This document shows positions 1 through 64,000 of a DNA stretch of 64,000 nt, in pieces. The stretch comes from an uncultured Clostridia bacterium (lineage in GTDB: Bacteria > Bacillota > Clostridia > Christensenellales > CALVMC01). The stretch spans positions 62,001 through 126,000 of the forward strand of contig CALVMC010000002.1 of assembly GCA_944342015.1 (NCBI GenBank), written 5' to 3'. The first letter of the stretch is position 1, and the number at the start of each line of letters is the position of its first letter. The notes under the pieces were generated by a model that did not search any database, was not told the DNA's origin, and saw nothing but the letters and a program-made list of their open reading frames with translations. The position numbers were made by a program, and so were the translations under genes.

Positions 1-977
1 GCGTTCTGTTTTGACATTTTAATAATATTTATGGCAAGCGAAACTGCAACGATTGTGGGAAGACCTTCGGGAACGGAAGCGACAATAAGGACAATACTCG
101 TAATAAAGGCTTCGGTTACCGTTTCAAAATTTGCAGTGCCCGCAGAAAGAAAAACTGTAAGCTGTATAAGAAAAACTATAAGAGCGACAACCGAACCTGC
201 AATCGCTATAATTTTTCCGAGTTTGGCAAGTTTTTCTTGTAGCGGAGTCTGGGATTTTTCGGTATCGGAAAGTTCTTTTGCTATTTTTCCGAATTCGGTA
301 TTATCGCCGATACCCGTAACGAGAACCCTTCCGCTTCCTCCCGTAACAAAGCAACCGCTGTAAACCATATTGACTCTTTCGGCGACCGGAGTATTTTCAT
401 TGATGATAGTGGTTTCCGAATTTTTCTTAACGGGAAGGCTTTCGCCTGTCAGCGAAGATTCGTCAATTCTCAAATCCACGCTTTCTATAAGACGACCGTC
501 TGCGGGAGTTTTATCCCCCGTAGACAATATAAGAATATCACCTACGGCAACATCTTTTTGGGAAATATAATCGACTTTTCCGTTTCTTAAAACTTTAACC
601 TGAGTATCTTCGGTAAATTTATTCAAAGCTTCGAATGCTTTTGCGCTGCGCCCTTCCATTACTACCGTGATGACGACAGAGAGCAAAATAGCCACGAAAA
701 TACCTATTGTTTCTATAAAGTCTGCCTTTCCTGTTTTGATATATTCGAAAACGCAAACTCCGACTGCGATTAAGCCTGCCGCAAGCAGCATAATAATCAT
801 CGGTTCTTTGAAAGCAAGGAAAAACCTTTTAATTAAACCGTCCGCTTTCTTTTTTGAAAAAACATTCTTTCCGTATTTTTCAACGCTTTTTAAAACATCG
901 GAATCGGTAAGCCCTACTTTTTCGTCAACGCCTGCATCGCTCAAAACCTCATTTTTACTTTTAAGAAAATCCTGCAT
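1..977 (-). CDS. P-type cation-transporting ATPase, N-terminal part (3' end beyond window); probable manganese/calcium type
   Basis: Only the first 325 codons lie in the window, so the gene is partial at the left edge. It is an integral membrane ATP-driven cation pump. Visible are an N-terminal cation-ATPase domain (about residues 1-50), two membrane helices (about 58-80 and 88-106), the actuator-domain TGES motif (177-180), and a fourth helix carrying the ion-site motif VPEGLP (about 301-306) that marks the Ca2+/Mn2+ P2 group. The phosphorylation motif DKTGT would lie outside the window. The ATG is preceded by GAGG at a good distance. The leader contains a yybP-ykoY riboswitch and a terminator, which argues for manganese export or homeostasis, since this riboswitch class controls Mn-related P-type ATPases such as lactococcal YoaB. 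The plus-strand ORFs here are shadows. Family call is firm; the substrate is inferred from the riboswitch. Confidence 0.93.
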   Translation of the reverse strand, partial: MQDFLKSKNEVLSDAGVDEKVGLTDSDVLKSVEKYGKNVFSKKKADGLIKRFFLAFKEPMIIMLLAAGLIAVGVCVFEYIKTGKADFIETIGIFVAILLSVVITVVMEGRSAKAFEALNKFTEDTQVKVLRNGKVDYISQKDVAVGDILILSTGDKTPADGRLIESVDLRIDESSLTGESLPVKKNSETTIINENTPVAERVNMVYSGCFVTGGSGRVLVTGIGDNTEFGKIAKELSDTEKSQTPLQEKLAKLGKIIAIAGSVVALIVFLIQLTVFLSAGTANFETVTEAFITSIVLIVASVPEGLPTIVAVSLAINIIKMSKQN

Positions 978-1046
978 ATATACCTCGTCTATATATTATT
1001 ATTAATATCCGACCGTCTTATTACACTTGACCGAATATTTAATATA

Positions 1047-1076
1047 AAACAAAAAGATCCGCTATACACGGATCCT
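1047..1076 (-). terminator. Intrinsic terminator (riboswitch expression platform)
   Basis: A GATCCG/CGGATC stem with a 7-nt loop is followed on the minus strand by a U-rich run (TTTTTGTTTT). It sits between the yybP-ykoY aptamer and the ATPase start codon, so it is most likely the off-state element of the switch rather than the end of the aminotransferase transcript. Confidence 0.8.
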
Positions 1077-1109
1077 TGTTAAGCACATTAAAACCCATAA
1101 TATAGCATA

Positions 1110-1206
1110 AAGCACATTATGAGTCTCGTTATTTAAGGCAAACCAGGTTAAAAACCGAGATTGTTGACTTGCCTCACACAGAGTGTGAAAACTACTCCCT
1201 CAATAA
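1110..1206 (-). ncRNA. yybP-ykoY (manganese) riboswitch aptamer
   Basis: On the minus strand the leader reads GAGGGAGTAG, then a small TCACAC/GTGTGA hairpin, then a long arm closed by GGCAA/TTGCC and containing GTCAACA and CTCGG, then AACGAGACTCATAATG. The GGGAGUAG loop and the ACGAGAC loop facing it are the conserved Mn2+-binding elements of the yybP-ykoY class. The closing P1 helix can form between TTATTGAG and CTCATAA with a small bulge. It starts within a few bases of the predicted transcription start and is followed by a terminator and then the P-type ATPase. I recognised it from consensus blocks, not from a covariance-model search. Confidence 0.85.
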
Positions 1207-1210
1207 ATTT

Positions 1211-1239
1211 AGTTTAACATTTTTATAAATAAATGTAAA
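1211..1239 (-). promoter_or_regulatory. Sigma-A type promoter for the riboswitch and P-type ATPase
   Basis: TTTACA and TAAACT are separated by exactly 17 nt on the minus strand. The predicted start site, about 1204, lies just at the first base of the riboswitch. Confidence 0.65.
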
Positions 1240-1249
1240 GCGAAATTAA

Positions 1250-2524
1250 TCAGTCTTCCATTAATTTTTCGAGTACCGCAATTCTTATACAGCAAACCAG
1301 AATTTCGGCGGAAATCGATATTTCTTCCAAAGAACAACATGAAGGAGCTATTCTTATATTACTGTCGGAATCGTCGATTCCCATAGGATAAGTTGCGCCG
1401 GCAGGAGTCAGAGAAAGACCGCATTCTTTGCATAAATCTATAACTTTGGCAGCGCAGCCTTCGAGAACATAGACGCTTATGAAATATCCGCCTTTTGGTC
1501 TAGTCCATCTTACGACATCGCTGTCGGTCTGAAAAGCATTTTTAAAAATAGTAAGAAATGCGTCGAACTTAGGTTTTAAAATAGCGGCATGTTTTTTCAT
1601 ATGTTCGAGTACGCCTTCGGCGGTTTTAAAAAACTCGTAATGCATCCACTGACTCATTTTATTAGGATTGATTGTCTGAGCGCCCATTCTTTTAACGGCC
1701 TCTGCGATATTGTTTTCGCTCGAAGCAAAAAAGGCGACTCCCCCGCTTGCAAAGGTAATTTTCGATGTTGACGCAAAAATATAAACTCTGTTGGGATTTC
1801 CCGCTTCATTGCAAAGGTCGAGAATGTTAAGAAGTTTATCGTCGTCGCCGCTTAAAGAATGAATAAAGTAAGCCTGATCCCAGAAAATTCTGAAATCCGA
1901 AGCTGCGGTTTTCATTTTTGCAAGTCTTTTTACGGTTTCGTCGCTGTAAGTAATTCCGTCGGGATTGGAGTATTTGGGAACGCACCAAATACCTTTTATT
2001 TTATCGTCTTTCGATACAAGTTCTTCGACAAGGTCCATATCTATACCGTTATCGGTCATAGGAACCGCAATCATTTCGATACCGAAAGTCTCGCATATTC
2101 TGAAATGCCTGTCGTATCCCGGAGAAGGACATATAAATTTTATACCCTGCCCGTTCCACGGCTTAGAACCCAATACACCGAACTGCATAGCCCTTTGAAC
2201 TGCGTCATACATCATACAAAGGCTGCTTGAATTTGCCGAAATAATTTCCTCTTCGTCTACTCCTAAAAGTTTTGCAAATATTCTGTTAAGTTCGGGAACG
2301 CCTTTGATAAAGCCGTAATTACGGTAATCGTTTTTATCGTCGCCGAAAACCGTTTTGGAATTTACGATATCGAACATTCCCATAGAAAGGTCTAACTGTT
2401 CTTTACAAGGCTTACCCCTCGTAAGGTCAAGTTTGAATCCTTTTTCTTTGAATTCGTTAAATTTTTTCATTTCGCCGGCAAGCAAAGCCGACAGTTCGTT
2501 GTTTTGAAGTTGCTTGTATTGCAT
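1250..2524 (-). CDS. PLP-dependent aminotransferase, aspartate-type (Asp_aminotransf/PF12897-like)
   Basis: A cytoplasmic fold-type I aminotransferase of 424 residues. The N-terminal block LDLTRGKPCKEQLDLS is typical of the subgroup of aspartate aminotransferases found in actinobacteria and many Clostridia. The PLP-binding lysine is in STSKITFASGGVAF, about residue 255. The reading frame also allows an ATG three codons earlier (2533), but AAAGGA abuts that codon directly while it sits 9 nt before the ATG at 2524, so the inner start is preferred. It is a monocistronic-looking gene between der and the riboswitch. It probably transfers amino groups between aspartate or other dicarboxylic amino acids and 2-oxoglutarate. 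The exact substrate, possibly including aromatic amino acids, cannot be fixed from sequence. Confidence 0.88.
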   Translation of the reverse strand: MQYKQLQNNELSALLAGEMKKFNEFKEKGFKLDLTRGKPCKEQLDLSMGMFDIVNSKTVFGDDKNDYRNYGFIKGVPELNRIFAKLLGVDEEEIISANSSSLCMMYDAVQRAMQFGVLGSKPWNGQGIKFICPSPGYDRHFRICETFGIEMIAVPMTDNGIDMDLVEELVSKDDKIKGIWCVPKYSNPDGITYSDETVKRLAKMKTAASDFRIFWDQAYFIHSLSGDDDKLLNILDLCNEAGNPNRVYIFASTSKITFASGGVAFFASSENNIAEAVKRMGAQTINPNKMSQWMHYEFFKTAEGVLEHMKKHAAILKPKFDAFLTIFKNAFQTDSDVVRWTRPKGGYFISVYVLEGCAAKVIDLCKECGLSLTPAGATYPMGIDDSDSNIRIAPSCCSLEEISISAEILVCCIRIAVLEKLMED

Positions 2525-2613
2525 ACTTATCATTCCTTTATAAAATTTAAGGCAAAACGAAGCCTTTACTGATATTGTTCATAATATCACAATAAGATAC
2601 GGCACGCAAGTAT

Positions 2614-3951
2614 TTAATCGGACTCTTTATCGTTTTTATTTCTGAATATAATCTTGATAGGAGTTCCTGAAAAATCGAAAGCCGTTCTCAGAGAATTTTC
2701 AATATATCTTTCGTAAGAAAAATGCACGGCTTCTTTGTCGTTCACGAAAATAACGATAGTAGGCGGACATATTCCCGTTTGCGAAGCGTAGAAAATTTTA
2801 AGTCTTTTCCCACCCTTTATCGGCGGCGGAGAAGCCGAAACGGCTTCCTGTAAAACTTCGTTCAAAAGCCCTGTGGTAATCCTTCTTGAAGCGTTATCGT
2901 AAACTTTAATAACCTTATCGGTTATCTTATCGGTACGCTGTCCGCTTAATGCTGAAACGAAAAGAGTTTCGAAATAGCTCATAAATTTAAGTTTTTCATT
3001 AAGTTCTTTATTGAATTTCGTAACTGTGGAATTATCTTTTTCCACGATATCCCACTTATTCATTATAATAACGGAAGGTTTGGATTGTTCGTGAATGTAC
3101 CCGCAAATTCTTATGTCCTGCTCGCTTATATTCTGAGTTGCGTCCATAACCATAAGAACGACATCGGCACGGCGCACTGCGTCGAAAGCCCTTATAACGC
3201 TGTAATATTCCACTTCCTTATCGACGCTGCGCTTTCTTCGTATACCTGCGGTATCTATTAAAATAAATTTTTTTCCGTCTTTTTCAAATGGGGTATCTAT
3301 GGCGTCACGGGTGGTCCCCGCTTTGTCGCTGACTATAACTCTGTCATAGCCTAAGAGTCTGTTTACCAAAGAGCTTTTTCCTGCATTGGGTCTTCCGACG
3401 ACTGCTATTTTTATACCCTCTTCTTCGGTATAAGAGTTAAATCTTTCTTTAAGAAAACTTGTTATTTTATCGAGAAGGTCCCCAAACCCTAAAGACTGCT
3501 CCGAAGAAATAGCGAAAGGTTCGCCCATACCCAGCGCATAGAAATCCGACACATTGAAATAATTTTGGTTATCGGCTTTATTTACTACTAAAATAACCGG
3601 TTTTTTACTTCTTCTCAAAATATCGGCGATATCGTAATCGCTTGCTAAAAGTCCTTGTTTAGCGTCGGTAAAAAATAAAATGACATCGGCAAGATCTATT
3701 GCCGTTTCAGCCTGTTTTTTTATATGACGCCACATGGCGTCATCGCTTTTAAGTTCCAATCCTCCGGTATCGACAAGAGTAAAAGAAAATCCGCACCACT
3801 CGGCGTCGGCATAAAGTCTGTCACGGGTGACGCCGCTTTCATCGTTTACTATGGACAGTCTTCTTCCTATAATTTTATTAAAAAAAGTGGATTTACCGAC
3901 ATTGGGCCTTCCTACGATGGCAACAAGCGGTTTTGTATTGTTTTTTTCCAT
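2614..3951 (-). CDS. der: Ribosome biogenesis GTPase Der (EngA)
   Basis: At 445 residues this is full length for Der, the double-GTPase that helps mature the 50S ribosomal subunit. The first G domain has GRPNVGKSTFFN (about 13-24), a DTGG motif and NKAD. The second has GRPNAGKSSLVN (about 187-198), DTAG and NKWD, followed by the C-terminal KH-like domain ending in TPIKIIFRNKN. No Shine-Dalgarno precedes the ATG. Instead a TATAAT lies 7 nt before it, with TTTACT 17 nt further up, so the mRNA may be leaderless (see promoter at 3959). Confidence 0.97.
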   Translation of the reverse strand: MEKNNTKPLVAIVGRPNVGKSTFFNKIIGRRLSIVNDESGVTRDRLYADAEWCGFSFTLVDTGGLELKSDDAMWRHIKKQAETAIDLADVILFFTDAKQGLLASDYDIADILRRSKKPVILVVNKADNQNYFNVSDFYALGMGEPFAISSEQSLGFGDLLDKITSFLKERFNSYTEEEGIKIAVVGRPNAGKSSLVNRLLGYDRVIVSDKAGTTRDAIDTPFEKDGKKFILIDTAGIRRKRSVDKEVEYYSVIRAFDAVRRADVVLMVMDATQNISEQDIRICGYIHEQSKPSVIIMNKWDIVEKDNSTVTKFNKELNEKLKFMSYFETLFVSALSGQRTDKITDKVIKVYDNASRRITTGLLNEVLQEAVSASPPPIKGGKRLKIFYASQTGICPPTIVIFVNDKEAVHFSYERYIENSLRTAFDFSGTPIKIIFRNKNDKESD

Positions 3952-3958
3952 AGATAAG

Positions 3959-3987
3959 ATTATAATAAAGAAATAATAAAAAGTAAA
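3959..3987 (-). promoter_or_regulatory. Promoter of der, -10 box 7 nt from the start codon
   Basis: TTTACT, 17 nt, TATAAT on the minus strand. Only seven bases (3952-3958) separate the -10 hexamer from the ATG, which places the start site at or within about a base of the initiation codon. Confidence 0.65.
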
Positions 3988-4081
3988 GATAATTTTAAAT
4001 CCAAACTACGACATAATTAAATAAATTATCGTTTAATATTATTTTCATATTAAAATATTTAAATAAATCTTTTTAAAGATG

Positions 4082-4753
4082 TTAATCTTTTTTTCTTTTG
4101 CTTTTATTTCCGTTGTTTTCTTTTTCTCTGTAATCGTCTATGTTGTAAATTTCCCCTGCTTCGAATTTATTTACCCTTTCGGCTTTCAATTTTCTTAAAG
4201 TGAAATAACCGAATGTTTTGTAAAGCAAAGCCGAAACAGTAAAAGAAAGAATAATCAAATCCAACTGTATTCCTCCGCCTAAAATATAAGTGCCGAAACC
4301 GGAAACATAAAAGTAATATACGGAACCCGTTAACGCCGAAAGATAGGATACTGTAACCGCTCCCCTGAACGACGAAGAAAAAACTAATCCGCCTACCGAA
4401 GCAATAAGAACGAAAAGAAACATATGCAGATATTCGAAATCTTTTACCGGCATAAATGTTTCAAATACGATAAGGCAGGCAGAAACGATTGCGACTCCTG
4501 CAAAATCTAAAGCGATAAGCTTTAAATTTTTTGTGGAGAGCCATAAATAAAGTCCCGTTATAATTAACGGAATAAATGCAAAATAGAAATAAACTCCGTT
4601 AAAAATCAAAGGCGGAATAATATTAAGCAAAATAATAAGGGTAATAACGGCAAGAGCCGCCCCTTCGCAAAGACGCAATTCGTAAACCGACCTTTTAAGA
4701 AGTCCGAAACCTATAAGAAAAATTAAAATACCGAGAATTATATAACTTATCAT
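4082..4753 (-). CDS. Unrecognised polytopic membrane protein with basic C-terminal tail
   Basis: 223 residues that I cannot assign to a family. About six hydrophobic segments (roughly 1-20, 30-50, 54-75, 80-100, 108-130 and 155-180) are followed by a charged cytoplasmic tail of about 45 residues ending in KSKRKKD. There are no obvious catalytic motifs. It lies 45 nt downstream of another membrane protein that also ends in a lysine-rich tail, in the same direction, so the two are probably co-transcribed. The site before the ATG is weak (CGAG). It could be a small integral membrane protein of the cell envelope; function unknown. Confidence 0.75.
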   Translation of the reverse strand: MISYIILGILIFLIGFGLLKRSVYELRLCEGAALAVITLIILLNIIPPLIFNGVYFYFAFIPLIITGLYLWLSTKNLKLIALDFAGVAIVSACLIVFETFMPVKDFEYLHMFLFVLIASVGGLVFSSSFRGAVTVSYLSALTGSVYYFYVSGFGTYILGGGIQLDLIILSFTVSALLYKTFGYFTLRKLKAERVNKFEAGEIYNIDDYREKENNGNKSKRKKD

Positions 4754-4798
4754 ACTCGGTATTATTTTGCGCTTAAATATAAATTTTATTAATAAATT

Positions 4799-5962
4799 TT
4801 AATTTTTGAATATATCTTCATGTTTCCCTTCGGGAATATTGGTAAGACGGTTCTTTTTCTTCTTTCTTTTACTTTCGTCGTCGGATTTCTTTTCCTTGTT
4901 TTTATCTTTAACAACTGCGACTTCCTTACTTTTACTGTCGGTAAGAGCCGTTTTATCTTGATTATAAAGTACAGGCAGTTTGGAATACTGTTCGGGATTT
5001 TCGTGTACTTTTTTGATATCGAAGTTATCTTCGAAAGATTTAAGTTCCACAACGTCGGGTTTTACTATTTTATCGACAGATGTATAGAACGACTTTCCGT
5101 TAAGAGTATAGTAAAAAACCATTTCCAGACATCTTGTAAAAAGCATACTCCCTGGAACCATAAACACGAACCCTACCCCGAATGTAGAAAGTGTGAACAA
5201 TATACCGATAGAAGCTATAATAAGATAAACTATAAAATAAGTTCCGAAAAACTTAGCGAAACGCTTTGTTGTCGTAACAATGGAATATTTTAAAGAGGCG
5301 AAAATTTTTCCGTTATCCGCAACTATTGCAGGAAGCCATAAAGAAGTAAATGACTGTCTTACCGCGCTTATTCCGACTGCCATAAAAACAAACAGAAAAA
5401 GTGCAAAAAGGCTGTTTACCGAAAAGATAAGAGTTGTAAGGTAAACTGCAAGCGCAAGGATACCCACATCGAAAACCAAAGTCACAAGTACCTTAACAAG
5501 GTTGTATTTAACGGAAAGTTTAATATTGTCTATAAAATTACTGCTGAAACCGTATCTCGATTTACTTGTCATAAAGTTATTTAAAATATCGACGGTAGGA
5601 ATATCCGCCAAACCGATAAACATACCGGCAAGTACAAAGAAAACGACAATAAGGATAATAGAACCTGTAAGAGCCGCATAGTTATTCTGAATAACTGCGC
5701 CTATTGCGGTTATATCGTTATTTAAATTTTGAAGGGCAGTAGAATAATTTACATCGCCTTGAAAGAAGAGAGAAACGGTCTCGGAAAGGTGTTCAAAAAA
5801 TCCCGTCCCGACAATTCCGTTGACAAGAGGTCTTGTCAGCGGCACGATAATGCCTATGCCTATACCTGTAAAAATGGCGACGACAATAGCGCAATAAAGC
5901 ATTAATTTGTAAACAAGTGAAAATTTCGAAAGCAAAAGATTTGCCGAATGTTTTACAACCAT
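4799..5962 (-). CDS. Unrecognised polytopic membrane protein with long basic C-terminal tail
   Basis: 387 residues with a good GGAG site before the ATG. The N-terminal two-thirds has about six membrane segments (near 18-40, 97-122, 155-180, 184-206, 240-262 and 265-290). The last 90 or so residues are hydrophilic and rich in lysine, including KEKKSDDESKRKKKKNR. The arrangement resembles general bacterial integral-membrane proteins of the DUF975/DUF4013 kind, but I do not see a decisive motif. It precedes the 223-residue membrane protein and probably forms a two-gene unit with it. Function unknown. Confidence 0.78.
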   Translation of the reverse strand: MVVKHSANLLLSKFSLVYKLMLYCAIVVAIFTGIGIGIIVPLTRPLVNGIVGTGFFEHLSETVSLFFQGDVNYSTALQNLNNDITAIGAVIQNNYAALTGSIILIVVFFVLAGMFIGLADIPTVDILNNFMTSKSRYGFSSNFIDNIKLSVKYNLVKVLVTLVFDVGILALAVYLTTLIFSVNSLFALFLFVFMAVGISAVRQSFTSLWLPAIVADNGKIFASLKYSIVTTTKRFAKFFGTYFIVYLIIASIGILFTLSTFGVGFVFMVPGSMLFTRCLEMVFYYTLNGKSFYTSVDKIVKPDVVELKSFEDNFDIKKVHENPEQYSKLPVLYNQDKTALTDSKSKEVAVVKDKNKEKKSDDESKRKKKKNRLTNIPEGKHEDIFKN

Positions 5963-6048
5963 TATTTCTCCGTCCTTATATATTTATTGTATTACAAAAA
6001 TAATAAAAACAAAAGTAAAAAAGAGAAATTTATCGATAAAAAAAGATA

Positions 6049-6684
6049 TTATTTAAAAAAAAGCGGTATTTGAGAAGGTTTTGAAGCATAAAACAAGCCG
6101 TTCAGCTTAAACAAATCTTCTTTTTTCCCGTACCCGTAAAGGACGAAAGCGCAATTCATACCCAAAGCGTCTGCGCCCTCTTTGTCATAGAAAGTATCGC
6201 CTATGAGAATTGCGTTGTCGGTTTTTATATCCGCCTTTAAAATCGCATAAGTCAGAACGGCTTCTTTGCTGAGCCGTTGAGTTTTTAAATCGGCGCCGAA
6301 AATTCCGTCAAAATACTTATCGGCTTTCAAATCTTTTAAAATTTGTCTTGCAATAAATTCCTGTTTCGATGTTGCAACAAAAAGTTTAAAATCATTATCT
6401 TTAAGAGTCTTCAACATTTTTAATGTACCCTTATAAAGAGAACTTTGTTTATAACCTTTTGAAACATAAAAATCGCTGAAAACAGAAACTGCTTTATCTA
6501 TATCTTCCCCTTTAAGGTATTGACCGAAAGAATAAGAAAGAGGCGGTCCTATAAATTTATCGAGATTTTTTTTGTTTTCTCTTATTCCGAATTTTTTGAA
6601 GGCGTGAATAAAGGAATTTTTTACCCCTTTTGCCGAATTCAGTAGTGTTCCGTCCAAATCGAAAATTATCGTATCTTTTTTCAT
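6049..6684 (-). CDS. HAD-superfamily hydrolase (phosphoglycolate phosphatase-like)
   Basis: 211 residues from the chosen start. The HAD motif I nucleophile block IIFDLDGTLLNS is at residues 5-16, motif II is the T of FVATSKQEF (about residue 110), the motif III lysine is in RLSKEAVL, and motif IV is IGDTFYDKEGAD. A helical cap lies between motifs I and II, as in the PGMB/Gph group. The frame extends 19 codons upstream to 6741, but that stretch contains the promoter (TTGCAA, 17 nt, TATAAT at 6713-6741), so the ATG at 6684 is used. Probably a cytosolic small phosphate-ester phosphatase; the substrate is unknown. Confidence 0.9.
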   Translation of the reverse strand: MKKDTIIFDLDGTLLNSAKGVKNSFIHAFKKFGIRENKKNLDKFIGPPLSYSFGQYLKGEDIDKAVSVFSDFYVSKGYKQSSLYKGTLKMLKTLKDNDFKLFVATSKQEFIARQILKDLKADKYFDGIFGADLKTQRLSKEAVLTYAILKADIKTDNAILIGDTFYDKEGADALGMNCAFVLYGYGKKEDLFKLNGLFYASKPSQIPLFFK

Positions 6685-6712
6685 ATATATCCGTATGTTA
6701 ATTTTTAATTGA

Positions 6713-6741
6713 ATTATAAAAGAATGGAAAAGTTTTTGCAA
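6713..6741 (-). promoter_or_regulatory. Promoter of the HAD hydrolase gene
   Basis: TTGCAA, 17 nt, TATAAT on the minus strand. It overlaps the in-frame upstream ATG at 6741 and thereby supports the start at 6684, leaving a leader of about 22 nt. Confidence 0.6.
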
Positions 6742-6786
6742 GTATTAACAAATAATTTATATAATCTTATTATTTTTTTTATTTAA

Positions 6787-6815
6787 TTGACATAAATCGA
6801 TTTTAATCTTATTAT
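6787..6815 (+). promoter_or_regulatory. Sigma-A type promoter of the GH13 gene
   Basis: Perfect TTGACA, 17-nt spacer, TATTAT. The leader to the ATG at 6876 is about 55 nt and carries AGGGGTG just before the start codon. Confidence 0.75.
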
Positions 6816-6875
6816 TAAATTATTAAACTAATTAAATAAATTTAATTAAACGAATTCAAAATCAGGGGTGAAATT

Positions 6876-8540
6876 ATGAAAAACAGATGGTACAAAGACG
6901 CAGTGGTATATCAGATATATCCCAGAAGTTTCTGTGACAGCAACGGAGACGGAATCGGCGACATTAAAGGTATTACAAGCAAAATCGAATATCTTAAAGA
7001 TTTAGGTATAAACGCAGTATGGTTAAGTCCGGTATACAAATCACCTAACAAAGATAACGGTTATGATATATCGGATTACCGTGATATAATGGACGAATTC
7101 GGAACGCTTGACGATTTTAAGGAAATGCTTGAAAAATTCCATAAAAACGGTATCAAAGTAATTATGGATTTAGTCGTAAATCACACATCGGATCAACATA
7201 AATGGTTTCAGGAAAGCAAAAAGTCCAAAGACAACCCTTATCGTGACTATTATATTTGGCGAAAAGGAAGAGGAAAAGACGGTAAAAAACCGCCGAACAA
7301 CTGGACATCGAGATTTATGGGACCCGCTTGGGAATATGACGAAGCAAGCGGCGAGTTTTATATGCATCTTTTTGCAAAAGGACAACCCGATTTAAATTGG
7401 AACAATCCCAAAGTCAGACAAGAAGTTGCCGATATATGCAATTATTGGTTTGAGATGGGAGTAGACGGTTTCAGGTGCGATGTTCTCACCTATATATCGA
7501 AGCCCGACGATTTACCCGACGGCAAATTCAATTTAGGTCTTATCGGAGACGAACATTTCACGATAGGACCGAACTATCACAAATACATTAAGGAACTCAA
7601 TGAAAAAAGCTGGTCAAAATACGACAGTTTTATAGTAGCAGAAGCAATTGGTACGGGACTTAAAGACGCAGTCGCTTTGACCGATGAAAACAACAAAGAA
7701 CTTGATTCTCTCTTTCACTTCGATTTAGCTAATGTCGACGCAATACTTCAATTTATTCCTAAAAAAGTCGACCTTGTAAAATTCAAAAAAATAATAAACG
7801 ACAGGCAGAATTTACCCGCAACTACCTGGAACAGCAACTACTACGAAAACCACGACCAACCCCGTTCTCTTCCCCGTCTTGCAGACGGCGGCGATTTAAT
7901 GGAAGCAGGCAAAATGCTCGCCGTTTCCCTTTTAATGATAAAAGGAACGCCTTTTATTTATCAGGGAGAAGAACTCGGTATGACTAACTGCGCTTTCAAA
8001 AAAGAAGAAATGATAGATGTAATGGCAACGCAAATTATGGGAATGTTCCATAAGATATCCCCCCTTCTTGACAACTGGGCTTATAAAGTAATGCTCAAAA
8101 GAGCAAGGGATCACGCAAGAACGCCTATGCAATGGAACGGAAGTGAAAACGGAGGATTTACGACGGGTAAGCCCTGGATGGTAGTAAATCCGAATTACAC
8201 GGAAATAAATGCCGAAAAGGAGCAATCCGACGAAAATTCTCTGTTGAATTTTTATAAAAAGGTAATACACTTTAAATTAGGCAATGAAATTGCGATAAAC
8301 GGAAATTACATAGAATATCTCAAAAAGAACAAAAATCTTTTCGTATTTGAAAGAAGACTTGAAAACAAATCTCTTTTTGTAATATGTAATTTTAAAAACA
8401 AAGATATAAAGTTTGCGCTTCCGGAAGAAATAAATTACAAAAACTGCGAACTTAAAATAAGCAACAATAAAGACGCAGGAAAGCTTGAAAGCTGCGTCCT
8501 AAAACCATACGAAACGAGAATATACGAACTTGAATATTGA
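6876..8540 (+). CDS. GH13 alpha-glucosidase (oligo-1,6-glucosidase / trehalose-6-phosphate hydrolase type)
   Basis: A 554-residue cytosolic glycoside hydrolase without a signal peptide. It opens with the subfamily GH13_31 signature DAVVYQIYPRSF. It has the DLVVNHTSD motif, the catalytic nucleophile in GVDGFRCDVL (about residue 201), the acid/base glutamate in VAEAIGTG (about 257), and the third catalytic aspartate in ENHDQPR (about 330). The residue after the nucleophile is valine, which in this subfamily usually goes with alpha-1,6 bonds. The C-terminal beta domain ends in KPYETRIYEL. No PTS or sugar-transport gene is adjacent, so isomaltose-type oligosaccharides and trehalose-6-phosphate cannot be told apart. 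It stands alone between its own promoter and a strong terminator. Confidence 0.93.
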   Translation: MKNRWYKDAVVYQIYPRSFCDSNGDGIGDIKGITSKIEYLKDLGINAVWLSPVYKSPNKDNGYDISDYRDIMDEFGTLDDFKEMLEKFHKNGIKVIMDLVVNHTSDQHKWFQESKKSKDNPYRDYYIWRKGRGKDGKKPPNNWTSRFMGPAWEYDEASGEFYMHLFAKGQPDLNWNNPKVRQEVADICNYWFEMGVDGFRCDVLTYISKPDDLPDGKFNLGLIGDEHFTIGPNYHKYIKELNEKSWSKYDSFIVAEAIGTGLKDAVALTDENNKELDSLFHFDLANVDAILQFIPKKVDLVKFKKIINDRQNLPATTWNSNYYENHDQPRSLPRLADGGDLMEAGKMLAVSLLMIKGTPFIYQGEELGMTNCAFKKEEMIDVMATQIMGMFHKISPLLDNWAYKVMLKRARDHARTPMQWNGSENGGFTTGKPWMVVNPNYTEINAEKEQSDENSLLNFYKKVIHFKLGNEIAINGNYIEYLKKNKNLFVFERRLENKSLFVICNFKNKDIKFALPEEINYKNCELKISNNKDAGKLESCVLKPYETRIYELEY

Positions 8541-8570
8541 AATCAATGAAATATAAAATATTCTTTAAAT

Positions 8571-8599
8571 AAAAAACGCTCTTAAAAGAGCGTTTTTTT
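8571..8599 (+). terminator. Bidirectional intrinsic terminator after the GH13 gene
   Basis: AAAAAACGCTCTT, a 2-nt loop, then AAGAGCGTTTTTTT. The symmetrical A and T tracts allow it to act for the GH13 gene on the plus strand and for ftsY on the minus strand. Confidence 0.88.
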
Positions 8600-8617
8600 A
8601 TTTGTAATTTCCGAAAT

Positions 8618-8690
8618 TATTGCAAATACGTCTCGCCTTTTGCCGTGCCGTCTAAATTTATTAAATATCATTCCGCCTGTATCCACCGCT
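8618..8690 (-). pseudogene. Decayed duplicate fragment of ftsY (G4/G5 region)
   Basis: These 73 bases closely match 8832-8903 inside ftsY, the stretch encoding the NKLDGTAKGG guanine-specificity motif, in the same orientation. An uninterrupted 22-nt identity (8634-8655 against 8848-8869) sits inside the match. The copy carries a one-base insertion in the run after AATAAATT, another small indel and several substitutions, so it cannot be translated as FtsY. It lies 36 nt beyond the ftsY stop codon. It looks like the leftover of a tandem duplication of the gene's 3' part, offset by about 214 nt. It could alternatively derive from a related SRP GTPase (ffh), but the nucleotide identity favours ftsY. 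Confidence 0.75.
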
Positions 8691-8725
8691 AAAATTATAA
8701 TTAAAAACAAACTGATAAAAGTAAA

Positions 8726-9619
8726 TTAACCTACTATTTCATCGACGAATGTTTTGGGTTCAAATTCGAGCAAATCGTCGAGTTTTTCCCCTACGCCTAT
8801 AAATACGACAGGAATTTCTTTTTCAGCACTGATTGCGAATACTACTCCGCCTTTTGCCGTGCCGTCTAATTTATTAAGTATAATTCCGTCGATATCCACC
8901 GCTTCCCCGAAAATATCGACCTGCGAGACGGCATTCTGACCGGTAGTGGCGTCCAAAACGATATAGCATCTGTAATCGGCGTCCGGCCTTTCCCTCTGAA
9001 CGACTTTATATATTTTTTTAAGTTCTTCCATAAGGTTCTTTTTAGTTTGCAACCTTCCTGCGGTATCTATAAGAAGAACGTCGTAATTTTTGGCTTTCTG
9101 GGAACTCAGAGCGTCAAAGACGACCGCTGCCGCATCGGCGCCTTCCTCGTGTTTGATAAGTCTTGCTCCGCCTCTTTTTGCCCAAACTTCGAGCTGTTCG
9201 CCTGCCGCCGCCCTGAAAGTATCGGCAGCTGCAATTACCACGCTTTTACCTTTTTTTCTGAAAAACTCCGAAAGCTTTCCTATTGCCGTGGTTTTTCCGA
9301 CGCCGTTAACCCCTGCAACAAGAATAACAAGAGGATACTCGTATTCGGGAATTTCGTAGTCTATCTCTTCGAGCATTATTTTTTTGAGTAAATCCTTGGC
9401 GTCTTCGGGATTTTTAAGTTTTTCTCTGAAAACCCCGTCCTTTAACTTTTCTATAATATTATCGGTTGCGGTTGCACCTAAATCGGAACTTAAAAGGGAC
9501 ATTTCGAGTTCTTCGTAAAACTCGTCTAAATTTTTAGCATTGAAAGCGTTAAAAATCTTTTTGGAAATATTATCGGCTGTTTTTTTAAGACCTTCTTTTA
9601 TTTTGGAAAAGAAACCCAT
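8726..9619 (-). CDS. ftsY: Signal recognition particle receptor FtsY
   Basis: 297 residues: an NG-domain-only FtsY, without the acidic A domain of proteobacterial forms and of usual length for Gram-positives. The N domain begins MGFFSKIKEGLKKTADNISK, an amphipathic stretch suited to membrane contact. The G domain has GVNGVGKTTAIGKL (about 105-118), DTFRAAAGEQL, DTAGRLQTK and NKLDGTAKGG (about 250-259). It docks ribosome-SRP complexes at the membrane. AAAAGGAG gives a strong ribosome site. It lies 111 nt downstream of smc, the usual smc-ftsY order in Bacillota. Confidence 0.98.
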   Translation of the reverse strand: MGFFSKIKEGLKKTADNISKKIFNAFNAKNLDEFYEELEMSLLSSDLGATATDNIIEKLKDGVFREKLKNPEDAKDLLKKIMLEEIDYEIPEYEYPLVILVAGVNGVGKTTAIGKLSEFFRKKGKSVVIAAADTFRAAAGEQLEVWAKRGGARLIKHEEGADAAAVVFDALSSQKAKNYDVLLIDTAGRLQTKKNLMEELKKIYKVVQRERPDADYRCYIVLDATTGQNAVSQVDIFGEAVDIDGIILNKLDGTAKGGVVFAISAEKEIPVVFIGVGEKLDDLLEFEPKTFVDEIVG

Positions 9620-9730
9620 ATTCTCTCCTTTTTCTCATAATACAAAAATATTATAAGTTTAATTTATTATAATTTCTGCAAAATAAATTTTAATCGTCAA
9701 AGCAAAAAATAATCGGAAAACTTTTAAATT

Positions 9731-12700
9731 TTATGCTTGTTTGCTTTCGGCATAATTTTTAACTGCGTCGGCAAGTTTGACCGAAACTATTTTAGAAACG
9801 CCTTTTTCTTCCATTGTTACGCCGTAAAGAGTGTCCGCAAGTTCCATAGTCGGCTTTCTGTGAGTGATAACGATAAACTGCGTGTTTCTCGAAAACTTAT
9901 GAAGATATTCGGCAAAAAGCTTGGCATTGGAATCGTCGAGAGCGGCTTCTATTTCGTCGAGAATACAGAAAGGCATAGGTCTGAGTTTCAATATTGAAAA
10001 GAGTATAGCAATAGCCGTAAGAGCCTTTTCGCCGCCGCTGAGAAGTGATATATGCTGTAATTTTTTACCCGGAGGCTGTGCAAGAATATCGATACCTGCC
10101 TCTAACGGGTCGTCTGTTTCGTCGGTATTAAGAATAAGTTTTCCTACGCCGCCGCCGAAAAGTTCTTTGAAAATAACACTGAAATTAGCGTTGATTTTTT
10201 CGAAATTCTCCTGAAAAAGCTTAACCATATCGCCCGTGAGACCTGCGATAATTTCTTTCAATGATTTTTCGCTCGTTGCGATATCTTCATACTGTACATT
10301 GAATTCTTCGTATCTTACCTTGGTCTCGTTAAGCATATCTATTGCGCCGACATTGACTTCGCCGCCGAGTTCGGAAATTTTTCTTCTGTATCTGTTGATA
10401 AGACGCTGTCCTTCTTCCGGTTCGAAATCTTCTTTCTTATAAATCATAGCTCCTTCATAAGTAAGATTATAATCTTCCATAATTCTCTGTTGAAGGTATT
10501 CTATATCGGCGTCCACTCTTGCAAGACTTGCTTCCTGAGCGGCGACTTTACTCATAGCCTCGTTTCTGTGCTGAGTTATAACCTTGCGTTCTTCTTCGAG
10601 TCTTTCCTGTTCTGTTTTGTTTGTATCCTTTCCTTCCGAAATAATTTTCAATCTTTCTTTAATTTTCTCTATTTTTTCTCTGTCTTCGCCCGACATTTCC
10701 ATTTCCGAAAGTTTTCTGTTAAGTTCTTTCATTCTCGCATCGAGAATCTGCATACGGGAAGTAGCTTCGTTGATACTTTCGGTAATATTAGTACATTCGC
10801 CTTTAAGTCTTACGATTTCCGAGTTAAAAGTTTCCGTTTCTTTTTCCATAGAAGAAATAGAAAGCATTAATTCGTTTCTTTTGGTTTGCAAACTGTCTCT
10901 TAATTTTCTTTTTTCTTCGAGTTCCTCTCTCTGACGGTTTTTAAGTTCGGAAGCGGTATTTTTCTGAGCGCTTGCGCCGACATCGAGACTTTCGGCAAGT
11001 TTGATTTTTGTGTCTATTGAATCGAAATTATCCTGTAAATTTTTAAGTTCGTCGGAAGTTTTAATAAGTTCTTCGTTTAAAGATTTAAGATTTTCTTCCG
11101 TTTCGTTTAATTTTTCCTGTTTACGGGCTTCTTCTATTTCCGTTTCGTGACACTTGTCGCTAACGCTTTTGAGAGCGGCTTCGAGTTTTGCATTTTCGGC
11201 TTCGAAATTTGCTCCGTTATTAACTAATTTATTTTGAAGCAGTTTTGTTTCTTCTATGCTTTTACGCAGGTTATCTATCTGCGTTTCAGGTCCTAAAAGA
11301 GTAACAGCGCTTTTACCGTTATAGCCGCCGGTAATCGAACCCGAGCGCGAAAAAATTTCGCCCGTTAAAGTTACGATTTTAAATCCGTAATTATATTTTC
11401 TTGCAAGGGAAACGGCATTGTCTACGGTATCGACTACGATAATTCTTCCTAATACCGACTGCATTACCCTTTTATATTTGCTGTCGTAATTTATAAGATT
11501 GCAAGCGACGCCCTGCACGCCCTTTTCTTTCAATGCAGGATGCCCATCATAAGTTTCTGCGCTGACAGAAGTCATCGGAAGGAATGTCACCCTGCCGTAC
11601 TGTTTTTCTTTAAGATAACCTATGAGTTCTTTGGCGTCGTCTTCGTCCTTGGTTACGATATTCTGCAATGTATTTCCGAGCGCAAACTCTATTGCCGTCT
11701 GATATTTTTCCGAAACTTTTATAAGTTCCGCAACTACTCCGCAAACACGGGATTTTACAAAAGAATTCTCTTTTGCGTCCTGCATAAGCTTTTTAACCGA
11801 CGAAACATAACCTTCATAAGAATTTTTAAGATTTTCATAGAAAGTGAGATTGGAAGTCAAAGCGGCAATTCTGTTCCCCGCTTCTCTTACCTCGTCTGCA
11901 TTTTGTTTGGATTTTACGATATTCTCGTTATACTTTCTCTCAAACTCGCTTCTAACGGAGATGTGCCCTTCTCTTTCTCTTTTCAGTATTGAAATATCGC
12001 TGAATAACTTGGATCTGTTTTCTTCGAGAGTGACTATCTCTTTTTTATTGCTGTCGATAACGAATTTAGCGTCGCTTATTTTTTCCGACAAAGCCTCCCT
12101 TCTTTCTTTAAGTCCCGAAATATTTGCTCTTATGTCTGCAATTTCGTCCATAGTTTTGAGCATAAATTCTTCGTGGGCTTTTGCTGCGTCGTCTGCCTTT
12201 TGCAACTCGTCAATGACTTTAAGATAAGCGTCTTCGATTTTTGCGTACTCGTCTCTGCAATCTTTAAGCCTTGTTTCGATTTGAGACACGGCGTAAAGGT
12301 CGGTTGCCATTTGTTCCGATTTATATTCGACGATAGCGTTGCTTTTAACGATATCGTCTTGAAGCCTTTTATACTCTCTCGACATACTTTCAAGACTTGC
12401 GGTAGCGGTACCCTTTTCGCCCGAAATTCTGACCTGTCCTTCGAGAATTTTCATTTGCTGTTCGTTAAGAGAAGCAATTTCGTTATCTGTATTTTCGATA
12501 CTGTTTTTAATGCGCAATAAATCCTTTTCGATTACCTCGCATCTTAAATCAATTTCGTGGATTTCTTCGTTAAGTCCGTTAAGTTTATCTAAAATCTTTC
12601 TTTTATCGTTAGCGCCGTTATCGTATTTATAGATATACATATTTGCTTCGAGTTCTCTCAAAGCGTCTCTGTATTCTAAAAATTTCTGTGCTTTATCCGC

Positions 12701-13339
12701 CTGACGCTCTAAGGTCGCCATCTGATTTTTTATTTCGGTAAGAAGGTCATAGAGTCTTACCATATTTTCCTGAACTCTTGCAAGTTTTCTTTCCGCCTCG
12801 ACCTTTCTTGCCTTAAACTTTAAAATACCTGCGGCTTCTTCGAATATCGTTCTTCTGTCGTCGGGCTTGGAACTTAAAATCTCGTCTATTTTACCCTGAC
12901 CTATTATAGAATAACCTTCTTTACCTGCGCCGGTGTCACGCATAAGGTCTATAATATCTTTAAGTCTGCAAAGGGTATTATTAAGATAATATTCGCTTTC
13001 GTTGGAGCGGTACAACTTTCTTCCGATAGTAACTTCGTTATTCGGGAGATTGAAAAGTTTTTTTCCGTTAGCGTCGGGAGTATTGTCGAAAACGAGAGAA
13101 ACCTCGCAAAAAGAAACCGATTTTCTTTTTTCGGTACCGTTAAATATGACGTCCTGCATATTTTTGCCGCGCAGAACTTTGGCGCTTTGTTCACCAAGCA
13201 CCCACCTTACTGAATCGGCGACATTGCTTTTACCGCAACCGTTAGGTCCGACTATACCGGTAATACCTTCATTGAATTCTATTTTTATTTTATCGGCAAA
13301 AGATTTGAAGCCGAAAAGTTCTATTCTTTTAAAGTTCAA
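9731..13339 (-). CDS. smc: Chromosome partition protein Smc
   Basis: 1202 residues, full length for bacterial Smc, the condensin ATPase that organises and segregates chromosomes. Seen in order: Walker A in GPNGCGKSN (about 31-39), long coiled coils rich in K/E, the hinge (about 510-680, with the glycine-rich segment SRSGSITGGYN just after it), the second coiled coil, then the signature LSGGEKALTAIAILFSI and Walker B CILDEIEAALDD. The first codon is TTG, with GGAG seven bases before it. A promoter (TTGCAA, 16 nt, TATAAT) lies immediately upstream. It is transcribed divergently from rqcH. The many plus-strand ORFs here are shadows of the coiled-coil codons. Confidence 0.98.
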   Translation of the reverse strand: MNFKRIELFGFKSFADKIKIEFNEGITGIVGPNGCGKSNVADSVRWVLGEQSAKVLRGKNMQDVIFNGTEKRKSVSFCEVSLVFDNTPDANGKKLFNLPNNEVTIGRKLYRSNESEYYLNNTLCRLKDIIDLMRDTGAGKEGYSIIGQGKIDEILSSKPDDRRTIFEEAAGILKFKARKVEAERKLARVQENMVRLYDLLTEIKNQMATLERQADKAQKFLEYRDALRELEANMYIYKYDNGANDKRKILDKLNGLNEEIHEIDLRCEVIEKDLLRIKNSIENTDNEIASLNEQQMKILEGQVRISGEKGTATASLESMSREYKRLQDDIVKSNAIVEYKSEQMATDLYAVSQIETRLKDCRDEYAKIEDAYLKVIDELQKADDAAKAHEEFMLKTMDEIADIRANISGLKERREALSEKISDAKFVIDSNKKEIVTLEENRSKLFSDISILKREREGHISVRSEFERKYNENIVKSKQNADEVREAGNRIAALTSNLTFYENLKNSYEGYVSSVKKLMQDAKENSFVKSRVCGVVAELIKVSEKYQTAIEFALGNTLQNIVTKDEDDAKELIGYLKEKQYGRVTFLPMTSVSAETYDGHPALKEKGVQGVACNLINYDSKYKRVMQSVLGRIIVVDTVDNAVSLARKYNYGFKIVTLTGEIFSRSGSITGGYNGKSAVTLLGPETQIDNLRKSIEETKLLQNKLVNNGANFEAENAKLEAALKSVSDKCHETEIEEARKQEKLNETEENLKSLNEELIKTSDELKNLQDNFDSIDTKIKLAESLDVGASAQKNTASELKNRQREELEEKRKLRDSLQTKRNELMLSISSMEKETETFNSEIVRLKGECTNITESINEATSRMQILDARMKELNRKLSEMEMSGEDREKIEKIKERLKIISEGKDTNKTEQERLEEERKVITQHRNEAMSKVAAQEASLARVDADIEYLQQRIMEDYNLTYEGAMIYKKEDFEPEEGQRLINRYRRKISELGGEVNVGAIDMLNETKVRYEEFNVQYEDIATSEKSLKEIIAGLTGDMVKLFQENFEKINANFSVIFKELFGGGVGKLILNTDETDDPLEAGIDILAQPPGKKLQHISLLSGGEKALTAIAILFSILKLRPMPFCILDEIEAALDDSNAKLFAEYLHKFSRNTQFIVITHRKPTMELADTLYGVTMEEKGVSKIVSVKLADAVKNYAESKQA

Positions 13340-13377
13340 TTTATCGCTCCGTATAGCATTACATAATAACTTTTACT

Positions 13378-13405
13378 ATTATACCATAATGGTGAAAATT
13401 TGCAA
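13378..13405 (-). promoter_or_regulatory. Promoter of smc
   Basis: TTGCAA, 16 nt, TATAAT on the minus strand, giving a leader of about 30 nt that contains GGAG before the TTG start. Confidence 0.6.
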
Positions 13406-13469
13406 ATTATATAAAGGCGGTATTTTGCGAAAATTATACAATTAATTCGACAAAGGAAAAAAATCGTGA

Positions 13470-13498
13470 TTTACAAAGGTAATATATAATGATATAAT
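13470..13498 (+). promoter_or_regulatory. Promoter of rqcH, -10 box 9 nt from the start codon
   Basis: TTTACA, 17 nt, TATAAT. The ATG at 13508 follows after nine bases with no Shine-Dalgarno, so the leader would be only about 2-4 nt. Confidence 0.65.
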
Positions 13499-13507
13499 TT
13501 AACTGTT

Positions 13508-15223
13508 ATGCCTAACGATTTTATAAACATAAACGCATTATGCTCAGAACTTAACGAAAAACTCAACGGCGGACACATAGAAAAGGTCACGCAGCCCGAA
13601 GACGACGAAGTACATCTGTATGTCAGAAACGGCTCGGGAAATTTTATTTTGGTCATATCCGCAAGTCCGTCCTATCCGAGAATACACCTAACGGCAACTA
13701 AGAAAAAGAATCCCCTAACCGCTCTTTCTTTTTGTATGTTTTTAAGGCGTTTCGTTCAAGGCGGCAAAATCAATAATATACAAACCCTTAACTGCGACAG
13801 AATTGCGGACATATCGGTAACCAAAAAGAATGAAATGCTTGACGATATAACCGTTCATATAGTTTGCGAACTTATGGGAAGATACAGTAACATAATCGTA
13901 TGCGACGAAAATTACATAATAATGCTTCCTTTAAAAATCATACCCTTCGAACCTTCAACCGACAGAATAATTGCACCGAAAGCAAAATACGAGTTTTTGA
14001 AACAGAACAAAATATTACCCGCCGACAAGGAAAGAATTAAAAGTCTTTTAGAAAAAGACGAATTCAAAAAAACCGTAAACGGCGATATAGACGAAAACTC
14101 CGTAAATCTGCTTTGTGCAAACATAGCAGGCTTTTCCAAAAAAACATTTGAAATTTTACTTGAAAAATACGGCAATGAAGAAATAAAAACGGCGGAAAGT
14201 TTAGCCCGTTTAATTTCCTCTTTCGTTAATTTGAACGGAAGCAAGTATTTCTCCCCGTGCACTTTGGGCAATGAAAAAGAAATAAAGGATTTCAGTGCGG
14301 TAGCGCCTGAAAAGGAAAACCGTATATTAAGAGAATCGCTTAACGCCTGCGCCGATATTTATTACTATGAACTAGATAAAAAGGAACGGCTTAAAAGCAG
14401 AGCAAAAAATCTCGAAAGAAATCTCAAAAACAGAAAGGCAAGACTCATAAAAAAAATATCTCTTTTGAAGACAAAATCGGAAGAGAGCAAATGCGCCGAA
14501 GAATATAAACTTAAAGGCGAACTTTTGTTAAACAATATTTATAAACTTAAAAAAGGCGAAAAGGAAGTAATACTGGATAATTATTACGATGGCTCCAAAC
14601 TCAAAATAAAACTCGACGAAACCCTTTATCCCAAGCAAAACATAGAAAAATATTTTAAAACCTACAACAAATTAAAAACGGCAGGTATTATGACTTCAAC
14701 GCAATTAAAGGAAGCGGAAGAAGAACTCGAATATGTAGAAGCCCTTTTTAAAAATCTCGAAATTGCCGAAAACGACGAAGACATAAACGATATGGAAAAA
14801 GAGGTCGGAATATACAAAAACGACAAAAAACAAGGCTCAAAATGCGTTAAAAACCCAAAAAACGAGTCGAAGCCTTTAAAATACTCTGTAAACGGAAAAA
14901 TACTTTTAATCGGAAAAAACAATTTTCAGAACGAAAATATAACCTTTAAAATTGCAACTGCCGAAGATATATGGCTTCATATAAAAAATTCTCACGGCGC
15001 CCACGCAGTACTCGAAAAAGGCTCTTCAAAAAAGGATATACTTACCGCCGCCGAAATAACGGCGTATTATTCAACCTCACAAAATGCCAAAACGGAAATA
15101 GATTATACCTTAAAAAAATTTGTTAAAAGACATCCGTCCAAAAAGTCGGGACTTGTAATTTATACCGATTATAAAACTCTGACCGTTGTTCCGAACAAGC
15201 ACGAGGAATTGATTGTTAAATAA
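13508..15223 (+). CDS. rqcH: RqcH / Rqc2 homologue (NFACT family; FbpA-like)
   Basis: 571 residues. The N-terminal NFACT-N domain contains the ELNEKLNGGHIEKV and FCMFLRRFVQGGKI blocks. The middle (about 280-440) is a charged coiled-coil. The C-terminal NFACT-R domain has the AEDIWLHIKNSHGAHAVL motif. In Bacillota this family binds obstructed 50S subunits and adds alanine tails to stalled nascent chains; older annotation calls it a fibronectin-binding protein. The first methionine matches the family's start. There is no ribosome-binding site, and the promoter -10 box ends nine bases upstream. It is convergent with pyrR across a shared terminator and divergent from smc. Confidence 0.95.
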   Translation: MPNDFININALCSELNEKLNGGHIEKVTQPEDDEVHLYVRNGSGNFILVISASPSYPRIHLTATKKKNPLTALSFCMFLRRFVQGGKINNIQTLNCDRIADISVTKKNEMLDDITVHIVCELMGRYSNIIVCDENYIIMLPLKIIPFEPSTDRIIAPKAKYEFLKQNKILPADKERIKSLLEKDEFKKTVNGDIDENSVNLLCANIAGFSKKTFEILLEKYGNEEIKTAESLARLISSFVNLNGSKYFSPCTLGNEKEIKDFSAVAPEKENRILRESLNACADIYYYELDKKERLKSRAKNLERNLKNRKARLIKKISLLKTKSEESKCAEEYKLKGELLLNNIYKLKKGEKEVILDNYYDGSKLKIKLDETLYPKQNIEKYFKTYNKLKTAGIMTSTQLKEAEEELEYVEALFKNLEIAENDEDINDMEKEVGIYKNDKKQGSKCVKNPKNESKPLKYSVNGKILLIGKNNFQNENITFKIATAEDIWLHIKNSHGAHAVLEKGSSKKDILTAAEITAYYSTSQNAKTEIDYTLKKFVKRHPSKKSGLVIYTDYKTLTVVPNKHEELIVK

Positions 15224-15427
15224 AACATTAAACCGATAAATTTATTCAATCGTTTATAAAAATACAAAAGCCAAAAAACGAGTAATAAATAATAGTTTGA
15301 ATTTATCTGTTTTTTATTTGAAAAACGATAACTCATACTCTTATAATTAACTATAAAAATCAAACATAAATTGCTTAAAATTTTTTTGTTGACTTTTAAC
15401 TAATTTTTTATTGTATTTAAAAAATCA

Positions 15428-15461
15428 CAAAAAAATCTTCCCTTTCGGAAAGATTTTTAAA
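15428..15461 (+). terminator. Bidirectional terminator between rqcH and pyrR
   Basis: AAAAATCTTCC, CTTTC loop, GGAAAGATTTTT (one bulged A). Flanking A and T tracts on both sides fit a shared terminator for the two convergent genes. Confidence 0.75.
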
Positions 15462-15485
15462 TTTTCTTTTTGATGCTGTGAATTT

Positions 15486-16927
<1,442 letters not shown>

Positions 16928-16938
<11 letters not shown>

Positions 16939-17539
16939 CTTTTTCACTTTCTTTATTATTATTTTGACTGTCTTTTTTATTTGCTTCGTCCTTAACTTTA
17001 TTCTTCTTTTCGTTGTTGCCGTAAACAAATATAATATAAACAATCAGCATAATAAAGCCGAAAATAATAACAAGATCGGCAACGTTACCTATTCCGAAAT
17101 TAATTCCGAACCAGGTTTCGAAAAACTTATATTCGATAAAGTCCCTTACGAACCCGAACGCAATTCTGTCATAAAGATTTCCGAAAGCGCCTGCAATGAT
17201 AACTACGATTGAAAATCTCAAAAGCCTGTGCGCTTTGGGTTGAATAACAAGAAAAACAAGACCTGCAATGCAAAGTATAAGCGAAATAGTAATAAGAAAC
17301 CACTGTTGCCCTTCGAGAATGCCGAAAGAAGCGCCGAAATTTTCAATATATGTCAAATTACAGAATCCTTCTATAACGGTAATGGAATTTCCGACGGTAT
17401 AATCGAGTGCTTCTGAAACAATGGATTTCGAAAGCAAATCGGCAAGAATAAGAACGACAAGCAAAATAACTTCAACGACATAAAAAATTATATCTTTTTT
17501 TGTTATTTTAACATCGAAAAGTTTCTTAAAAAAATTCAT
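16928..17539 (-). CDS. lspA: Lipoprotein signal peptidase LspA (SPase II)
   Basis: 203 residues with four membrane helices. The substrate-side motif is IENFGASFGIL, and the two catalytic aspartates lie in GNLYDRIAFGFVRDFIEYKF. It removes signal peptides from prolipoproteins after lipidation; a candidate substrate, the lipoprotein at 46562-47485, is in this window. The protein carries a hydrophilic Lys/Asn/Glu-rich extension of about 30 residues after the last helix, longer than the typical family member of about 160 residues. AGGTG precedes the ATG. It sits between sepF and rluD. Confidence 0.96.
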
Positions 17540-17560
17540 ACTCGCACCTGCCGGTTAAAT

Positions 17561-17929
17561 TTATCTTTTTTTATTAATCGAAAGACCGGTAACGCTGACG
17601 CCCGACGGAATAAAAATATACATATTGTCTTTAATATATTGCATTGTTCCGTCAACAGCGTAAATTGCGCCCGATAGAAAATCAAGCATACGCTGAGCGG
17701 TTTCCTCTCTTATTCCCGAAAGGTCGGCAAGAACACTCTGCCTTTCTTTTATGTTATCGATAATCCATTCTATATCTTTAATAGTTTCGGGTTTACTCAA
17801 AACGAACTTCGAGCCCAACTCGCTTGCTAAATTTTTAGAAAGAGCACGGGCTTTGCTTTTGTTGAGTTCCCCTAAACTTTCATATTTTTCCGCAATATCG
17901 TTATCGGATTTTCTACCGTTCCAATTCAT
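17561..17929 (-). CDS. sepF: Cell division protein SepF
   Basis: 122 residues with the SepF (DUF552) core from about residue 38 to the end: LSKPETIKDIEWIIDNIKER, then AQRMLDFLSGAIYAVDG and a final strand DNMYIFIPSGVSV. SepF bundles FtsZ filaments and links them to the membrane. The start overlaps the yggS stop as ATGA, the common yggS-sepF pairing. It is shorter than Bacillus SepF, and the usual N-terminal amphipathic membrane-binding helix is not evident: the first 30 residues are polar (MNWNGRKSDNDIAEKYESLG). Confidence 0.88.
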   Translation of the reverse strand: MNWNGRKSDNDIAEKYESLGELNKSKARALSKNLASELGSKFVLSKPETIKDIEWIIDNIKERQSVLADLSGIREETAQRMLDFLSGAIYAVDGTMQYIKDNMYIFIPSGVSVTGLSINKKR

Positions 17930-18600
17930 AAACGCTCCCCGAAAATCGCGCGACCTACACGAACCATATTTGACCCGTATTTGACGGCAATCTCATAATC
18001 TTCCGTCATACCCATAGAAAGAAATTCGACTTTTAAATTGTTTTGTTTTATATTTTTAATTTTAACATATAAGTTATACATTTGCAAACACATTGTTTCC
18101 AAAGAGGCGATGTCTTTTTTGGGAAGAACGCACATAAGACCTTTTACGGTAATCCTGTCGAACTTTTCCAAGGATTTAATAAAACTTTCGGTATCTTCTT
18201 TTAAGATACCGCCCTTGCTTTCTTCTTCTCCGATATTTATTTCTATTAAAACGGAAGCGTTAATATTTCTTTTTTCGCATTGTTTCTGAATTTCTTCTGC
18301 AAGATTCAACCTGTCGAGAGAATGTATAAGACATACTTTATCAATGATATATTTAACCTTATTAGTTTGAAGTCTTCCTATAAAATGCCATTTAAAGTTT
18401 TGAAGTTTTGGGAATTTTTCGATAAGTTCCTGTACCCTGTTTTCTCCGACATCCAAGACATTGCAATCGGAAAGCAAAGCGATTTCCTCTGCCGACCTTG
18501 TTTTGGTTGCGGCAATAAGGGTTACCTTTCCGTCTCTTTTAACGACAGGCGTAACTGCGTTGATTTTATCGCAAACAATTTTTACATTATCTTTTATCAT
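17926..18600 (-). CDS. yggS: YggS/PLPBP family pyridoxal-phosphate homeostasis protein
   Basis: 224 residues from the ATG at 18600. An alanine-racemase-like TIM barrel with the PLP lysine in TLIAATKTRS (about residue 30). It also has VGENRVQEL, KWHFIGRLQTNK and, near the end, LSMGMTEDYEIAVKYGSNMVRVG, all family hallmarks. It buffers PLP levels and has no known enzymatic reaction. A longer frame reaches 18789, but that part runs antiparallel to no known domain and overlaps the rnc dsRNA-binding domain. The chosen ATG overlaps rnc by 14 nt. Confidence 0.95.
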   Translation of the reverse strand: MIKDNVKIVCDKINAVTPVVKRDGKVTLIAATKTRSAEEIALLSDCNVLDVGENRVQELIEKFPKLQNFKWHFIGRLQTNKVKYIIDKVCLIHSLDRLNLAEEIQKQCEKRNINASVLIEINIGEEESKGGILKEDTESFIKSLEKFDRITVKGLMCVLPKKDIASLETMCLQMYNLYVKIKNIKQNNLKVEFLSMGMTEDYEIAVKYGSNMVRVGRAIFGERL

Positions 18601-19294
18601 AATTTTTTTTAAGCAGTTCCAATGCTTTTTTTGCGCTGTCCTGTTCTGCGGCACGCTTACTTTTTCCGTTACCCACGGAAATTTCCTTTCCGTCGACAAA
18701 GGAAATGCAGCTAAACCTAGGATTATTTGCGCTGCCGTTGCTTTGCGTTTTGAATTTAATATCCAATTTCGCTTTTGCGCAGTACTCATAAAGTTCGGAT
18801 TTTGAATCGATAAGGTTTCCTTTCATAACATTATCGATAATATCGGAAAACTTATCGATAATAAACTGAAAGGCGGCTTTCATTCCGCCGTCACGGTAAA
18901 TTGCGCCTATAAGAGCTTCTAAAATATCCGATTTCATTTTATCGCTTATGCCTTCCCTTCCTTCGTCGTTTGAAAAGGAAGAAGAAGCTATGACATACCG
19001 TGCCAAATCAAGATTTTCGAAAATTTTACAGGTAGGTTCCTTTGATACGATTTTCGCCCTGCCCCTTGTCAGTTGTCCTTCGTCGAGTTTTTTATAATTG
19101 TTCAGAAGAAAATCCGTCACTGCAAGTTGAAGCACCGAATCGCCCAAAAATTCAAGCCTTTCGTAATCGTTGACTCCGTTAACAGCCGAAGAGTGGGTAA
19201 AAGCTCTTTCGATAAGATTTTTATTTTTAAAAACATATCCCGTTATATTTTCTATTTCGGATATATCCTGATTTGAAAGACTGTTTTTTACCAT
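18587..19294 (-). CDS. rnc: Ribonuclease III
   Basis: 235 residues. The signature ERLEFLGDSVLQLAVTDFLL (about 44-63) and the second acidic cluster SDILEALIGAIYRDGG provide the metal ligands. A C-terminal double-stranded RNA-binding domain ends in KSKRAAEQDSAKKALELLKK. It cleaves dsRNA, including rRNA precursors. It starts 6 nt after plsX. In many Bacillota acpP lies between plsX and rnc; it is absent here. Confidence 0.97.
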   Translation of the reverse strand: MVKNSLSNQDISEIENITGYVFKNKNLIERAFTHSSAVNGVNDYERLEFLGDSVLQLAVTDFLLNNYKKLDEGQLTRGRAKIVSKEPTCKIFENLDLARYVIASSSFSNDEGREGISDKMKSDILEALIGAIYRDGGMKAAFQFIIDKFSDIIDNVMKGNLIDSKSELYEYCAKAKLDIKFKTQSNGSANNPRFSCISFVDGKEISVGNGKSKRAAEQDSAKKALELLKKNYDKR

Positions 19295-19300
19295 AATTTT

Positions 19301-20293
19301 TTACTCGATAAAACTTTTGATTTTTCCTAAAATATCGTTTTGAGCCATTTTTCTGGCTTGCTCTATTGCTGCGGAAAAAGCCTTGCTTCCGCTGGAACCG
19401 TGAGCCTTAACTACTATTTTGTTTACGCCCAAAAAGCCCGCTCCGCCGATTTCGTTATAGTCGAGCTTCTTTTTGACGCCTCTTAAAACATTTTTTAAGA
19501 GAAGTGCGCCGAGTTTTGCTTTAAGCCCGCCTGAGTTAATTTCACTTTTAAGCACATTAAATATTGCGCCTGCCGTTCCTTCGCAGGATTTAAGAGCCAC
19601 ATTTCCCGTAAATCCGTCGCAAACCACTACATCGTACTGACCGGAAAGAATATCCCGTCCTTCCATATTCCCCATAAAGTTTATATTAGACTCTGATAAA
19701 AGCTCAAAAGCTTCTTTTGTTAGAGCATTGCCTTTTTTGTCTTCGCTTCCGTTGGAAAGAAGTCCGACCTTGGGTTTTTCCACTCCGAAAACCGCCGACA
19801 TATAAGCGCTTCCCATATAAGCAAACTGAACAAGCATATCGGCTTTGCAATCCACATTTGCGCCGCAGTCGATAAGCGCAACTCCTTTATTGTTAACGGT
19901 CGGAAGTATGGGACAGAGGGCAGGACGGATAATATTCGGAATTCTGCCTATTTTCATAATTGCCCCTGCAAGAAGAGCTCCGGTAGAACCCGATGAAATA
20001 ATTCCGCTTATATCGTCGTTGTTTTTAAGAAGGTCATAAGCGACAACCATAGACGAGCCTGTTTTCTGTCTTATTGCGTTAGTCGGAATATCGGAATTAT
20101 TGATTATTTCATCTGCATTGATTATATCTATTCTGTCACCGCTGTATTCGCCGGCAAGAATATCTTTTATTTCGCTTTCTCTGCCGCAAAGAATCAGATT
20201 TAAATCGGAAAATTTGTTTACAGCCTGAACGGCTCCTAAAACATTGGCTTTCGGCGATAGATCACCGCCATAACAATCTACAACGAATTTCAT
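19301..20293 (-). CDS. plsX: Phosphate acyltransferase PlsX
   Basis: 330 residues, usual length. It converts acyl-ACP to acyl-phosphate for phosphatidic acid synthesis (the PlsX/PlsY route). Recognised by the start KFVVDCYGGDLSPKANVLGA, the central ISSGSTGALLAGA and the VCDGFTGNVALKS motif, then GGAGFLGVNKIVVKAHGSS near the C-terminus. AAGGAG ribosome site. It heads the plsX-rnc-yggS-sepF-lspA-rluD-pyrR run; a terminator separates it from rpmF upstream. Confidence 0.97.
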   Translation of the reverse strand: MKFVVDCYGGDLSPKANVLGAVQAVNKFSDLNLILCGRESEIKDILAGEYSGDRIDIINADEIINNSDIPTNAIRQKTGSSMVVAYDLLKNNDDISGIISSGSTGALLAGAIMKIGRIPNIIRPALCPILPTVNNKGVALIDCGANVDCKADMLVQFAYMGSAYMSAVFGVEKPKVGLLSNGSEDKKGNALTKEAFELLSESNINFMGNMEGRDILSGQYDVVVCDGFTGNVALKSCEGTAGAIFNVLKSEINSGGLKAKLGALLLKNVLRGVKKKLDYNEIGGAGFLGVNKIVVKAHGSSGSKAFSAAIEQARKMAQNDILGKIKSFIE

Positions 20294-20344
20294 AATTTCT
20301 CCTTATTGCTATAAGTAAACCACTTTTTAAATTACCCCGAAAAA

Positions 20345-20373
20345 CAGAAAAAGTCCCTCGTTTTTGCGGGGAC
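20345..20373 (-). terminator. Terminator after rpmF, before plsX
   Basis: On the minus strand GTCCCCG, loop CAAAAA, CGAGGGAC (one bulged A), then TTTTTCTGTTTT. It separates yceD-rpmF from plsX, although read-through would supply plsX. Confidence 0.78.
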
Positions 20374-20404
20374 GATTTCGTTTGAAAAAAGCGACAATAA
20401 AAAA

Positions 20405-20599
20405 CTAAGCCTTAGCTGCCTTTTCTTTTTTAACTACAACTTCGGTCCCGTCATAATAACCGCAACTTGGACAAACTCTGTGGTTTTGTTTCAATTCGTG
20501 GCAATGCGGACATTCCATAACCGATGGCTTACTGATTTTCCAATTAGCGGCTCTCGAATTTTTTCTGGCCTTTGAAGTTTTTCTTTTTGGTACTGCCAT
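20405..20599 (-). CDS. rpmF: Ribosomal protein bL32
   Basis: 64 residues. Begins MAVPKRKTSKARKNSRAANW and carries a four-cysteine zinc ribbon (CPHCHELKQNHRVCPSCG), so this is the zinc-binding form. It lies 13 nt downstream of yceD, the common yceD-rpmF pair, and is followed by a terminator. Confidence 0.98.
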   Translation of the reverse strand: MAVPKRKTSKARKNSRAANWKISKPSVMECPHCHELKQNHRVCPSCGYYDGTEVVVKKEKAAKA

Positions 20600-20612
20600 T
20601 TTTTGTGCCTCC

Positions 20613-21095
20613 CTAAAATTTAATATCTTTGAGTACAGAGAAAGGATTATCCCCTTTATCTGTCGTATTTTTTTTGCATTTACATTTACTTTTATTAAGA
20701 TTCACTCCACAACTTTGACAAATTCCCTTACAATCTTGCTTACACAATATTTTTTGCGGAATACCGAGCACTATACATTCGTTTATACAATCGGTAAGGT
20801 CAATAAACTCGCCGTTGTTTTTTAATACTGCGTCGCTTCTTTTGAAAGTTTTATCGAAACCTTCGCAAATAGTGACATCGGCGTTTTCAAGACATCTGTC
20901 GCACTTAAAGCGTGCTTTTGCGGTAACGGTAAACTTGAAAATCAGATCGTCATTGCAAACTGCGTAAAAGCCTTTAACTTGTGCAGGCGAAATAAACTCA
21001 CCCTCTTTATCAGAAATCAGATCGCCTGACAAATCTATTTTTTCATCGAATTCGACTATATCGGTATCGACCGATTTAGAGATATCAATTTCCAT
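20613..21095 (-). CDS. yceD: YceD/DUF177 family protein (23S rRNA accumulation protein)
   Basis: 160 residues. N-terminal beta-rich part, then the FKCDRCLENADVTI cysteine pair, then a C-terminal segment CKQDCKGICQSCGVNLNKSK with the cysteine pattern typical of DUF177 in Bacillota. YceD homologues sit with rpmF and are needed for normal 23S rRNA accumulation in some bacteria and plastids. A near-perfect promoter lies just upstream, with GCGGAG before the ATG. Confidence 0.9.
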   Translation of the reverse strand: MEIDISKSVDTDIVEFDEKIDLSGDLISDKEGEFISPAQVKGFYAVCNDDLIFKFTVTAKARFKCDRCLENADVTICEGFDKTFKRSDAVLKNNGEFIDLTDCINECIVLGIPQKILCKQDCKGICQSCGVNLNKSKCKCKKNTTDKGDNPFSVLKDIKF

Positions 21096-21117
21096 TAATT
21101 ACTCCGCAAACATTGTT

Positions 21118-21146
21118 ATTATAAATAAATAAAGACTAATTGTCAA
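21118..21146 (-). promoter_or_regulatory. Consensus sigma-A promoter of yceD-rpmF
   Basis: TTGACA, 17 nt, TATAAT on the minus strand: a full match to consensus at both boxes, as expected for a ribosomal-protein operon. Confidence 0.85.
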
Positions 21147-21263
21147 CTAAAAGAAATTAACTATCTTAATTTCGAAGGTGTCAATCAGTCTTTATAATTC
21201 AATAAATCAAGATGTAAAAAAATGATTTTTATAACGCTATTATATAAACCGGTAAATCGGAAA

Positions 21264-22469
21264 TCAAATTTTACCGTTTTCCACAAGAGCGAGAGTATCC
21301 CTTGCGATAACAATTTCTTCGTTAGTGGGAATAATAAGAACTTTAACCTTTGAAAATTTCTTGTTAATCTCGCATATTTTTCCTCTTTCTGCGTTTTCGT
21401 TTTTGGATTTATCGAATTTGACTCCCATAAATTCAAGACCTTCCAAGACCTTTTCACGGATAAAGTGTGAATTTTCCCCGACGCCGCCCGTCATAACTAT
21501 ACAATCGACGCCGCCCATTACCGCCGCATAGCTTCCTATATATTTTCTCACTCTGTAAGCAAACATATCTATGGCAAGAGAGGCCTTTTCGTTGCCTTCG
21601 TCCGAAGCTTTTTTGCAATCTCTCATATCGGAAGAGACGCCCGAAATACCTTTGAGTCCGCTTTCCTTATTCAATATATTGAGCATTTGAGAAATATCGA
21701 TTTTTGTTTTATTCATAACGAACTCCAAAACGGCAGGGTCAATATCTCCGCTTCTTGTTCCCATCATAAGCCCTTCCAATGGGGTAAGCCCCATTGAAGT
21801 ATCGACGCATTTTCCGCCGTCAACTGCGGCAACCGAAGCTCCGTTCCCGAGATGGCAGGTAATAACCTTTGCTTTACTGTTTTTCAGATATTTCAAAGCC
21901 TCGCCCGAAACGAACCTGTGACTTGTTCCGTGAAATCCGTATTTTCTTATTTTCCATTTATCGTAGTATTCGTAAGGAACGGCATACATAAAAGCTTTTT
22001 TAGGCATAGTAAGATGGAACGCCGTATCGAAAACGGCGACATTTTTCTTGTCTTTGAGTATATTAAGACAAGACTCTATGCAGCTTAAATTTGCCGGCAT
22101 ATGCAAAGGCCCCAAAGGTGCGTTCTTTTTACAAATAGCAAGTGTTTCATCGTCGATAATTATTGATCTATCGAAATCCTCTCCCGAGTGAAGAACTCTG
22201 TGTCCTACCGCACCAATTTCATTGATATCGGATATAACTCCGTATTCTTTATCGCAAAGGCAGTCCAGAACCTTTTTAAGAGCCTGGGTGTGATTTTTGA
22301 AATCTTCTTTTAAAGTTACGGATTTTCCTTCCTTTCCCTTATGGGTAATCTGAGAGCCTTCCATACCTATGCGCTCAACCGTGCCTTTTGCAAGCACGCT
22401 TTCGTCACTCATATCGAAAAGCTGATATTTTAAAGATGAACTTCCTGCGTTTACAACTAAAATTTTCAT
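21264..22469 (-). CDS. ackA: Acetate kinase
   Basis: 401 residues. It has the ASKHA phosphate-1 loop at the start (KILVVNAGSSSLKYQLFD), the VGHRVLHSGEDF block, KKAFMYAVPYEYYDKWKIR, YGFHGTSHRFVS, CHLGNGASVAAVDGGKCVDT and GVGENS. It makes ATP and acetate from acetyl phosphate. It starts 15 nt after pta, giving the standard pta-ackA acetate-fermentation operon. GGGGAG ribosome site. A CGGTAAA/TTTACCG stem spans the stop codon, but its U tract is weak. Confidence 0.98.
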   Translation of the reverse strand: MKILVVNAGSSSLKYQLFDMSDESVLAKGTVERIGMEGSQITHKGKEGKSVTLKEDFKNHTQALKKVLDCLCDKEYGVISDINEIGAVGHRVLHSGEDFDRSIIIDDETLAICKKNAPLGPLHMPANLSCIESCLNILKDKKNVAVFDTAFHLTMPKKAFMYAVPYEYYDKWKIRKYGFHGTSHRFVSGEALKYLKNSKAKVITCHLGNGASVAAVDGGKCVDTSMGLTPLEGLMMGTRSGDIDPAVLEFVMNKTKIDISQMLNILNKESGLKGISGVSSDMRDCKKASDEGNEKASLAIDMFAYRVRKYIGSYAAVMGGVDCIVMTGGVGENSHFIREKVLEGLEFMGVKFDKSKNENAERGKICEINKKFSKVKVLIIPTNEEIVIARDTLALVENGKI

Positions 22470-22484
22470 AATCTCTCCCCTTTG

Positions 22485-23477
22485 TTATTTCATACTTGCT
22501 TGAAGCGCCGTTATCGCAACCACGCTTACGACATCTTCGCTGCTGCAACCACGGGATAAATCGTTGACAGGTTTATCGAGTCCCTGACAGATAGGTCCTA
22601 TTGCCTCTGCACCGCAAAGTCTCTGAACTAATTTATACCCTATATTCCCCGCTTGAAGGTCGGGGAAAATCAGAACGTTTGCTTTTCCTGCAACCTGACT
22701 TTTCGGAGCTTTAAGTTTACCGACAGACTCTACGAGAGCGGCGTCTGCTTGAAGTTCTCCGTCCACAATCATAGACGGTTCCTTTTCTTTTATTAATTCA
22801 AGCGCCTGGACGACTTTATCTACATTTTCGTGTTTTGCGCTGCCTTTTGTGGAAAAAGACAAAAGAGCGACTTTCGGCGATTTGATACCCGCAATACCTC
22901 TTGCGCTCGATTCGGAAGCGATAGCGATATCGCATAGCTGTTCTGCCGTAGGATTGGGAATTACCGCACAGTCTCCGAATACAAGTACCGAATATTTACT
23001 GTTTTCGGGAAGAACCATAATAAAGCACGACGAAACGGTTTTAATTCCTTTTTTGGCTTTGATAACCTGCAAAGCCGGTCTTAAAACATCGCCCGTGGAA
23101 TTAATGCTTCCTGCGACCATACCGTCGGCGTCGCCTGCTTTCATCATAAGGGTTCCGAAATAGAGATTGTTTTTTGCAAGACTTGAAGCCTGTTCCATAT
23201 CCATACCCTTGTCTTTTCTGAGATTGTAAAGAAGTTTAGCGTATTCTTCGGTTTTAACCGAAGTTACGGGATTGATTATTTCTATACCGTCTAATGAAAT
23301 ATCCTTGCATTTTTCTTTGATAATATTTTCATCTCCGAGAAGGACAATTCTTGCAATTTTTTTAACTGTAATCTGATGTGCCGCTCTTATAATTCTTTCT
23401 TCTTCGCCTTCCGCTAAAACTATCTTTTTATTAAGAGTAGAAGCTTTGGCCATAATTTCGTTCATTAAAATACTCAT
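22485..23477 (-). CDS. pta: Phosphate acetyltransferase
   Basis: 330 residues, the short (Gram-positive) form with only the catalytic PTA_PTB domain. Blocks include [60 protein letters not shown] and [18 protein letters not shown]. It converts acetyl-CoA and phosphate to acetyl phosphate, feeding ackA directly downstream. CGGAG site. Divergent from tmcAL; the 119-nt intergenic region holds AT-rich sequence with TATAAT-like boxes on both strands but no clear -35 partner. Confidence 0.98.
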
Positions 23478-23596
23478 AATTTCACTCCGTATAAATTTAC
23501 TTTAAAAAAATTATTTTATCGTGTATAATAATCGTTAACCGATAAAAATAATTATACAACAATAATCAAATAATTGAAAGTAAAAAAAAGGATAAA

Positions 23597-24751
23597 ATGG
23601 AAATCGTTGGAGTAATAGCGGAATTCAATCCATTTCACAAAGGTCATAAAAGACTTCTTGACGAAATAAAAAAGGCTTATCCCACCTGCACGATAGCAGT
23701 CGTTATGAGCGGTTGTTTTACCATGCGTGGCGAACCTGCGATATGCGACAAATATCTGCGCGCCGAAACGGCGGTAAAGAACGGCGCCGATATCGTTGTG
23801 GAACTACCGCCCTGTTATGCCACCGCACCCGCTCAGTATTTTGCCGAAGGCGGAATAAAAACTCTTATGAAATTTTCCGATTTCAACCGTCTTGCTTTCG
23901 GCAGCGAAGACGGAGATATACAAAAAATAATAAAGGGCGCCGAACTATTAAAAAGTCTTGACGACGACAGAATATTCAAGGAATATCTTAAAAAAGCATT
24001 GAAAAGCGGAAAGCCTTTTATGGAAATAAAAACAAAGGCTTACGATAAAAAAACAAATTCATGCGATTTAAAAAAGCCTAACAATTTACTTGCTGTAAAT
24101 TATATTATCGAATCAAAAAAATTGAAGCCCGACCTTGAATTTTTCACCGTTAAAAGAGAAGACAATTTTAACGATGACAGTCTTTCATTTGAAAATCCGT
24201 CCGCAAAAGCATTGAGAAAAGCTTTATGCGAAGGAAAGGACATAGAACGATTCATTCCCTTATCCACTCAAAAATTCATAAGCGGCATAAAAAATGAAAT
24301 TTTCGACGCAATGGTTTTATCTTCACTGAAAAACAAGACCTTAACGGAACTTTCCAATCTCGTAGGAATATCAGAAGGGCTTGAAAACAGAATAAAAAAG
24401 TACGCAGCGGAAAGCGCAAGTTACAGAGAATTTTTAGAAAAAATCAAGACCAAAAGATACACCTTAAACAGACTTAAAAGAATAGCTTTGTCTTCCCTTC
24501 TCGATATCGACAAATCCTTGTTTTCAGAGTGCGTCGCTACCGAACCCGTACTCAATGTACTTGCTGTCGCAGAAGACAATAAAGACATATTGGGAAGAAT
24601 AGAAAATAACTCATTTACGGTAAAAAACTGCGACAGAATGCGTTTTGGCGATAATTTGCACCTAAAACTTATAGAAAAAGAAGAAAATTTATATGAAGCC
24701 CTTTCCGGTCAAAAGATAGAAAAAACCGCCCGTTTCGTAAAACGAATATAA
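23597..24751 (+). CDS. tmcAL: tRNA(Met) cytidine acetate ligase TmcAL
   Basis: 384 residues. The N-terminal nucleotidyltransferase fold opens with GVIAEFNPFHKGHKRLL, the HxGH-type motif. It is followed by MSGCFTMRGEPAICDKYLRA and VVELPPCYATAPAQYFAEGG, all characteristic of TmcAL (formerly YlbM). It uses acetate and ATP to make N4-acetylcytidine at the wobble position of elongator tRNA-Met. AAGGATAAA precedes the ATG. Acetate from the neighbouring pta-ackA pathway is its substrate in principle, though adjacency may be coincidental. It stands before ylbJ, recalling the ylbJ-ylbM neighbourhood of Bacillus. Confidence 0.95.
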   Translation: MEIVGVIAEFNPFHKGHKRLLDEIKKAYPTCTIAVVMSGCFTMRGEPAICDKYLRAETAVKNGADIVVELPPCYATAPAQYFAEGGIKTLMKFSDFNRLAFGSEDGDIQKIIKGAELLKSLDDDRIFKEYLKKALKSGKPFMEIKTKAYDKKTNSCDLKKPNNLLAVNYIIESKKLKPDLEFFTVKREDNFNDDSLSFENPSAKALRKALCEGKDIERFIPLSTQKFISGIKNEIFDAMVLSSLKNKTLTELSNLVGISEGLENRIKKYAAESASYREFLEKIKTKRYTLNRLKRIALSSLLDIDKSLFSECVATEPVLNVLAVAEDNKDILGRIENNSFTVKNCDRMRFGDNLHLKLIEKEENLYEALSGQKIEKTARFVKRI

Positions 24752-24754
24752 TTT

Positions 24755-24783
24755 TCATATCCCGCAAAACCTGTTCATAAAAT
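24755..24783 (+). promoter_or_regulatory. Sigma-E-like sporulation promoter of ylbJ
   Basis: TCATATC, 14 nt, CATAAAAT. This fits the Bacillus sigma-E pattern (KMATATT, N14, CATACAMT) with one mismatch in each box. B. subtilis ylbJ belongs to the sigma-E regulon. The -10 box ends six bases before the ATG at 24790, which has no Shine-Dalgarno. Confidence 0.55.
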
Positions 24784-24789
24784 TTAAAT

Positions 24790-25791
24790 ATGGGTTTTTT
24801 AAAAAGCGGTATTTCAAAAAAAAGAACGGTAGTAATACTTCTGATAATATCGGTAATGGTTGCCTTTATTTGTTCGCCCGAAAGGTATATCAAATCGGTA
24901 TATTCGGGGATTACTCTTTTTGTAGTATCTGTTCTTCCCGCTCTTTTCCCTTTTTTCTTTTTTACCAAACTTCTCACGGGGCTGGGTATGAGCGGCGCCG
25001 TTTCTTCCCTTTTCGAAAAGCCGATAAAAAAACTTTACAACACAAACTCGACAGGCGGTTATATATTTACAATGAGTATAATGAGCGGTTATCCCGTAGG
25101 CGCCAAACTCGTTTCGGAATTCTACGAAAACGGTTACATAGGAAAAGACGATGCAAAAACAATAAGCAGTTTTACATCTACCTCAGGTCCTCTCTTCGTC
25201 GTGGGAACGGTAGGCTCTGTTATGCTTAGCAATAAATATGCGGGCTTGTTTTTATTGTTTACGCATTATATAGCAAGTATCGTAAACGGATTGTTTTACC
25301 GAAAGAATAAGAACAAAAGCAATTTCGAATATACAAAAAATATCGAAAAAAAACCGATAGACGAAGTACTCTCCGAAAGCATTTATAACGCAATAATATC
25401 GGTACTTATAGTAGGCGGATACATAGCAATATTCAATATGCTGATAGACATATTGTACGATATAGGAATATTAAAAGGAATCGAAAACGCAGTAGCGTTT
25501 ATATTGAAACTTACGGGAAACAACGAAAACCTTGCAAAAGGAATAACATATTCTTTAATAGAAGTAACAAGAGGCACCGCCGAATTCGCTTCATTAGGGC
25601 TTTCTCTTAACGAAATTTTACCGTTTATCGCAGGCTTTCTGGCTTTCGGCGGATTGGGAATCGCAATACAATCCTATACTTTTTTGTCAAAATGTAAAAT
25701 AGGCTTCTTTTATCACCTGCTTACAAAATTCACGCAAGCCTGCACGGCATTTTTAATAACTTATATTTTTTGTATGTTCATAAAGTTTTAA
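24790..25791 (+). CDS. ylbJ: Sporulation integral membrane protein YlbJ
   Basis: 333 residues with about eight membrane helices and the nucleoside-recognition (Gate) domain repeats: LPALFPFFFFTKLLTGLG, MSGYPVGAKLVSEFYENG, SGPLFVVGTVGSVML, and in the second half TRGTAEFASLGLSL and AGFLAFGGLGIAIQ. YlbJ is a mother-cell membrane protein needed for spore cortex formation. It is next to coaD-rsmD, as in many Clostridia and Bacilli. There is no ribosome-binding site; the sigma-E-like -10 box lies immediately before the ATG. With spoIVA it marks an endospore-forming lineage. Confidence 0.93.
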   Translation: MGFLKSGISKKRTVVILLIISVMVAFICSPERYIKSVYSGITLFVVSVLPALFPFFFFTKLLTGLGMSGAVSSLFEKPIKKLYNTNSTGGYIFTMSIMSGYPVGAKLVSEFYENGYIGKDDAKTISSFTSTSGPLFVVGTVGSVMLSNKYAGLFLLFTHYIASIVNGLFYRKNKNKSNFEYTKNIEKKPIDEVLSESIYNAIISVLIVGGYIAIFNMLIDILYDIGILKGIENAVAFILKLTGNNENLAKGITYSLIEVTRGTAEFASLGLSLNEILPFIAGFLAFGGLGIAIQSYTFLSKCKIGFFYHLLTKFTQACTAFLITYIFCMFIKF

Positions 25792-25821
25792 AAACCGAAA
25801 TATACCGATTAATTAAACCGA

Positions 25822-26295
25822 TTACCTTTGTCCTTTATTCTTAAACATATCGCCTTCGAGTTCTTCTCTTGCGTTTCTTATATAATCGAGTACGGTGGCA
25901 ACGGTATTTTCTATACTTACCAGATGTTCGTCGACAAGTCTGTTTACCTGATACATTGTACGCTGTTTATAAGCGTCCGCCTCTTTACGCAGAGTATCGG
26001 CTTCCTGTGAAGCCTTTTTCATAATGTTGGTTTCGTCAATCATACGCTGTTCTTTTTCTTTTGCGTCTTTCATAAGTTGATCGACATAATTTTTCGCGTC
26101 GGCTTTAATAGCGTCTCTTTCTTCTATAATTATTTTGGCTTTTCTGAGTTCTTCGGGATACTGGGACCTTATTTTACTTAAAATTTCCATAATACGGTCT
26201 CCGTTTACGGTAACGGAAGAAGAAGAAAAAAGAGTTTTTTTACCTTCGAGCATTTCTCCTTCGAGTTCGCTCAATAACAATTCTATATTATCCAT
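25822..26295 (-). CDS. Coiled-coil protein of unknown function (DivIVA-like / vacuolar-ATPase-subunit-like)
   Basis: 157 residues, nearly all predicted helix with charged heptads between about 45 and 150. It begins MDNIELLLSELEGEMLEGKK, followed by a short region with a serine run, then a long coiled coil. There are no cysteines and no membrane segment. Proteins of this size and composition are commonly found downstream of coaD in Clostridia, annotated as ATPase-like or DivIVA-like, without known function. It starts 19 nt after coaD with AAAAGGAG, so it is the last gene of the long minus-strand block. Possibly a scaffold at the membrane or divisome. Confidence 0.82.
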   Translation of the reverse strand: MDNIELLLSELEGEMLEGKKTLFSSSSVTVNGDRIMEILSKIRSQYPEELRKAKIIIEERDAIKADAKNYVDQLMKDAKEKEQRMIDETNIMKKASQEADTLRKEADAYKQRTMYQVNRLVDEHLVSIENTVATVLDYIRNAREELEGDMFKNKGQR

Positions 26296-26314
26296 AATTA
26301 TTACTCCTTAAAAG

Positions 26315-26776
26315 TTATTTGTTTTCCTTCAATTTTTTTTCAACCGTATCGGGAATAAATTCTTCGGCGCTAAGATTATTTATAAGTTTTTGCCTTGCTT
26401 TTGTAGAAGTTATATGACTGCAATCGGAAAAGAAGAAAACCGTGGGAATTCCCCCTTTTTCCAAATTAAACTTTGCCATTTGTTTTTCATAAGGAAAATC
26501 CTCTTTATTTCTTATCCCTCTGATAAGGCAGCCTATTCCGTTTTTATTGCAGTAATCGACAGCGTAACCTTCGTAATAGTCCGCCGAAACATTTTTACGG
26601 TTTTTAAAATATTCTTTTATTGCGTCAAGTCTTACTTCGTGAGAATATTCGGCGTTTTTTTCGGGATTGACGAGCATAAGGACAACAACTTCGTCGAAAA
26701 GTTTTAAAGCCTTTTCAACAAGTTCGATATGCCCGTAGGTAAGAGGGTCGAAAGTTCCCGTAACAGCACATTTCAT
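26315..26776 (-). CDS. coaD: Phosphopantetheine adenylyltransferase CoaD
   Basis: 153 residues from the ATG at 26776 (GGTGA ribosome site); the frame also runs eight codons upstream. Nucleotidyltransferase motif AVTGTFDPLTYGHIELVEKA, then GCLIRGIRNKEDFPYE and the C-terminal SHITSTKARQKL, which occupies the usual ISSSxVKE position. Penultimate step of CoA synthesis. CoA is also the co-substrate of the PaaK and Ior enzymes upstream in the same strand block. Confidence 0.96.
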   Translation of the reverse strand: MKCAVTGTFDPLTYGHIELVEKALKLFDEVVVLMLVNPEKNAEYSHEVRLDAIKEYFKNRKNVSADYYEGYAVDYCNKNGIGCLIRGIRNKEDFPYEKQMAKFNLEKGGIPTVFFFSDCSHITSTKARQKLINNLSAEEFIPDTVEKKLKENK

Positions 26777-26851
26777 ATCTTCACCGTTAATCCTTTGCAA
26801 TAAAAATTAAGTTTACGGCACATTATTACGGCACATTAATGGTTTTAGCAG

Positions 26852-27388
26852 TCAAGCCTGTACAATAAAACTGAGTTTGATTTTGCCGTAATTTCTCGTA
26901 TCTTTAATTATATACTGTAAAGGAACGCAAGGCAAGTTTAAAGAAGCAGTTTCGTAAACTATGATACCTCCGTCTGAAAGCAGTTTGTTTTCGTAAATCG
27001 AGCCGAGAAGTTTTTCGGAAAAATTTTCCTTGTAAGGAGGATCGCAGAAAATTATATCGAAAATTTTTCCTTTAAGCATATTTATTGCGGTAAAACAATC
27101 GGCGTTTATAACTTTGGAATCGGAATTGATCAAAGCAAGATTTTCTTTCGTAAGTTTTACGCTTTTGATATCTTTGTCGCAAAAGACTACTTCCGCAGCT
27201 CCCCTGCTTATCGCTTCTATTCCCAAAGCGCCGGAGCCCGAAAACAAATCAAGAACCTTCAATCCGTCCAGTCTTTGACCTAAAATATTGAAAAGAGCTT
27301 CTTTGACCTTATCGGAAGTAGGCCTTATATTCATATCGGAAGGTTCTTTTAATTTTCTTCCCTTAAAACTGCCGCCAATTATTCTCAA
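26852..27388 (-). CDS. rsmD: 16S rRNA (guanine966-N2)-methyltransferase RsmD
   Basis: 178 residues starting at a TTG codon at 27388, chosen because the family begins with an initiator followed by RIIGG and because GGCAGG lies 8 nt before it; no ATG or GTG fits. The sequence runs RIIGGSFKGRKLKEP, RPTSDKVKEALFNIL, VLDLFSGSGALGIEAISRGA (SAM-binding) and IIFCDPPYKENF (catalytic DPPY). It methylates G966 of 16S rRNA. It lies 17 nt after the formyl-THF cyclo-ligase and 75 nt before coaD, the common rsmD-coaD pair. Confidence 0.95.
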   Translation of the reverse strand: MRIIGGSFKGRKLKEPSDMNIRPTSDKVKEALFNILGQRLDGLKVLDLFSGSGALGIEAISRGAAEVVFCDKDIKSVKLTKENLALINSDSKVINADCFTAINMLKGKIFDIIFCDPPYKENFSEKLLGSIYENKLLSDGGIIVYETASLNLPCVPLQYIIKDTRNYGKIKLSFIVQA

Positions 27389-27405
27389 TTCTTTTACCTG
27401 CCGTT

Positions 27406-27966
27406 TTAAATATAATTTTTCCCGTTTGCGGTAAATATATCTTTTTCCGTAATGACTGCATCGAGTTTTACATCGAGCTTCGAACAAGGCAGTCTTTCCG
27501 CCTGTTGAGAAGAAAAAGCTATACCTAATTTAAAAGCATTCGTTTCCTTTAAAAATCTGTCGTAGTAGCCTTTCCCTCTTCCGAGCCTTGTTAAAGAACC
27601 GTCAAATGCGACAAGTGGCACGATAACGACATCTATATCCTGCTGTACTTTTCCTTGCGGTTCTTTGATATTGTATCTGTTGAATGTAAAACCGGTATTT
27701 TCGTTAAGACATACTGCTTTTAATGTTTCGCCGTTCAAAACAGGTGCGCTTAAATTTTTTTTGCAATCGGTAAGTTTTTTTATTAAAAAGGAAGTATCTA
27801 CTTCGTTTTTAAAACTTAAATAAACATTTATGTTTTTGGAATTTTTAATTATATCGCAGTTTAACAGCTTGTCCGCAATAATTAAAGAAGCTTCTTTTTT
27901 TTCCGCAACCGTTAAAGAAGCCGTTTTATTAAGATATTCCTTTCTGAGCAATTCTTTTTCCGTCAT
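27406..27966 (-). CDS. 5-formyltetrahydrofolate cyclo-ligase
   Basis: 186 residues. The N-terminal KELLRKEYLNKTASLTVAEK start and the signature SLTRLGRGKGYYDRFLKET with LGIAFSSQQAERLPC identify the MTHFS/YgfA family. It converts 5-formyl-THF to 5,10-methenyl-THF in an ATP-dependent reaction. The start overlaps the alr stop (ATGA), so it is translationally coupled. Confidence 0.95.
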   Translation of the reverse strand: MTEKELLRKEYLNKTASLTVAEKKEASLIIADKLLNCDIIKNSKNINVYLSFKNEVDTSFLIKKLTDCKKNLSAPVLNGETLKAVCLNENTGFTFNRYNIKEPQGKVQQDIDVVIVPLVAFDGSLTRLGRGKGYYDRFLKETNAFKLGIAFSSQQAERLPCSKLDVKLDAVITEKDIFTANGKNYI

Positions 27967-29036
27967 AACAAATAGTACCTTTTAAGTCTACCTTTAAAAG
28001 AAGTAAGTATTTCATAAGGAATGGTATTACAGTGCTCTGCGATATCGTCTGCTGTTATATCGAGTCCGTTCTGCGAACCTAAAACAGTGACGGTATCCCC
28101 TTCCTTGACATTAAGATCCGTAACATCGGCAAAAAACAAATCCATACATACATTGCCGATAATTTCAGCATAACTTCCGTTTATAATAACTTTGCCGCCG
28201 GTTGAATCCCTTCTTATTCCGTCGTTATAACCGCCTCTTATCACTGCAACACACATATCTTTTTTTGCGACGAAAGCGTCTGAGTACCCTATCTTTTCGC
28301 CTTTGCGGACATTTTTAACGGAATTGACTTTTGAATAAACGCTTAAAGCAGACAATAAATTCAATGGGCTTTTTTTACCGTATCCGTAAGCACCTATGCC
28401 GAGCCTTACCATATCGTAAGGAAAATCTGCCGCATAAGAAGAAGAGGAAATCTGTTTTATATAATCCTTGTAATAGCAATCGGCAACGGAAATAAATTCT
28501 TCAAATCTTTTTATCTGTGCGTTTTTATTGCTTTCGGAAGAAATATGAGAAACAATACCTTTGAAACGGATATTTTTAAGTTTTAAAGAAAGAGCCGTCA
28601 TTTCTTCGAAATCGGAAATATTTTTTATTCCGAGTCTGTTCATTCCCGTATCGGTTTTGATATAATAAGAAATAATCTTAGATTGAGCCTCTGCATGATA
28701 GTCTAAAAACAGCAACTCTTCCGGGCTTTTCAAACAAGGTTCCAGATTGAACTTTACCAAATTTTTAAACTCTTCTTTTTCTGAAACGGTAACGGTAACG
28801 GGATTAAAAATACCGTTTAATCTTAAATTCAAACCTTCGTCCGCATTCATTACGCCGAAGCAGTCTACCAAATCCAAGGTATTTTTTGCGGTTTCGATTA
28901 AACCGTGTCCGTAAGCGTCGGCTTTGAGCATAAGAGTAATTTTAACTCTTTCGGGTAAAAGTTTACGGTACCGGAAGATATTTTTCCTTATACAGTTAAA
29001 ATCCGTAACGGCGATTAAATTTTCGATAAATAACAC
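27963..29036 (-). CDS. alr: Alanine racemase
   Basis: 357 residues. The PLP lysine lies in LMLKADAYGHGLIET (about residues 35-49). RLGIGAYGYG and GYSDAFVAKKDM plus RGGYNDGIRRDS line the other half of the active site. It supplies D-alanine for peptidoglycan. The start is a GTG directly preceded by AAAGAAG, an unusually tight spacing, and no better start is available because the frame is closed by the ACT-gene stop seven codons upstream. Part of the block running from the ACT gene to coaD. Confidence 0.94.
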   Translation of the reverse strand: MLFIENLIAVTDFNCIRKNIFRYRKLLPERVKITLMLKADAYGHGLIETAKNTLDLVDCFGVMNADEGLNLRLNGIFNPVTVTVSEKEEFKNLVKFNLEPCLKSPEELLFLDYHAEAQSKIISYYIKTDTGMNRLGIKNISDFEEMTALSLKLKNIRFKGIVSHISSESNKNAQIKRFEEFISVADCYYKDYIKQISSSSYAADFPYDMVRLGIGAYGYGKKSPLNLLSALSVYSKVNSVKNVRKGEKIGYSDAFVAKKDMCVAVIRGGYNDGIRRDSTGGKVIINGSYAEIIGNVCMDLFFADVTDLNVKEGDTVTVLGSQNGLDITADDIAEHCNTIPYEILTSFKGRLKRYYLL

Positions 29037-29057
29037 CTTCTTTAATCGCCGTAAATT

Positions 29058-29477
29058 TTATTTGAAATCGGAAACCACCTTTACGCCCCGTTTATTGAGA
29101 AGCTGAACGGTTTTTTCGTTATCGGCGACTTTTAGTATGATATAAGCCTTATTGGCTTCGCTTCTTGCATATGAATACAGATACTCGATCTGAATTTTTT
29201 CCTCGCTCATAATTTTGAGAACCTTAGCAAGAGAGCCGGGCACATCGGGGATTTCAATACCAATCATATCGGTACTGATAACCGTAAATCCTGCTTTTTT
29301 AAGAGCTTCGACCGCTTTTTTGTTATCGCTTGTAACTGCACGAAGTATTCCGAATTCTTCGGTGTCTGCAATCGACATGGAAACAAGGTCAATTTTGGCT
29401 TCTGCAATAACCTTTGCGAAGTCATATATTCTGCCCTGTTTATTTTCCAAAAATACGGCAATCTGATTAACTACCAT
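29058..29477 (-). CDS. Tandem ACT-domain protein
   Basis: 139 residues made of two ACT domains: about 1-68 (NQIAVFLENKQGRIYDFAKV) and 69-139 (MIGIEIPDVPGSLAKVLKIM). ACT domains bind small ligands, usually amino acids, and stand-alone pairs of this kind are typically found next to phenylacetate-CoA ligase and Ior genes in anaerobes. The position directly after paaK suggests a sensor or allosteric partner responding to an aromatic amino acid or arylacetate. AAAGGAG site. Confidence 0.92.
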   Translation of the reverse strand: MVVNQIAVFLENKQGRIYDFAKVIAEAKIDLVSMSIADTEEFGILRAVTSDNKKAVEALKKAGFTVISTDMIGIEIPDVPGSLAKVLKIMSEEKIQIEYLYSYARSEANKAYIILKVADNEKTVQLLNKRGVKVVSDFK

Positions 29478-29522
29478 TTTTTAATCTCCTTTCATTTTAT
29501 TCCGTAATACAAGAAAAGTGTC

Positions 29523-30824
29523 TTAATATTTTCTGTTATCGATAATTCTTTTAGCTTTGCCTTCGTAGCGGGGCAAACTGCTTGGCGCAACGAGTTTGAC
29601 ATTTACGCTTATACCGAGCATGGATTGAAGTTTACTTTCCATTTCCTTTTTGACCATTTCTATTTTTTTGACTTCGTCGGAGAAAATACTTTCTGTCATT
29701 TCCACTCTTATTTCGAAGTAATCGGTGGAATCGAAGCGGTCCACATAAATTTCGTAATGCGGAAGCACGCCGTCCCCGTAATTCAAAAGCACGGTTTCGA
29801 TTTGCGACGGAAAAACGTTTACGCCACGGATAATAAGCATATCGTCGCTTCTTCCTATAATTCTGCCCATTTTAACGAAGGTTCTTCCGCAAGGGCATTT
29901 CTCGTCTTTAAGCATGGTAATATCTCTTGTTCTGTATCTTATCAAAGGTATTCCCTCTTTTGTAAGGGTTGTAAAGACGAGTTCTCCTTTGGAATTGTAA
30001 TTCAAAGGTTCGAGAGTTTCGGTATCCAATATTTCGGGATAGAAATGATCTTCGTAAATATGACAGCCGCTCTGGTCTGAACATTCGGAAGCAACGCCGG
30101 GTCCGGTAATTTCCGAAAGTCCGTAAATATCGTAAGCTTTTATTCCTAAAAGTTTTTCTATTTTCTTTCTCATTGTATCCGACCAAGGTTCTGCGCCGAA
30201 AATTCCTATTTTAAGATCGGGAAGTTCAACGCCGCTTTTCTGCATTTCCTCCCCTAAATAAATAGCGTAACTTGGCGTACAACAGAGAACATTTGCCTGA
30301 AAATCTTTCATTAAAGAAATTTGTCTTGCCGTGTTGCCGCTCGATGCGGGAACGGCAACAGCCCCTAATTTTTCCGCACCGTAATGAAGACCGAGTCCGC
30401 CGGTAAAAAGTCCGTATCCGTAAGATACATGTACAATCGAATTTTTATCCGCACCTGCCGCAACGAGAGCGCGCGCTGCACACTCTGCCCAAACATCTAT
30501 ATCTTTTTTAGTGTACCCTACAACCGTGAGTTTTCCGCTTGTTCCGCTGGATGCGTGAAGTCTTACAATATTTTTTCTCGGTGCGGTAAACATTCCGAAC
30601 GGATAATTGTCTCTCAAATCCTTTTTTGTGGTGAACGGAAGTTTAACTATATCGTCGATACTTTTAATATCCGACGGCTTAACTTTAATGTCGTCCATTT
30701 TAGCGCGGTAAATTGCGTTATTGTTATAAACATAATCTACAAGCTTTACAAGTCTTTCGCTTTGAAGGGCTTTGAGTTCGCTTCTCGACATACATTCTGT
30801 TTTCTTATCGTAATACTTTTCCAT
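29523..30824 (-). CDS. paaK: Phenylacetate-CoA ligase family protein (copy 1)
   Basis: 433 residues, an AMP-forming acyl/aryl-CoA ligase. ATP loop ASSGTSGKLTVVGYTKKD (about residue 91), YGLSEITGPGVASEC, then CPCGRTFVKMGRIIGRSDDM and RGVNVFPSQIETVLL hinging the mobile C-terminal domain. It makes arylacetyl-CoA from arylacetate, ATP and CoA. It starts one base after iorB, with its ribosome site (AAAAGGGG) inside the end of iorB. It is paralogous to the ligase at 33121-34413, the two flanking iorAB. Aryl-acid specificity cannot be read from sequence. Confidence 0.94.
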   Translation of the reverse strand: MEKYYDKKTECMSRSELKALQSERLVKLVDYVYNNNAIYRAKMDDIKVKPSDIKSIDDIVKLPFTTKKDLRDNYPFGMFTAPRKNIVRLHASSGTSGKLTVVGYTKKDIDVWAECAARALVAAGADKNSIVHVSYGYGLFTGGLGLHYGAEKLGAVAVPASSGNTARQISLMKDFQANVLCCTPSYAIYLGEEMQKSGVELPDLKIGIFGAEPWSDTMRKKIEKLLGIKAYDIYGLSEITGPGVASECSDQSGCHIYEDHFYPEILDTETLEPLNYNSKGELVFTTLTKEGIPLIRYRTRDITMLKDEKCPCGRTFVKMGRIIGRSDDMLIIRGVNVFPSQIETVLLNYGDGVLPHYEIYVDRFDSTDYFEIRVEMTESIFSDEVKKIEMVKKEMESKLQSMLGISVNVKLVAPSSLPRYEGKAKRIIDNRKY

Positions 30825-30825
30825 A

Positions 30826-31395
30826 TTAAAGATTATATCCCCTTTTTAAAGCTTCTAAATTTCCTTCGAGAGTTTTTTGAGGAACGGTGCTCTCTACGGC
30901 TTTTTTTATATCTTCGAAAGAAATATCCATAGTTTTAGCAAGTTTTCCTATCATAACGACATTTACCGATTTCGGATTTTTTATTTCTTCGGCAATTTTA
31001 AGAGCGTCTAATTTTATAACCTTGCAAGTGTTTTCTATCTCGGAAAGAATATCGGTAGGATAAGGGCATTTACCCGTAATTACCGGCATAGGATAAATTT
31101 GCTGAGTGTTGACAATAACCGTTCCGCCTTTTTTCAAATAATTTATGTAACGGACGGCTTCGAGTTTTTCAAAAGACAGAATAATATCCGCTTCTCCTTC
31201 GTCTATTATCGGCGAGTGAATTTTTTCGCCCATTTTAACGAAAGTCACTACGCTCCCGCCCCTTTGAGCCATACCGTGAACTTCGGAAAGTTTACAGTCG
31301 AGATTTTTATCGGAAGCAAGTTTTCCTAAAATTCTCGACGCAAGAAGTGTTCCCTGTCCGCCTACGCCTACAATCATAATATTGCATTTAATCAT
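30826..31395 (-). CDS. iorB: Indolepyruvate ferredoxin oxidoreductase, beta subunit
   Basis: 189 residues, the gamma-type (pyruvate:ferredoxin oxidoreductase catalytic gamma) domain: IMIVGVGGQGTLLASRILGK at the start, then SEVHGMAQRGGSVVTFVKMG and ILSFEKLEAVRYI. With IorA it decarboxylates arylpyruvates to arylacetyl-CoA, reducing ferredoxin, or runs in reverse. Its ATG overlaps the iorA stop by 4 nt (ATGA). Confidence 0.96.
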   Translation of the reverse strand: MIKCNIMIVGVGGQGTLLASRILGKLASDKNLDCKLSEVHGMAQRGGSVVTFVKMGEKIHSPIIDEGEADIILSFEKLEAVRYINYLKKGGTVIVNTQQIYPMPVITGKCPYPTDILSEIENTCKVIKLDALKIAEEIKNPKSVNVVMIGKLAKTMDISFEDIKKAVESTVPQKTLEGNLEALKRGYNL

Positions 31396-33113
31396 CTGTC
31401 CACCTCCGTAAGAGCGCCGAATTTACAAAGTTTTCCGCAAAGTCCGCAATCTGTACAAAGTTCTTTGTTTACTTCAACCTTACCGTCGGTAATTTGAAGA
31501 GCGGGACAACCTAATTTCATACATGCTCTGCAATTTACGCACTTATCGTTTACAAAGTAAACTTTTTCTTTCATTTTTTTATTTAACAGCGCACAAGGTT
31601 CTTTTGCGATAATTACCGAAACACCGTCGTAAGAAAGGTGTTCTTTTATAAGGCTTTCTATTTTTTCGATATCGAAAGAGTGAACTTCGTCAACCTTTTT
31701 TGCGCCGCATGCAATACAGACATCTTTTAAATTGAGACAATGAGTTTGTTCGTTTCTTATAGTAAGTCCCGTAGCGGGGTGATTCTGATGTCCCGTCATA
31801 CCGGTTGTCGAGTTATCGAGAATAATCAAAGTAGTTTTACCTTTATTGTAAACTGCGTCGATAAGACCGGTTATACCGCTATGTACAAAAGTGGAATCGC
31901 CTATAACGGCAACGGAATTTTTTGAAAACTGCGGATTAGCCTTAATAAAACCGTGATTGACTCCTACGCTTGCGCCCATACATATAACGGTATCGACAGC
32001 CGATAAAGGCGGCTGTGCGCCGAGCGTATAGCAGCCTATATCGCCGGTCACCGTGAGTTTAAGCTTGCTTAGCACATAAAACACGCCTCTGTGCGGACAG
32101 CCTGCGCACATGACGGGCGGTCTTTGAGGCACTTCGACCGAAGAAATTTTATCGGTTTTTTCGCCCGTGATTTTCTCTTTGATAAGAGATGGAAAAATCT
32201 CGCCCTGAACGGGAAAAACTTCTTTTCCTATACAGTTTATACCGAGTTTTTTCACTGCGTTTTCGATAACCGGTTCCATTTCTTCAACGATATAAATTTT
32301 ATCGCACTTTAAGCAGAACTCTTTTATAAGTTTTTCGGGAAGAGGATTGACCATACCGAGTTTAAGGACGGATACGTCGCTTAAAGCCTCTTTGACATAC
32401 GAGTAGGTATCCCCTGCGCAGATAACTCCCGTCTTACCTTTATATTCGGCAATATTTATTTTCAAATCATTGCAATCTTTAAGAAGTTTTTCTTCTCTTT
32501 CCTTAACCGCAACTCTTCTGCCTCTTGCCATAGCAGGCATCATAGCATATTTTGTTATATCTTTTTTATACTCTTTAAGGGGTATTTCTTTTCTTTCAAG
32601 ACACTCTACAAAACTTTGCGAGTGGGAAACCCTTGTCGTCATTCTGAGCATAACGGGAGTATCGTATTTTTCGGAAATTTCAAAAGCGAGTTTCGTAAAT
32701 TCCTTTGCTTCGTTGCTGTCCGACGGTTCGAGCATGGGAACATGAGCGGAAATTGCATAATATCTGCTGTCCTGTTCGTTCTGAGAAGAATGCATCCCGG
32801 GATCGTCGCAACAGACAAGAACAAGTCCTGCGTTCACTCCACAATAAGCATAGGTAAAAAGCGGGTCGGCAGCGACGTTAACTCCTACATGCTTCATCGA
32901 AACAATGCTTCTTGCCCCTGCAATACTTGCGCCTATTGCAACTTCGAGAGCGACTTTTTCGTTCGGAGCCCATTCTGCATAAATTTCATTGAACTTCGCT
33001 ATATTTTCGGTAATTTCCGTACTGGGAGTTCCGGGGTACGCAGTGGCGACTTTTACACCTGCTTCATAAGCACCTTGGGCAATTCCCTGATTTCCTAAAA
33101 GTAATTTTTTCAT
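31392..33113 (-). CDS. iorA: Indolepyruvate ferredoxin oxidoreductase, alpha subunit
   Basis: 573 residues. Thiamine-diphosphate enzyme with the alpha-domain start KKLLLGNQGIAQGAYEAGVK, the YPGTPSTEI loop, CAGCPHRGVFYVL and the ThDP GDIGCYTLG region, plus GDSTFVHSG. The C-terminus holds two 4Fe-4S clusters: CVNCRACMKLGCP and CTDCGLCGKLC. A GTG two codons upstream (33119) also opens the frame, but GAGG sits five bases before the ATG at 33113, so that is taken as the start. It lies 7 nt after paaK copy 2. Likely oxygen-sensitive, marking an anaerobe. Confidence 0.97.
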   Translation of the reverse strand: MKKLLLGNQGIAQGAYEAGVKVATAYPGTPSTEITENIAKFNEIYAEWAPNEKVALEVAIGASIAGARSIVSMKHVGVNVAADPLFTYAYCGVNAGLVLVCCDDPGMHSSQNEQDSRYYAISAHVPMLEPSDSNEAKEFTKLAFEISEKYDTPVMLRMTTRVSHSQSFVECLERKEIPLKEYKKDITKYAMMPAMARGRRVAVKEREEKLLKDCNDLKINIAEYKGKTGVICAGDTYSYVKEALSDVSVLKLGMVNPLPEKLIKEFCLKCDKIYIVEEMEPVIENAVKKLGINCIGKEVFPVQGEIFPSLIKEKITGEKTDKISSVEVPQRPPVMCAGCPHRGVFYVLSKLKLTVTGDIGCYTLGAQPPLSAVDTVICMGASVGVNHGFIKANPQFSKNSVAVIGDSTFVHSGITGLIDAVYNKGKTTLIILDNSTTGMTGHQNHPATGLTIRNEQTHCLNLKDVCIACGAKKVDEVHSFDIEKIESLIKEHLSYDGVSVIIAKEPCALLNKKMKEKVYFVNDKCVNCRACMKLGCPALQITDGKVEVNKELCTDCGLCGKLCKFGALTEVDR

Positions 33114-33120
33114 ATACACC

Positions 33121-34413
33121 TCAAATTTTTCTTAAATCGGTAACTCTTTTTGCCTTTCCTTCGTATCTTTTAAGAGAAAGCGGTTCCACAAGTTTGACCT
33201 TTGCGTCAATTTGAAGAACGGTTTTTAAACTGTGTCTTATTCTGCTTTGCAAACTTTCAAGGCTTGCAAAATTAATGAGAAGCTGAGCGTCGTTGACTTC
33301 GACGAGTACTTCGAGAGAATCGAGATATCCTTCTCTTCTGACAATTATTTCGTAATTACCGCCGATTTCCGAAAATCCCATAAGGACTCCTTCGATCTGA
33401 GAAGGAAATACGTTTACCCCTCTTATAATAAGCATATCGTCGCTTCTTCCCTTAATTTTTTCCATTCTTGCAAAGGTTCTTCCACACTCGCATTTTTCAT
33501 AGTTTATAGCCGTAATATCTTTTGTTCTGTATCTGATAATCGGAAGTCCTTCTTTACAAAGAGCCGTGAGAACCAATTCACCGAATCCGCTTTTTTTAGG
33601 CGCTAAACTTTCCGTATCCACGATTTCCGGATAGAAGTAATCTTCGTTTATATGCATACCGCATTTTTTAATGCACTCCCCGGAAACGCCGGGACCTATA
33701 ATTTCCGAAAGTCCGTAATTATCGGTTGATACTATTCCGAACTTCTTTTCAAGTTCCTTATGCATAGCCTCGCTTGAAGCTTCGCTTCCGAAAAGCCCGA
33801 GCCTTAAAGAAAGATCTTCTTTTTTAACGCCCATTTTTTCCATAACTTCGCTTATGTAAAGAGCATACGACGGAGTTGAAACGAGAGCGGTAACTTTAAG
33901 GTCTTTCATAAGCATAACCTGTCTTTCGGTATTTCCGCTCGATGCGGGTACAACCGCAGCCCCTATTTTTTCCCAACCTTGATGAAGTCCGAGCGCTCCC
34001 GTAAAGAGTCCGTAACCGAAAGCAATCTGAACGATATCCTTATCTGTCCCGCCTGCCGCCGCAATTATTCTTGCAACGCACTCCGACCACATTTCAAGAT
34101 CTGCCCTAGTATAAAAAACAACGGTAGGTTTTCCGCTGGTTCCGCTCGATGCGTGAACTCTTACGATATCTTTCATATCGACAGCCATAAGCCCGTAAGG
34201 ATAATTATCTCTTAAATCCTGCTTTGTAGTAAAAGGCAGTTTCGATATATCTTCCAAACTTTTAATATCGTCGGGACTGACATTTGCTTCATCGTATTTC
34301 TTTTTATAGAAAGGAACATTATCGTAAGCGTATTTCACGGCTTTTTTGAGCCGTTCGAGCTGTATTTTTTCAATTTCCTTTCTCGGTGCTTTTTCTATCT
34401 CGCTGAAAATCAT
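33121..34413 (-). CDS. paaK: Phenylacetate-CoA ligase family protein (copy 2)
   Basis: 430 residues, clearly paralogous to copy 1: ASSGTSGKPTVVFYTRADLE in the ATP loop, YGLSEIIGPGVSGEC, then CECGRTFARMEKIKGRSDDM and RGVNVFPSQIEGVLM. The start overlaps the stop of the aconitase-family gene as ATGA, so it is translationally coupled to it. Two diverged ligases in one operon suggest different aryl (or branched) acid preferences, for example phenylacetate and indoleacetate. This is an inference. Confidence 0.93.
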   Translation of the reverse strand: MIFSEIEKAPRKEIEKIQLERLKKAVKYAYDNVPFYKKKYDEANVSPDDIKSLEDISKLPFTTKQDLRDNYPYGLMAVDMKDIVRVHASSGTSGKPTVVFYTRADLEMWSECVARIIAAAGGTDKDIVQIAFGYGLFTGALGLHQGWEKIGAAVVPASSGNTERQVMLMKDLKVTALVSTPSYALYISEVMEKMGVKKEDLSLRLGLFGSEASSEAMHKELEKKFGIVSTDNYGLSEIIGPGVSGECIKKCGMHINEDYFYPEIVDTESLAPKKSGFGELVLTALCKEGLPIIRYRTKDITAINYEKCECGRTFARMEKIKGRSDDMLIIRGVNVFPSQIEGVLMGFSEIGGNYEIIVRREGYLDSLEVLVEVNDAQLLINFASLESLQSRIRHSLKTVLQIDAKVKLVEPLSLKRYEGKAKRVTDLRKI

Positions 34414-36662
34414 TTTAACGCCTCGCTTTTGTAGAAATTAATAAGACACCCGTCAAGAATAATCTGTTTTTCGGTATCGGTTAATTTATCGAGTTTCAAA
34501 ACCGTATCGTAGACCTTTCCTTTTCTGAGTACTTTGACATCGAAATTTTCCGTTCCGTTTTCTATTTTTTCTCTAACCGAAGGAATGAAAATTATATCGT
34601 CGGTTTTAAAATCGAATTTGTCGTTTGTGAAAGGAATAATACCCCAATTTATAAGGTTGCTTCTGTACCTTTTGGTAGCGTATTCCCTTGCGATATTGAT
34701 ACCGCCGCCTAAAACTCTCTGACAAGAAGCCGCCTGCTCTCTTGCACTGCCGTCGCCCGGTTTTACGGCAAACACACCGCTTACGAGATTGAAGTTTTTA
34801 ACCTTTGTAAGACTAAGACCTTCTTTTGCTTCTTTAAATGCTTCGGGAAAATCCGACGCCTTTTCACAGACAGCTTTTTCCCCTGCCTTTTTGGCTCTTT
34901 CCACATATCCCGGATCCTTTCTCGACAAAGCGAACTCGCTGAGTTTTAAAGGGTTCGAGCGGTAAGACGAAGTTTCCCCTGACGGAATAAGTTCGTCGGT
35001 TGTGGTAACATCGTCATAAATTGCGGAAGCAATTTTAACAAGCATATTGTCTTTAAGAGAGTTAACCTCCGGCCAGTCTTTGATATTCGGACCGTATTGA
35101 AGTTCTGCTCCCTCTTCTTTGCCGCCGCTGTAAACTCTGTTTTTGTAGGGCGCAAAGTCAAAGGTAAACTTTTTGATTTTATCGTTATAATCTGTTTCTT
35201 CCGCCGAAGTCAGAATACCGCCCGAAGCAGCCGTTGCCGCAATACTTCTTGCGTCCATAAGAGCGACGGAAGCAATTTGTCCTGCGGATGGTTTACTTCC
35301 CTCTCTGCTTTCGAAATTTCTTGTAGTGTGTCTTATACTGAGTCCGTTATTGCAAGGCACATCGCCCGCTCCGAAACAAGGTCCGCAAAAAGCAGGCTTT
35401 ATAACCGCACCCGCTTCCATAAGTGTTGCGACTGCGCCTTTTTTTACAAGGTCGATATAAATAGACTGGGAAGAAGGATAAACCGAAAGAGAAAATCTTC
35501 CGCTTCCGCAGCTTTTTCCTTTAAGTATATTCGACGCCATATAGATATTATCGTAAGTTCCTCCCGCACACCCTGCTATGACGCCTTGTTCGATATACAC
35601 CTTACCGTCTTTGATTTTATCGGTTAATGTATAACTTTTATTGTTTAAAAGTTTTCTGCCCTGCTCTTCGACTTCTTTAAGTATTTCATAAGGCTTTTGT
35701 ATAACTTCCTTTAAATCGAAAACATTGCTTGGGTGGAAAGGCATAGCAATCTGCGGAACGACTTTTTCAAGGTCAATAACAACGGCTCCGTCGTATACCG
35801 CAAGTCCTTTCGGTTCGAGTTTTTTAAATGCGTCCGCCCTTTTATGTACCTTGAAATAATCTTCGGTTTTTTTGTCGGTAATCCATATAGAAGAAAGACA
35901 GGTGGTTTCCGTAGTCATAACGTCTATTCCGTTTCTGAACTCGATAGGAAGATTATATACCCCATCTCCGACAAATTCCAAAACCTTATTCTTTACAAAA
36001 CCGTTTTTGAAAACCGCTTTAATAAGGCTTAACGCTACATCCTGCGGTCCTACTCCCTTTTTAGGTTTGTTTTTCAATACGACTGCAATAACCTCGGGAT
36101 AATTAATATCGTAAGTTCTTTTAAGAAGCTGTTTAACAAGTTCCGGGCCGCCTTCACCGCAAGCCATAACCCCCAAAGCTCCGTATCGTGTATGACTGTC
36201 GCTTCCGAGTATCATTTTGCCGCAGCCGCTCATCATCTCACGCATATATGTGTGTATGACGGCAAGATTTGCAGGAACATAAATTCCGCCGTATTTTTTC
36301 GCTGCCGAAAGCCCGAACATATGGTCGTCTTCGTTAATGGTTCCCCCTACTGCGCATAAGCTGTTATGACAGTTAGTTAAAACATAAGGCAAAGGAAATT
36401 CTTTAAGTCCGCTTGCTTTTGCAGTCTGAATAATTCCTACATAAGTTATATCGTGCGAAGCAAGAGCGTCGAATACTATATTGAGTTTTCCGCCCTTTTG
36501 GGTATTTTCAGACTTGTTGTGTTTTGAAAGTATGGAATAGGCTATCGTATTTTTATAACCTTCCGTAAAATCCTTTTCCGTAAAACCTAAGGCCGCAGCT
36601 TCTTCTTTTGAAATAATGTTGTTTTGATAAAAATAAACTTCGTTTTTAATTAAATCAGCCAT
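34410..36662 (-). CDS. Aconitase-superfamily hydratase
   Basis: 750 residues from the ATG at 36662 (GAGG seven bases before; an earlier in-frame codon at 36755 crosses the promoter). Three cysteines for the 4Fe-4S cluster are in IAGCAGGTYDN (matching SCTN) and FCGPCFGAG. LGSDSHTRYGALG, TTRNFESREG and, in the swivel domain, GDGSAREQAA (matching GSSREHAA) are the other catalytic blocks; the first serine is kept and the second is alanine. Length and layout resemble YbhJ-like or AcnA-like hydratases rather than LeuC. It could be the TCA aconitase or a dedicated hydratase for the pathway it heads. It is the first gene of the block that continues with paaK-iorA-iorB-paaK. Confidence 0.88.
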   Translation of the reverse strand: MADLIKNEVYFYQNNIISKEEAAALGFTEKDFTEGYKNTIAYSILSKHNKSENTQKGGKLNIVFDALASHDITYVGIIQTAKASGLKEFPLPYVLTNCHNSLCAVGGTINEDDHMFGLSAAKKYGGIYVPANLAVIHTYMREMMSGCGKMILGSDSHTRYGALGVMACGEGGPELVKQLLKRTYDINYPEVIAVVLKNKPKKGVGPQDVALSLIKAVFKNGFVKNKVLEFVGDGVYNLPIEFRNGIDVMTTETTCLSSIWITDKKTEDYFKVHKRADAFKKLEPKGLAVYDGAVVIDLEKVVPQIAMPFHPSNVFDLKEVIQKPYEILKEVEEQGRKLLNNKSYTLTDKIKDGKVYIEQGVIAGCAGGTYDNIYMASNILKGKSCGSGRFSLSVYPSSQSIYIDLVKKGAVATLMEAGAVIKPAFCGPCFGAGDVPCNNGLSIRHTTRNFESREGSKPSAGQIASVALMDARSIAATAASGGILTSAEETDYNDKIKKFTFDFAPYKNRVYSGGKEEGAELQYGPNIKDWPEVNSLKDNMLVKIASAIYDDVTTTDELIPSGETSSYRSNPLKLSEFALSRKDPGYVERAKKAGEKAVCEKASDFPEAFKEAKEGLSLTKVKNFNLVSGVFAVKPGDGSAREQAASCQRVLGGGINIAREYATKRYRSNLINWGIIPFTNDKFDFKTDDIIFIPSVREKIENGTENFDVKVLRKGKVYDTVLKLDKLTDTEKQIILDGCLINFYKSEALK

Positions 36663-36690
36663 TAATAAACCTCGATAAATGAATATAAAT

Positions 36691-36719
36691 ATTTTAACTT
36701 TTTTATTGAAAAAATGCAA
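36691..36719 (-). promoter_or_regulatory. Promoter of the aconitase/paaK/ior operon
   Basis: TTGCAT, 17 nt, TAAAAT on the minus strand, about 28 nt upstream of the hydratase ATG. It is the only strong promoter I can see for the eleven-gene block. Confidence 0.6.
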
Positions 36720-36781
36720 CTTATTACAGTTTAATATAAAAATAGAGTTATACAAATTTTAAAAAGTGTGATATATTAAAT

Positions 36782-37276
36782 ATGGTTATGGAAAAGTTTA
36801 AATTTAAATTTACAAAATCTTATATTGCTTTTATATCGATATGTTATGTTCTTTTGTTTGCGGCAATAATACTCATACTCCTGAGAATTTCAGGCGCATT
36901 CAATCTCATATCTTACAGCTTGGCAGGCGACATTCTCACAATGGTATTCGCCTTGATTTTTGTTGCGATAATCACATGGGTAGTGATAGACAGGTATTAC
37001 AGAGTTAAAAACGGAAACCTTACTTTATCCCTTGCCTTCTATGTAGTATGTATCCCCATTTCGGAAATACAGCTTGTTCAGGAAGATAAAAAATCGGGAA
37101 CAATCGCAGTCTACTATAACAGTACAAAAAAAGATACTCCTGTAATAAGAGTTATGCCGATAAATATTGACCGAAGCGAAAACGAAAAATTCGTCAAAGT
37201 ATTGCGGGAAGTCAATCCTAAAATAATATATAAGACAATCGATATTACAAAAAAAACCGAAGATACGGAAAATTAA
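36782..37276 (+). CDS. Small membrane protein with bacterial PH-like domain
   Basis: 164 residues. Two adjacent membrane helices (about 13-37 and 45-70) are followed by a hydrophilic domain of about 90 residues (DRYYRVKNGNLTLSLAFYVV, then IPISEIQLVQEDKK). This layout is typical of bacterial PH (bPH) domain membrane proteins. Function unknown. Divergent from the hydratase operon. ATG codons at 36782 and 36788 are both possible. No ribosome site precedes either, and a TATATT -10-like box ends only four bases before the first, so a leaderless start at 36788 is also possible. Confidence 0.72.
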   Translation: MVMEKFKFKFTKSYIAFISICYVLLFAAIILILLRISGAFNLISYSLAGDILTMVFALIFVAIITWVVIDRYYRVKNGNLTLSLAFYVVCIPISEIQLVQEDKKSGTIAVYYNSTKKDTPVIRVMPINIDRSENEKFVKVLREVNPKIIYKTIDITKKTEDTEN

Positions 37277-37615
37277 GTAAGATTAATATCTAAAAAATTA
37301 AGCCCTCTCGGACATAAAATTAAAAAGCAATAAAAATCATATAATCGATAAAAAAATACAGCCGCACAGATGTGCGGCTTTTTCATAAGTATGTTAAAAT
37401 TTTTCTTCTGTATACAAAATCTTCTTCTTTTGTATAATATGATGTTACAAAATTCTCTATAATTTGTCAATATTTTTAATAAAAAACTTTGATATTTTTT
37501 ACCAAAATATAAAGCGTTTCAAACAAAAAATTCCCGCAACCTCTACGCAAAGTAAAAATCACAGGAAAAATAACTATCATAAAAAAACGCCGATATATTG
37601 CATTTTTAAATGATT
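37277..37615. other. Intergenic region between the PH-like gene and the tRNA array
   Basis: No gene is visible. It holds the terminator at 37358-37386 and an inverted repeat, TATACAAAA, 8-nt spacer, TTTTGTATA (37411-37436), that has no T tract and so looks more like an operator or hairpin than a terminator. The rest is AT-rich spacer. A 65-codon frame on the minus strand runs through the terminator and is rejected. Confidence 0.6.
37358..37386 (+). terminator. Intrinsic terminator (both strands)
   Basis: AGCCGCACA, 2-nt loop, TGTGCGGCT followed by TTTTC on the plus strand. On the minus strand the same hairpin is followed by GTATTTTTTT. It ends the PH-like gene and may also stop tRNA-operon read-through. 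Confidence 0.85.
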
Positions 37616-37691
37616 TGGTGCGTCTTCAGGGACTCGAACCCTGGACCCACTGATTAAGAGTCAGTTGCTCTACCAACTGAGCTAAAGGCGC
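37616..37691 (-). tRNA. tRNA-Lys (anticodon CTT), CCA encoded
   Basis: Complete cloverleaf: D arm GCTC/GAGC, anticodon stem ACTGA/TCAGT with loop CTCTTAA, T arm CAGGG TTCGAGT CCCTG, 3' ACCA. Position 4-69 of the acceptor stem is a C-A mismatch (GCGCCTT against AAGACGC). It is the last gene of the tRNA array, read leftward. Confidence 0.95.
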
Positions 37692-37695
37692 ATAA

Positions 37696-37770
37696 TGGAG
37701 CGGGAAACGAGATTCGAACTCGCGACATTCGCCTTGGCAAGGCGACGCTCTACCACTGAGCCACTCCCGC
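37696..37770 (-). tRNA. tRNA-Gly (anticodon GCC), CCA encoded
   Basis: Acceptor GCGGGAG, anticodon loop TTGCCAA, T arm GCGAG TTCGAAT CTCGT, 3' TCCA. It is four bases upstream of tRNA-Lys(CTT). Confidence 0.97.
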
Positions 37771-37773
37771 AAG

Positions 37774-37856
37774 TGGTGCGGATGGCGGGACTTGAACCCA
37801 CACATCGAAGATACCAGATTCTAAGTCTGGCGCGTCTGCCATTCCGCCACATCCGC
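37774..37856 (-). tRNA. tRNA-Leu (anticodon TAG), CCA encoded
   Basis: Class II tRNA with a long variable arm. Acceptor GCGGATG/CATCCGC, anticodon loop CTTAGAA, T arm GTGGG TTCAAGT CCCGC, 3' ACCA. Confidence 0.97.
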
Positions 37857-37887
37857 ACGGTTTGACGGAAGTTTGGAGCGCCTTTTT

Positions 37888-37963
37888 TGGTGATCCATCC
37901 GAGAATCGAACTCGGGACACCATGATTAAAAGTCATGTGCTCTACCGACTGAGCTAATGGACC
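37888..37963 (-). tRNA. tRNA-Lys (anticodon TTT), CCA encoded
   Basis: Acceptor GGTCCAT/ATGGATC (one G-T pair), anticodon loop CTTTTAA, T arm CCGAG TTCGATT CTCGG, 3' ACCA. Confidence 0.97.
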
Positions 37964-37968
37964 ATATA

Positions 37969-38044
37969 TGGCTGGGGTGGCAGGATTTGAACCTACGAGA
38001 TGCCAGAGTCAAAGTCTGGTGCCTTACCGCTTGGCTACACCCCA
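37969..38044 (-). tRNA. tRNA-Gln (anticodon TTG), CCA encoded
   Basis: Acceptor TGGGGTG/CACCCCA, anticodon loop CTTTGAC, T arm GTAGG TTCAAAT CCTGC, discriminator G and CCA. Confidence 0.97.
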
Positions 38045-38052
38045 AAGTATAG

Positions 38053-38130
38053 TGGGGTGAGTAATGGGAGTCGAACCCATGACCTCCAGGGCCACAACCT
38101 GGCGCTCTAACCAACTGAGCTATACCCACC
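38053..38130 (-). tRNA. tRNA-His (anticodon GTG), CCA encoded
   Basis: Acceptor GTGGGTA with an encoded extra 5' G at position -1 opposite C73, the identity element of histidine tRNA. Anticodon loop TTGTGGC, T arm ATGGG TTCGACT CCCAT. Confidence 0.96.
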
Positions 38131-38139
38131 AAACCGTAC

Positions 38140-38216
38140 TGGCGAGCCTGAAGGGATTCGAACCCCCGACACACGGCTTAGAAGGCCGTTGCTCTATCCA
38201 ACTGAGCTACAGGCTC
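38140..38216 (-). tRNA. tRNA-Arg (anticodon TCT), CCA encoded
   Basis: Acceptor GAGCCTG/CAGGCTC, anticodon loop CTTCTAA, T arm starting GGGGG TTCGAAT, discriminator G and CCA. It reads AGA/AGG codons. Confidence 0.97.
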
Positions 38217-38221
38217 ACGAG

Positions 38222-38295
38222 TGGAGCGGGTGATGGGAATCGAACCCACGCAATCAGCTTGGAAGGCTGAGATTCTACCATTGAACTACACCCGC
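38222..38295 (-). tRNA. tRNA-Gly (anticodon TCC), CCA encoded
   Basis: First tRNA of the array. Acceptor GCGGGTG/CACCCGC, anticodon loop CTTCCAA, T arm GTGGG TTCGATT CCCAT, 3' TCCA. Confidence 0.97.
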
Positions 38296-38327
38296 GAGTC
38301 AAGCCTCTTTACTTACAACGCCTAAAT

Positions 38328-38356
38328 ATAATACCATAGCAAAAAAGCGGTGTCAA
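38328..38356 (-). promoter_or_regulatory. Strong promoter of the eight-tRNA operon
   Basis: TTGACA, 17 nt, TATTAT on the minus strand, 32 nt upstream of tRNA-Gly(TCC). No other promoter-like sequence separates the tRNA genes, so one transcript is likely. Confidence 0.8.
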
Positions 38357-38364
38357 GTAAAAAA

Positions 38365-38835
38365 TTAAAATAAATAAACAGGTTTTGCAAAAATTCTTTT
38401 ATCGTTAACTACGGCGTAAACATAAGCGGGTTTTGAAGACTTGAAACTCGAAAGAGAAGGAACATTTATAAGAGAAGGTTTTGTATCGAAACGGACGGAA
38501 AAGGAATGGGTATGGCCGAAGAACACTGCGTCATAATCCTTGAATTCGTTTAATATTTTTTCGTCGGAATATTTAACCGAAAAAAGGTCGCCGTGAGTGA
38601 GAGCGATTTTTGAGTTTTCTATTTGTACAATCTGTGTTTTTGGGGCGGACGAATCGGTATCGCAATTTCCCTTGACTGCAAATAACTTATCGGGATAAAG
38701 TTCTTTAATAACATTTAAATCGTTTAAGCCGTCTCCTAAAAAGAAGATATAATCGACATCGTTGAATCTGTCAGAAATCTGAGATAGGGCGTATTTATCG
38801 CCGTGACTGTCTGAAAAAGCGATAATGGTTTTCAT
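38365..38835 (-). CDS. YfcE/MJ0936-family metallophosphoesterase
   Basis: 156 residues of calcineurin-like phosphodiesterase fold with all metal motifs in order: FSDSHGDKYAL (about 6-16), FLGDGLNDL, VKGNCDTD, LTHGD and FFGHTHS. Family members hydrolyse phosphodiesters in vitro; the physiological substrate is unknown. The start overlaps the rdgB stop (ATGA), the usual pairing of these two genes. Its end is close to the tRNA promoter, with no separate terminator seen. Confidence 0.94.
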   Translation of the reverse strand: MKTIIAFSDSHGDKYALSQISDRFNDVDYIFFLGDGLNDLNVIKELYPDKLFAVKGNCDTDSSAPKTQIVQIENSKIALTHGDLFSVKYSDEKILNEFKDYDAVFFGHTHSFSVRFDTKPSLINVPSLSSFKSSKPAYVYAVVNDKRIFAKPVYLF

Positions 38836-39413
38836 AATTTTTTTTGAAGCTGTAATAGCGCCCTTGCTCTGTGACTTACCGAATTTTTTTCATCGTCTGA
38901 GGCTTCCGCAAAAGTCTTCTTTAAATCGTAACTGTAAAAAAGGGAATCGTAACCGAATCCGTTATCCCCTGTTTCCTTTTCGGTAATTTCTCCGTCGGAA
39001 GTTGCTGTTACGCTTATTTTACCGTCGTTTTCATTGATTAAAACAAGAGCGCAAACAAAACGGGCTTTTCTGTTCTTTTGATTTTTAAGAAGGGTTAAAA
39101 GTTTCTTTCTGTTATCGGAATCGTTTTTGTTCTCCCCTGCAAAGCGAGCCGAAAATATTCCGGGGGCTCCGTTTAGGGCTTCGACTTCGAGTCCGCTGTC
39201 GTCTGCAAGTACTGCAAAGCTTTTATCTTTTAATAAATTTCTTATTGCGGTTGCTTTTAACAATGCGTTTTCCTGAAAAGTTTTTCCTGTCTCTTCCACA
39301 TCGACAAAGATACCTGCATCTTTTAAAGATATAACTTCTTCCACTTTATTTTGAAGTATTTTTTTTATTTCTCTTATTTTATTCTGATTATTGCTTGCAA
39401 CGATAAGACGCAC
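38832..39413 (-). CDS. rdgB: dITP/XTP pyrophosphatase (RdgB/HAM1)
   Basis: 193 residues from a GTG start at 39413. Motifs: LIVASNNQNKIREIKKI, ADDSGLEVEALNGAPGIFSA and DNGFGYDSLFY. It removes non-canonical purine nucleotides from the nucleotide pool. An ATG nine codons upstream (39440) exists, but its region is the -10 box of a good promoter (39431-39459), and AAGAGGTGA lies correctly before the GTG, so the GTG is the start. Confidence 0.96.
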   Translation of the reverse strand: MRLIVASNNQNKIREIKKILQNKVEEVISLKDAGIFVDVEETGKTFQENALLKATAIRNLLKDKSFAVLADDSGLEVEALNGAPGIFSARFAGENKNDSDNRKKLLTLLKNQKNRKARFVCALVLINENDGKISVTATSDGEITEKETGDNGFGYDSLFYSYDLKKTFAEASDDEKNSVSHRARALLQLQKKL

Positions 39414-39430
39414 AAAATCACCTCTTAACG

Positions 39431-39459
39431 AGAATATCAAAGAGAATGATTTTTGTCAA
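39431..39459 (-). promoter_or_regulatory. Promoter of rdgB and the phosphodiesterase
   Basis: TTGACA, 17 nt, TATTCT on the minus strand, with a short leader of about 11 nt containing AGAGGTGA. Confidence 0.75.
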
Positions 39460-39727
39460 TCGTGAAAAAACTTAAATCATATAAATTTAATTCAATCAAA
39501 TTCGATATTGAATTTTTTTAATATAGTAAAGCTTTTGCGTTGTTTTAATATAAAAACTTAAAATGCTGTACTTTAAGCTTAAAAAGAAAGCCCTTTTATA
39601 ATATAAATTAAAATTAAGCATTAATTAGTTTCAAACAAAAATCATTAAATAAATATATATATGAATAAATAAAACTTCTAAAAACTTTAATATTAAATTA
39701 TTAATATATTAAAACTTTAATTACAAA
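39460..39727. other. AT-rich intergenic region
   Basis: No gene, RNA structure or repeat could be supported. The sequence is strongly A+T rich, with TATA/TTAA runs and short inverted elements, and is bounded by the rdgB promoter and the spoIVA terminator. Confidence 0.6.
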
Positions 39728-39754
39728 TAAAAAAGCGACGAAATGTCGCTTTTA
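39728..39754 (-). terminator. Terminator after spoIVA
   Basis: AAAAGCGAC, loop of five bases, GTCGCTTTT with A/T tracts on both sides, 33 nt downstream of the spoIVA stop. Confidence 0.88.
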
Positions 39755-39786
39755 TTGATAGAATCGGTTTTAACCTGATTGAATTA

Positions 39787-41265
39787 TTAAATTAATATAC
39801 AGATTACTCCGCCTTTGCCCTCGTTTACTATTCTTGTCAAGGTTTTTCTGAGTTTTACCTGAGCCTCTTCGGGAAGGGATAAAAGTTTACCGTTTATACC
39901 TTCGTTGACAAGAACATCGAGAGATTTACCGAACATATTAGTGTTCCAAATACCGCTTTTATTATTTTCAAATTCTGAAAGAAGGAAATCCACCATATCT
40001 TTACTTTGTTCTTCGCTTCCTATAATAGGATTGATTTCCGTTTCTACATCGACTTTCATAATATGAAGCGACGGTGCGGTAGCTTTGAGTTTAACTCCGT
40101 ATTTTGAACCTTGTTTGGTAATTTCAGGCTCTTCCAAAACCATTTCGTCCATCGTGGGATTTACGATACCGTAACCCTTCTCGTTGACGCTGTCGAGAGC
40201 CGATTTGATTTTATCGTATTCTGTTTTTGCGTGTTTAAGTTTTTTAACGAAAGCAAGAAGATTAAAATCGTCTTTGACATCGGTTTCGCATTCGTCCGAA
40301 AGCACTTTATAAAAGAGTTCTGGTTTAGCGTCGAACTCGACTTCTATTTTTCCCTGTCCGAATTCCACGGAAATGGCTTTTGTCGGTTCGAAGTACTTAT
40401 CGTCGGTAAAAAGAGTTTCGAAGTTTTTAAAATCTTTCATTTTAATAACTTTCCCCGAAATATCTTTAATGGCGTTAAGAGCGGTTTTTATAATATCGTT
40501 ATCTTCGTTTAAGGCCTGCATCCATTTCGGGATATTGGCTTCGATTAACTTGATAGGAAATTCCATTAAAATACTTTCCATAATTTCGGCAATCTGTTCT
40601 TCGGTAATTTCGAGAACGTTTTGCGCCGATACGGGAACGCCGTATTTAAGTTCGAGAGCTTCTCTGAGTTTTAAGGTTTCTTCCGCTTTGGGGTTTTTGG
40701 AATTGAGCACGATCATAAAAGGTTTACCGATAGCTTTAAGTTCGGAGACCACCCTTTCTTCTGCATCGATATATTTTGAGCGTTCGATACCGGTAACCGT
40801 TCCGTCGGTTGTCACCATAATACCTATGGTGCTGTGTTCCTTAATAACTTTGGTTGTTCCTATTTCTGCGGCTTTTTCGAAAGGAATTTCCTTATCGTCC
40901 CAAGGGGTATGAACGAGACGGGGTTTATCGTTTTCGATATGTCCTAATGCGCCGTCTACAAGATAACCTACGCAGTCAATCATTCTCACATTTACTTCGA
41001 GTCCTTCGGTAAGAGAAATGCGCACGGCTTCGGCGGGAACGAATTTAGGCTGAGTAGTCATAATTGTTTTACCGTCGGCAGATTGAGGCATCTCATCGAT
41101 AGCCCTTTGTTTTTTATGCTGATTTTCGATTTTGGGAATAACCAGCGATTCCATAAACTTTTTGATAAAAGTTGATTTGCCCGTTCTTACAGGCCCCACC
41201 ACGCCGACATATATATCTCCGCCGGTTCTTGTGGCGATATCGTTGTACAGGTCAAAACTTTCCAT
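39787..41265 (-). CDS. spoIVA: Stage IV sporulation protein A (SpoIVA)
   Basis: 492 residues, the full SpoIVA length. The N-terminal ATPase domain opens MESFDLYNDIATRTGGDIYV, then the Walker A loop GPVRTGKSTFIKKF (about 24-37) and the switch-like MIDCVGYLVDGA. The middle domain and the conserved C-terminal region follow, ending in GKGGVICILI. SpoIVA polymerises on the forespore surface and is the base of the spore coat. A GGAGGA ribosome site and a sigma-E-like promoter precede it. This gene is one of the best markers that the organism, or its ancestor, makes endospores. Confidence 0.98.
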   Translation of the reverse strand: MESFDLYNDIATRTGGDIYVGVVGPVRTGKSTFIKKFMESLVIPKIENQHKKQRAIDEMPQSADGKTIMTTQPKFVPAEAVRISLTEGLEVNVRMIDCVGYLVDGALGHIENDKPRLVHTPWDDKEIPFEKAAEIGTTKVIKEHSTIGIMVTTDGTVTGIERSKYIDAEERVVSELKAIGKPFMIVLNSKNPKAEETLKLREALELKYGVPVSAQNVLEITEEQIAEIMESILMEFPIKLIEANIPKWMQALNEDNDIIKTALNAIKDISGKVIKMKDFKNFETLFTDDKYFEPTKAISVEFGQGKIEVEFDAKPELFYKVLSDECETDVKDDFNLLAFVKKLKHAKTEYDKIKSALDSVNEKGYGIVNPTMDEMVLEEPEITKQGSKYGVKLKATAPSLHIMKVDVETEINPIIGSEEQSKDMVDFLLSEFENNKSGIWNTNMFGKSLDVLVNEGINGKLLSLPEEAQVKLRKTLTRIVNEGKGGVICILI

Positions 41266-41294
41266 ATCTATCCTCCAATTAATATGTCTTTAAA

Positions 41295-41323
41295 AGTATA
41301 TGAAAGCAATTTAACCGTTATGC
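41295..41323 (-). promoter_or_regulatory. Sigma-E-like sporulation promoter of spoIVA
   Basis: GCATAAC, 14 nt, CATATACT on the minus strand, close to the sigma-E pattern (KMATATT, N14, CATACAMT). Known spoIVA genes are transcribed by sigma-E in the mother cell. Predicted leader is about 23 nt. Confidence 0.55.
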
Positions 41324-41532
41324 AAAAAATGTCGAATAACCGTTAATATTTTTTTCTTATACTTTATACCCTACGGATATTTTATTTTATTGAAAAAGGA
41401 GCTGAAATATTACAAAAAAGCAAAAATAAACATTTAAAAATATTTGGTAGCTTAAAAGCAAATTTTGAGAAAAAATTTTTTTTATTGAAAGAAAAAATTT
41501 CAGGAAAAATAAACGGAATTTAAAGTACAAAT
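41324..41532. other. Intergenic region between spoIVA promoter and gyrA-type terminator
   Basis: AT-rich spacer of about 210 nt with poly-A/T runs. I see no gene, RNA or repeat in it. Confidence 0.6.
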
Positions 41533-41560
41533 AAAAAAGGACGGTTTATCCGTCCTTTTA
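41533..41560 (-). terminator. Terminator after the topoisomerase A-subunit gene
   Basis: AAAAGGACGG, TTTAT loop, CCGTCCTTTT with flanking A/T, 22 nt after the stop codon. Confidence 0.88.
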
Positions 41561-41581
41561 AAATTAAATTACAATTAAAGT

Positions 41582-44065
41582 TTAGCAGTGAGCAGCATCG
41601 AAAACCAAAACTATTTCAACCGCACCGCTGCGCTTGTCGATTACCATCTTTCCTTGATTTGTTCTGTTAAGAATATTAATGGATTCGCTGTTTACAAGAT
41701 AGGTATCGCCTTTTTCTGTATTGATAGCAATATCGTAAGGATTAGTAACAAGTTCTGCAAAAGCGACGGTTCTTCCCGATTTATCGTTGAGTTCTGCTAT
41801 TTTGACGCCCTTTCTTGCTCTGTTCATAACTTCTATATCGGAAGCTACTACCCTCTTCGCATACCCGCCCGAAGTGATAATAAGTATTTCGCCTTCGTTA
41901 GAGTGCGGAATAATATTGACAAGTCCGTCTCTGTTTTCGAGAGCGATACCTTTTACGCCGCCGGATTTTCTGCCCTGAACGGGAATATCTTCTTCATTAA
42001 TGTTGAGACAGATTCCCCTTCTTGTAACAAACAGACATTTTTCGTTGCCGTTAGTGTATGCGACTTTAATAACCTCATCGTTATCTTTGAGAACGACGGC
42101 GGGCGCATATCCTCTGTTACTCTTATACTCTTTGCTTTCCGTCTTTTTGGCAAGACCGTTTTTAGTAAAGAAGAGGAAGTATCCTGCCGCAAAATCGATA
42201 CTCGAAGAAAAGATTGCGATAATTTTTTCTTTTTTATCGAGTTCGGGGAAAATGGAGTTTGCCTTTACGCCCTTTTCCTTCCATTTTTTCTCCTGAACGT
42301 TATCGAGATTGAATTTAAAGTAATTTCCCAAATTAGTAAAGGCGGTAATCTCGTGATAAGTATTTGTGTAAAGAGCGATTAAAGGAACATCGTCTATGGT
42401 ACTCGAAGTCTTATTTCTAAACGCTGCCGTATAATTTGCGGACGAAACCTGCTTAATAAGACCGTTAGGTTGAAGAATAATATAGCCGTCTTTATAAGCA
42501 AGAGTTTTCGGAGTTTTGGACTCTTCCATCTGAGCCTGATCGGCCATAGTTATGATAAGAGTTTTTCTCGGAGTTTTATACTGCTTTTTGATTTCGAGAA
42601 TTTCCTTTTTAACAGTCTCGTATTGAAGATGTTTCGAAGCGTAAATAGCGGCAAGAGTCTGGATAAGTTTTTCTACTTCGACGAGTTCTTTTTCGAGTTT
42701 TTCGATTTCCAAAGAAGTAAGACGGGCAAGTCTCATATCGAGTATTGCCTGAGCCTGCCTTTCGGAAAGAGCGAACCTTTCTCTCAAACGGGTTCTTGCA
42801 ACGGGAGTAGACTCGGAAGTTTTAATTATTTTAATTACCTCGTCTATATTTTTTATAGCGATAATAAGTCCTGTCAAGATATGTTGACGCTCTCTTGCTG
42901 CGGCAAGGTCGAAACCTGTTCTTCTGTAAATAACTTCTCTTTGATATTCTACATAATACTTAATTATTTCGAGAAGACTTAAAAGTTTCGGTTTACCGTC
43001 GGCGATAGCGACCATATTGATATTGAAAGAGCACTGCAAATCGGTTTTCGAATAAAGTTTATTTAAAAGCTTGAATACATCGACATCCTTTTTAACTTTA
43101 ATAACGGCTCTCATACCGTGTCTGTCTGACTCGTCTACAACGTCTGCGATACCGCCGAAAACTTCTTTATTAGTCTCCCTGAGTTCGTTGATTTTTTTAA
43201 GCAAAGCGGCTTTATTGACCTGGTAAGGAAGTTCGCTTATGATAATATGCTTTTTATCGCCTGCACCGGTTTCGATATTTACCTTTGCTTTTACGGTAAT
43301 TTTTCCTCTGCCGGTTTCGTAGGCTTTGTAAATTTCGTCGTTTTCAACGATATAACCGCCGGTCGGGAAATCCGGAGCTTTAATGTAAGTCATTAATTTT
43401 TTAAGGGTTATTTTAGGGTTGTCTATGAAAGCGACAACGCCGTCGATAACTTCCGCAAGGTTGTGAGTCGGTATATTCGTCGCAAGACCTACCGCAATAC
43501 CCGAAGCGCCGTTAACAAGAAGGTTCGGATATCTACCGGGAAGTGTTTCAGGTTCCATTAAGGTGTCGTCGAAGTTAAGTCCCCATTTTACGGTATCTTT
43601 TTCCAAATCTTTTAAAAGTTCCAAGGCAAGCGGACTAAGCCTTGCTTCGGTGTAACGCATGGCGGCTGCGCTGTCGCCGTCAACGGAACCGAAGTTTCCG
43701 TGTCCGTCGATAAGTGTCATACCCATAACGAAAGGCTGAGCCATACGAACCATAGCGTCGTAAACCGAAGTATCACCGTGCGGGTGATATTTACCTAAGC
43801 AGTCGCCGACGATACGAGCGGATTTTTTATAAGGTTTATCGGGAGTAATTCCCATATCGTACATCGAATACAGAATTCTTCTTTGAACGGGCTTCAAGCC
43901 GTCTTCTATACGAGGAAGAGCTCTGTCAAGAATAACATATTCGGCATAAGGCATCATAGACTGATGCATAACTTCCTCTACGGAAGCGTCTATAACTTTT
44001 GTATTTTCCTCATCGTCGTCGAATTTAAGTTCTTCTTCTACTTCAAATTCTTCCATATCAGCCAT
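41582..44065 (-). CDS. Type IIA topoisomerase subunit A (GyrA/ParC)
   Basis: 827 residues. The breakage-reunion domain has the quinolone-region motif [19 protein letters not shown] (threonine at the position equivalent to E. coli Ser83) and the active tyrosine in [14 protein letters not shown] coiled-coil follows, then a C-terminal beta-pinwheel with the GyrA-box-like [16 protein letters not shown]. The acidic N-terminal extension ([16 protein letters not shown]) is unusual. With the B subunit just upstream it cuts and passes DNA. The pair is not beside recF or dnaA, so gyrase and topoisomerase IV cannot be told apart. GGGGGA site; overlaps the B-subunit gene by 8 nt. Confidence 0.92.
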
Positions 44066-46031
44066 TTTTTCTGTCCCCCAGTTTTATGAAATTATCCACC
44101 TTGTTGAAGTTAGCGTAATTGTAAATGTATTGTCTTCTGACTTCTATGTTGTCCCCCATAAGGGTGGAAATCATTTTATCTGCGTTTGCAGCGTCGTCGA
44201 CATTAACTCTCATAAGGCTTCTCGTTTCGGGATTCAAAGTAGTTTCCCAAAGTTGTTCGGCATTCATTTCGCCGAGACCTTTATATCTTTGTATTTTATA
44301 ATTTTTAGATTTAGCAAGAACATTTTTGAGTTCTATATCGTCATAAGCATAAACTATGCTGTCTTTCTTTTCCACTTTATAGAGAGGAGGCATACCGATA
44401 AAGACATGACCTTCGGTAATAAGACTTCTCATATAGCGGAAGAAGAAGGTCAAAAGAATACTTCTTATATGCGCACCGTCCTGGTCTGCGTCGGCAAGAA
44501 TAATGATTTTGCCGTATTTAAGATTTGAAATATCGAAGTCGTCATCGAACCCTGCGCCGAGCGCATTTATAATAAGTCGTATTTCTTCGTTTGCAAGAAG
44601 CTGAGCTATATTTTTCTTTTCTGCGTTTATAGGTTTACCTCTTAAAGGAAGTATTGCCTGAAAGGTTCTGTCTCTGCCCTGTTTTGCACTGCCGCCTGCC
44701 GAATCGCCCTCAACGATAAAAAGTTCGTTGTGCTCGAATTTTCTTCCGGAACAACCTGCAAGTTTTCCTACAAGGGAACTTCCTAAAATACTGTTCTTTT
44801 GTCTTAGAATTTCTTTTTGTCTTCTTGAAAGTTCTCTGACTTTTGCAGCTTCCAAAGCTTTATTTAAAACTTTATTAGTAAGTTCGGGGTCGAGGTCGTT
44901 TTCGAAGAATTTTTGTAAAAGTTCGCTTGCGACAGCTTCTACTTTTGATTTGACTTCGGGATTTCCGAGTTTAGTTTTAGTCTGACCTTCGAACTGCGGA
45001 TTTTTGATTTTAACCGACATAACTACGGTAAGACCTTCACGGAAATCTTCGCCTAAAAGGTTGTCCGCCTTTTCTTTAAGCATACCTTTTTTACGGAGCA
45101 AATCGTTTAAAACCTTAGTTAGTGCCGATTTGAAACCTGTCTCGTGGGTACCGCCTTCCGTAGTCGGAATATTGTTTACATAAGAGAACATATTTTCGGT
45201 ATACTCCGAAGTATATTGCATAGCGAAATTAAGTTGAAATTCCGATTCATTTTCTTCCGCCGTAAAAGGTTCGCCGTAAAGGGTTTCTTTTGCTTCGTTA
45301 AGATATTTTACAAAGTCGCTAAGTCCCCCTTCGTATTTAAATTCTGCGTGTCTGAAATTACCTTCTTCGTCCTTTTCTCTTCTGTCCTCGACAGTTAAAG
45401 TAAGACCTTTGTTAAGAAAAGCAAGTTCTCTCAATCTTTTCTGAATGGTTTCGAAAATGAATTTTTCTTTTCCGAATACCCTTGCGTCGGGCATAAAATG
45501 AACAAAGGTTCCCGTCCCGTCGGCTTTTTCTCCTGTCTCTTTAAGATGTCCCATAGCCTTACCCGAAGTAATTTTGCCTTCTGCGTCTTCGACGCTTGCA
45601 AATTCCATCTGATAAACCTTATTGTTTCTTTTAACTCTGACTTTGAGCCACTCTGAAAGAGCGTTTGTAACAGACGCACCGACGCCGTGAAGACCGCCCG
45701 AATAGTTATAACTTCCGCTACCGAATTTACCGCCTGCATGAAGTTCTGTGAATACGACTTCTACCGCGCTGACTCCCTTTTTGGGGTGCTTGTCTACCGG
45801 GATACCTCTGCCGTTATCTTCTACGCTTATACTGTTATCTTCGTAAACTATAAGGTTTACGGTATCGCCGAATCCGTTTGCAAGTTCGTCGATACTGTTA
45901 TCTACGATTTCCCAAAGAATGTGATGAAGTCCTTTGTTTCCGGTTCCGCCGATATACATACCGGGGCGGACTCTGACTGCTTCCAATCCTTCGAGAATTT
46001 GAATATCTGAAGCTTTATATTCTTTACCCAA
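44058..46031 (-). CDS. Type IIA topoisomerase subunit B (GyrB/ParE)
   Basis: 657 residues. GHKL ATPase domain with [13 protein letters not shown] and [13 protein letters not shown] (about 40-80), HAGGKF and the [13 protein letters not shown] lid, then the transducer, then the Toprim domain with [14 protein letters not shown] and the DxD motif in [13 protein letters not shown], ending in [19 protein letters not shown]. The start is TTG, with GGAGGGG a good distance before it and a promoter upstream. [13 protein letters not shown] replaces the more usual PLRGKxLNVEKAR. It supplies ATP-driven strand passage with the A subunit next to it. Confidence 0.94.
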
Positions 46032-46060
46032 AATTTTCCCCTCCGTATTAAACTTATTTA

Positions 46061-46089
46061 ATTATACCATAAACTTTAAAAATGGTAAA
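46061..46089 (-). promoter_or_regulatory. Promoter of the topoisomerase pair
   Basis: TTTACC, 17 nt, TATAAT on the minus strand, about 30 nt upstream of the TTG start; the -35 is a weak match. Confidence 0.55.
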
Positions 46090-46512
46090 TTAAATAATAA
46101 TATATATATAAATATTTATTATTAATATTTAAACCATATTAAATAGAAAAATTGAATTCATTAAATAAATTTATAAAAAAGAAAAACGCTGAAAATAAAA
46201 GTAAGGTCAAATCAATTTTTTGAATGGAAATATTATAAACATCAAAGATTAAATAAAACAATCAATAAATATTTAACGAATATATTCTGATACTGAAAAA
46301 CAATTTTGGGAAAAATCAGAATTATTCTGTATAACGGTATCGTCAACTGTCCCCGAAAAAAAAGAAATCATAAAAGAAATTAAAAATACTGCAATAAATT
46401 TAAAAATGAATTTTGATATTTTTTTGAAAATATTAATAATCATATTATTATTATATTCCAATTAAAATTTTTTATAATAATGACAAATATCGCCAAAGAG
46501 AAAACAGAATAT
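46090..46512. other. AT-rich spacer between the lipoprotein gene and the topoisomerase genes
   Basis: About 420 nt of very A+T-rich sequence with alternating TA runs. Apart from one doubtful small membrane ORF (46273-46461) it holds nothing I can support. Confidence 0.55.
46273..46461 (-). CDS. Doubtful small membrane peptide
   Basis: 62 codons with one clear hydrophobic stretch (FIFKFIAVFLISFMISFFSG) and a polar C-terminus. The ribosome site is weak (GGAA about 12 nt from the ATG), and the surrounding DNA is so AT-rich that a chance frame coding hydrophobic residues is quite possible. An in-frame ATG also occurs at codon 7. No family recognised. Confidence 0.25.
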   Translation of the reverse strand: MEYNNNMIINIFKKISKFIFKFIAVFLISFMISFFSGTVDDTVIQNNSDFSQNCFSVSEYIR

Positions 46513-46549
46513 AAAAAAAGGGCAAAAGGTTAACCTTTTGCCCTTTTAA
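46513..46549 (-). terminator. Terminator after the lipoprotein gene
   Basis: A nearly perfect 32-nt palindrome, AAAAGGGCAAAAGGTT/AACCTTTTGCCCTTTT. It ends the giant-gene/lipoprotein transcript about 15 nt after the stop. Confidence 0.9.
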
Positions 46550-46561
46550 AAGCTTTTATAT

Positions 46562-47485
46562 TTAAGACAATAATTCTTTTGTATAATTGTCTAAAACCAT
46601 TTCTTTTTCGTTATAGGAAAAATAAACAGTTGTATTGTTAGTAGTCTGTTGATTATTGACAAACATATCGGAAGGGGCAATAATCGTATATTGGTCGCAG
46701 TTTTCATAACTTCTGATAAGTCCGTTTTTCCACATTGTAACTTTATAGTAGTGTTTAGTCAGCTCTACTCCTGCACCCTCCCTTTTATCTTCCGAAAGAG
46801 CGTTTTCAATAATAACATCGCCATAATCGCCTAAACTCGTAACCAAATCAAAACCTATGGTGAAAGTATAATAATCGCCTTCGTCGACAGGCTCAGTGGT
46901 TACGGAAGGATCTACCGTTTCTGCCGTATGATTGAAAGTAAACAGTTTTTTAGGATCATCGAGTGTGTATCCGGGGAAATATTCCGCATATGACATTGTA
47001 ATTTTATCGCCCCATTCTTTAACTCCGTAAATACCGTCTGTTTCCCCGAAGGACTTGGCTTCTCTTCTCGTTACGGTATCGTCTATGATAGCAACTTCGA
47101 CAGCGCTTTCAGCAAAACCTCTTACTATAACGAGAACGGGAGAGTCTGTAACTATAACGGTATTTTTGCTGTAAATATTTCCGTCCTGAATTATTTTGAC
47201 GGATTCGATATTCATATTGGCAAGAGGACTGTCTTCATCTCCTGCTTTGGCTTCGCCTATGGTAAGCATAGCGGTATAATTCTGATCGTAATAGTTTTTA
47301 ACACCCGCTTCGAACATTTCCCAAGCCGACATATTTTCGTTGATCGAATATGTAACTTCTATGTCTTTCGGAAGTGTTGCGCCGATAATATCGGGAGTTT
47401 CAACATTTACATTACAAGCCGCAATTGAAAAAATCAATAAAACGGTTAAAGTTGCTACAAAAATAATCTTGCAAAATTTTTTCAT
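46562..47485 (-). CDS. Predicted lipoprotein of unknown function
   Basis: 307 residues. A type II signal peptide, positive start then LTVLLIFSIAAC, gives a lipobox with Cys24. The mature part is beta-rich, acidic and free of other cysteines, with no motif I recognise. It begins 16 nt after the stop of the giant surface-protein gene and ends in a strong terminator, so the two are almost certainly co-transcribed. It could chaperone, anchor or otherwise serve the giant protein on the outside of the membrane. The LspA found at 16928-17539 would process it. Confidence 0.85.
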   Translation of the reverse strand: MKKFCKIIFVATLTVLLIFSIAACNVNVETPDIIGATLPKDIEVTYSINENMSAWEMFEAGVKNYYDQNYTAMLTIGEAKAGDEDSPLANMNIESVKIIQDGNIYSKNTVIVTDSPVLVIVRGFAESAVEVAIIDDTVTRREAKSFGETDGIYGVKEWGDKITMSYAEYFPGYTLDDPKKLFTFNHTAETVDPSVTTEPVDEGDYYTFTIGFDLVTSLGDYGDVIIENALSEDKREGAGVELTKHYYKVTMWKNGLIRSYENCDQYTIIAPSDMFVNNQQTTNNTTVYFSYNEKEMVLDNYTKELLS

Positions 47486-47501
47486 TGTATCGCCTCTTAA
47501 T

Positions 47502-50500
47502 TTATTTTAATATATTCCTTCTTTTTTTAAGAAGAAAACTTATATACACTAAACTTATTATACCTAAGATACCTAATATTGAAGCAACAACGATAAGAGC
47601 TATATTTCTGGTATCGGGCATAATGGTAAGATAACTTTCGCCTTCCGAATTATCGACGACAATAACGAAGTTTTTACCTGCGCTTAAATTTTCAGCGCTT
47701 ATTAGATAAGTACCGGCACTTTCTCCCTGTTCTCTTACAAGTTCGCCTGTTATTTCAAGTTCGTCTAAAAATTCCTGTCCTGACACTATTTCATAATACA
47801 GCGTAGGATCAAGACTTCCTTGCAACTTGGAGTTGCCGTAAATTTTTACGACAATAGTTGCAGGAGTGATAGTACACATACCTTGCTTTTCTATAATGAA
47901 CTCATAAAGAGCATTGAGGTTTTCGTCCGTCATTTCCCATTTAATCGGGTATTCCCCTATTTCGGTTCCGTCGATTGACATTTTAGCGCCCTGTCTTATT
48001 TCCATAAGTATGAGCGAATTGAAGTCGGGTAAATTGGAATAACTTGCGGCAAATTGCGGTTGTGTTCCGTAATTTACGGTAGTATCGTTTACGGTGACAT
48101 AAATTTTCCATTTATCGACAGTAAGAGTACCTGCGACAAGTTGAATGTTATAGTTTGTCATATAAAGTTCTGTTGCAAAGTTAATATCGTAAGTACCCGG
48201 AATAATACGAGTTCCGACAGGCAGCGAAAAGGCTAATCTTGTAAGTTCCGCATCGCTGATACCGGGAAGAGTATCGAGAGTGGAAATCACGCCGTCTACT
48301 CTGTACTTATAATCGTTGATAATTTCGCCGTAAGTTATATTGATATCTTCGAATTGAACTATAACCAATTTTTTGACCAAGCGAGTCGTATATTCAGCAT
48401 TATTGAAATCGGAAATCAAGTTATTCGTAATTTTATCTTCTTCCGTATAGAAGCTTGCAGATACGGAATTTTTAAACGCAGGAAGAGTCAAAACATAAAT
48501 ATTTGCACTTGGACTCATAGCGTCTATACCCGACTTCACATATATCGAAGCATAATCGCTTGTGCCGTTAATAAGCATACCCGATACAAGAAAATCGGAA
48601 AGCGTATATCCGTGATTTGCTTTACCGTTGATAAGTAAAGTATATTGAGGTTCGGTATTATATTCGGTAGTTACATTATAGCCTTTTCCGTCTTCTTCAT
48701 CTATAATAATTTCTATTTCAGATTTTTCGACCGTAAGGCTGAACTTGTCGAGTTTTACGGAAACAGAATTATTATCTCCCCCATTTGCGTAAACTACGAG
48801 ATTATAGAAACTTGTAACATCTTTTCCGTTTTCATCGTAAACTTTAAATGAATAATCGTAATTTCCCGCCGTATAGTCGAGATTTCCGTTTGAAGAATTT
48901 TCTTTACCCGAAGAAGCAAGAACGGCTTTAAGGATATGAGTATTGACGGTAAGGAAATTATTTTTAAGGAGTTCTATATAATAATCTCCGCCTTCTATTG
49001 TATTGCTCCAAGGTGCAATAACAGGGATACTTTCGGTATATTTAATGGTTATTCCGTTGAAATACCTATCCGTGCCGTAATTACTTGTTATTCCGAAATT
49101 AACGGTTTTTGGATTTACTTTAATATTAAGTATTTTGATATTTTCGCTGTAATTCTGATAATCCAAAATTTCGTAATTAGTAAGACTGTTTCCGTTAAGC
49201 GAAACATAGAAGTCGTTGTTATCGGGTGAAATTAAGCCGGTAACGGTTACGCCGTTATTGTTTTTGATAAATATAGCGTCTTTTAAAATATCCTGAACGG
49301 TGTCGCCATTAACAAGATGGGAAGCTATATAAGTTTCCAGCTTTTTTAACGCAGCTTCTTTCCACCCTTCTTCGCCTGCGACAAGTTCACCGTAAATATA
49401 TTCGAGAGTCTCGTAATTTTCTATTTTATTTAACTGTATTGTCTTTTTGTTTACATTGATTGTATAGGATGCGGAACTGATAATATAACTCGAAGTTATA
49501 TCCGCACCGAGACTGTTCAAAACTTTAAAGTCACTTGTATTTACAGTATAAGTTCCTGCGGGCAAACTGTTAAACTGCGATTGCAAGAAAATTTCTCCGT
49601 TTGCATTTATAAGATTAAAAGTACCGCTTATTGTATCGCCCGGAACGAGTTTTGAAGTCAGATTGGAGAAAAATCCGTTTTCCAAATCGCTAATAGAAGA
49701 GGTATTTCCGTAAACATATACAATACTTTCATTGGAAACGGATACGCTCTTTGCGTAAATATTACCTGTCAAACCGGATTTGACGCTGAATGTTACAAAA
49801 TAATTGTTTTTAAGCCCGTCAATTAATTCAAGACCGCCTTTATCGCTTGTGAAGGTAATATTTATTCCACCTGCCGAAGCGGATTCGGCATTCTTTTTAT
49901 TGCTGTATTTTGAAGAATAATTAAGTATAGCCGAATTTTCAGCGTAGCTCAATGCGGCGGTTAAAGAGCCTTCGGAAACAAGAGATAATTTATAATTATT
50001 TATGTCTTCACCTTTGAGTCCGTTTGTATTAGATGTTTCGAAAATGTAGTCTGAATCCGATTGAACGACGACATCGGCGGTTCCGTCATAGATTTTATCT
50101 TTTGCCGAATCTTTTGCCGAATCTTTTAAAGAAACAATAACTTCAAGAAGTGCGGAAGAAACGGTGACTACAAAATTCTTTCTTAACAATACTTCGTTAT
50201 AATTATTGGTTACGGTTAATGTAACACTATAACCGTTTGCGTAAACATTTTTTATAAATGCGGTATCGAATAAATCGGTTTTGTTTACTTCGTTTTCATC
50301 GGTGTAAGAGCCTGAGAATTCGAAATTCAATTTTTCATTGACGGGTATTGAGTTAATAAGGGTATTAAATACCGATTGTTGATACTCGCCTTTTTCATCT
50401 TTAAAGCCGCCCATTATAAGTACAGGTTTTCCGTTTTCGATTTTCACATCGAAGAGATATGCGGTATTTTTAATAGATTGAGAGCTACTGCTTTCAATAT

Positions 50501-53500
50501 TACCGAACTTACCTTGGTCGGAAACGTTTAAAATATTTGCTCTTATAGTACTGTTGTTTCCGTTATAAGTATAAGAGTAATCGGGAGCTCCGATATATTG
50601 ATATATTGCTTCTATAACCGTATCTTCCTGTAAATAATTAAATTTATAAGAATATTTATAAGGACTCAAATAATTATCACTGCCCGAAATTCTGTATCCG
50701 ATAAATATATAAGAATTCAGCGCACCTATATAACTGTTTATGTTACTTGAAGTACTGCTGTCGTTTTCTTTATCTTCATTCGAATAAATAAAGGTAACCG
50801 AGCCGTTGTTGTCCAGACTGTAATTTTTCTCATCGTCCAGAACATTTCCGCTGTCGGTTACAAACTGAACGGTTATTGCAAGTTTTCTTGTAAGAGTTAT
50901 AGAAGAGGTTTTTGCAGAAAGATTAAAGTATTTAATAAAATCGGTACTCAAATTACTTTCCGAAATCGAACCCATATCTGCAACATAACCGTTTTGAAGT
51001 TCGAGTCTTAAATTATTTGTAGAATCGTTATAGAATAAATTAAACTCATCTGCATTTTTAATATTTGCGATTTTGATATATAAACCTTTTATCCCGCTTA
51101 ATTCTGCATAAGATTTTCCTGCAAAAGTATATTTAGTAAGTATATCGCTGCTGTCTGAAACGCCGGTAGCCGCAAGATAGGAATTTGTAACTGTTGCGCC
51201 TGTCAACATTTCCCCTATAATATAATCGCCTTCGGGACAAAGTATAACATCGAATAAAACATTCTCTATTTTGCCTGTCGAAGAAAGAGTTCCGATAGCG
51301 TTGTTAATCATTGTTTTATCTAATTTAACTGTTCCGTTTTTAACGGTTCCGCTGACGGTATCGAAGAAGGTATTGGAAACAATTAATCTTTTTCCGTTAA
51401 GGTCGAATACCATACCTGAGGGAACATTGAGCATTATAGCCTCATAACAGATAAGGTCGGACATTAATTTAGCAGTACCCGCCGTAAGGTTTGAATCTCT
51501 TAAAACCTTAACATCCTCAGCCGATTTAAGTTCGTAACCGTTTGTGCCTGTATTCAAGGTAACCACAAACTTGAAGGTACTCGTTCTGTAAACATCGCTC
51601 TCTTTAAGGGTTTTGTAGGTCTCGGTGTAATAAGTTGTTCCGACAGTATTTCCGTCTGAATCCTTACCGGAATAATCGACGAATTTATATAATGTATTCT
51701 GAGCGTTTTCTGAAATACTGAACACAAACTCTCCGCTTGCGGAAGAAGAGTTAAGCATATTCTGAGACTGATAGTAAATTACATTTATTTTTTCTGTTCC
51801 GATAACAGGTTCCGAAGAATAATAAGATATCGCCCAAACATTATAATTTTTATTCGAGATACCGAATTTTATCTGTTTGTTTCCGAAGTCATAAAGCAAA
51901 TCGTAAATATTTGCATTATTGGAATTAAGAACGAAAGTACTGTCGTTTTCATAACTCAAATTTACTGTAATAGTATTTCTTCCGCCCTCTATAATACCGT
52001 TAAAGTTCGTTAAAGTATAACTCTGAGTTAAATCCGATATACCGCTGCCCGAAAGGGTAATATTGTTTTCTATTCTGACCGTAACCGACGAAGCGTCAAC
52101 GGAAGAAATACTCTTCATAAACTCAACGAAGTTAATATAATCGGTTTCGTTTGATAATGAAGTATAAATAAATATTTTAACATTTACATTATCATAGAAC
52201 GACATTGAGCCGTTGAGGTTGTTCAGCGTAACATTAGAATTGATAATATTGTAGACTAGTTTCCCGTCGGAGTCTTTGTATTCCGCATAGATATAAGCGT
52301 CGTTGCCGTTTGCTGATTTTACCGTGAAAATTCCATCTGAGACGGTAACCTCATAATATCCGTCTGCTTGATTCAATACATATATGTTTTTAAGATTTAT
52401 AATATTTCTTCCGGAATAATCGGTTAATAAATAGGATTTTTCGACAACGCCGTTATTAGTTGCGGCGACTAAATAATTGTCATGCTGACTTGCGGCTGCC
52501 GTTTTTCCGTCAATAATAAGTAGCGAAGAAATTGTTCCCGTATTTGTATTTACGAAAACAGGATAACTTGCGGAAGAAGTATAAGCTGTTTTTCCGTATT
52601 CGCCAAGGAAGGAAATTTTTAAAGAATTGATATTTCCGCTGTTATTTTTTATAAAGCCTTCCTGATAAGAATACCCTGCCGAAGAATTGAGATTCAATTC
52701 TATTCCGCTTAAACTTCCCGAAAGAGTTTCAATAAAGTAGCTTGAATTTGAGGACAGCGAAATCGTAATCTTTCCTTTGCCCGTAATGCTGCCCGAAAAT
52801 TCTTTAATAGAAGACGGATTATTTAATTCAATAACAGAATTATCCGCTATACTGAAATTTTTATCGGAAAGGATATCCGCATTAAAATTCGAAGCATTGG
52901 TAACCAAAGCCAACAAATTGAAGACGGTTTCAGCATTAGAATTATTTATGTTTTTATCGATAAGAATTATAAACCCATGGAAAATATTATCGAGAGAAAC
53001 GGAATCGATAAAATATTTATTGTTATTGTTATTTAGAATATTATAACCGCTTTCCGTTTTTTCAAAGGCTAAATCGGCAAATTCGGAATTATAAATTTTT
53101 ATAGCCTTAGTTCTTTCCCCGTCGAATCCGGAAGAAAGAGTATTGGATTTTTCATTTGCAAGAAGCAGTTTGCAGTTATTTACATTTGAACCGGTAAACA
53201 TATTTTCGGTTATATTGTTGGAATAAACAAGTATATTCAAAACACTGCCCGAAGTGCTTGAAGAATTAATTTTCATACCCGCCGAAGTTTGGTCGTTTAC
53301 TATAATATCGGTTATATCACCAAGAACATTGAAGAGGCTTTTAATTTCCTGAATATTTCCCGTAACATTTATAACTTTATCGTTACCGTTTAATTTAACA
53401 AATGAATTTACCGAAACATTCGAAGAATTGATCTTTGAAATATCGACAATCAAATCTTCGACGATATTAATTGTAACTATGTTACCCGACGAGCCTGCGA

Positions 53501-56500
53501 CATATTTAAGTGCCAATAAATCGCCGTCATACTTTATGTCCTTGCCGTATCTTAAAATATACTTTTGATTTTCGGAACTTTTTGCTATACTTACGGACGA
53601 AGAATTTGCAGTAACGGTATTATCGTATTCGCCGTTTTTATAAAGAGTAAGTATATTGTCTTTGGTAATGTTTGCGAACGTGATAATATAATTATCAGCG
53701 TCTGAATTAGTGATTATAAAGTGTTCGCTTACATTTTCCAATCCCTCTACGGAAACAATATTGAAGCCTGTCGTATTATCGATATTTGCATAATCGGACA
53801 TATTGAAAGAAACGGCAAAGGAAGAAAGGGCTTTTTGAAGCTGTGACTCTTTATATGACGGAACAACCCTTCCTGCCATAATAGAGAAGTGGTCGATATA
53901 TCCGAAGTTTTCTATCTCCGACAAACTTATACCCTGTCTTAAAAAATCGCCGCCGTTAAAGTAAACATAAACATTTGAAACCGAAGAATTCGTTCTGCCC
54001 GCAAAACCGCCTGCATAAGCAAACTCCCCTGCAAGGATATTATTGAGATAGAAAGAAACATCGGTTAAGTTGATTATTGCAGAAGAAACATTATTTTCGC
54101 TGTAAGAAAGATTTGCTCCTACAAAGCCGCCGAGATTGGCAGTCTGACCGGTACCGTAAACGGCTGAATTTCTCATTGTCAAATTGGAATTTTCGATAAC
54201 TCCCGATTCTGTCTTTCCTGCAAAACCGCCGACTGCATTATTTGCCGTAAGAGTGGAATTTATTACGGAAACATTCGAGCTATAAATACCCGTATCGGAA
54301 ACATTGAGTCCTACAAGTCCGCCTGCGCTTCCGCCCGAAGAAACTATCGAAGAACCGTTTGTGATTTGTATGCTGCAAGAAATTATTTTTCCGTTATTTC
54401 TTCCTACAAGTCCGCCTGCGAAATTTGTTCCGCTGACAGTTCCCCCGGAAATTCTGACGGTAACGCTTTCAACCATTCCCTCGTTGATTGCGGCAAGAAC
54501 ACCTGTTATATCGGAGCCGGAAATATTAGAACTCAATTCGACTACAAGATTTTTAACAGTAACATTTTTTGCAATGTAACCGAATAATCCCATATTTGCA
54601 TATTCCTTAGCAAACACTCCCGAAATTACGGATACGGTCTTATTGTTTCCGTCGAATACGAATGAAAAATCCGAAGTAGTTACAATAGGTTGTATCAAGG
54701 CAGCCTGTGAAGAAGTAATCGTAATATTATTTGAAAGTTTAAAGGTTTTAAGTGACCCGTCTGAATTTGTAATTCCGCTGAATTTATTGCTGTTGACTGA
54801 ATCTATAAAATAAATAAAGTCATTGAAATCGGCGATATCTGTTTTAATAAATACGGCGTAAATATACTGAGCGGTACTGAATACCGACGCATTTAAATCG
54901 GATTGAGAACTTATTTGTTCTGGATTGATTTCACCTAAATTTTTATAGTAACCCGAAAAATACTGCATATTACTCGTGAATACAATATTATTTGAAATAA
55001 ATTCAGCCGTCACCGAACCGTCGCCTATAATTTTTATAACGGAAACAGCCGATTGATTTATGGCGACAGATGAAAACTCGTCTATAACCGCCCATGCCGA
55101 TGATGAACCTGTACCGTCAAGAACATAAATAACCGTTCCCGACGGAGCGGAAAGATTATCCTGCGAAACATTTACGACCGCAACGGAACTCGATGTTCCC
55201 GAGTTATAAGCTATGGCTCCCGCAACGGTAGCATAAATACCGTTGCTTGCCTTTATAGAACCGCCTTCGTTGAAATTAACGATAATTCCTTCAACGGTAA
55301 GAGTGTAAGCGGAATCCGAATAAATTGCGCCTGCGGCACCCGAACCGTTATGGGAAAGAGTTACGGAATTATTTATATCTATTTTAAGATTGGAAACGGC
55401 ACCTGTATTGAACAAAATGCCAAGACCTACTTTGGAATACATAGCATTCGATGCGATATTTCCGTACAGAACAAAGGAAGCATTTGTAACCCTCCCCTGA
55501 TTGTTATAAATTAAACCAGTAAATTCGTATATATTTAAGGAAGAGCTTTGAGCAACTGTAACTACGATATTATTCAAAGTACCGTAATTATAAAGAACGG
55601 CAGCGGCAAATTTTGAAGAGGAATTTATATTCCCTTCTATATTTACATTTACATCTGAAATACTACCGTAATTATAAATCGCTATCAATGCGCTATCGTT
55701 TTTTATTAAATTTTCCGAACCGGTAGTTATTAAATTGAGATTTAAAACCTTACCGCTTTCATCTATTCTGTTAAACAGAGCGGAATCGGGTTTTAATGTT
55801 ATTGTGTTTCCGTTTCCTTTAAAGGTTCCTCTGAACCCTTTTGACTGAGTACCTGCAGAAAGATACGAAACGGAAGACAAATCTATCGAAGACAGAACAT
55901 CAAAAGTCAACCCCCTTAAATCCAGTCCTGCCGAAACAGCATAAGAAAGTTCCATCATATCGTCGGGAACGGAAATTGCAAGGTTTAAAGCAATCAGACT
56001 GATATCGAGATTTTTATCGTTTACGGTAGAAGAATAAGACTGTATATTATTTGAGCTTGTAACTCCGCTTAAACTTGTCTGAGTCTCGTAATTTCTGAAC
56101 CAGTTAATGTAATAACCCGTTTTAACGTCTGTTTCGAATACAATACCCGAAGTAGAAAATTCATATCGGAAAATATCGTCGGAAGCAGCCGCAACAAATG
56201 TATTGATACCGGTAGGACGGGTAAAGTCGAAATAATTTTTGGCAAAACAAACAATCCAGCTGTTAGTTATGGAATAATTAGAAGAGCCTATCATTAAAAA
56301 TTCTTTTCTCAAAGCTTCACTTTCACTGTTTGCAGTCTCGTTCAGATTGAAGCCAAACCCGTCACCTATTTCGAAAACAACGTTTTCGATTTTTCCGCCT
56401 AAGTTTCTGATAAGACTTGCCTGCCTTACTGTTCCTAAACCTAAAATTCCGTCAGCCACTATTCTTATGTTTCTGATAGCGGCGTTTGTTCCCATAACAT

Positions 56501-59500
56501 CGATTAAATAACCTGTTTCGAGATTTTTTAATCTTAAAGTATATCCTTGTCCGTCAAGAGCAATATCGAATTTATTGAATCCTTTCGCCAAACTGCCACT
56601 TAATAATATGTCGTTAGTTAAAAATGCGGTAATACCTATATAATCTTCGGCATCGTAATCAGTTATTTGATTCAACGAATCAATCAAGTCTTCAAAATCT
56701 TTTTCACTTTCTATTCTGATTTTAAAGGAAGTTGCAAACATCTGAGTATTATTTGCCGATAATTCCTGGGGAGAATTTTGTATGAAAATTTGATCGAAAA
56801 TCCCGTTTTCTTCGAAACTGATATAAATATTGCTATTTGAAGTTACCTTTAATTTATTATCGCTGTAACTAAATATAATGTCATAAATATCGATTGCGGC
56901 TGTACTTAAAATATTAACTCCGTTCAATAAATCACCGTCGTTAACGCCACTTAATTTAACGGGTATAGCCGATTTATCCGTTCCGTTTTTAACAACAAGA
57001 TAAGAGTTTTGAATTTCAGCATTATCTCCTACTGCCGCAGCGAATCTGCCCGAGGCTGTATTGGAATTTAATTGACTCTCGTTATAATAAACAACGGTAT
57101 TTTTAACCTTTCCTTTTATAACACCTGCAAGAGCGCCGGTATAATCGCTTGTAGAATCTCCCAAAACGCTTTGATTCATTTTAACTATTAAATTTCTTAC
57201 TTCCCCTTCGATTATACCGAAAATACCCGTATTTTCCTTACTCGTAAGACCTGCGTTTACGGTTATGGTATATCCGTTACCGTCATATATTGCTTTGAAC
57301 CCGTCTATTCCGATAGGGTCAAAGAAGGAGTTTATCTCAATATCGGCACTTTGGATATAAACCAGTCCCGGCACATTATAACTTGTAAAAATCTTATTCG
57401 CTATATTTGTAGATAAATTATTCAAGTCTGTAAAATTAGAAATCACGAACTTATTATAAACTATATAAGAAATACCGTAATTTCCCACACTGTATGTTTT
57501 TCTCAAAACAGAAGAATCGGAATTTGTTTGGAAAACATCACCGTCTCCTAATATAATCGTGACTTTATTTTTTATATCGTTATTATAATTAATTTCGCCG
57601 TTAGTTTTAATAAAATCAACAGTCAGGTTTTGTGAATCTAACGATAAGCGGAATTTTATTCCTATACCGGGTAAATCGTTACGGGCAAGGAATGTTGTTG
57701 ATTTTTCGTTCAACGCAGAACCCGAATTAGCGGAAAAGGCGTTAAAATTCTGATAATTTTTAAACCATACATTATTGACTTTCTCTGCAAATTTTTGATA
57801 ACCCGCAATACCGCCAATAGATGCCATATCGCTGATACCGTTTTCAAGTATAATGTCATAGTCTAAATCAACTAAAATATTATAAATCGAACCTTCGCTG
57901 TACCCTGCGATAAAACCGAAGAACAGCGAATCTTTTCCCACCGTAATATTACCGTTTGTCTTTATTGTCAAATTGAAAATCTGACCTGCAGCTCCTAAAC
58001 TTCCCACAAGACCTGAATACATTAAACCGCTTTTGAAGTTAAAAGTTGAACCCAGAGTTATAGTATTATAATTGCCGTTAATAGTGCCGTTAAAGGTATA
58101 GACATTTCCCTCCGGCACTCCTAATGGCTGATATCCGCTGATATCCATAACAAAATTGTTTGTGATATTTATAGTAATACCCTTTAAATCGAAATCGTGA
58201 GAATAACCGGCTACATTTGAGAAATCGGTTGCGCTATTAACGTCAAAGTCGAGATAAACGGCAAAGTAGTCTTTATTTGACATACTCTGAGAAAATTCAA
58301 AAGAATTAATATTCTGTCCCGAACCGGAAACTTCATCTTCGTAAAAACCGCTGCCGCCTAAGCCGTTCACGGTAATGATACCTGCGTCCATAGAAATATC
58401 AACGACATTGGCTCCGTTCACAGAGTTATAAGAAGTATAGCCTATAATATTCAAACGGTTAAGTCCGAAATTATTTTCCAAAGCGTCGCTGTAAGCATTG
58501 TTTTTTGCAATAAGCCATACATTTGACAATGCGGAATTGATATAACCGAAAATGCCGCCCGGAACACTCTTTGCAGAACTTACATTCACCTGACCTTTTG
58601 AGCCATCGGAAGAGGAACCGTATTTTACGTTGTTCCTTATAAGAACGGCAGAGTTTGAAACAGTACCCTCGCAATAAGCTGCAAGAGCGCCGGCATAACT
58701 CGTACCTGTAATAACGCCGTCAAGAACAACGGCAATATTGGAAATTCTGCCGTTACTTCCCATATATCCTATAAGACCTGCATAATCGGCATAAAGATTT
58801 ACATTTGAAGAAATGGTAACTTTATGGTTATTGCCGTTAATAAATCCGTTAAAGCCGGTATAAATGTTGCCGTAAACATCGGTCACGGAAAAATTGGGAT
58901 TTCCGAGAGGAACGAATTCCGCATCCGACAGAATATCGAGATCGCTGTTTATATTAATCCATATACCGAAAAGATAAGCAGTATTCGAAGTATTGAATAT
59001 ATTGGCGATATTTACTAAATCGGAATAAGAATTTACTTCGGTAACGATCTGAGAAAGATAGTAATCTAAACTTGTTCCGGTAGCCGGCAAATTATAGACA
59101 TAAGTCAAAGCTTTCGAAGTATCGACATCGAAAGCATACCCTGTGTTTCTGTTATAAACTTTGACTGAGTTATTGTAAGGGAAAGTAATTTCAGAACTTG
59201 CGACAACTACGGAAACACTGATAATATTACCTGTAAACTCGGCATTAATGGTACCGTTACCTGCGACGCTGAAAACATTTATACCGCTGTTATCGAAGTT
59301 GCTGGGATTTATAATAAGATTATTTCTTTTAACAAGCCATGAGTTAACATCTGAATAAACCGTCGTGTCGTAAGAAACGCCTGCGAAATATTTGGCTGCT
59401 ATATTATTATCTGCAAGGTAGGTCAAAAGGCCGTTAACGGTGCCGCCGATTCTGTATCCTATCGCACCTGCGGCAAACCCGGACGACATATTAAGATTTT

Positions 59501-62500
59501 TAATTTTACCTAAAATATAAACTGAACTTTGCGAAATATTTGCATAACCTGCGCCTAAAAGTCCGCCGACAGCGCCGCCCAAAATACTGAAAGCCCCGAA
59601 ATTAACGCTGTCCGAATAATCGTTACCTTCGCTGTAAATACCGTAACCCTGCGAAATATTTACGGTAGTATTCGATAAATTTCCGTTAAGCATCTGAACG
59701 CCCAAAGCGCCGCCTGCAACGGAACCCGTGTAAATGTTTCTTGAAACATTTACGGTAGTAAAATAAACGGAAGAATTGGTATAATTTTCAGCAACCACGC
59801 CGCCGAAAGTACTTATAAAAGATACTTTATCGTCATAAACGGAAGAGCCTATAATATTTACCGTATTGACAAGATTGGAAAGACTCGAACTTCCGACGCT
59901 TGCTTGATTGAACACGACTAACCCACCGAATTTATAAACGTTTATCGGATTGAAATCGCTGTTGTAATCGGCTTTGATACCTGCAATAATTCCAGCCTGA
60001 TTATAAGCGATACCGCCTGAAAAAGCCACTCTCGATTGATTTGCGGATATCGATTCGCTTCCGACAATACCGTATATGTAGGTTGCCGCAGAGTAAATAT
60101 TACCGTTATTGTAATAAGCAAGACCGCCGAAAACGGCATTATTGGAAACAGGCAACAGTTTAGCGCCTGCACCTAATCTGAAAAAGGTTGTATAACCCAA
60201 ATCGGCAGAACTTTCAATTGTTCCGAAATTCCACCAAGCGATACCGCCGAAACTGTCGGTTTTAACCGAGCCTGTGCTTTGAGAAGAGAAGGTACCTATT
60301 TCGACCGAACAGTCGGAAATCAAGCCGTTTTCGTTATTTCTTAACACAATACCGCCGAACCAGCCGTCAACGGAACCGATTTCTATATATGAGGAATATC
60401 GGATATTTACATCTTCGATAATACCGTTATTATAATAAGCAATACCGTAGAAATTGGAATGAACACTGGAATTTGCGGAATTGTTTAAATAAGTAATATT
60501 TACATTTTTTATTCCGCCGTAACGTGAAATGTTGTAAAACAGCGAAACGAAATAATTCCTTCCCGAGGACAGATAAAAGTTTATATTATAACCGTTCCCG
60601 TTAAGTATGCTGTTAATGTCGTTTGAACAATAAAAGCCGCTGAACGTATTCCCTGTATTGATATCGGAAGCCGTTCCTATATTGAAATCTATATTGCTAA
60701 CGAGATAGAACTGAATACCTTTATAAGAACCAACTGTCTGGTTAAAGTAGGCTCTCAAATCCGATTCGGAATCGATCTGATTCTGAATATAATACACTGC
60801 AATATTTTTACCGTCGTAAGTATAAGAGCCGTTACTTGAATAATAGGAAGATAAATCGGTGCTTGTAGAATAAGTCGTTCCGTCGTCGTAGTCCAAAAAG
60901 CCTATAAAGGGAATTTCCTCTCCTGACGAATTGAGAATGGTTTGCTTTGCCGTAACGGTGAGCTGTCCTAAGGAATCCTTCGTCACGGAAAGGGCTCCGA
61001 AGTTTTCACTGTCCGCACCTTGCCCGTAAACCTTGATTAATGTTGCCTTATAAGTTGAATTAGCATTAGCTGCTCCTGCCGCAATTTTAAGAGAAGAGGT
61101 ATCGTAATTGCCGCTAACTATAACTAAATTATTAAGAAACTGCACCCCGCCCGTTCCGATAACGGCATTGGGAAGATTAGCCGAATTGAGTCCGCTAGAA
61201 AGTACTACCGCATTGTTTGTTATGACAGAACCGTTTACAGCCTGACCTGCTACAAGTCCGTGAGTACCCGTAAAAGCAGAATTTTTGATATTGTTATTTA
61301 CATAAACAATACATCCGTTTACAGTGCCGCCGCTTTCAACCTCACCCGCAATGCCGCCGAATATGCTTGTATTATCCGTTGCGCTTATTGTGCCGCCCGA
61401 AAAACTTACCGAACAGTTATTTATCCTGCCGCCCGATAAGACTTCTGTCGCAATTGCGCCGAAAGTTGAATTGCTACTTATATTGAAACTTGAAACTGTC
61501 AAAAAATCGATATTAACATTATCAACTTTACCATATAAAGTACGGACAAGTGGGCTATACATCCTGTTATATCCAGTTCCATAACTATTAAATACCAAAT
61601 AAAGATTAATAACGGACCCGGAAGCCGCTACGGAACTGAAAATACTTCCTAATGTTTTATTAACTGTAATAGTGTAATTGTTTCCGTTGAAAGTGCCTTC
61701 GAAATTGTTAAACAGGCTAACCGTGTCCGAATTAAGGAAAGTCAAATCCGTTCTGAGATTAATAACGGTATTTTTAAATGTAACTCCGGCTTGAGCAAGC
61801 CTGTTAAAATCAGACAGATTATTTATGTCCGTGCTGTAAACGAAGAAGACGCCGACTACACTTCCCGTATGGGAAGCCGACAAGCTTATAGTAATTTCAT
61901 TTGAAGTATTTGTAATTGAGCCGCTTATTTGGGGATTTCCTGTCGCACCATAATAATTTCCGTATTTTATTTCGTTAAAGTAATTGATTTTAACGGTACC
62001 TGCGCTTATAGTTGCGGTAAATTTATCCATAAACCCTGCGCCTTGACCGTAACTACTACCTTCTTCACCCACAAGAATTTCAACGGCATTATAGTAAGAA
62101 ACATAACTTTTAACGGTTGTAGTAATCGTTCCGTTTGTTATGGTCTTATTCTCTCCTGCTGGTCCAGCTATACCGTTGAAATCATATATACCACCAACTA
62201 AATTTTTTGTATATTCAACTCCGTATTTTCCAGATTCACCCGTAGTTGTATCAACGCCGATAAAATAACTCTTCGTATAAGGAACATTATTTACCTGGTC
62301 TTTTGCAATAAAGTCCTCGTAAATTACCGCGCAGTTTTTAGTTACAACATTTATCGGAAATAAGGCGTTTCTGTGAGCAGTCGCCAATGTAAATAAAGAG
62401 ATATACTCAGAAACGCTGTTTAAATACGCCCACTCTTTACTTCTTTTATTTTCCGACGAATAATCGAGTCCGCTTAAATACTCCGCAACGGTATCTATGG

Positions 62501-64000
62501 AATTGAATGCATTAAGACTTGTAAATATAACTGAAATATCTTGAAAAGAAGTGCCATCATTTTTTGAACCATTAACTCTTCCACTGAACCCGCCTATATA
62601 AACGCCTAAATCGGAATTTCTCAGTTCGATTGTATTCATATCGAACTTTCCGTCGCCATATAAAGTAGGACTCTCTATATCAGATTCGACATAAGCCGCG
62701 CCGTCGAATTTTTTAACGAATTTATTGACTGCTACGGAAATTCTATTATAAGTACCGCCCTCTATTTTACCTATAAACCCGCCTAAATACATGAGCATGC
62801 TGTAAGCGCTGTAACCGTAAATTGTTCCTGCATTTTCAGAGCTGCAATCGGAAATGTTTGTGCGGTAACTTTTTCCTGCAAACCCGCCCGCACCGCTTCG
62901 AACATTTGCAGCATACGCTATAACGGAAGCCTCGCCTACTTTATCCACACTGTGCTGAGAGGATACGAAAGGATTGGAGCTTGCTATATAACTGTTTGAA
63001 GAAGATATAACCTTTATATTTTGAATAGTGGCAGAATCAGTAGTATGTTCCTCTAAACCTACAGCCCCCGCAAAGGCACCCGCAAAAACTTCCTTAAAGA
63101 CGCCGTCTGCACCTTGCGCCACTATATAAGCGTTATTTACTATCTTCAAATTTGTAACGGTCGCCTTGTTTGTTATAGCGCCGAAAACGCCTGCGTAGTA
63201 CTGCTCATATATAACCGAGCCTTGATTTAAGGTTATGGTATGATTATTTCCGTTAAATACAGAGCCAAAACTAACGCTTGCGCTGCCGAGGGGTAAAAGC
63301 CTGCTTTCAAAGGTTATATCCGCCATGAGATTTATTTCAATTCCTTCTATATAACCTGCTCCCATAGAGTAATCGTATGCTACCCTGTTAAAGTCGGCTG
63401 CCGAATAAATTTCATCCTTGAAAAACTCGATTAAAATCATTTTTCTGCCGCCGCTGAAACTATTAGAAGGTATTGAACTTCCTAAGGTAAAATCCAGAGC
63501 GGAAAGGTTATTGCCATCAAACCGTGCCGAAAAAAGGGAACTGTTTTGAGAATATAAGTTAGCAGTCGTTGTAATCGATTTTTGCTTGTTTAAATTATAA
63601 GTTTCCTCTAAACTGAGCCAAACATACTCTGCCGTGTACACACCGTAATTGCCGCTGTCGTCACGGTATAAATTTTCGGGATTTTTAATCGATAAAATAA
63701 GGTCGCTGCCGCCTGCTATAACTTCCGCAAAGCCGCCGCCTGCAATAAAAACCTTTTTACAGTAATTTAAATCATGGGTATCCAAAAGCCCCGTTACGGG
63801 CGCTAAAACTAAAATATTGGAAAGTTTTTCAGTAATATCTAGTATTTCGGTCATAGAAACATAGCCAATTATAGCTCCAGCATAATTTTTATTGTAAGTT
63901 TCTACCCAAATATTTTCACCATTCGTCGAATTATTTTTATTCGTTGAATAATTCTGAACAACCGAAGACGATATGGCGTTTGAAAAAATTACAGCATTGT
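47502..64000 (-). CDS. Giant modular surface protein (GLUG/beta-helix modules, YDG and MBG-like domains, C-terminal anchor); 5' end beyond window
   Basis: The frame is open from the stop at 47502 to the right edge: 5498 codons seen, no start. An ATG at 63854 is internal, since the 48 codons before it read on in the same style (ending AGAIIGYVS). No signal peptide is therefore visible. About thirteen diverged beta-helix modules follow one another, each with an xDFNxLA-type lead, an FNGNNHTITL-like core and a GVFGxI or GGLVG(R/Y)N GLUG motif. Core positions are near 63250, 61680, 60590, 58830, 58070, 57270, 56550, 55810, 54645, 53380, 52770, 51980 and 51390. Next comes a short repeat-like region (about 50560-51000), a YDG domain (DKIYDGTADV), several MBG-like strands (ITYGEIINDYKY, VNYGTQPQF, GTYLISAENLSAGKNF), then MPDTR, a membrane helix and KKRRNILK. 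It is probably an extracellular fibrous adhesin or matrix protein. Confidence 0.9.
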   Translation of the reverse strand, partial: NAVIFSNAISSSVVQNYSTNKNNSTNGENIWVETYNKNYAGAIIGYVSMTEILDITEKLSNILVLAPVTGLLDTHDLNYCKKVFIAGGGFAEVIAGGSDLILSIKNPENLYRDDSGNYGVYTAEYVWLSLEETYNLNKQKSITTTANLYSQNSSLFSARFDGNNLSALDFTLGSSIPSNSFSGGRKMILIEFFKDEIYSAADFNRVAYDYSMGAGYIEGIEINLMADITFESRLLPLGSASVSFGSVFNGNNHTITLNQGSVIYEQYYAGVFGAITNKATVTNLKIVNNAYIVAQGADGVFKEVFAGAFAGAVGLEEHTTDSATIQNIKVISSSNSYIASSNPFVSSQHSVDKVGEASVIAYAANVRSGAGGFAGKSYRTNISDCSSENAGTIYGYSAYSMLMYLGGFIGKIEGGTYNRISVAVNKFVKKFDGAAYVESDIESPTLYGDGKFDMNTIELRNSDLGVYIGGFSGRVNGSKNDGTSFQDISVIFTSLNAFNSIDTVAEYLSGLDYSSENKRSKEWAYLNSVSEYISLFTLATAHRNALFPINVVTKNCAVIYEDFIAKDQVNNVPYTKSYFIGVDTTTGESGKYGVEYTKNLVGGIYDFNGIAGPAGENKTITNGTITTTVKSYVSYYNAVEILVGEEGSSYGQGAGFMDKFTATISAGTVKINYFNEIKYGNYYGATGNPQISGSITNTSNEITISLSASHTGSVVGVFFVYSTDINNLSDFNRLAQAGVTFKNTVINLRTDLTFLNSDTVSLFNNFEGTFNGNNYTITVNKTLGSIFSSVAASGSVINLYLVFNSYGTGYNRMYSPLVRTLYGKVDNVNIDFLTVSSFNISSNSTFGAIATEVLSGGRINNCSVSFSGGTISATDNTSIFGGIAGEVESGGTVNGCIVYVNNNIKNSAFTGTHGLVAGQAVNGSVITNNAVVLSSGLNSANLPNAVIGTGGVQFLNNLVIVSGNYDTSSLKIAAGAANANSTYKATLIKVYGQGADSENFGALSVTKDSLGQLTVTAKQTILNSSGEEIPFIGFLDYDDGTTYSTSTDLSSYYSSNGSYTYDGKNIAVYYIQNQIDSESDLRAYFNQTVGSYKGIQFYLVSNIDFNIGTASDINTGNTFSGFYCSNDINSILNGNGYNINFYLSSGRNYFVSLFYNISRYGGIKNVNITYLNNSANSSVHSNFYGIAYYNNGIIEDVNIRYSSYIEIGSVDGWFGGIVLRNNENGLISDCSVEIGTFSSQSTGSVKTDSFGGIAWWNFGTIESSADLGYTTFFRLGAGAKLLPVSNNAVFGGLAYYNNGNIYSAATYIYGIVGSESISANQSRVAFSGGIAYNQAGIIAGIKADYNSDFNPINVYKFGGLVVFNQASVGSSSLSNLVNTVNIIGSSVYDDKVSFISTFGGVVAENYTNSSVYFTTVNVSRNIYTGSVAGGALGVQMLNGNLSNTTVNISQGYGIYSEGNDYSDSVNFGAFSILGGAVGGLLGAGYANISQSSVYILGKIKNLNMSSGFAAGAIGYRIGGTVNGLLTYLADNNIAAKYFAGVSYDTTVYSDVNSWLVKRNNLIINPSNFDNSGINVFSVAGNGTINAEFTGNIISVSVVVASSEITFPYNNSVKVYNRNTGYAFDVDTSKALTYVYNLPATGTSLDYYLSQIVTEVNSYSDLVNIANIFNTSNTAYLFGIWININSDLDILSDAEFVPLGNPNFSVTDVYGNIYTGFNGFINGNNHKVTISSNVNLYADYAGLIGYMGSNGRISNIAVVLDGVITGTSYAGALAAYCEGTVSNSAVLIRNNVKYGSSSDGSKGQVNVSSAKSVPGGIFGYINSALSNVWLIAKNNAYSDALENNFGLNRLNIIGYTSYNSVNGANVVDISMDAGIITVNGLGGSGFYEDEVSGSGQNINSFEFSQSMSNKDYFAVYLDFDVNSATDFSNVAGYSHDFDLKGITINITNNFVMDISGYQPLGVPEGNVYTFNGTINGNYNTITLGSTFNFKSGLMYSGLVGSLGAAGQIFNLTIKTNGNITVGKDSLFFGFIAGYSEGSIYNILVDLDYDIILENGISDMASIGGIAGYQKFAEKVNNVWFKNYQNFNAFSANSGSALNEKSTTFLARNDLPGIGIKFRLSLDSQNLTVDFIKTNGEINYNNDIKNKVTIILGDGDVFQTNSDSSVLRKTYSVGNYGISYIVYNKFVISNFTDLNNLSTNIANKIFTSYNVPGLVYIQSADIEINSFFDPIGIDGFKAIYDGNGYTITVNAGLTSKENTGIFGIIEGEVRNLIVKMNQSVLGDSTSDYTGALAGVIKGKVKNTVVYYNESQLNSNTASGRFAAAVGDNAEIQNSYLVVKNGTDKSAIPVKLSGVNDGDLLNGVNILSTAAIDIYDIIFSYSDNKLKVTSNSNIYISFEENGIFDQIFIQNSPQELSANNTQMFATSFKIRIESEKDFEDLIDSLNQITDYDAEDYIGITAFLTNDILLSGSLAKGFNKFDIALDGQGYTLRLKNLETGYLIDVMGTNAAIRNIRIVADGILGLGTVRQASLIRNLGGKIENVVFEIGDGFGFNLNETANSESEALRKEFLMIGSSNYSITNSWIVCFAKNYFDFTRPTGINTFVAAASDDIFRYEFSTSGIVFETDVKTGYYINWFRNYETQTSLSGVTSSNNIQSYSSTVNDKNLDISLIALNLAISVPDDMMELSYAVSAGLDLRGLTFDVLSSIDLSSVSYLSAGTQSKGFRGTFKGNGNTITLKPDSALFNRIDESGKVLNLNLITTGSENLIKNDSALIAIYNYGSISDVNVNIEGNINSSSKFAAAVLYNYGTLNNIVVTVAQSSSLNIYEFTGLIYNNQGRVTNASFVLYGNIASNAMYSKVGLGILFNTGAVSNLKIDINNSVTLSHNGSGAAGAIYSDSAYTLTVEGIIVNFNEGGSIKASNGIYATVAGAIAYNSGTSSSVAVVNVSQDNLSAPSGTVIYVLDGTGSSSAWAVIDEFSSVAINQSAVSVIKIIGDGSVTAEFISNNIVFTSNMQYFSGYYKNLGEINPEQISSQSDLNASVFSTAQYIYAVFIKTDIADFNDFIYFIDSVNSNKFSGITNSDGSLKTFKLSNNITITSSQAALIQPIVTTSDFSFVFDGNNKTVSVISGVFAKEYANMGLFGYIAKNVTVKNLVVELSSNISGSDITGVLAAINEGMVESVTVRISGGTVSGTNFAGGLVGRNNGKIISCSIQITNGSSIVSSGGSAGGLVGLNVSDTGIYSSNVSVINSTLTANNAVGGFAGKTESGVIENSNLTMRNSAVYGTGQTANLGGFVGANLSYSENNVSSAIINLTDVSFYLNNILAGEFAYAGGFAGRTNSSVSNVYVYFNGGDFLRQGISLSEIENFGYIDHFSIMAGRVVPSYKESQLQKALSSFAVSFNMSDYANIDNTTGFNIVSVEGLENVSEHFIITNSDADNYIITFANITKDNILTLYKNGEYDNTVTANSSSVSIAKSSENQKYILRYGKDIKYDGDLLALKYVAGSSGNIVTINIVEDLIVDISKINSSNVSVNSFVKLNGNDKVINVTGNIQEIKSLFNVLGDITDIIVNDQTSAGMKINSSSTSGSVLNILVYSNNITENMFTGSNVNNCKLLLANEKSNTLSSGFDGERTKAIKIYNSEFADLAFEKTESGYNILNNNNNKYFIDSVSLDNIFHGFIILIDKNINNSNAETVFNLLALVTNASNFNADILSDKNFSIADNSVIELNNPSSIKEFSGSITGKGKITISLSSNSSYFIETLSGSLSGIELNLNSSAGYSYQEGFIKNNSGNINSLKISFLGEYGKTAYTSSASYPVFVNTNTGTISSLLIIDGKTAAASQHDNYLVAATNNGVVEKSYLLTDYSGRNIINLKNIYVLNQADGYYEVTVSDGIFTVKSANGNDAYIYAEYKDSDGKLVYNIINSNVTLNNLNGSMSFYDNVNVKIFIYTSLSNETDYINFVEFMKSISSVDASSVTVRIENNITLSGSGISDLTQSYTLTNFNGIIEGGRNTITVNLSYENDSTFVLNSNNANIYDLLYDFGNKQIKFGISNKNYNVWAISYYSSEPVIGTEKINVIYYQSQNMLNSSSASGEFVFSISENAQNTLYKFVDYSGKDSDGNTVGTTYYTETYKTLKESDVYRTSTFKFVVTLNTGTNGYELKSAEDVKVLRDSNLTAGTAKLMSDLICYEAIMLNVPSGMVFDLNGKRLIVSNTFFDTVSGTVKNGTVKLDKTMINNAIGTLSSTGKIENVLFDVILCPEGDYIIGEMLTGATVTNSYLAATGVSDSSDILTKYTFAGKSYAELSGIKGLYIKIANIKNADEFNLFYNDSTNNLRLELQNGYVADMGSISESNLSTDFIKYFNLSAKTSSITLTRKLAITVQFVTDSGNVLDDEKNYSLDNNGSVTFIYSNEDKENDSSTSSNINSYIGALNSYIFIGYRISGSDNYLSPYKYSYKFNYLQEDTVIEAIYQYIGAPDYSYTYNGNNSTIRANILNVSDQGKFGNIESSSSQSIKNTAYLFDVKIENGKPVLIMGGFKDEKGEYQQSVFNTLINSIPVNEKLNFEFSGSYTDENEVNKTDLFDTAFIKNVYANGYSVTLTVTNNYNEVLLRKNFVVTVSSALLEVIVSLKDSAKDSAKDKIYDGTADVVVQSDSDYIFETSNTNGLKGEDINNYKLSLVSEGSLTAALSYAENSAILNYSSKYSNKKNAESASAGGINITFTSDKGGLELIDGLKNNYFVTFSVKSGLTGNIYAKSVSVSNESIVYVYGNTSSISDLENGFFSNLTSKLVPGDTISGTFNLINANGEIFLQSQFNSLPAGTYTVNTSDFKVLNSLGADITSSYIISSASYTINVNKKTIQLNKIENYETLEYIYGELVAGEEGWKEAALKKLETYIASHLVNGDTVQDILKDAIFIKNNNGVTVTGLISPDNNDFYVSLNGNSLTNYEILDYQNYSENIKILNIKVNPKTVNFGITSNYGTDRYFNGITIKYTESIPVIAPWSNTIEGGDYYIELLKNNFLTVNTHILKAVLASSGKENSSNGNLDYTAGNYDYSFKVYDENGKDVTSFYNLVVYANGGDNNSVSVKLDKFSLTVEKSEIEIIIDEEDGKGYNVTTEYNTEPQYTLLINGKANHGYTLSDFLVSGMLINGTSDYASIYVKSGIDAMSPSANIYVLTLPAFKNSVSASFYTEEDKITNNLISDFNNAEYTTRLVKKLVIVQFEDINITYGEIINDYKYRVDGVISTLDTLPGISDAELTRLAFSLPVGTRIIPGTYDINFATELYMTNYNIQLVAGTLTVDKWKIYVTVNDTTVNYGTQPQFAASYSNLPDFNSLILMEIRQGAKMSIDGTEIGEYPIKWEMTDENLNALYEFIIEKQGMCTITPATIVVKIYGNSKLQGSLDPTLYYEIVSGQEFLDELEITGELVREQGESAGTYLISAENLSAGKNFVIVVDNSEGESYLTIMPDTRNIALIVVASILGILGIISLVYISFLLKKRRNILK
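47607..47621 (-). other. Codons for MPDTR, a sorting-signal-like pentapeptide
   Basis: The pentapeptide MPDTR stands directly before a hydrophobic helix of about 22 residues and a tail KKRRNILK at the C-terminus of the giant protein. The three-part layout is that of a sortase signal, but the last residue is Arg in place of Gly and Met replaces Leu. It may be a variant signal or a plain membrane anchor. Confidence 0.4.
50095..50129 (-). repeat. Short tandem repeat inside the giant gene
   Basis: The 12-nt unit TTTTGCCGAATC (plus strand) occurs in tandem, giving KDSAKDSAKDK in the protein just before the YDG domain. It is a simple in-frame duplication. Confidence 0.7.

Follow-up and report, generated by a model that had tools for sequence, protein, structure and literature searches.

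The locus described here raises the question of what a reading frame encodes that runs for 5,498 codons without a stop (47502..63998, minus strand) up to the edge of the analysed DNA, and what a bacterium might do with such a protein. The window, by which we mean the whole analysed stretch of 64,000 nucleotides, is G000:C2:62001-126000 of its parent contig, where G000 is a 1.44-Mb draft genome of 18 contigs that is 85.6% complete. An earlier reading of the window (the sequence-only reading) had described an uninterrupted frame of at least 5498 codons, had argued that the ATG at 63854 is not the real start and that the protein is larger, and had pointed to the DNA right of 64000 as the place to look for a start and a signal peptide. 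We read on in the parent contig and found the start at an ATG 1,465 bases past 64000 (C2:127465). This ATG is preceded by the ribosome-binding site GGGGGAGAG and directly followed by the signal peptide MTKRKFVSLKSVRFIVLLLIAAIVFS. The ATG at 63854 is therefore internal, and the full-length product of the gene, termed A, has 5,987 residues. The frame itself is seen directly, and the membrane anchor expected at the end of the protein is present as one C-terminal helix. A TATAAT-like box lies before A, where promoter-like sites number 3 against a shuffle mean of 3.9 and are not in excess.

Most of A is built of one kind of module. An iterated HMM found 12 significant module cores, one insignificant core and some partial stretches, with the cores lying between residues 106 and 5015; the HMM was iterated on the same protein, and its E-values, like those of the B repeats below, are optimistic. 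The modules are strongly diverged; in an alignment of nine, identity to the first is 16-28%, and the only invariant columns over these nine are D, G, G, N, G, which read as structural. The sequence-only reading had named them diverged beta-helix/GLUG modules followed by YDG- and MBG-like domains. GLUG (PF07581) passes the Pfam cut-off once in A, at C2:116174-116242 (window 54174-54242, 23.6 bits vs 20.5 in a search of the own genome); a second match in that search stays below the cut-off at 9.0 bits, and hmmscan of A pieces listed no GLUG. With only one of 12-13 modules over the cut-off, the support for GLUG is thin. The MBG part of the description stands, as MBG_2 (PF18676) matches in three stretches with 36.8 bits vs a gathering score of 25 (E 6e-9). 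The YDG part does not: Pfam gave no YDG match at E<=1 in the scanned residues 1-821 and 989-5987, and only one YDG-like motif is visible. The features are collected in Table 1.

Table 1. Features of gene A and its downstream neighbour, gene C, with positions counted in the window; beta-helix is the predicted fold.
Feature	Residues of A	Position	Strand	Basis or remark
Gene C, 307-aa predicted lipoprotein		46562..47485	-	begins 16 bp after A
Giant gene A, in-window part	490-5987 of 5987	47502..64000	-	open frame; start ATG C2:127465
C-terminal membrane helix and basic tail KKRRNILK	5949-5987	47505..47621	-	sequence
Best of three MBG_2 (PF18676) stretches	5872-5937	47655..47852	-	Pfam
YDG-like motif KIYDGTADV (YDGTADV from 5126)	5124-5132	50046..50090	-	by eye
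Module-like core	4925-5015	50421..50693	-	iterated HMM
Beta-helix module core	4418-4570	51756..52214	-	iterated HMM
Possible module core (not significant)	3965-4084	53214..53573	-	iterated HMM
Beta-helix module core	3525-3678	54432..54893	-	iterated HMM; GLUG match over cut-off just after
Beta-helix module core	3143-3282	55620..56039	-	iterated HMM
Beta-helix module core	2902-3034	56364..56762	-	iterated HMM
Beta-helix module core	2657-2798	57072..57497	-	iterated HMM
Beta-helix module core	2391-2539	57849..58295	-	iterated HMM; inside modelled residues 2113-2652
Beta-helix module core	2125-2282	58620..59093	-	iterated HMM; inside AlphaFold2-modelled residues 2113-2652
Beta-helix module core	1545-1696	60378..60833	-	iterated HMM
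Beta-helix module core	1196-1321	61503..61880	-	iterated HMM; within fastest-evolving stretch 1001-1500 (dN/dS 0.61)
Beta-helix/GLUG module core	667-821	63003..63467	-	iterated HMM

An AlphaFold2 model of two A modules (residues 2113-2652) reached a mean pLDDT of 51.5, with the cores mostly at 60-80. The best Foldseek E was 7e-3. The top structural neighbour is 3n6z, a Bacteroides protein titled putative IgA1 protease (Z 11.3, rmsd 4.3, 175 residues); 7uvk gave Z 9.2 and the L. reuteri SRRP 5nxk gave Z 8.0 (rmsd 3.1, 125 residues), and Z values of 8-11 may reflect mere common arrangement. We take these top neighbours to be beta-helix proteins. The model, of modest confidence, is consistent with A modules being right-handed parallel beta-helices, the kind of fold named in the sequence-only reading. 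Sequence-profile searches of the PDB with A and B modules gave no match.

Lyases too use the beta-helix fold, and the structural neighbours of the A module include many lyases, for pectate, alginate and other substrates. A might accordingly be pictured as an enzyme array whose modules, as polysaccharide lyases or hydrolases, break down glycans at the surface of the cell. We regard this as improbable. The best neighbours are the beta-helix parts of IgA1 proteases, presumably non-catalytic, the SRRP adhesin is also in the list, and the five invariant columns look structural. No enzyme family passed the cut-off in the Pfam scan of A pieces, nor in two pieces (1,000 and 540 residues) searched with NCBIfam, where the weak sub-cut-off matches included two enzymes. 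Protease, S-layer and SH3 families are absent from the Pfam matches of A, and no HExxH motif is found in A, in B or in three A relatives.

Proteins of this size had been called rare in the sequence-only reading. A is indeed a giant, but a larger gene lies next upstream and homologous giants recur in the order. This gene, termed B, lies outside the window at G000:C2:127604-154810, 138 bp upstream of A on the same minus strand, and encodes a predicted lipoprotein of 9,068 residues. The protein begins MHKFKTLNK, and its lipoprotein signal ends FFVAC with the lipobox cysteine; the lipobox calls for B and its relatives were made by pattern and by eye. About 19 repeats of ~300 residues each, separated by Ser/Glu/Asn-rich linkers, were found by iterated HMM between residues 143 and 6303, and Ig-like Big_4 stretches follow them (Pfam). 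A Pfam search of B residues 27-260 and 2472-9068 and of one sister repeat gave nothing over cut-off except Big_4, and no S-layer family is among the matches. NCBIfam gave no match over cut-off for the N-terminal domain and one repeat. Sub-cut-off matches such as Phage_Gene47 and Rad9 were treated as chance. In the scanned stretches the repeats of B thus appear unclassified.

To our eye the look of the B repeats, with a helix, long antiparallel strands and a YY...LYLDL...KIKL motif, recalls LppX/LolA-type lipoproteins. The repeats could then be modules for lipids or other hydrophobic ligands, and the pair would move or hold lipids or polymers in the envelope. Apart from the look of the repeats, what speaks for this is a LolB chain at Z 3.8 (rmsd 5.6, 74 residues), a value within noise for a repeat model of low confidence (pLDDT 52.1). 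Foldseek returned nothing for the B module at E<=0.001, and the stretches scanned gave neither a Pfam or NCBIfam match over cut-off nor a PDB sequence match. We give little credence to such a role.

As both genes come from a draft assembly of 18 contigs, they might also be assembly artefacts, pseudogenes or recent functionless tandem expansions. This explanation is extremely improbable, and we ruled out an artefact or a pseudogene. From base composition, the chance of a stop-free reading of A is ~10^-189. In each of the remaining five frames the same stretch contains 233-518 stops. The longest exact direct repeat inside A is 19 bases, which makes misassembly via repeats unlikely. Both frames are also intact in a separate assembly, that of G001, the one other species compared within the window's genus. 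The open frame of A in this sister species has 5,991 residues, and A aligns over 5,978 residues with 92.2% identity, dN 0.044, dS 0.199, dN/dS 0.222 and eight indels. B aligns over 9,057 residues with 94.2% identity, dN/dS 0.143 and fourteen indels. Because the indels come from aligned proteins of two open frames, they necessarily comprise whole codons. GyrB of the two species is 100% identical. These values indicate a selected gene and not an assembly error or pseudogene, and by these comparisons both A and B are under purifying selection. Full A proteins of a second family, f16, likewise argue against an artefact. They have 6,373, 6,394 and 6,395 residues, share 31-49% identity along their length and carry a membrane helix at the C-terminus; between G016 and G065, both of this family, 10 of 13 modules pair in order.

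The constraint is not even along the two proteins. By thirds, pN/pS is 0.416, 0.194 and 0.172 in A and 0.113, 0.133 and 0.349 in B. Since A is anchored at its C-terminus and B at its N-terminus, the fast third is membrane-distal in both. The distal third differs from the rest in a chi-square test on change counts with p 4e-12 for A and p 3e-22 for B. Positive selection is not shown: pN exceeded pS with at least 10 nonsynonymous changes in none of 294 windows along A and in two of 448 along B. The higher distal pN/pS could reflect relaxed constraint. A hydrophobic stretch at B ~7276-7340 (G000, G001) differs strongly between the sisters and lies inside a stretch with dN/dS 0.655. As a candidate for a conserved membrane-inserting element it was rejected, being seen at that position only in f1, the family of the window's genus, and not in other families.

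Synonymous divergence shows another pattern. The dS is 0.46-0.75 in seven upstream neighbour genes and 0.57 in gene C, and averages ~0.2 in A and B. The low values form a broad valley, G000:C2:109502-154810, across the B-A junction, where dS is lower than in the neighbours by a factor of two to several. In B, four-fold sites differ by 20-35% up to residue 3,000 and by 4-13% from residue 5501 on; in A they differ by 7-17% up to residue 4,000 and by 22-27% over the last 1,000 residues. In the two genomes compared, the valley suggests DNA exchange between the two species, with the B-A junction at its centre.

Gene C was weighed as a conserved third partner and rejected. In 3,252 frames of the searched loci, phmmer detected it nowhere but in the window and the sister, and its likeness to the B N-terminal domain (E 0.015) falls under the inclusion threshold. 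A hairpin with a T run follows gene C (by eye), and gyrB, gyrA and spoIVA lie beyond it. The window also holds an eight-tRNA gene cluster at 37616-38295 (minus strand). Near the giant locus, a 2,778-residue gene at G000:C2:163246-171582 (minus strand) has an L15-like C-terminal domain (end by eye). The sister copy at G001:C2:169894-174000 (minus strand) has a ribosomal protein L15-like end (PF00828, 24 bits vs 21.5), and so does a 5,221-codon MBG-rich frame at G139:C9:9718-25380 (minus strand; PF00828, E 1.7e-12).

We searched for B among 396 genomes of the order. A single 2,997-residue piece of B had matches in 4 of them, and a profile of 15 repeats in 63 (own and sister included), which belong to 24 of 142 genera and to the families f1, f3, f6, f16 and f24. 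In a class-wide sample of 371 genomes, which also held order members without B, the profile matched the own genome only. From the other 62 genomes 17 B loci were fetched, a non-random choice made mostly for long frames or contigs; some of the remaining matches are in short frames limited by their contig. In 16 of these loci there is a single complete giant frame of 7,108-12,524 residues, the lengths being upper limits because the first start codon was taken. In the remaining one, G102, a 3,139-codon frame fills the entire 9.4-kb contig and is cut by it. All 16 complete relatives possess a lipobox-like cysteine after an N-terminal hydrophobic stretch. G006 and G136 have no stretch among the matches listed for the local B-module model, and their assignment comes from the repeat profile (E 7e-7 and 3e-5) and from the N-terminal domain, whose model was built including them. 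A tree of 16 N-terminal domains groups by family, with 4 label changes (the minimum possible) vs a shuffled mean of 9.0 and strong support at only 3 of 13 inner branches. The f16 B proteins (G065, G224, G016, G084) contain 135-205 cysteines each, vs 5-25 in the other counted relatives.

The modules of A are more widespread. The A-module profile, which was built from G000 itself, had matches in 237 of the 396 genomes, which makes the module a common one there. A query with the last 2,000 residues of A had matches in 14, outside the genus mainly over the MBG part. Among the matches listed, A-module frames of more than 4,700 codons occur in G000, in G001, in twelve f16 genomes (4,773-6,400) and in one f28 genome (5,470). 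A of G000 and A of G016 share 23% identity over 2,246 columns. Pairwise scores and profiles from three f16 relatives were both used to look for module-by-module orthology between f1 and f16, without success: only 2 of 10 profiles best-matched the expected A module, and conservation of module order between the two families is therefore not shown.

The gene downstream of B was examined in 17 complete B loci, own included. In five (G000, G001, G065, G016, G224) it is an A-type gene, directly downstream on the same strand with gaps of 48-138 bp, in which 17-21 stretches match the A-module profile and a C-terminal membrane helix is present. The B-A order is thus found in the window's genus and in f16. 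Judged by match coordinates, both genes also lie on one contig with A downstream in G182, G215, G267 and G118. In G084 the contig ends after B and an A-type frame is on another contig. Each of the 16 f16 genomes in which B matches shows an A-module match too, though the module is common. No A-type gene follows B in six f3 loci (G003, G034, G056, G077, G140, G380; the G140 contig ends ~3.3 kb downstream of B) or in four f24 loci (G049, G136, G161, G195), among which G049 has a 2,204-codon frame after B with no A-module match. In G006 (f6), B is followed by a giant of 4,343 residues with a signal peptide and a membrane helix, again with no A-module match.

The nearest described system appears to be the giant gene cluster of Apilactobacillus kunkeei (PMC12863079). 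Its Giant1-5 are consecutive genes for proteins of 3,000-8,000 aa with signal peptides in a 1.5-Mb genome; Giant1-4 carry a beta-solenoid domain resembling L. reuteri SRRP, and recombination is reported inside the cluster. A and B likewise are consecutive giant genes with predicted signal peptides, SRRP is among the structural neighbours of the A module model, and the exchange suggested by the dS valley at B-A would parallel the recombination in A. kunkeei. There are also differences. The A. kunkeei giants have SH3b-like C-terminal domains and no predicted transmembrane domain, whereas A has a C-terminal membrane helix and no SH3 family among its Pfam matches. Their beta-solenoid is only N-terminal and their other repeats differ, whereas predicted beta-helix modules fill most of A. 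Unlike in that cluster, the partner of A is a lipoprotein of unrelated repeats.

A also resembles known GLUG (PF07581)/MBG (PF18676) surface proteins in its one GLUG over cut-off and its MBG_2. Smaller GLUG-bearing proteins of 1,248-2,474 aa, and another of 1,428 aa or more that runs into the end of a contig, are encoded elsewhere in the own genome. A exceeds the other GLUG-bearing proteins read in G000 more than twofold in length and is paired with B. Four large surface-protein genes lie in tandem at G000:C6:69384-94213 (minus strand). Their products have 2,474, 2,453, 1,773 and at least 1,428 residues, the fourth running off its contig; a membrane helix is visible by eye, and two of the products have almost the same cytosolic tail. 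The beta-helix parts of Gram-positive IgA1 metalloproteases and of L. reuteri SRRP belong to the solved folds closest to the A module, but A differs from the metalloproteases (M26) in having neither HExxH nor a protease family among its Pfam matches. Unlike sortase-anchored surface proteins, A has no C-terminal LPXTG, and MPDTR precedes its helix. In three f16 A relatives the final 150 residues contain no LPXT-type motif. Sortase (PF04203) gave no match at E<=0.1 in the own genome, which is 85.6% complete, so that a missing match does not prove absence. Sortase anchoring of A is therefore unlikely.

In a survey of huge proteins, surface proteins of attachment or recognition rank next after peptide/polyketide synthases among bacterial giants (PMC11573180). 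A alone would therefore be of a kind already known. Neither the B-A pair nor the recurring giant lipoprotein B was found described in the literature on giant proteins and GLUG that we covered, with subscription papers and preprints outside this coverage.

From the anatomy of the two proteins, the nearest folds and the distal variability, we infer that A and B are two co-encoded surface fibres with anchors at opposite ends that act in contact or adhesion, a reading to which we assign a probability of roughly 0.6. Against it count the modest confidence of the models, the weak Foldseek E of the A module, the lack of any known match for the B repeats scanned, the relaxed constraint that the distal pN/pS could reflect, and the f3, f24 and f6 loci in which no A-type gene follows B. 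A would be a Sec-exported fibre that consists of a signal peptide, 12-13 beta-helix modules joined by small beta domains, MBG beta domains and the C-terminal helix. B would be the second giant fibre, with an N-terminal lipid anchor, ~19 repeats and then Ig-like repeats (Big_4). Both may extend from the cell as fibres of great length held to its surface by opposite termini, and their distal ends might contact glycans, other cells or host surfaces. The same proteins might instead be structural parts of an envelope or matrix, such as an S-layer-like coat or a biofilm scaffold, and not ligand-binding adhesins. Size, repeats, membrane anchoring, purifying selection over most of both genes and the occurrence of B-type repeats in 63/396 genomes of the order would all agree with that. 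The faster distal evolution in A and B fits a contact surface better than a lattice, and no S-layer family is among the Pfam matches, and we consider a purely structural role unlikely though worth keeping in mind.

Beyond the contact fibres proposed here, a broader picture can be drawn only tentatively, and it is possible rather than probable. B and A might form an old, order-wide surface apparatus of tandem-encoded fibres, perhaps more than 100 nm long (a rough guess), one with an N-terminal lipid anchor and the other with a C-terminal membrane anchor. The B repeats would then be a new family or fold, and B, with 7,000-12,500 residues in five families, would represent the ancestral core, alongside which some families retain A-type partners. 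In the organism itself, A and B take up 45 kb, ~3% of a 1.44-Mb genome, and are maintained by purifying selection. The recurring lipoprotein B of 7,000-12,500 residues, whose repeats gave no Pfam or NCBIfam match in what was scanned, represents a large unannotated share of the surface in several uncultured families, and the recurrence of the B-A pair makes a joint role of the two giants testable.
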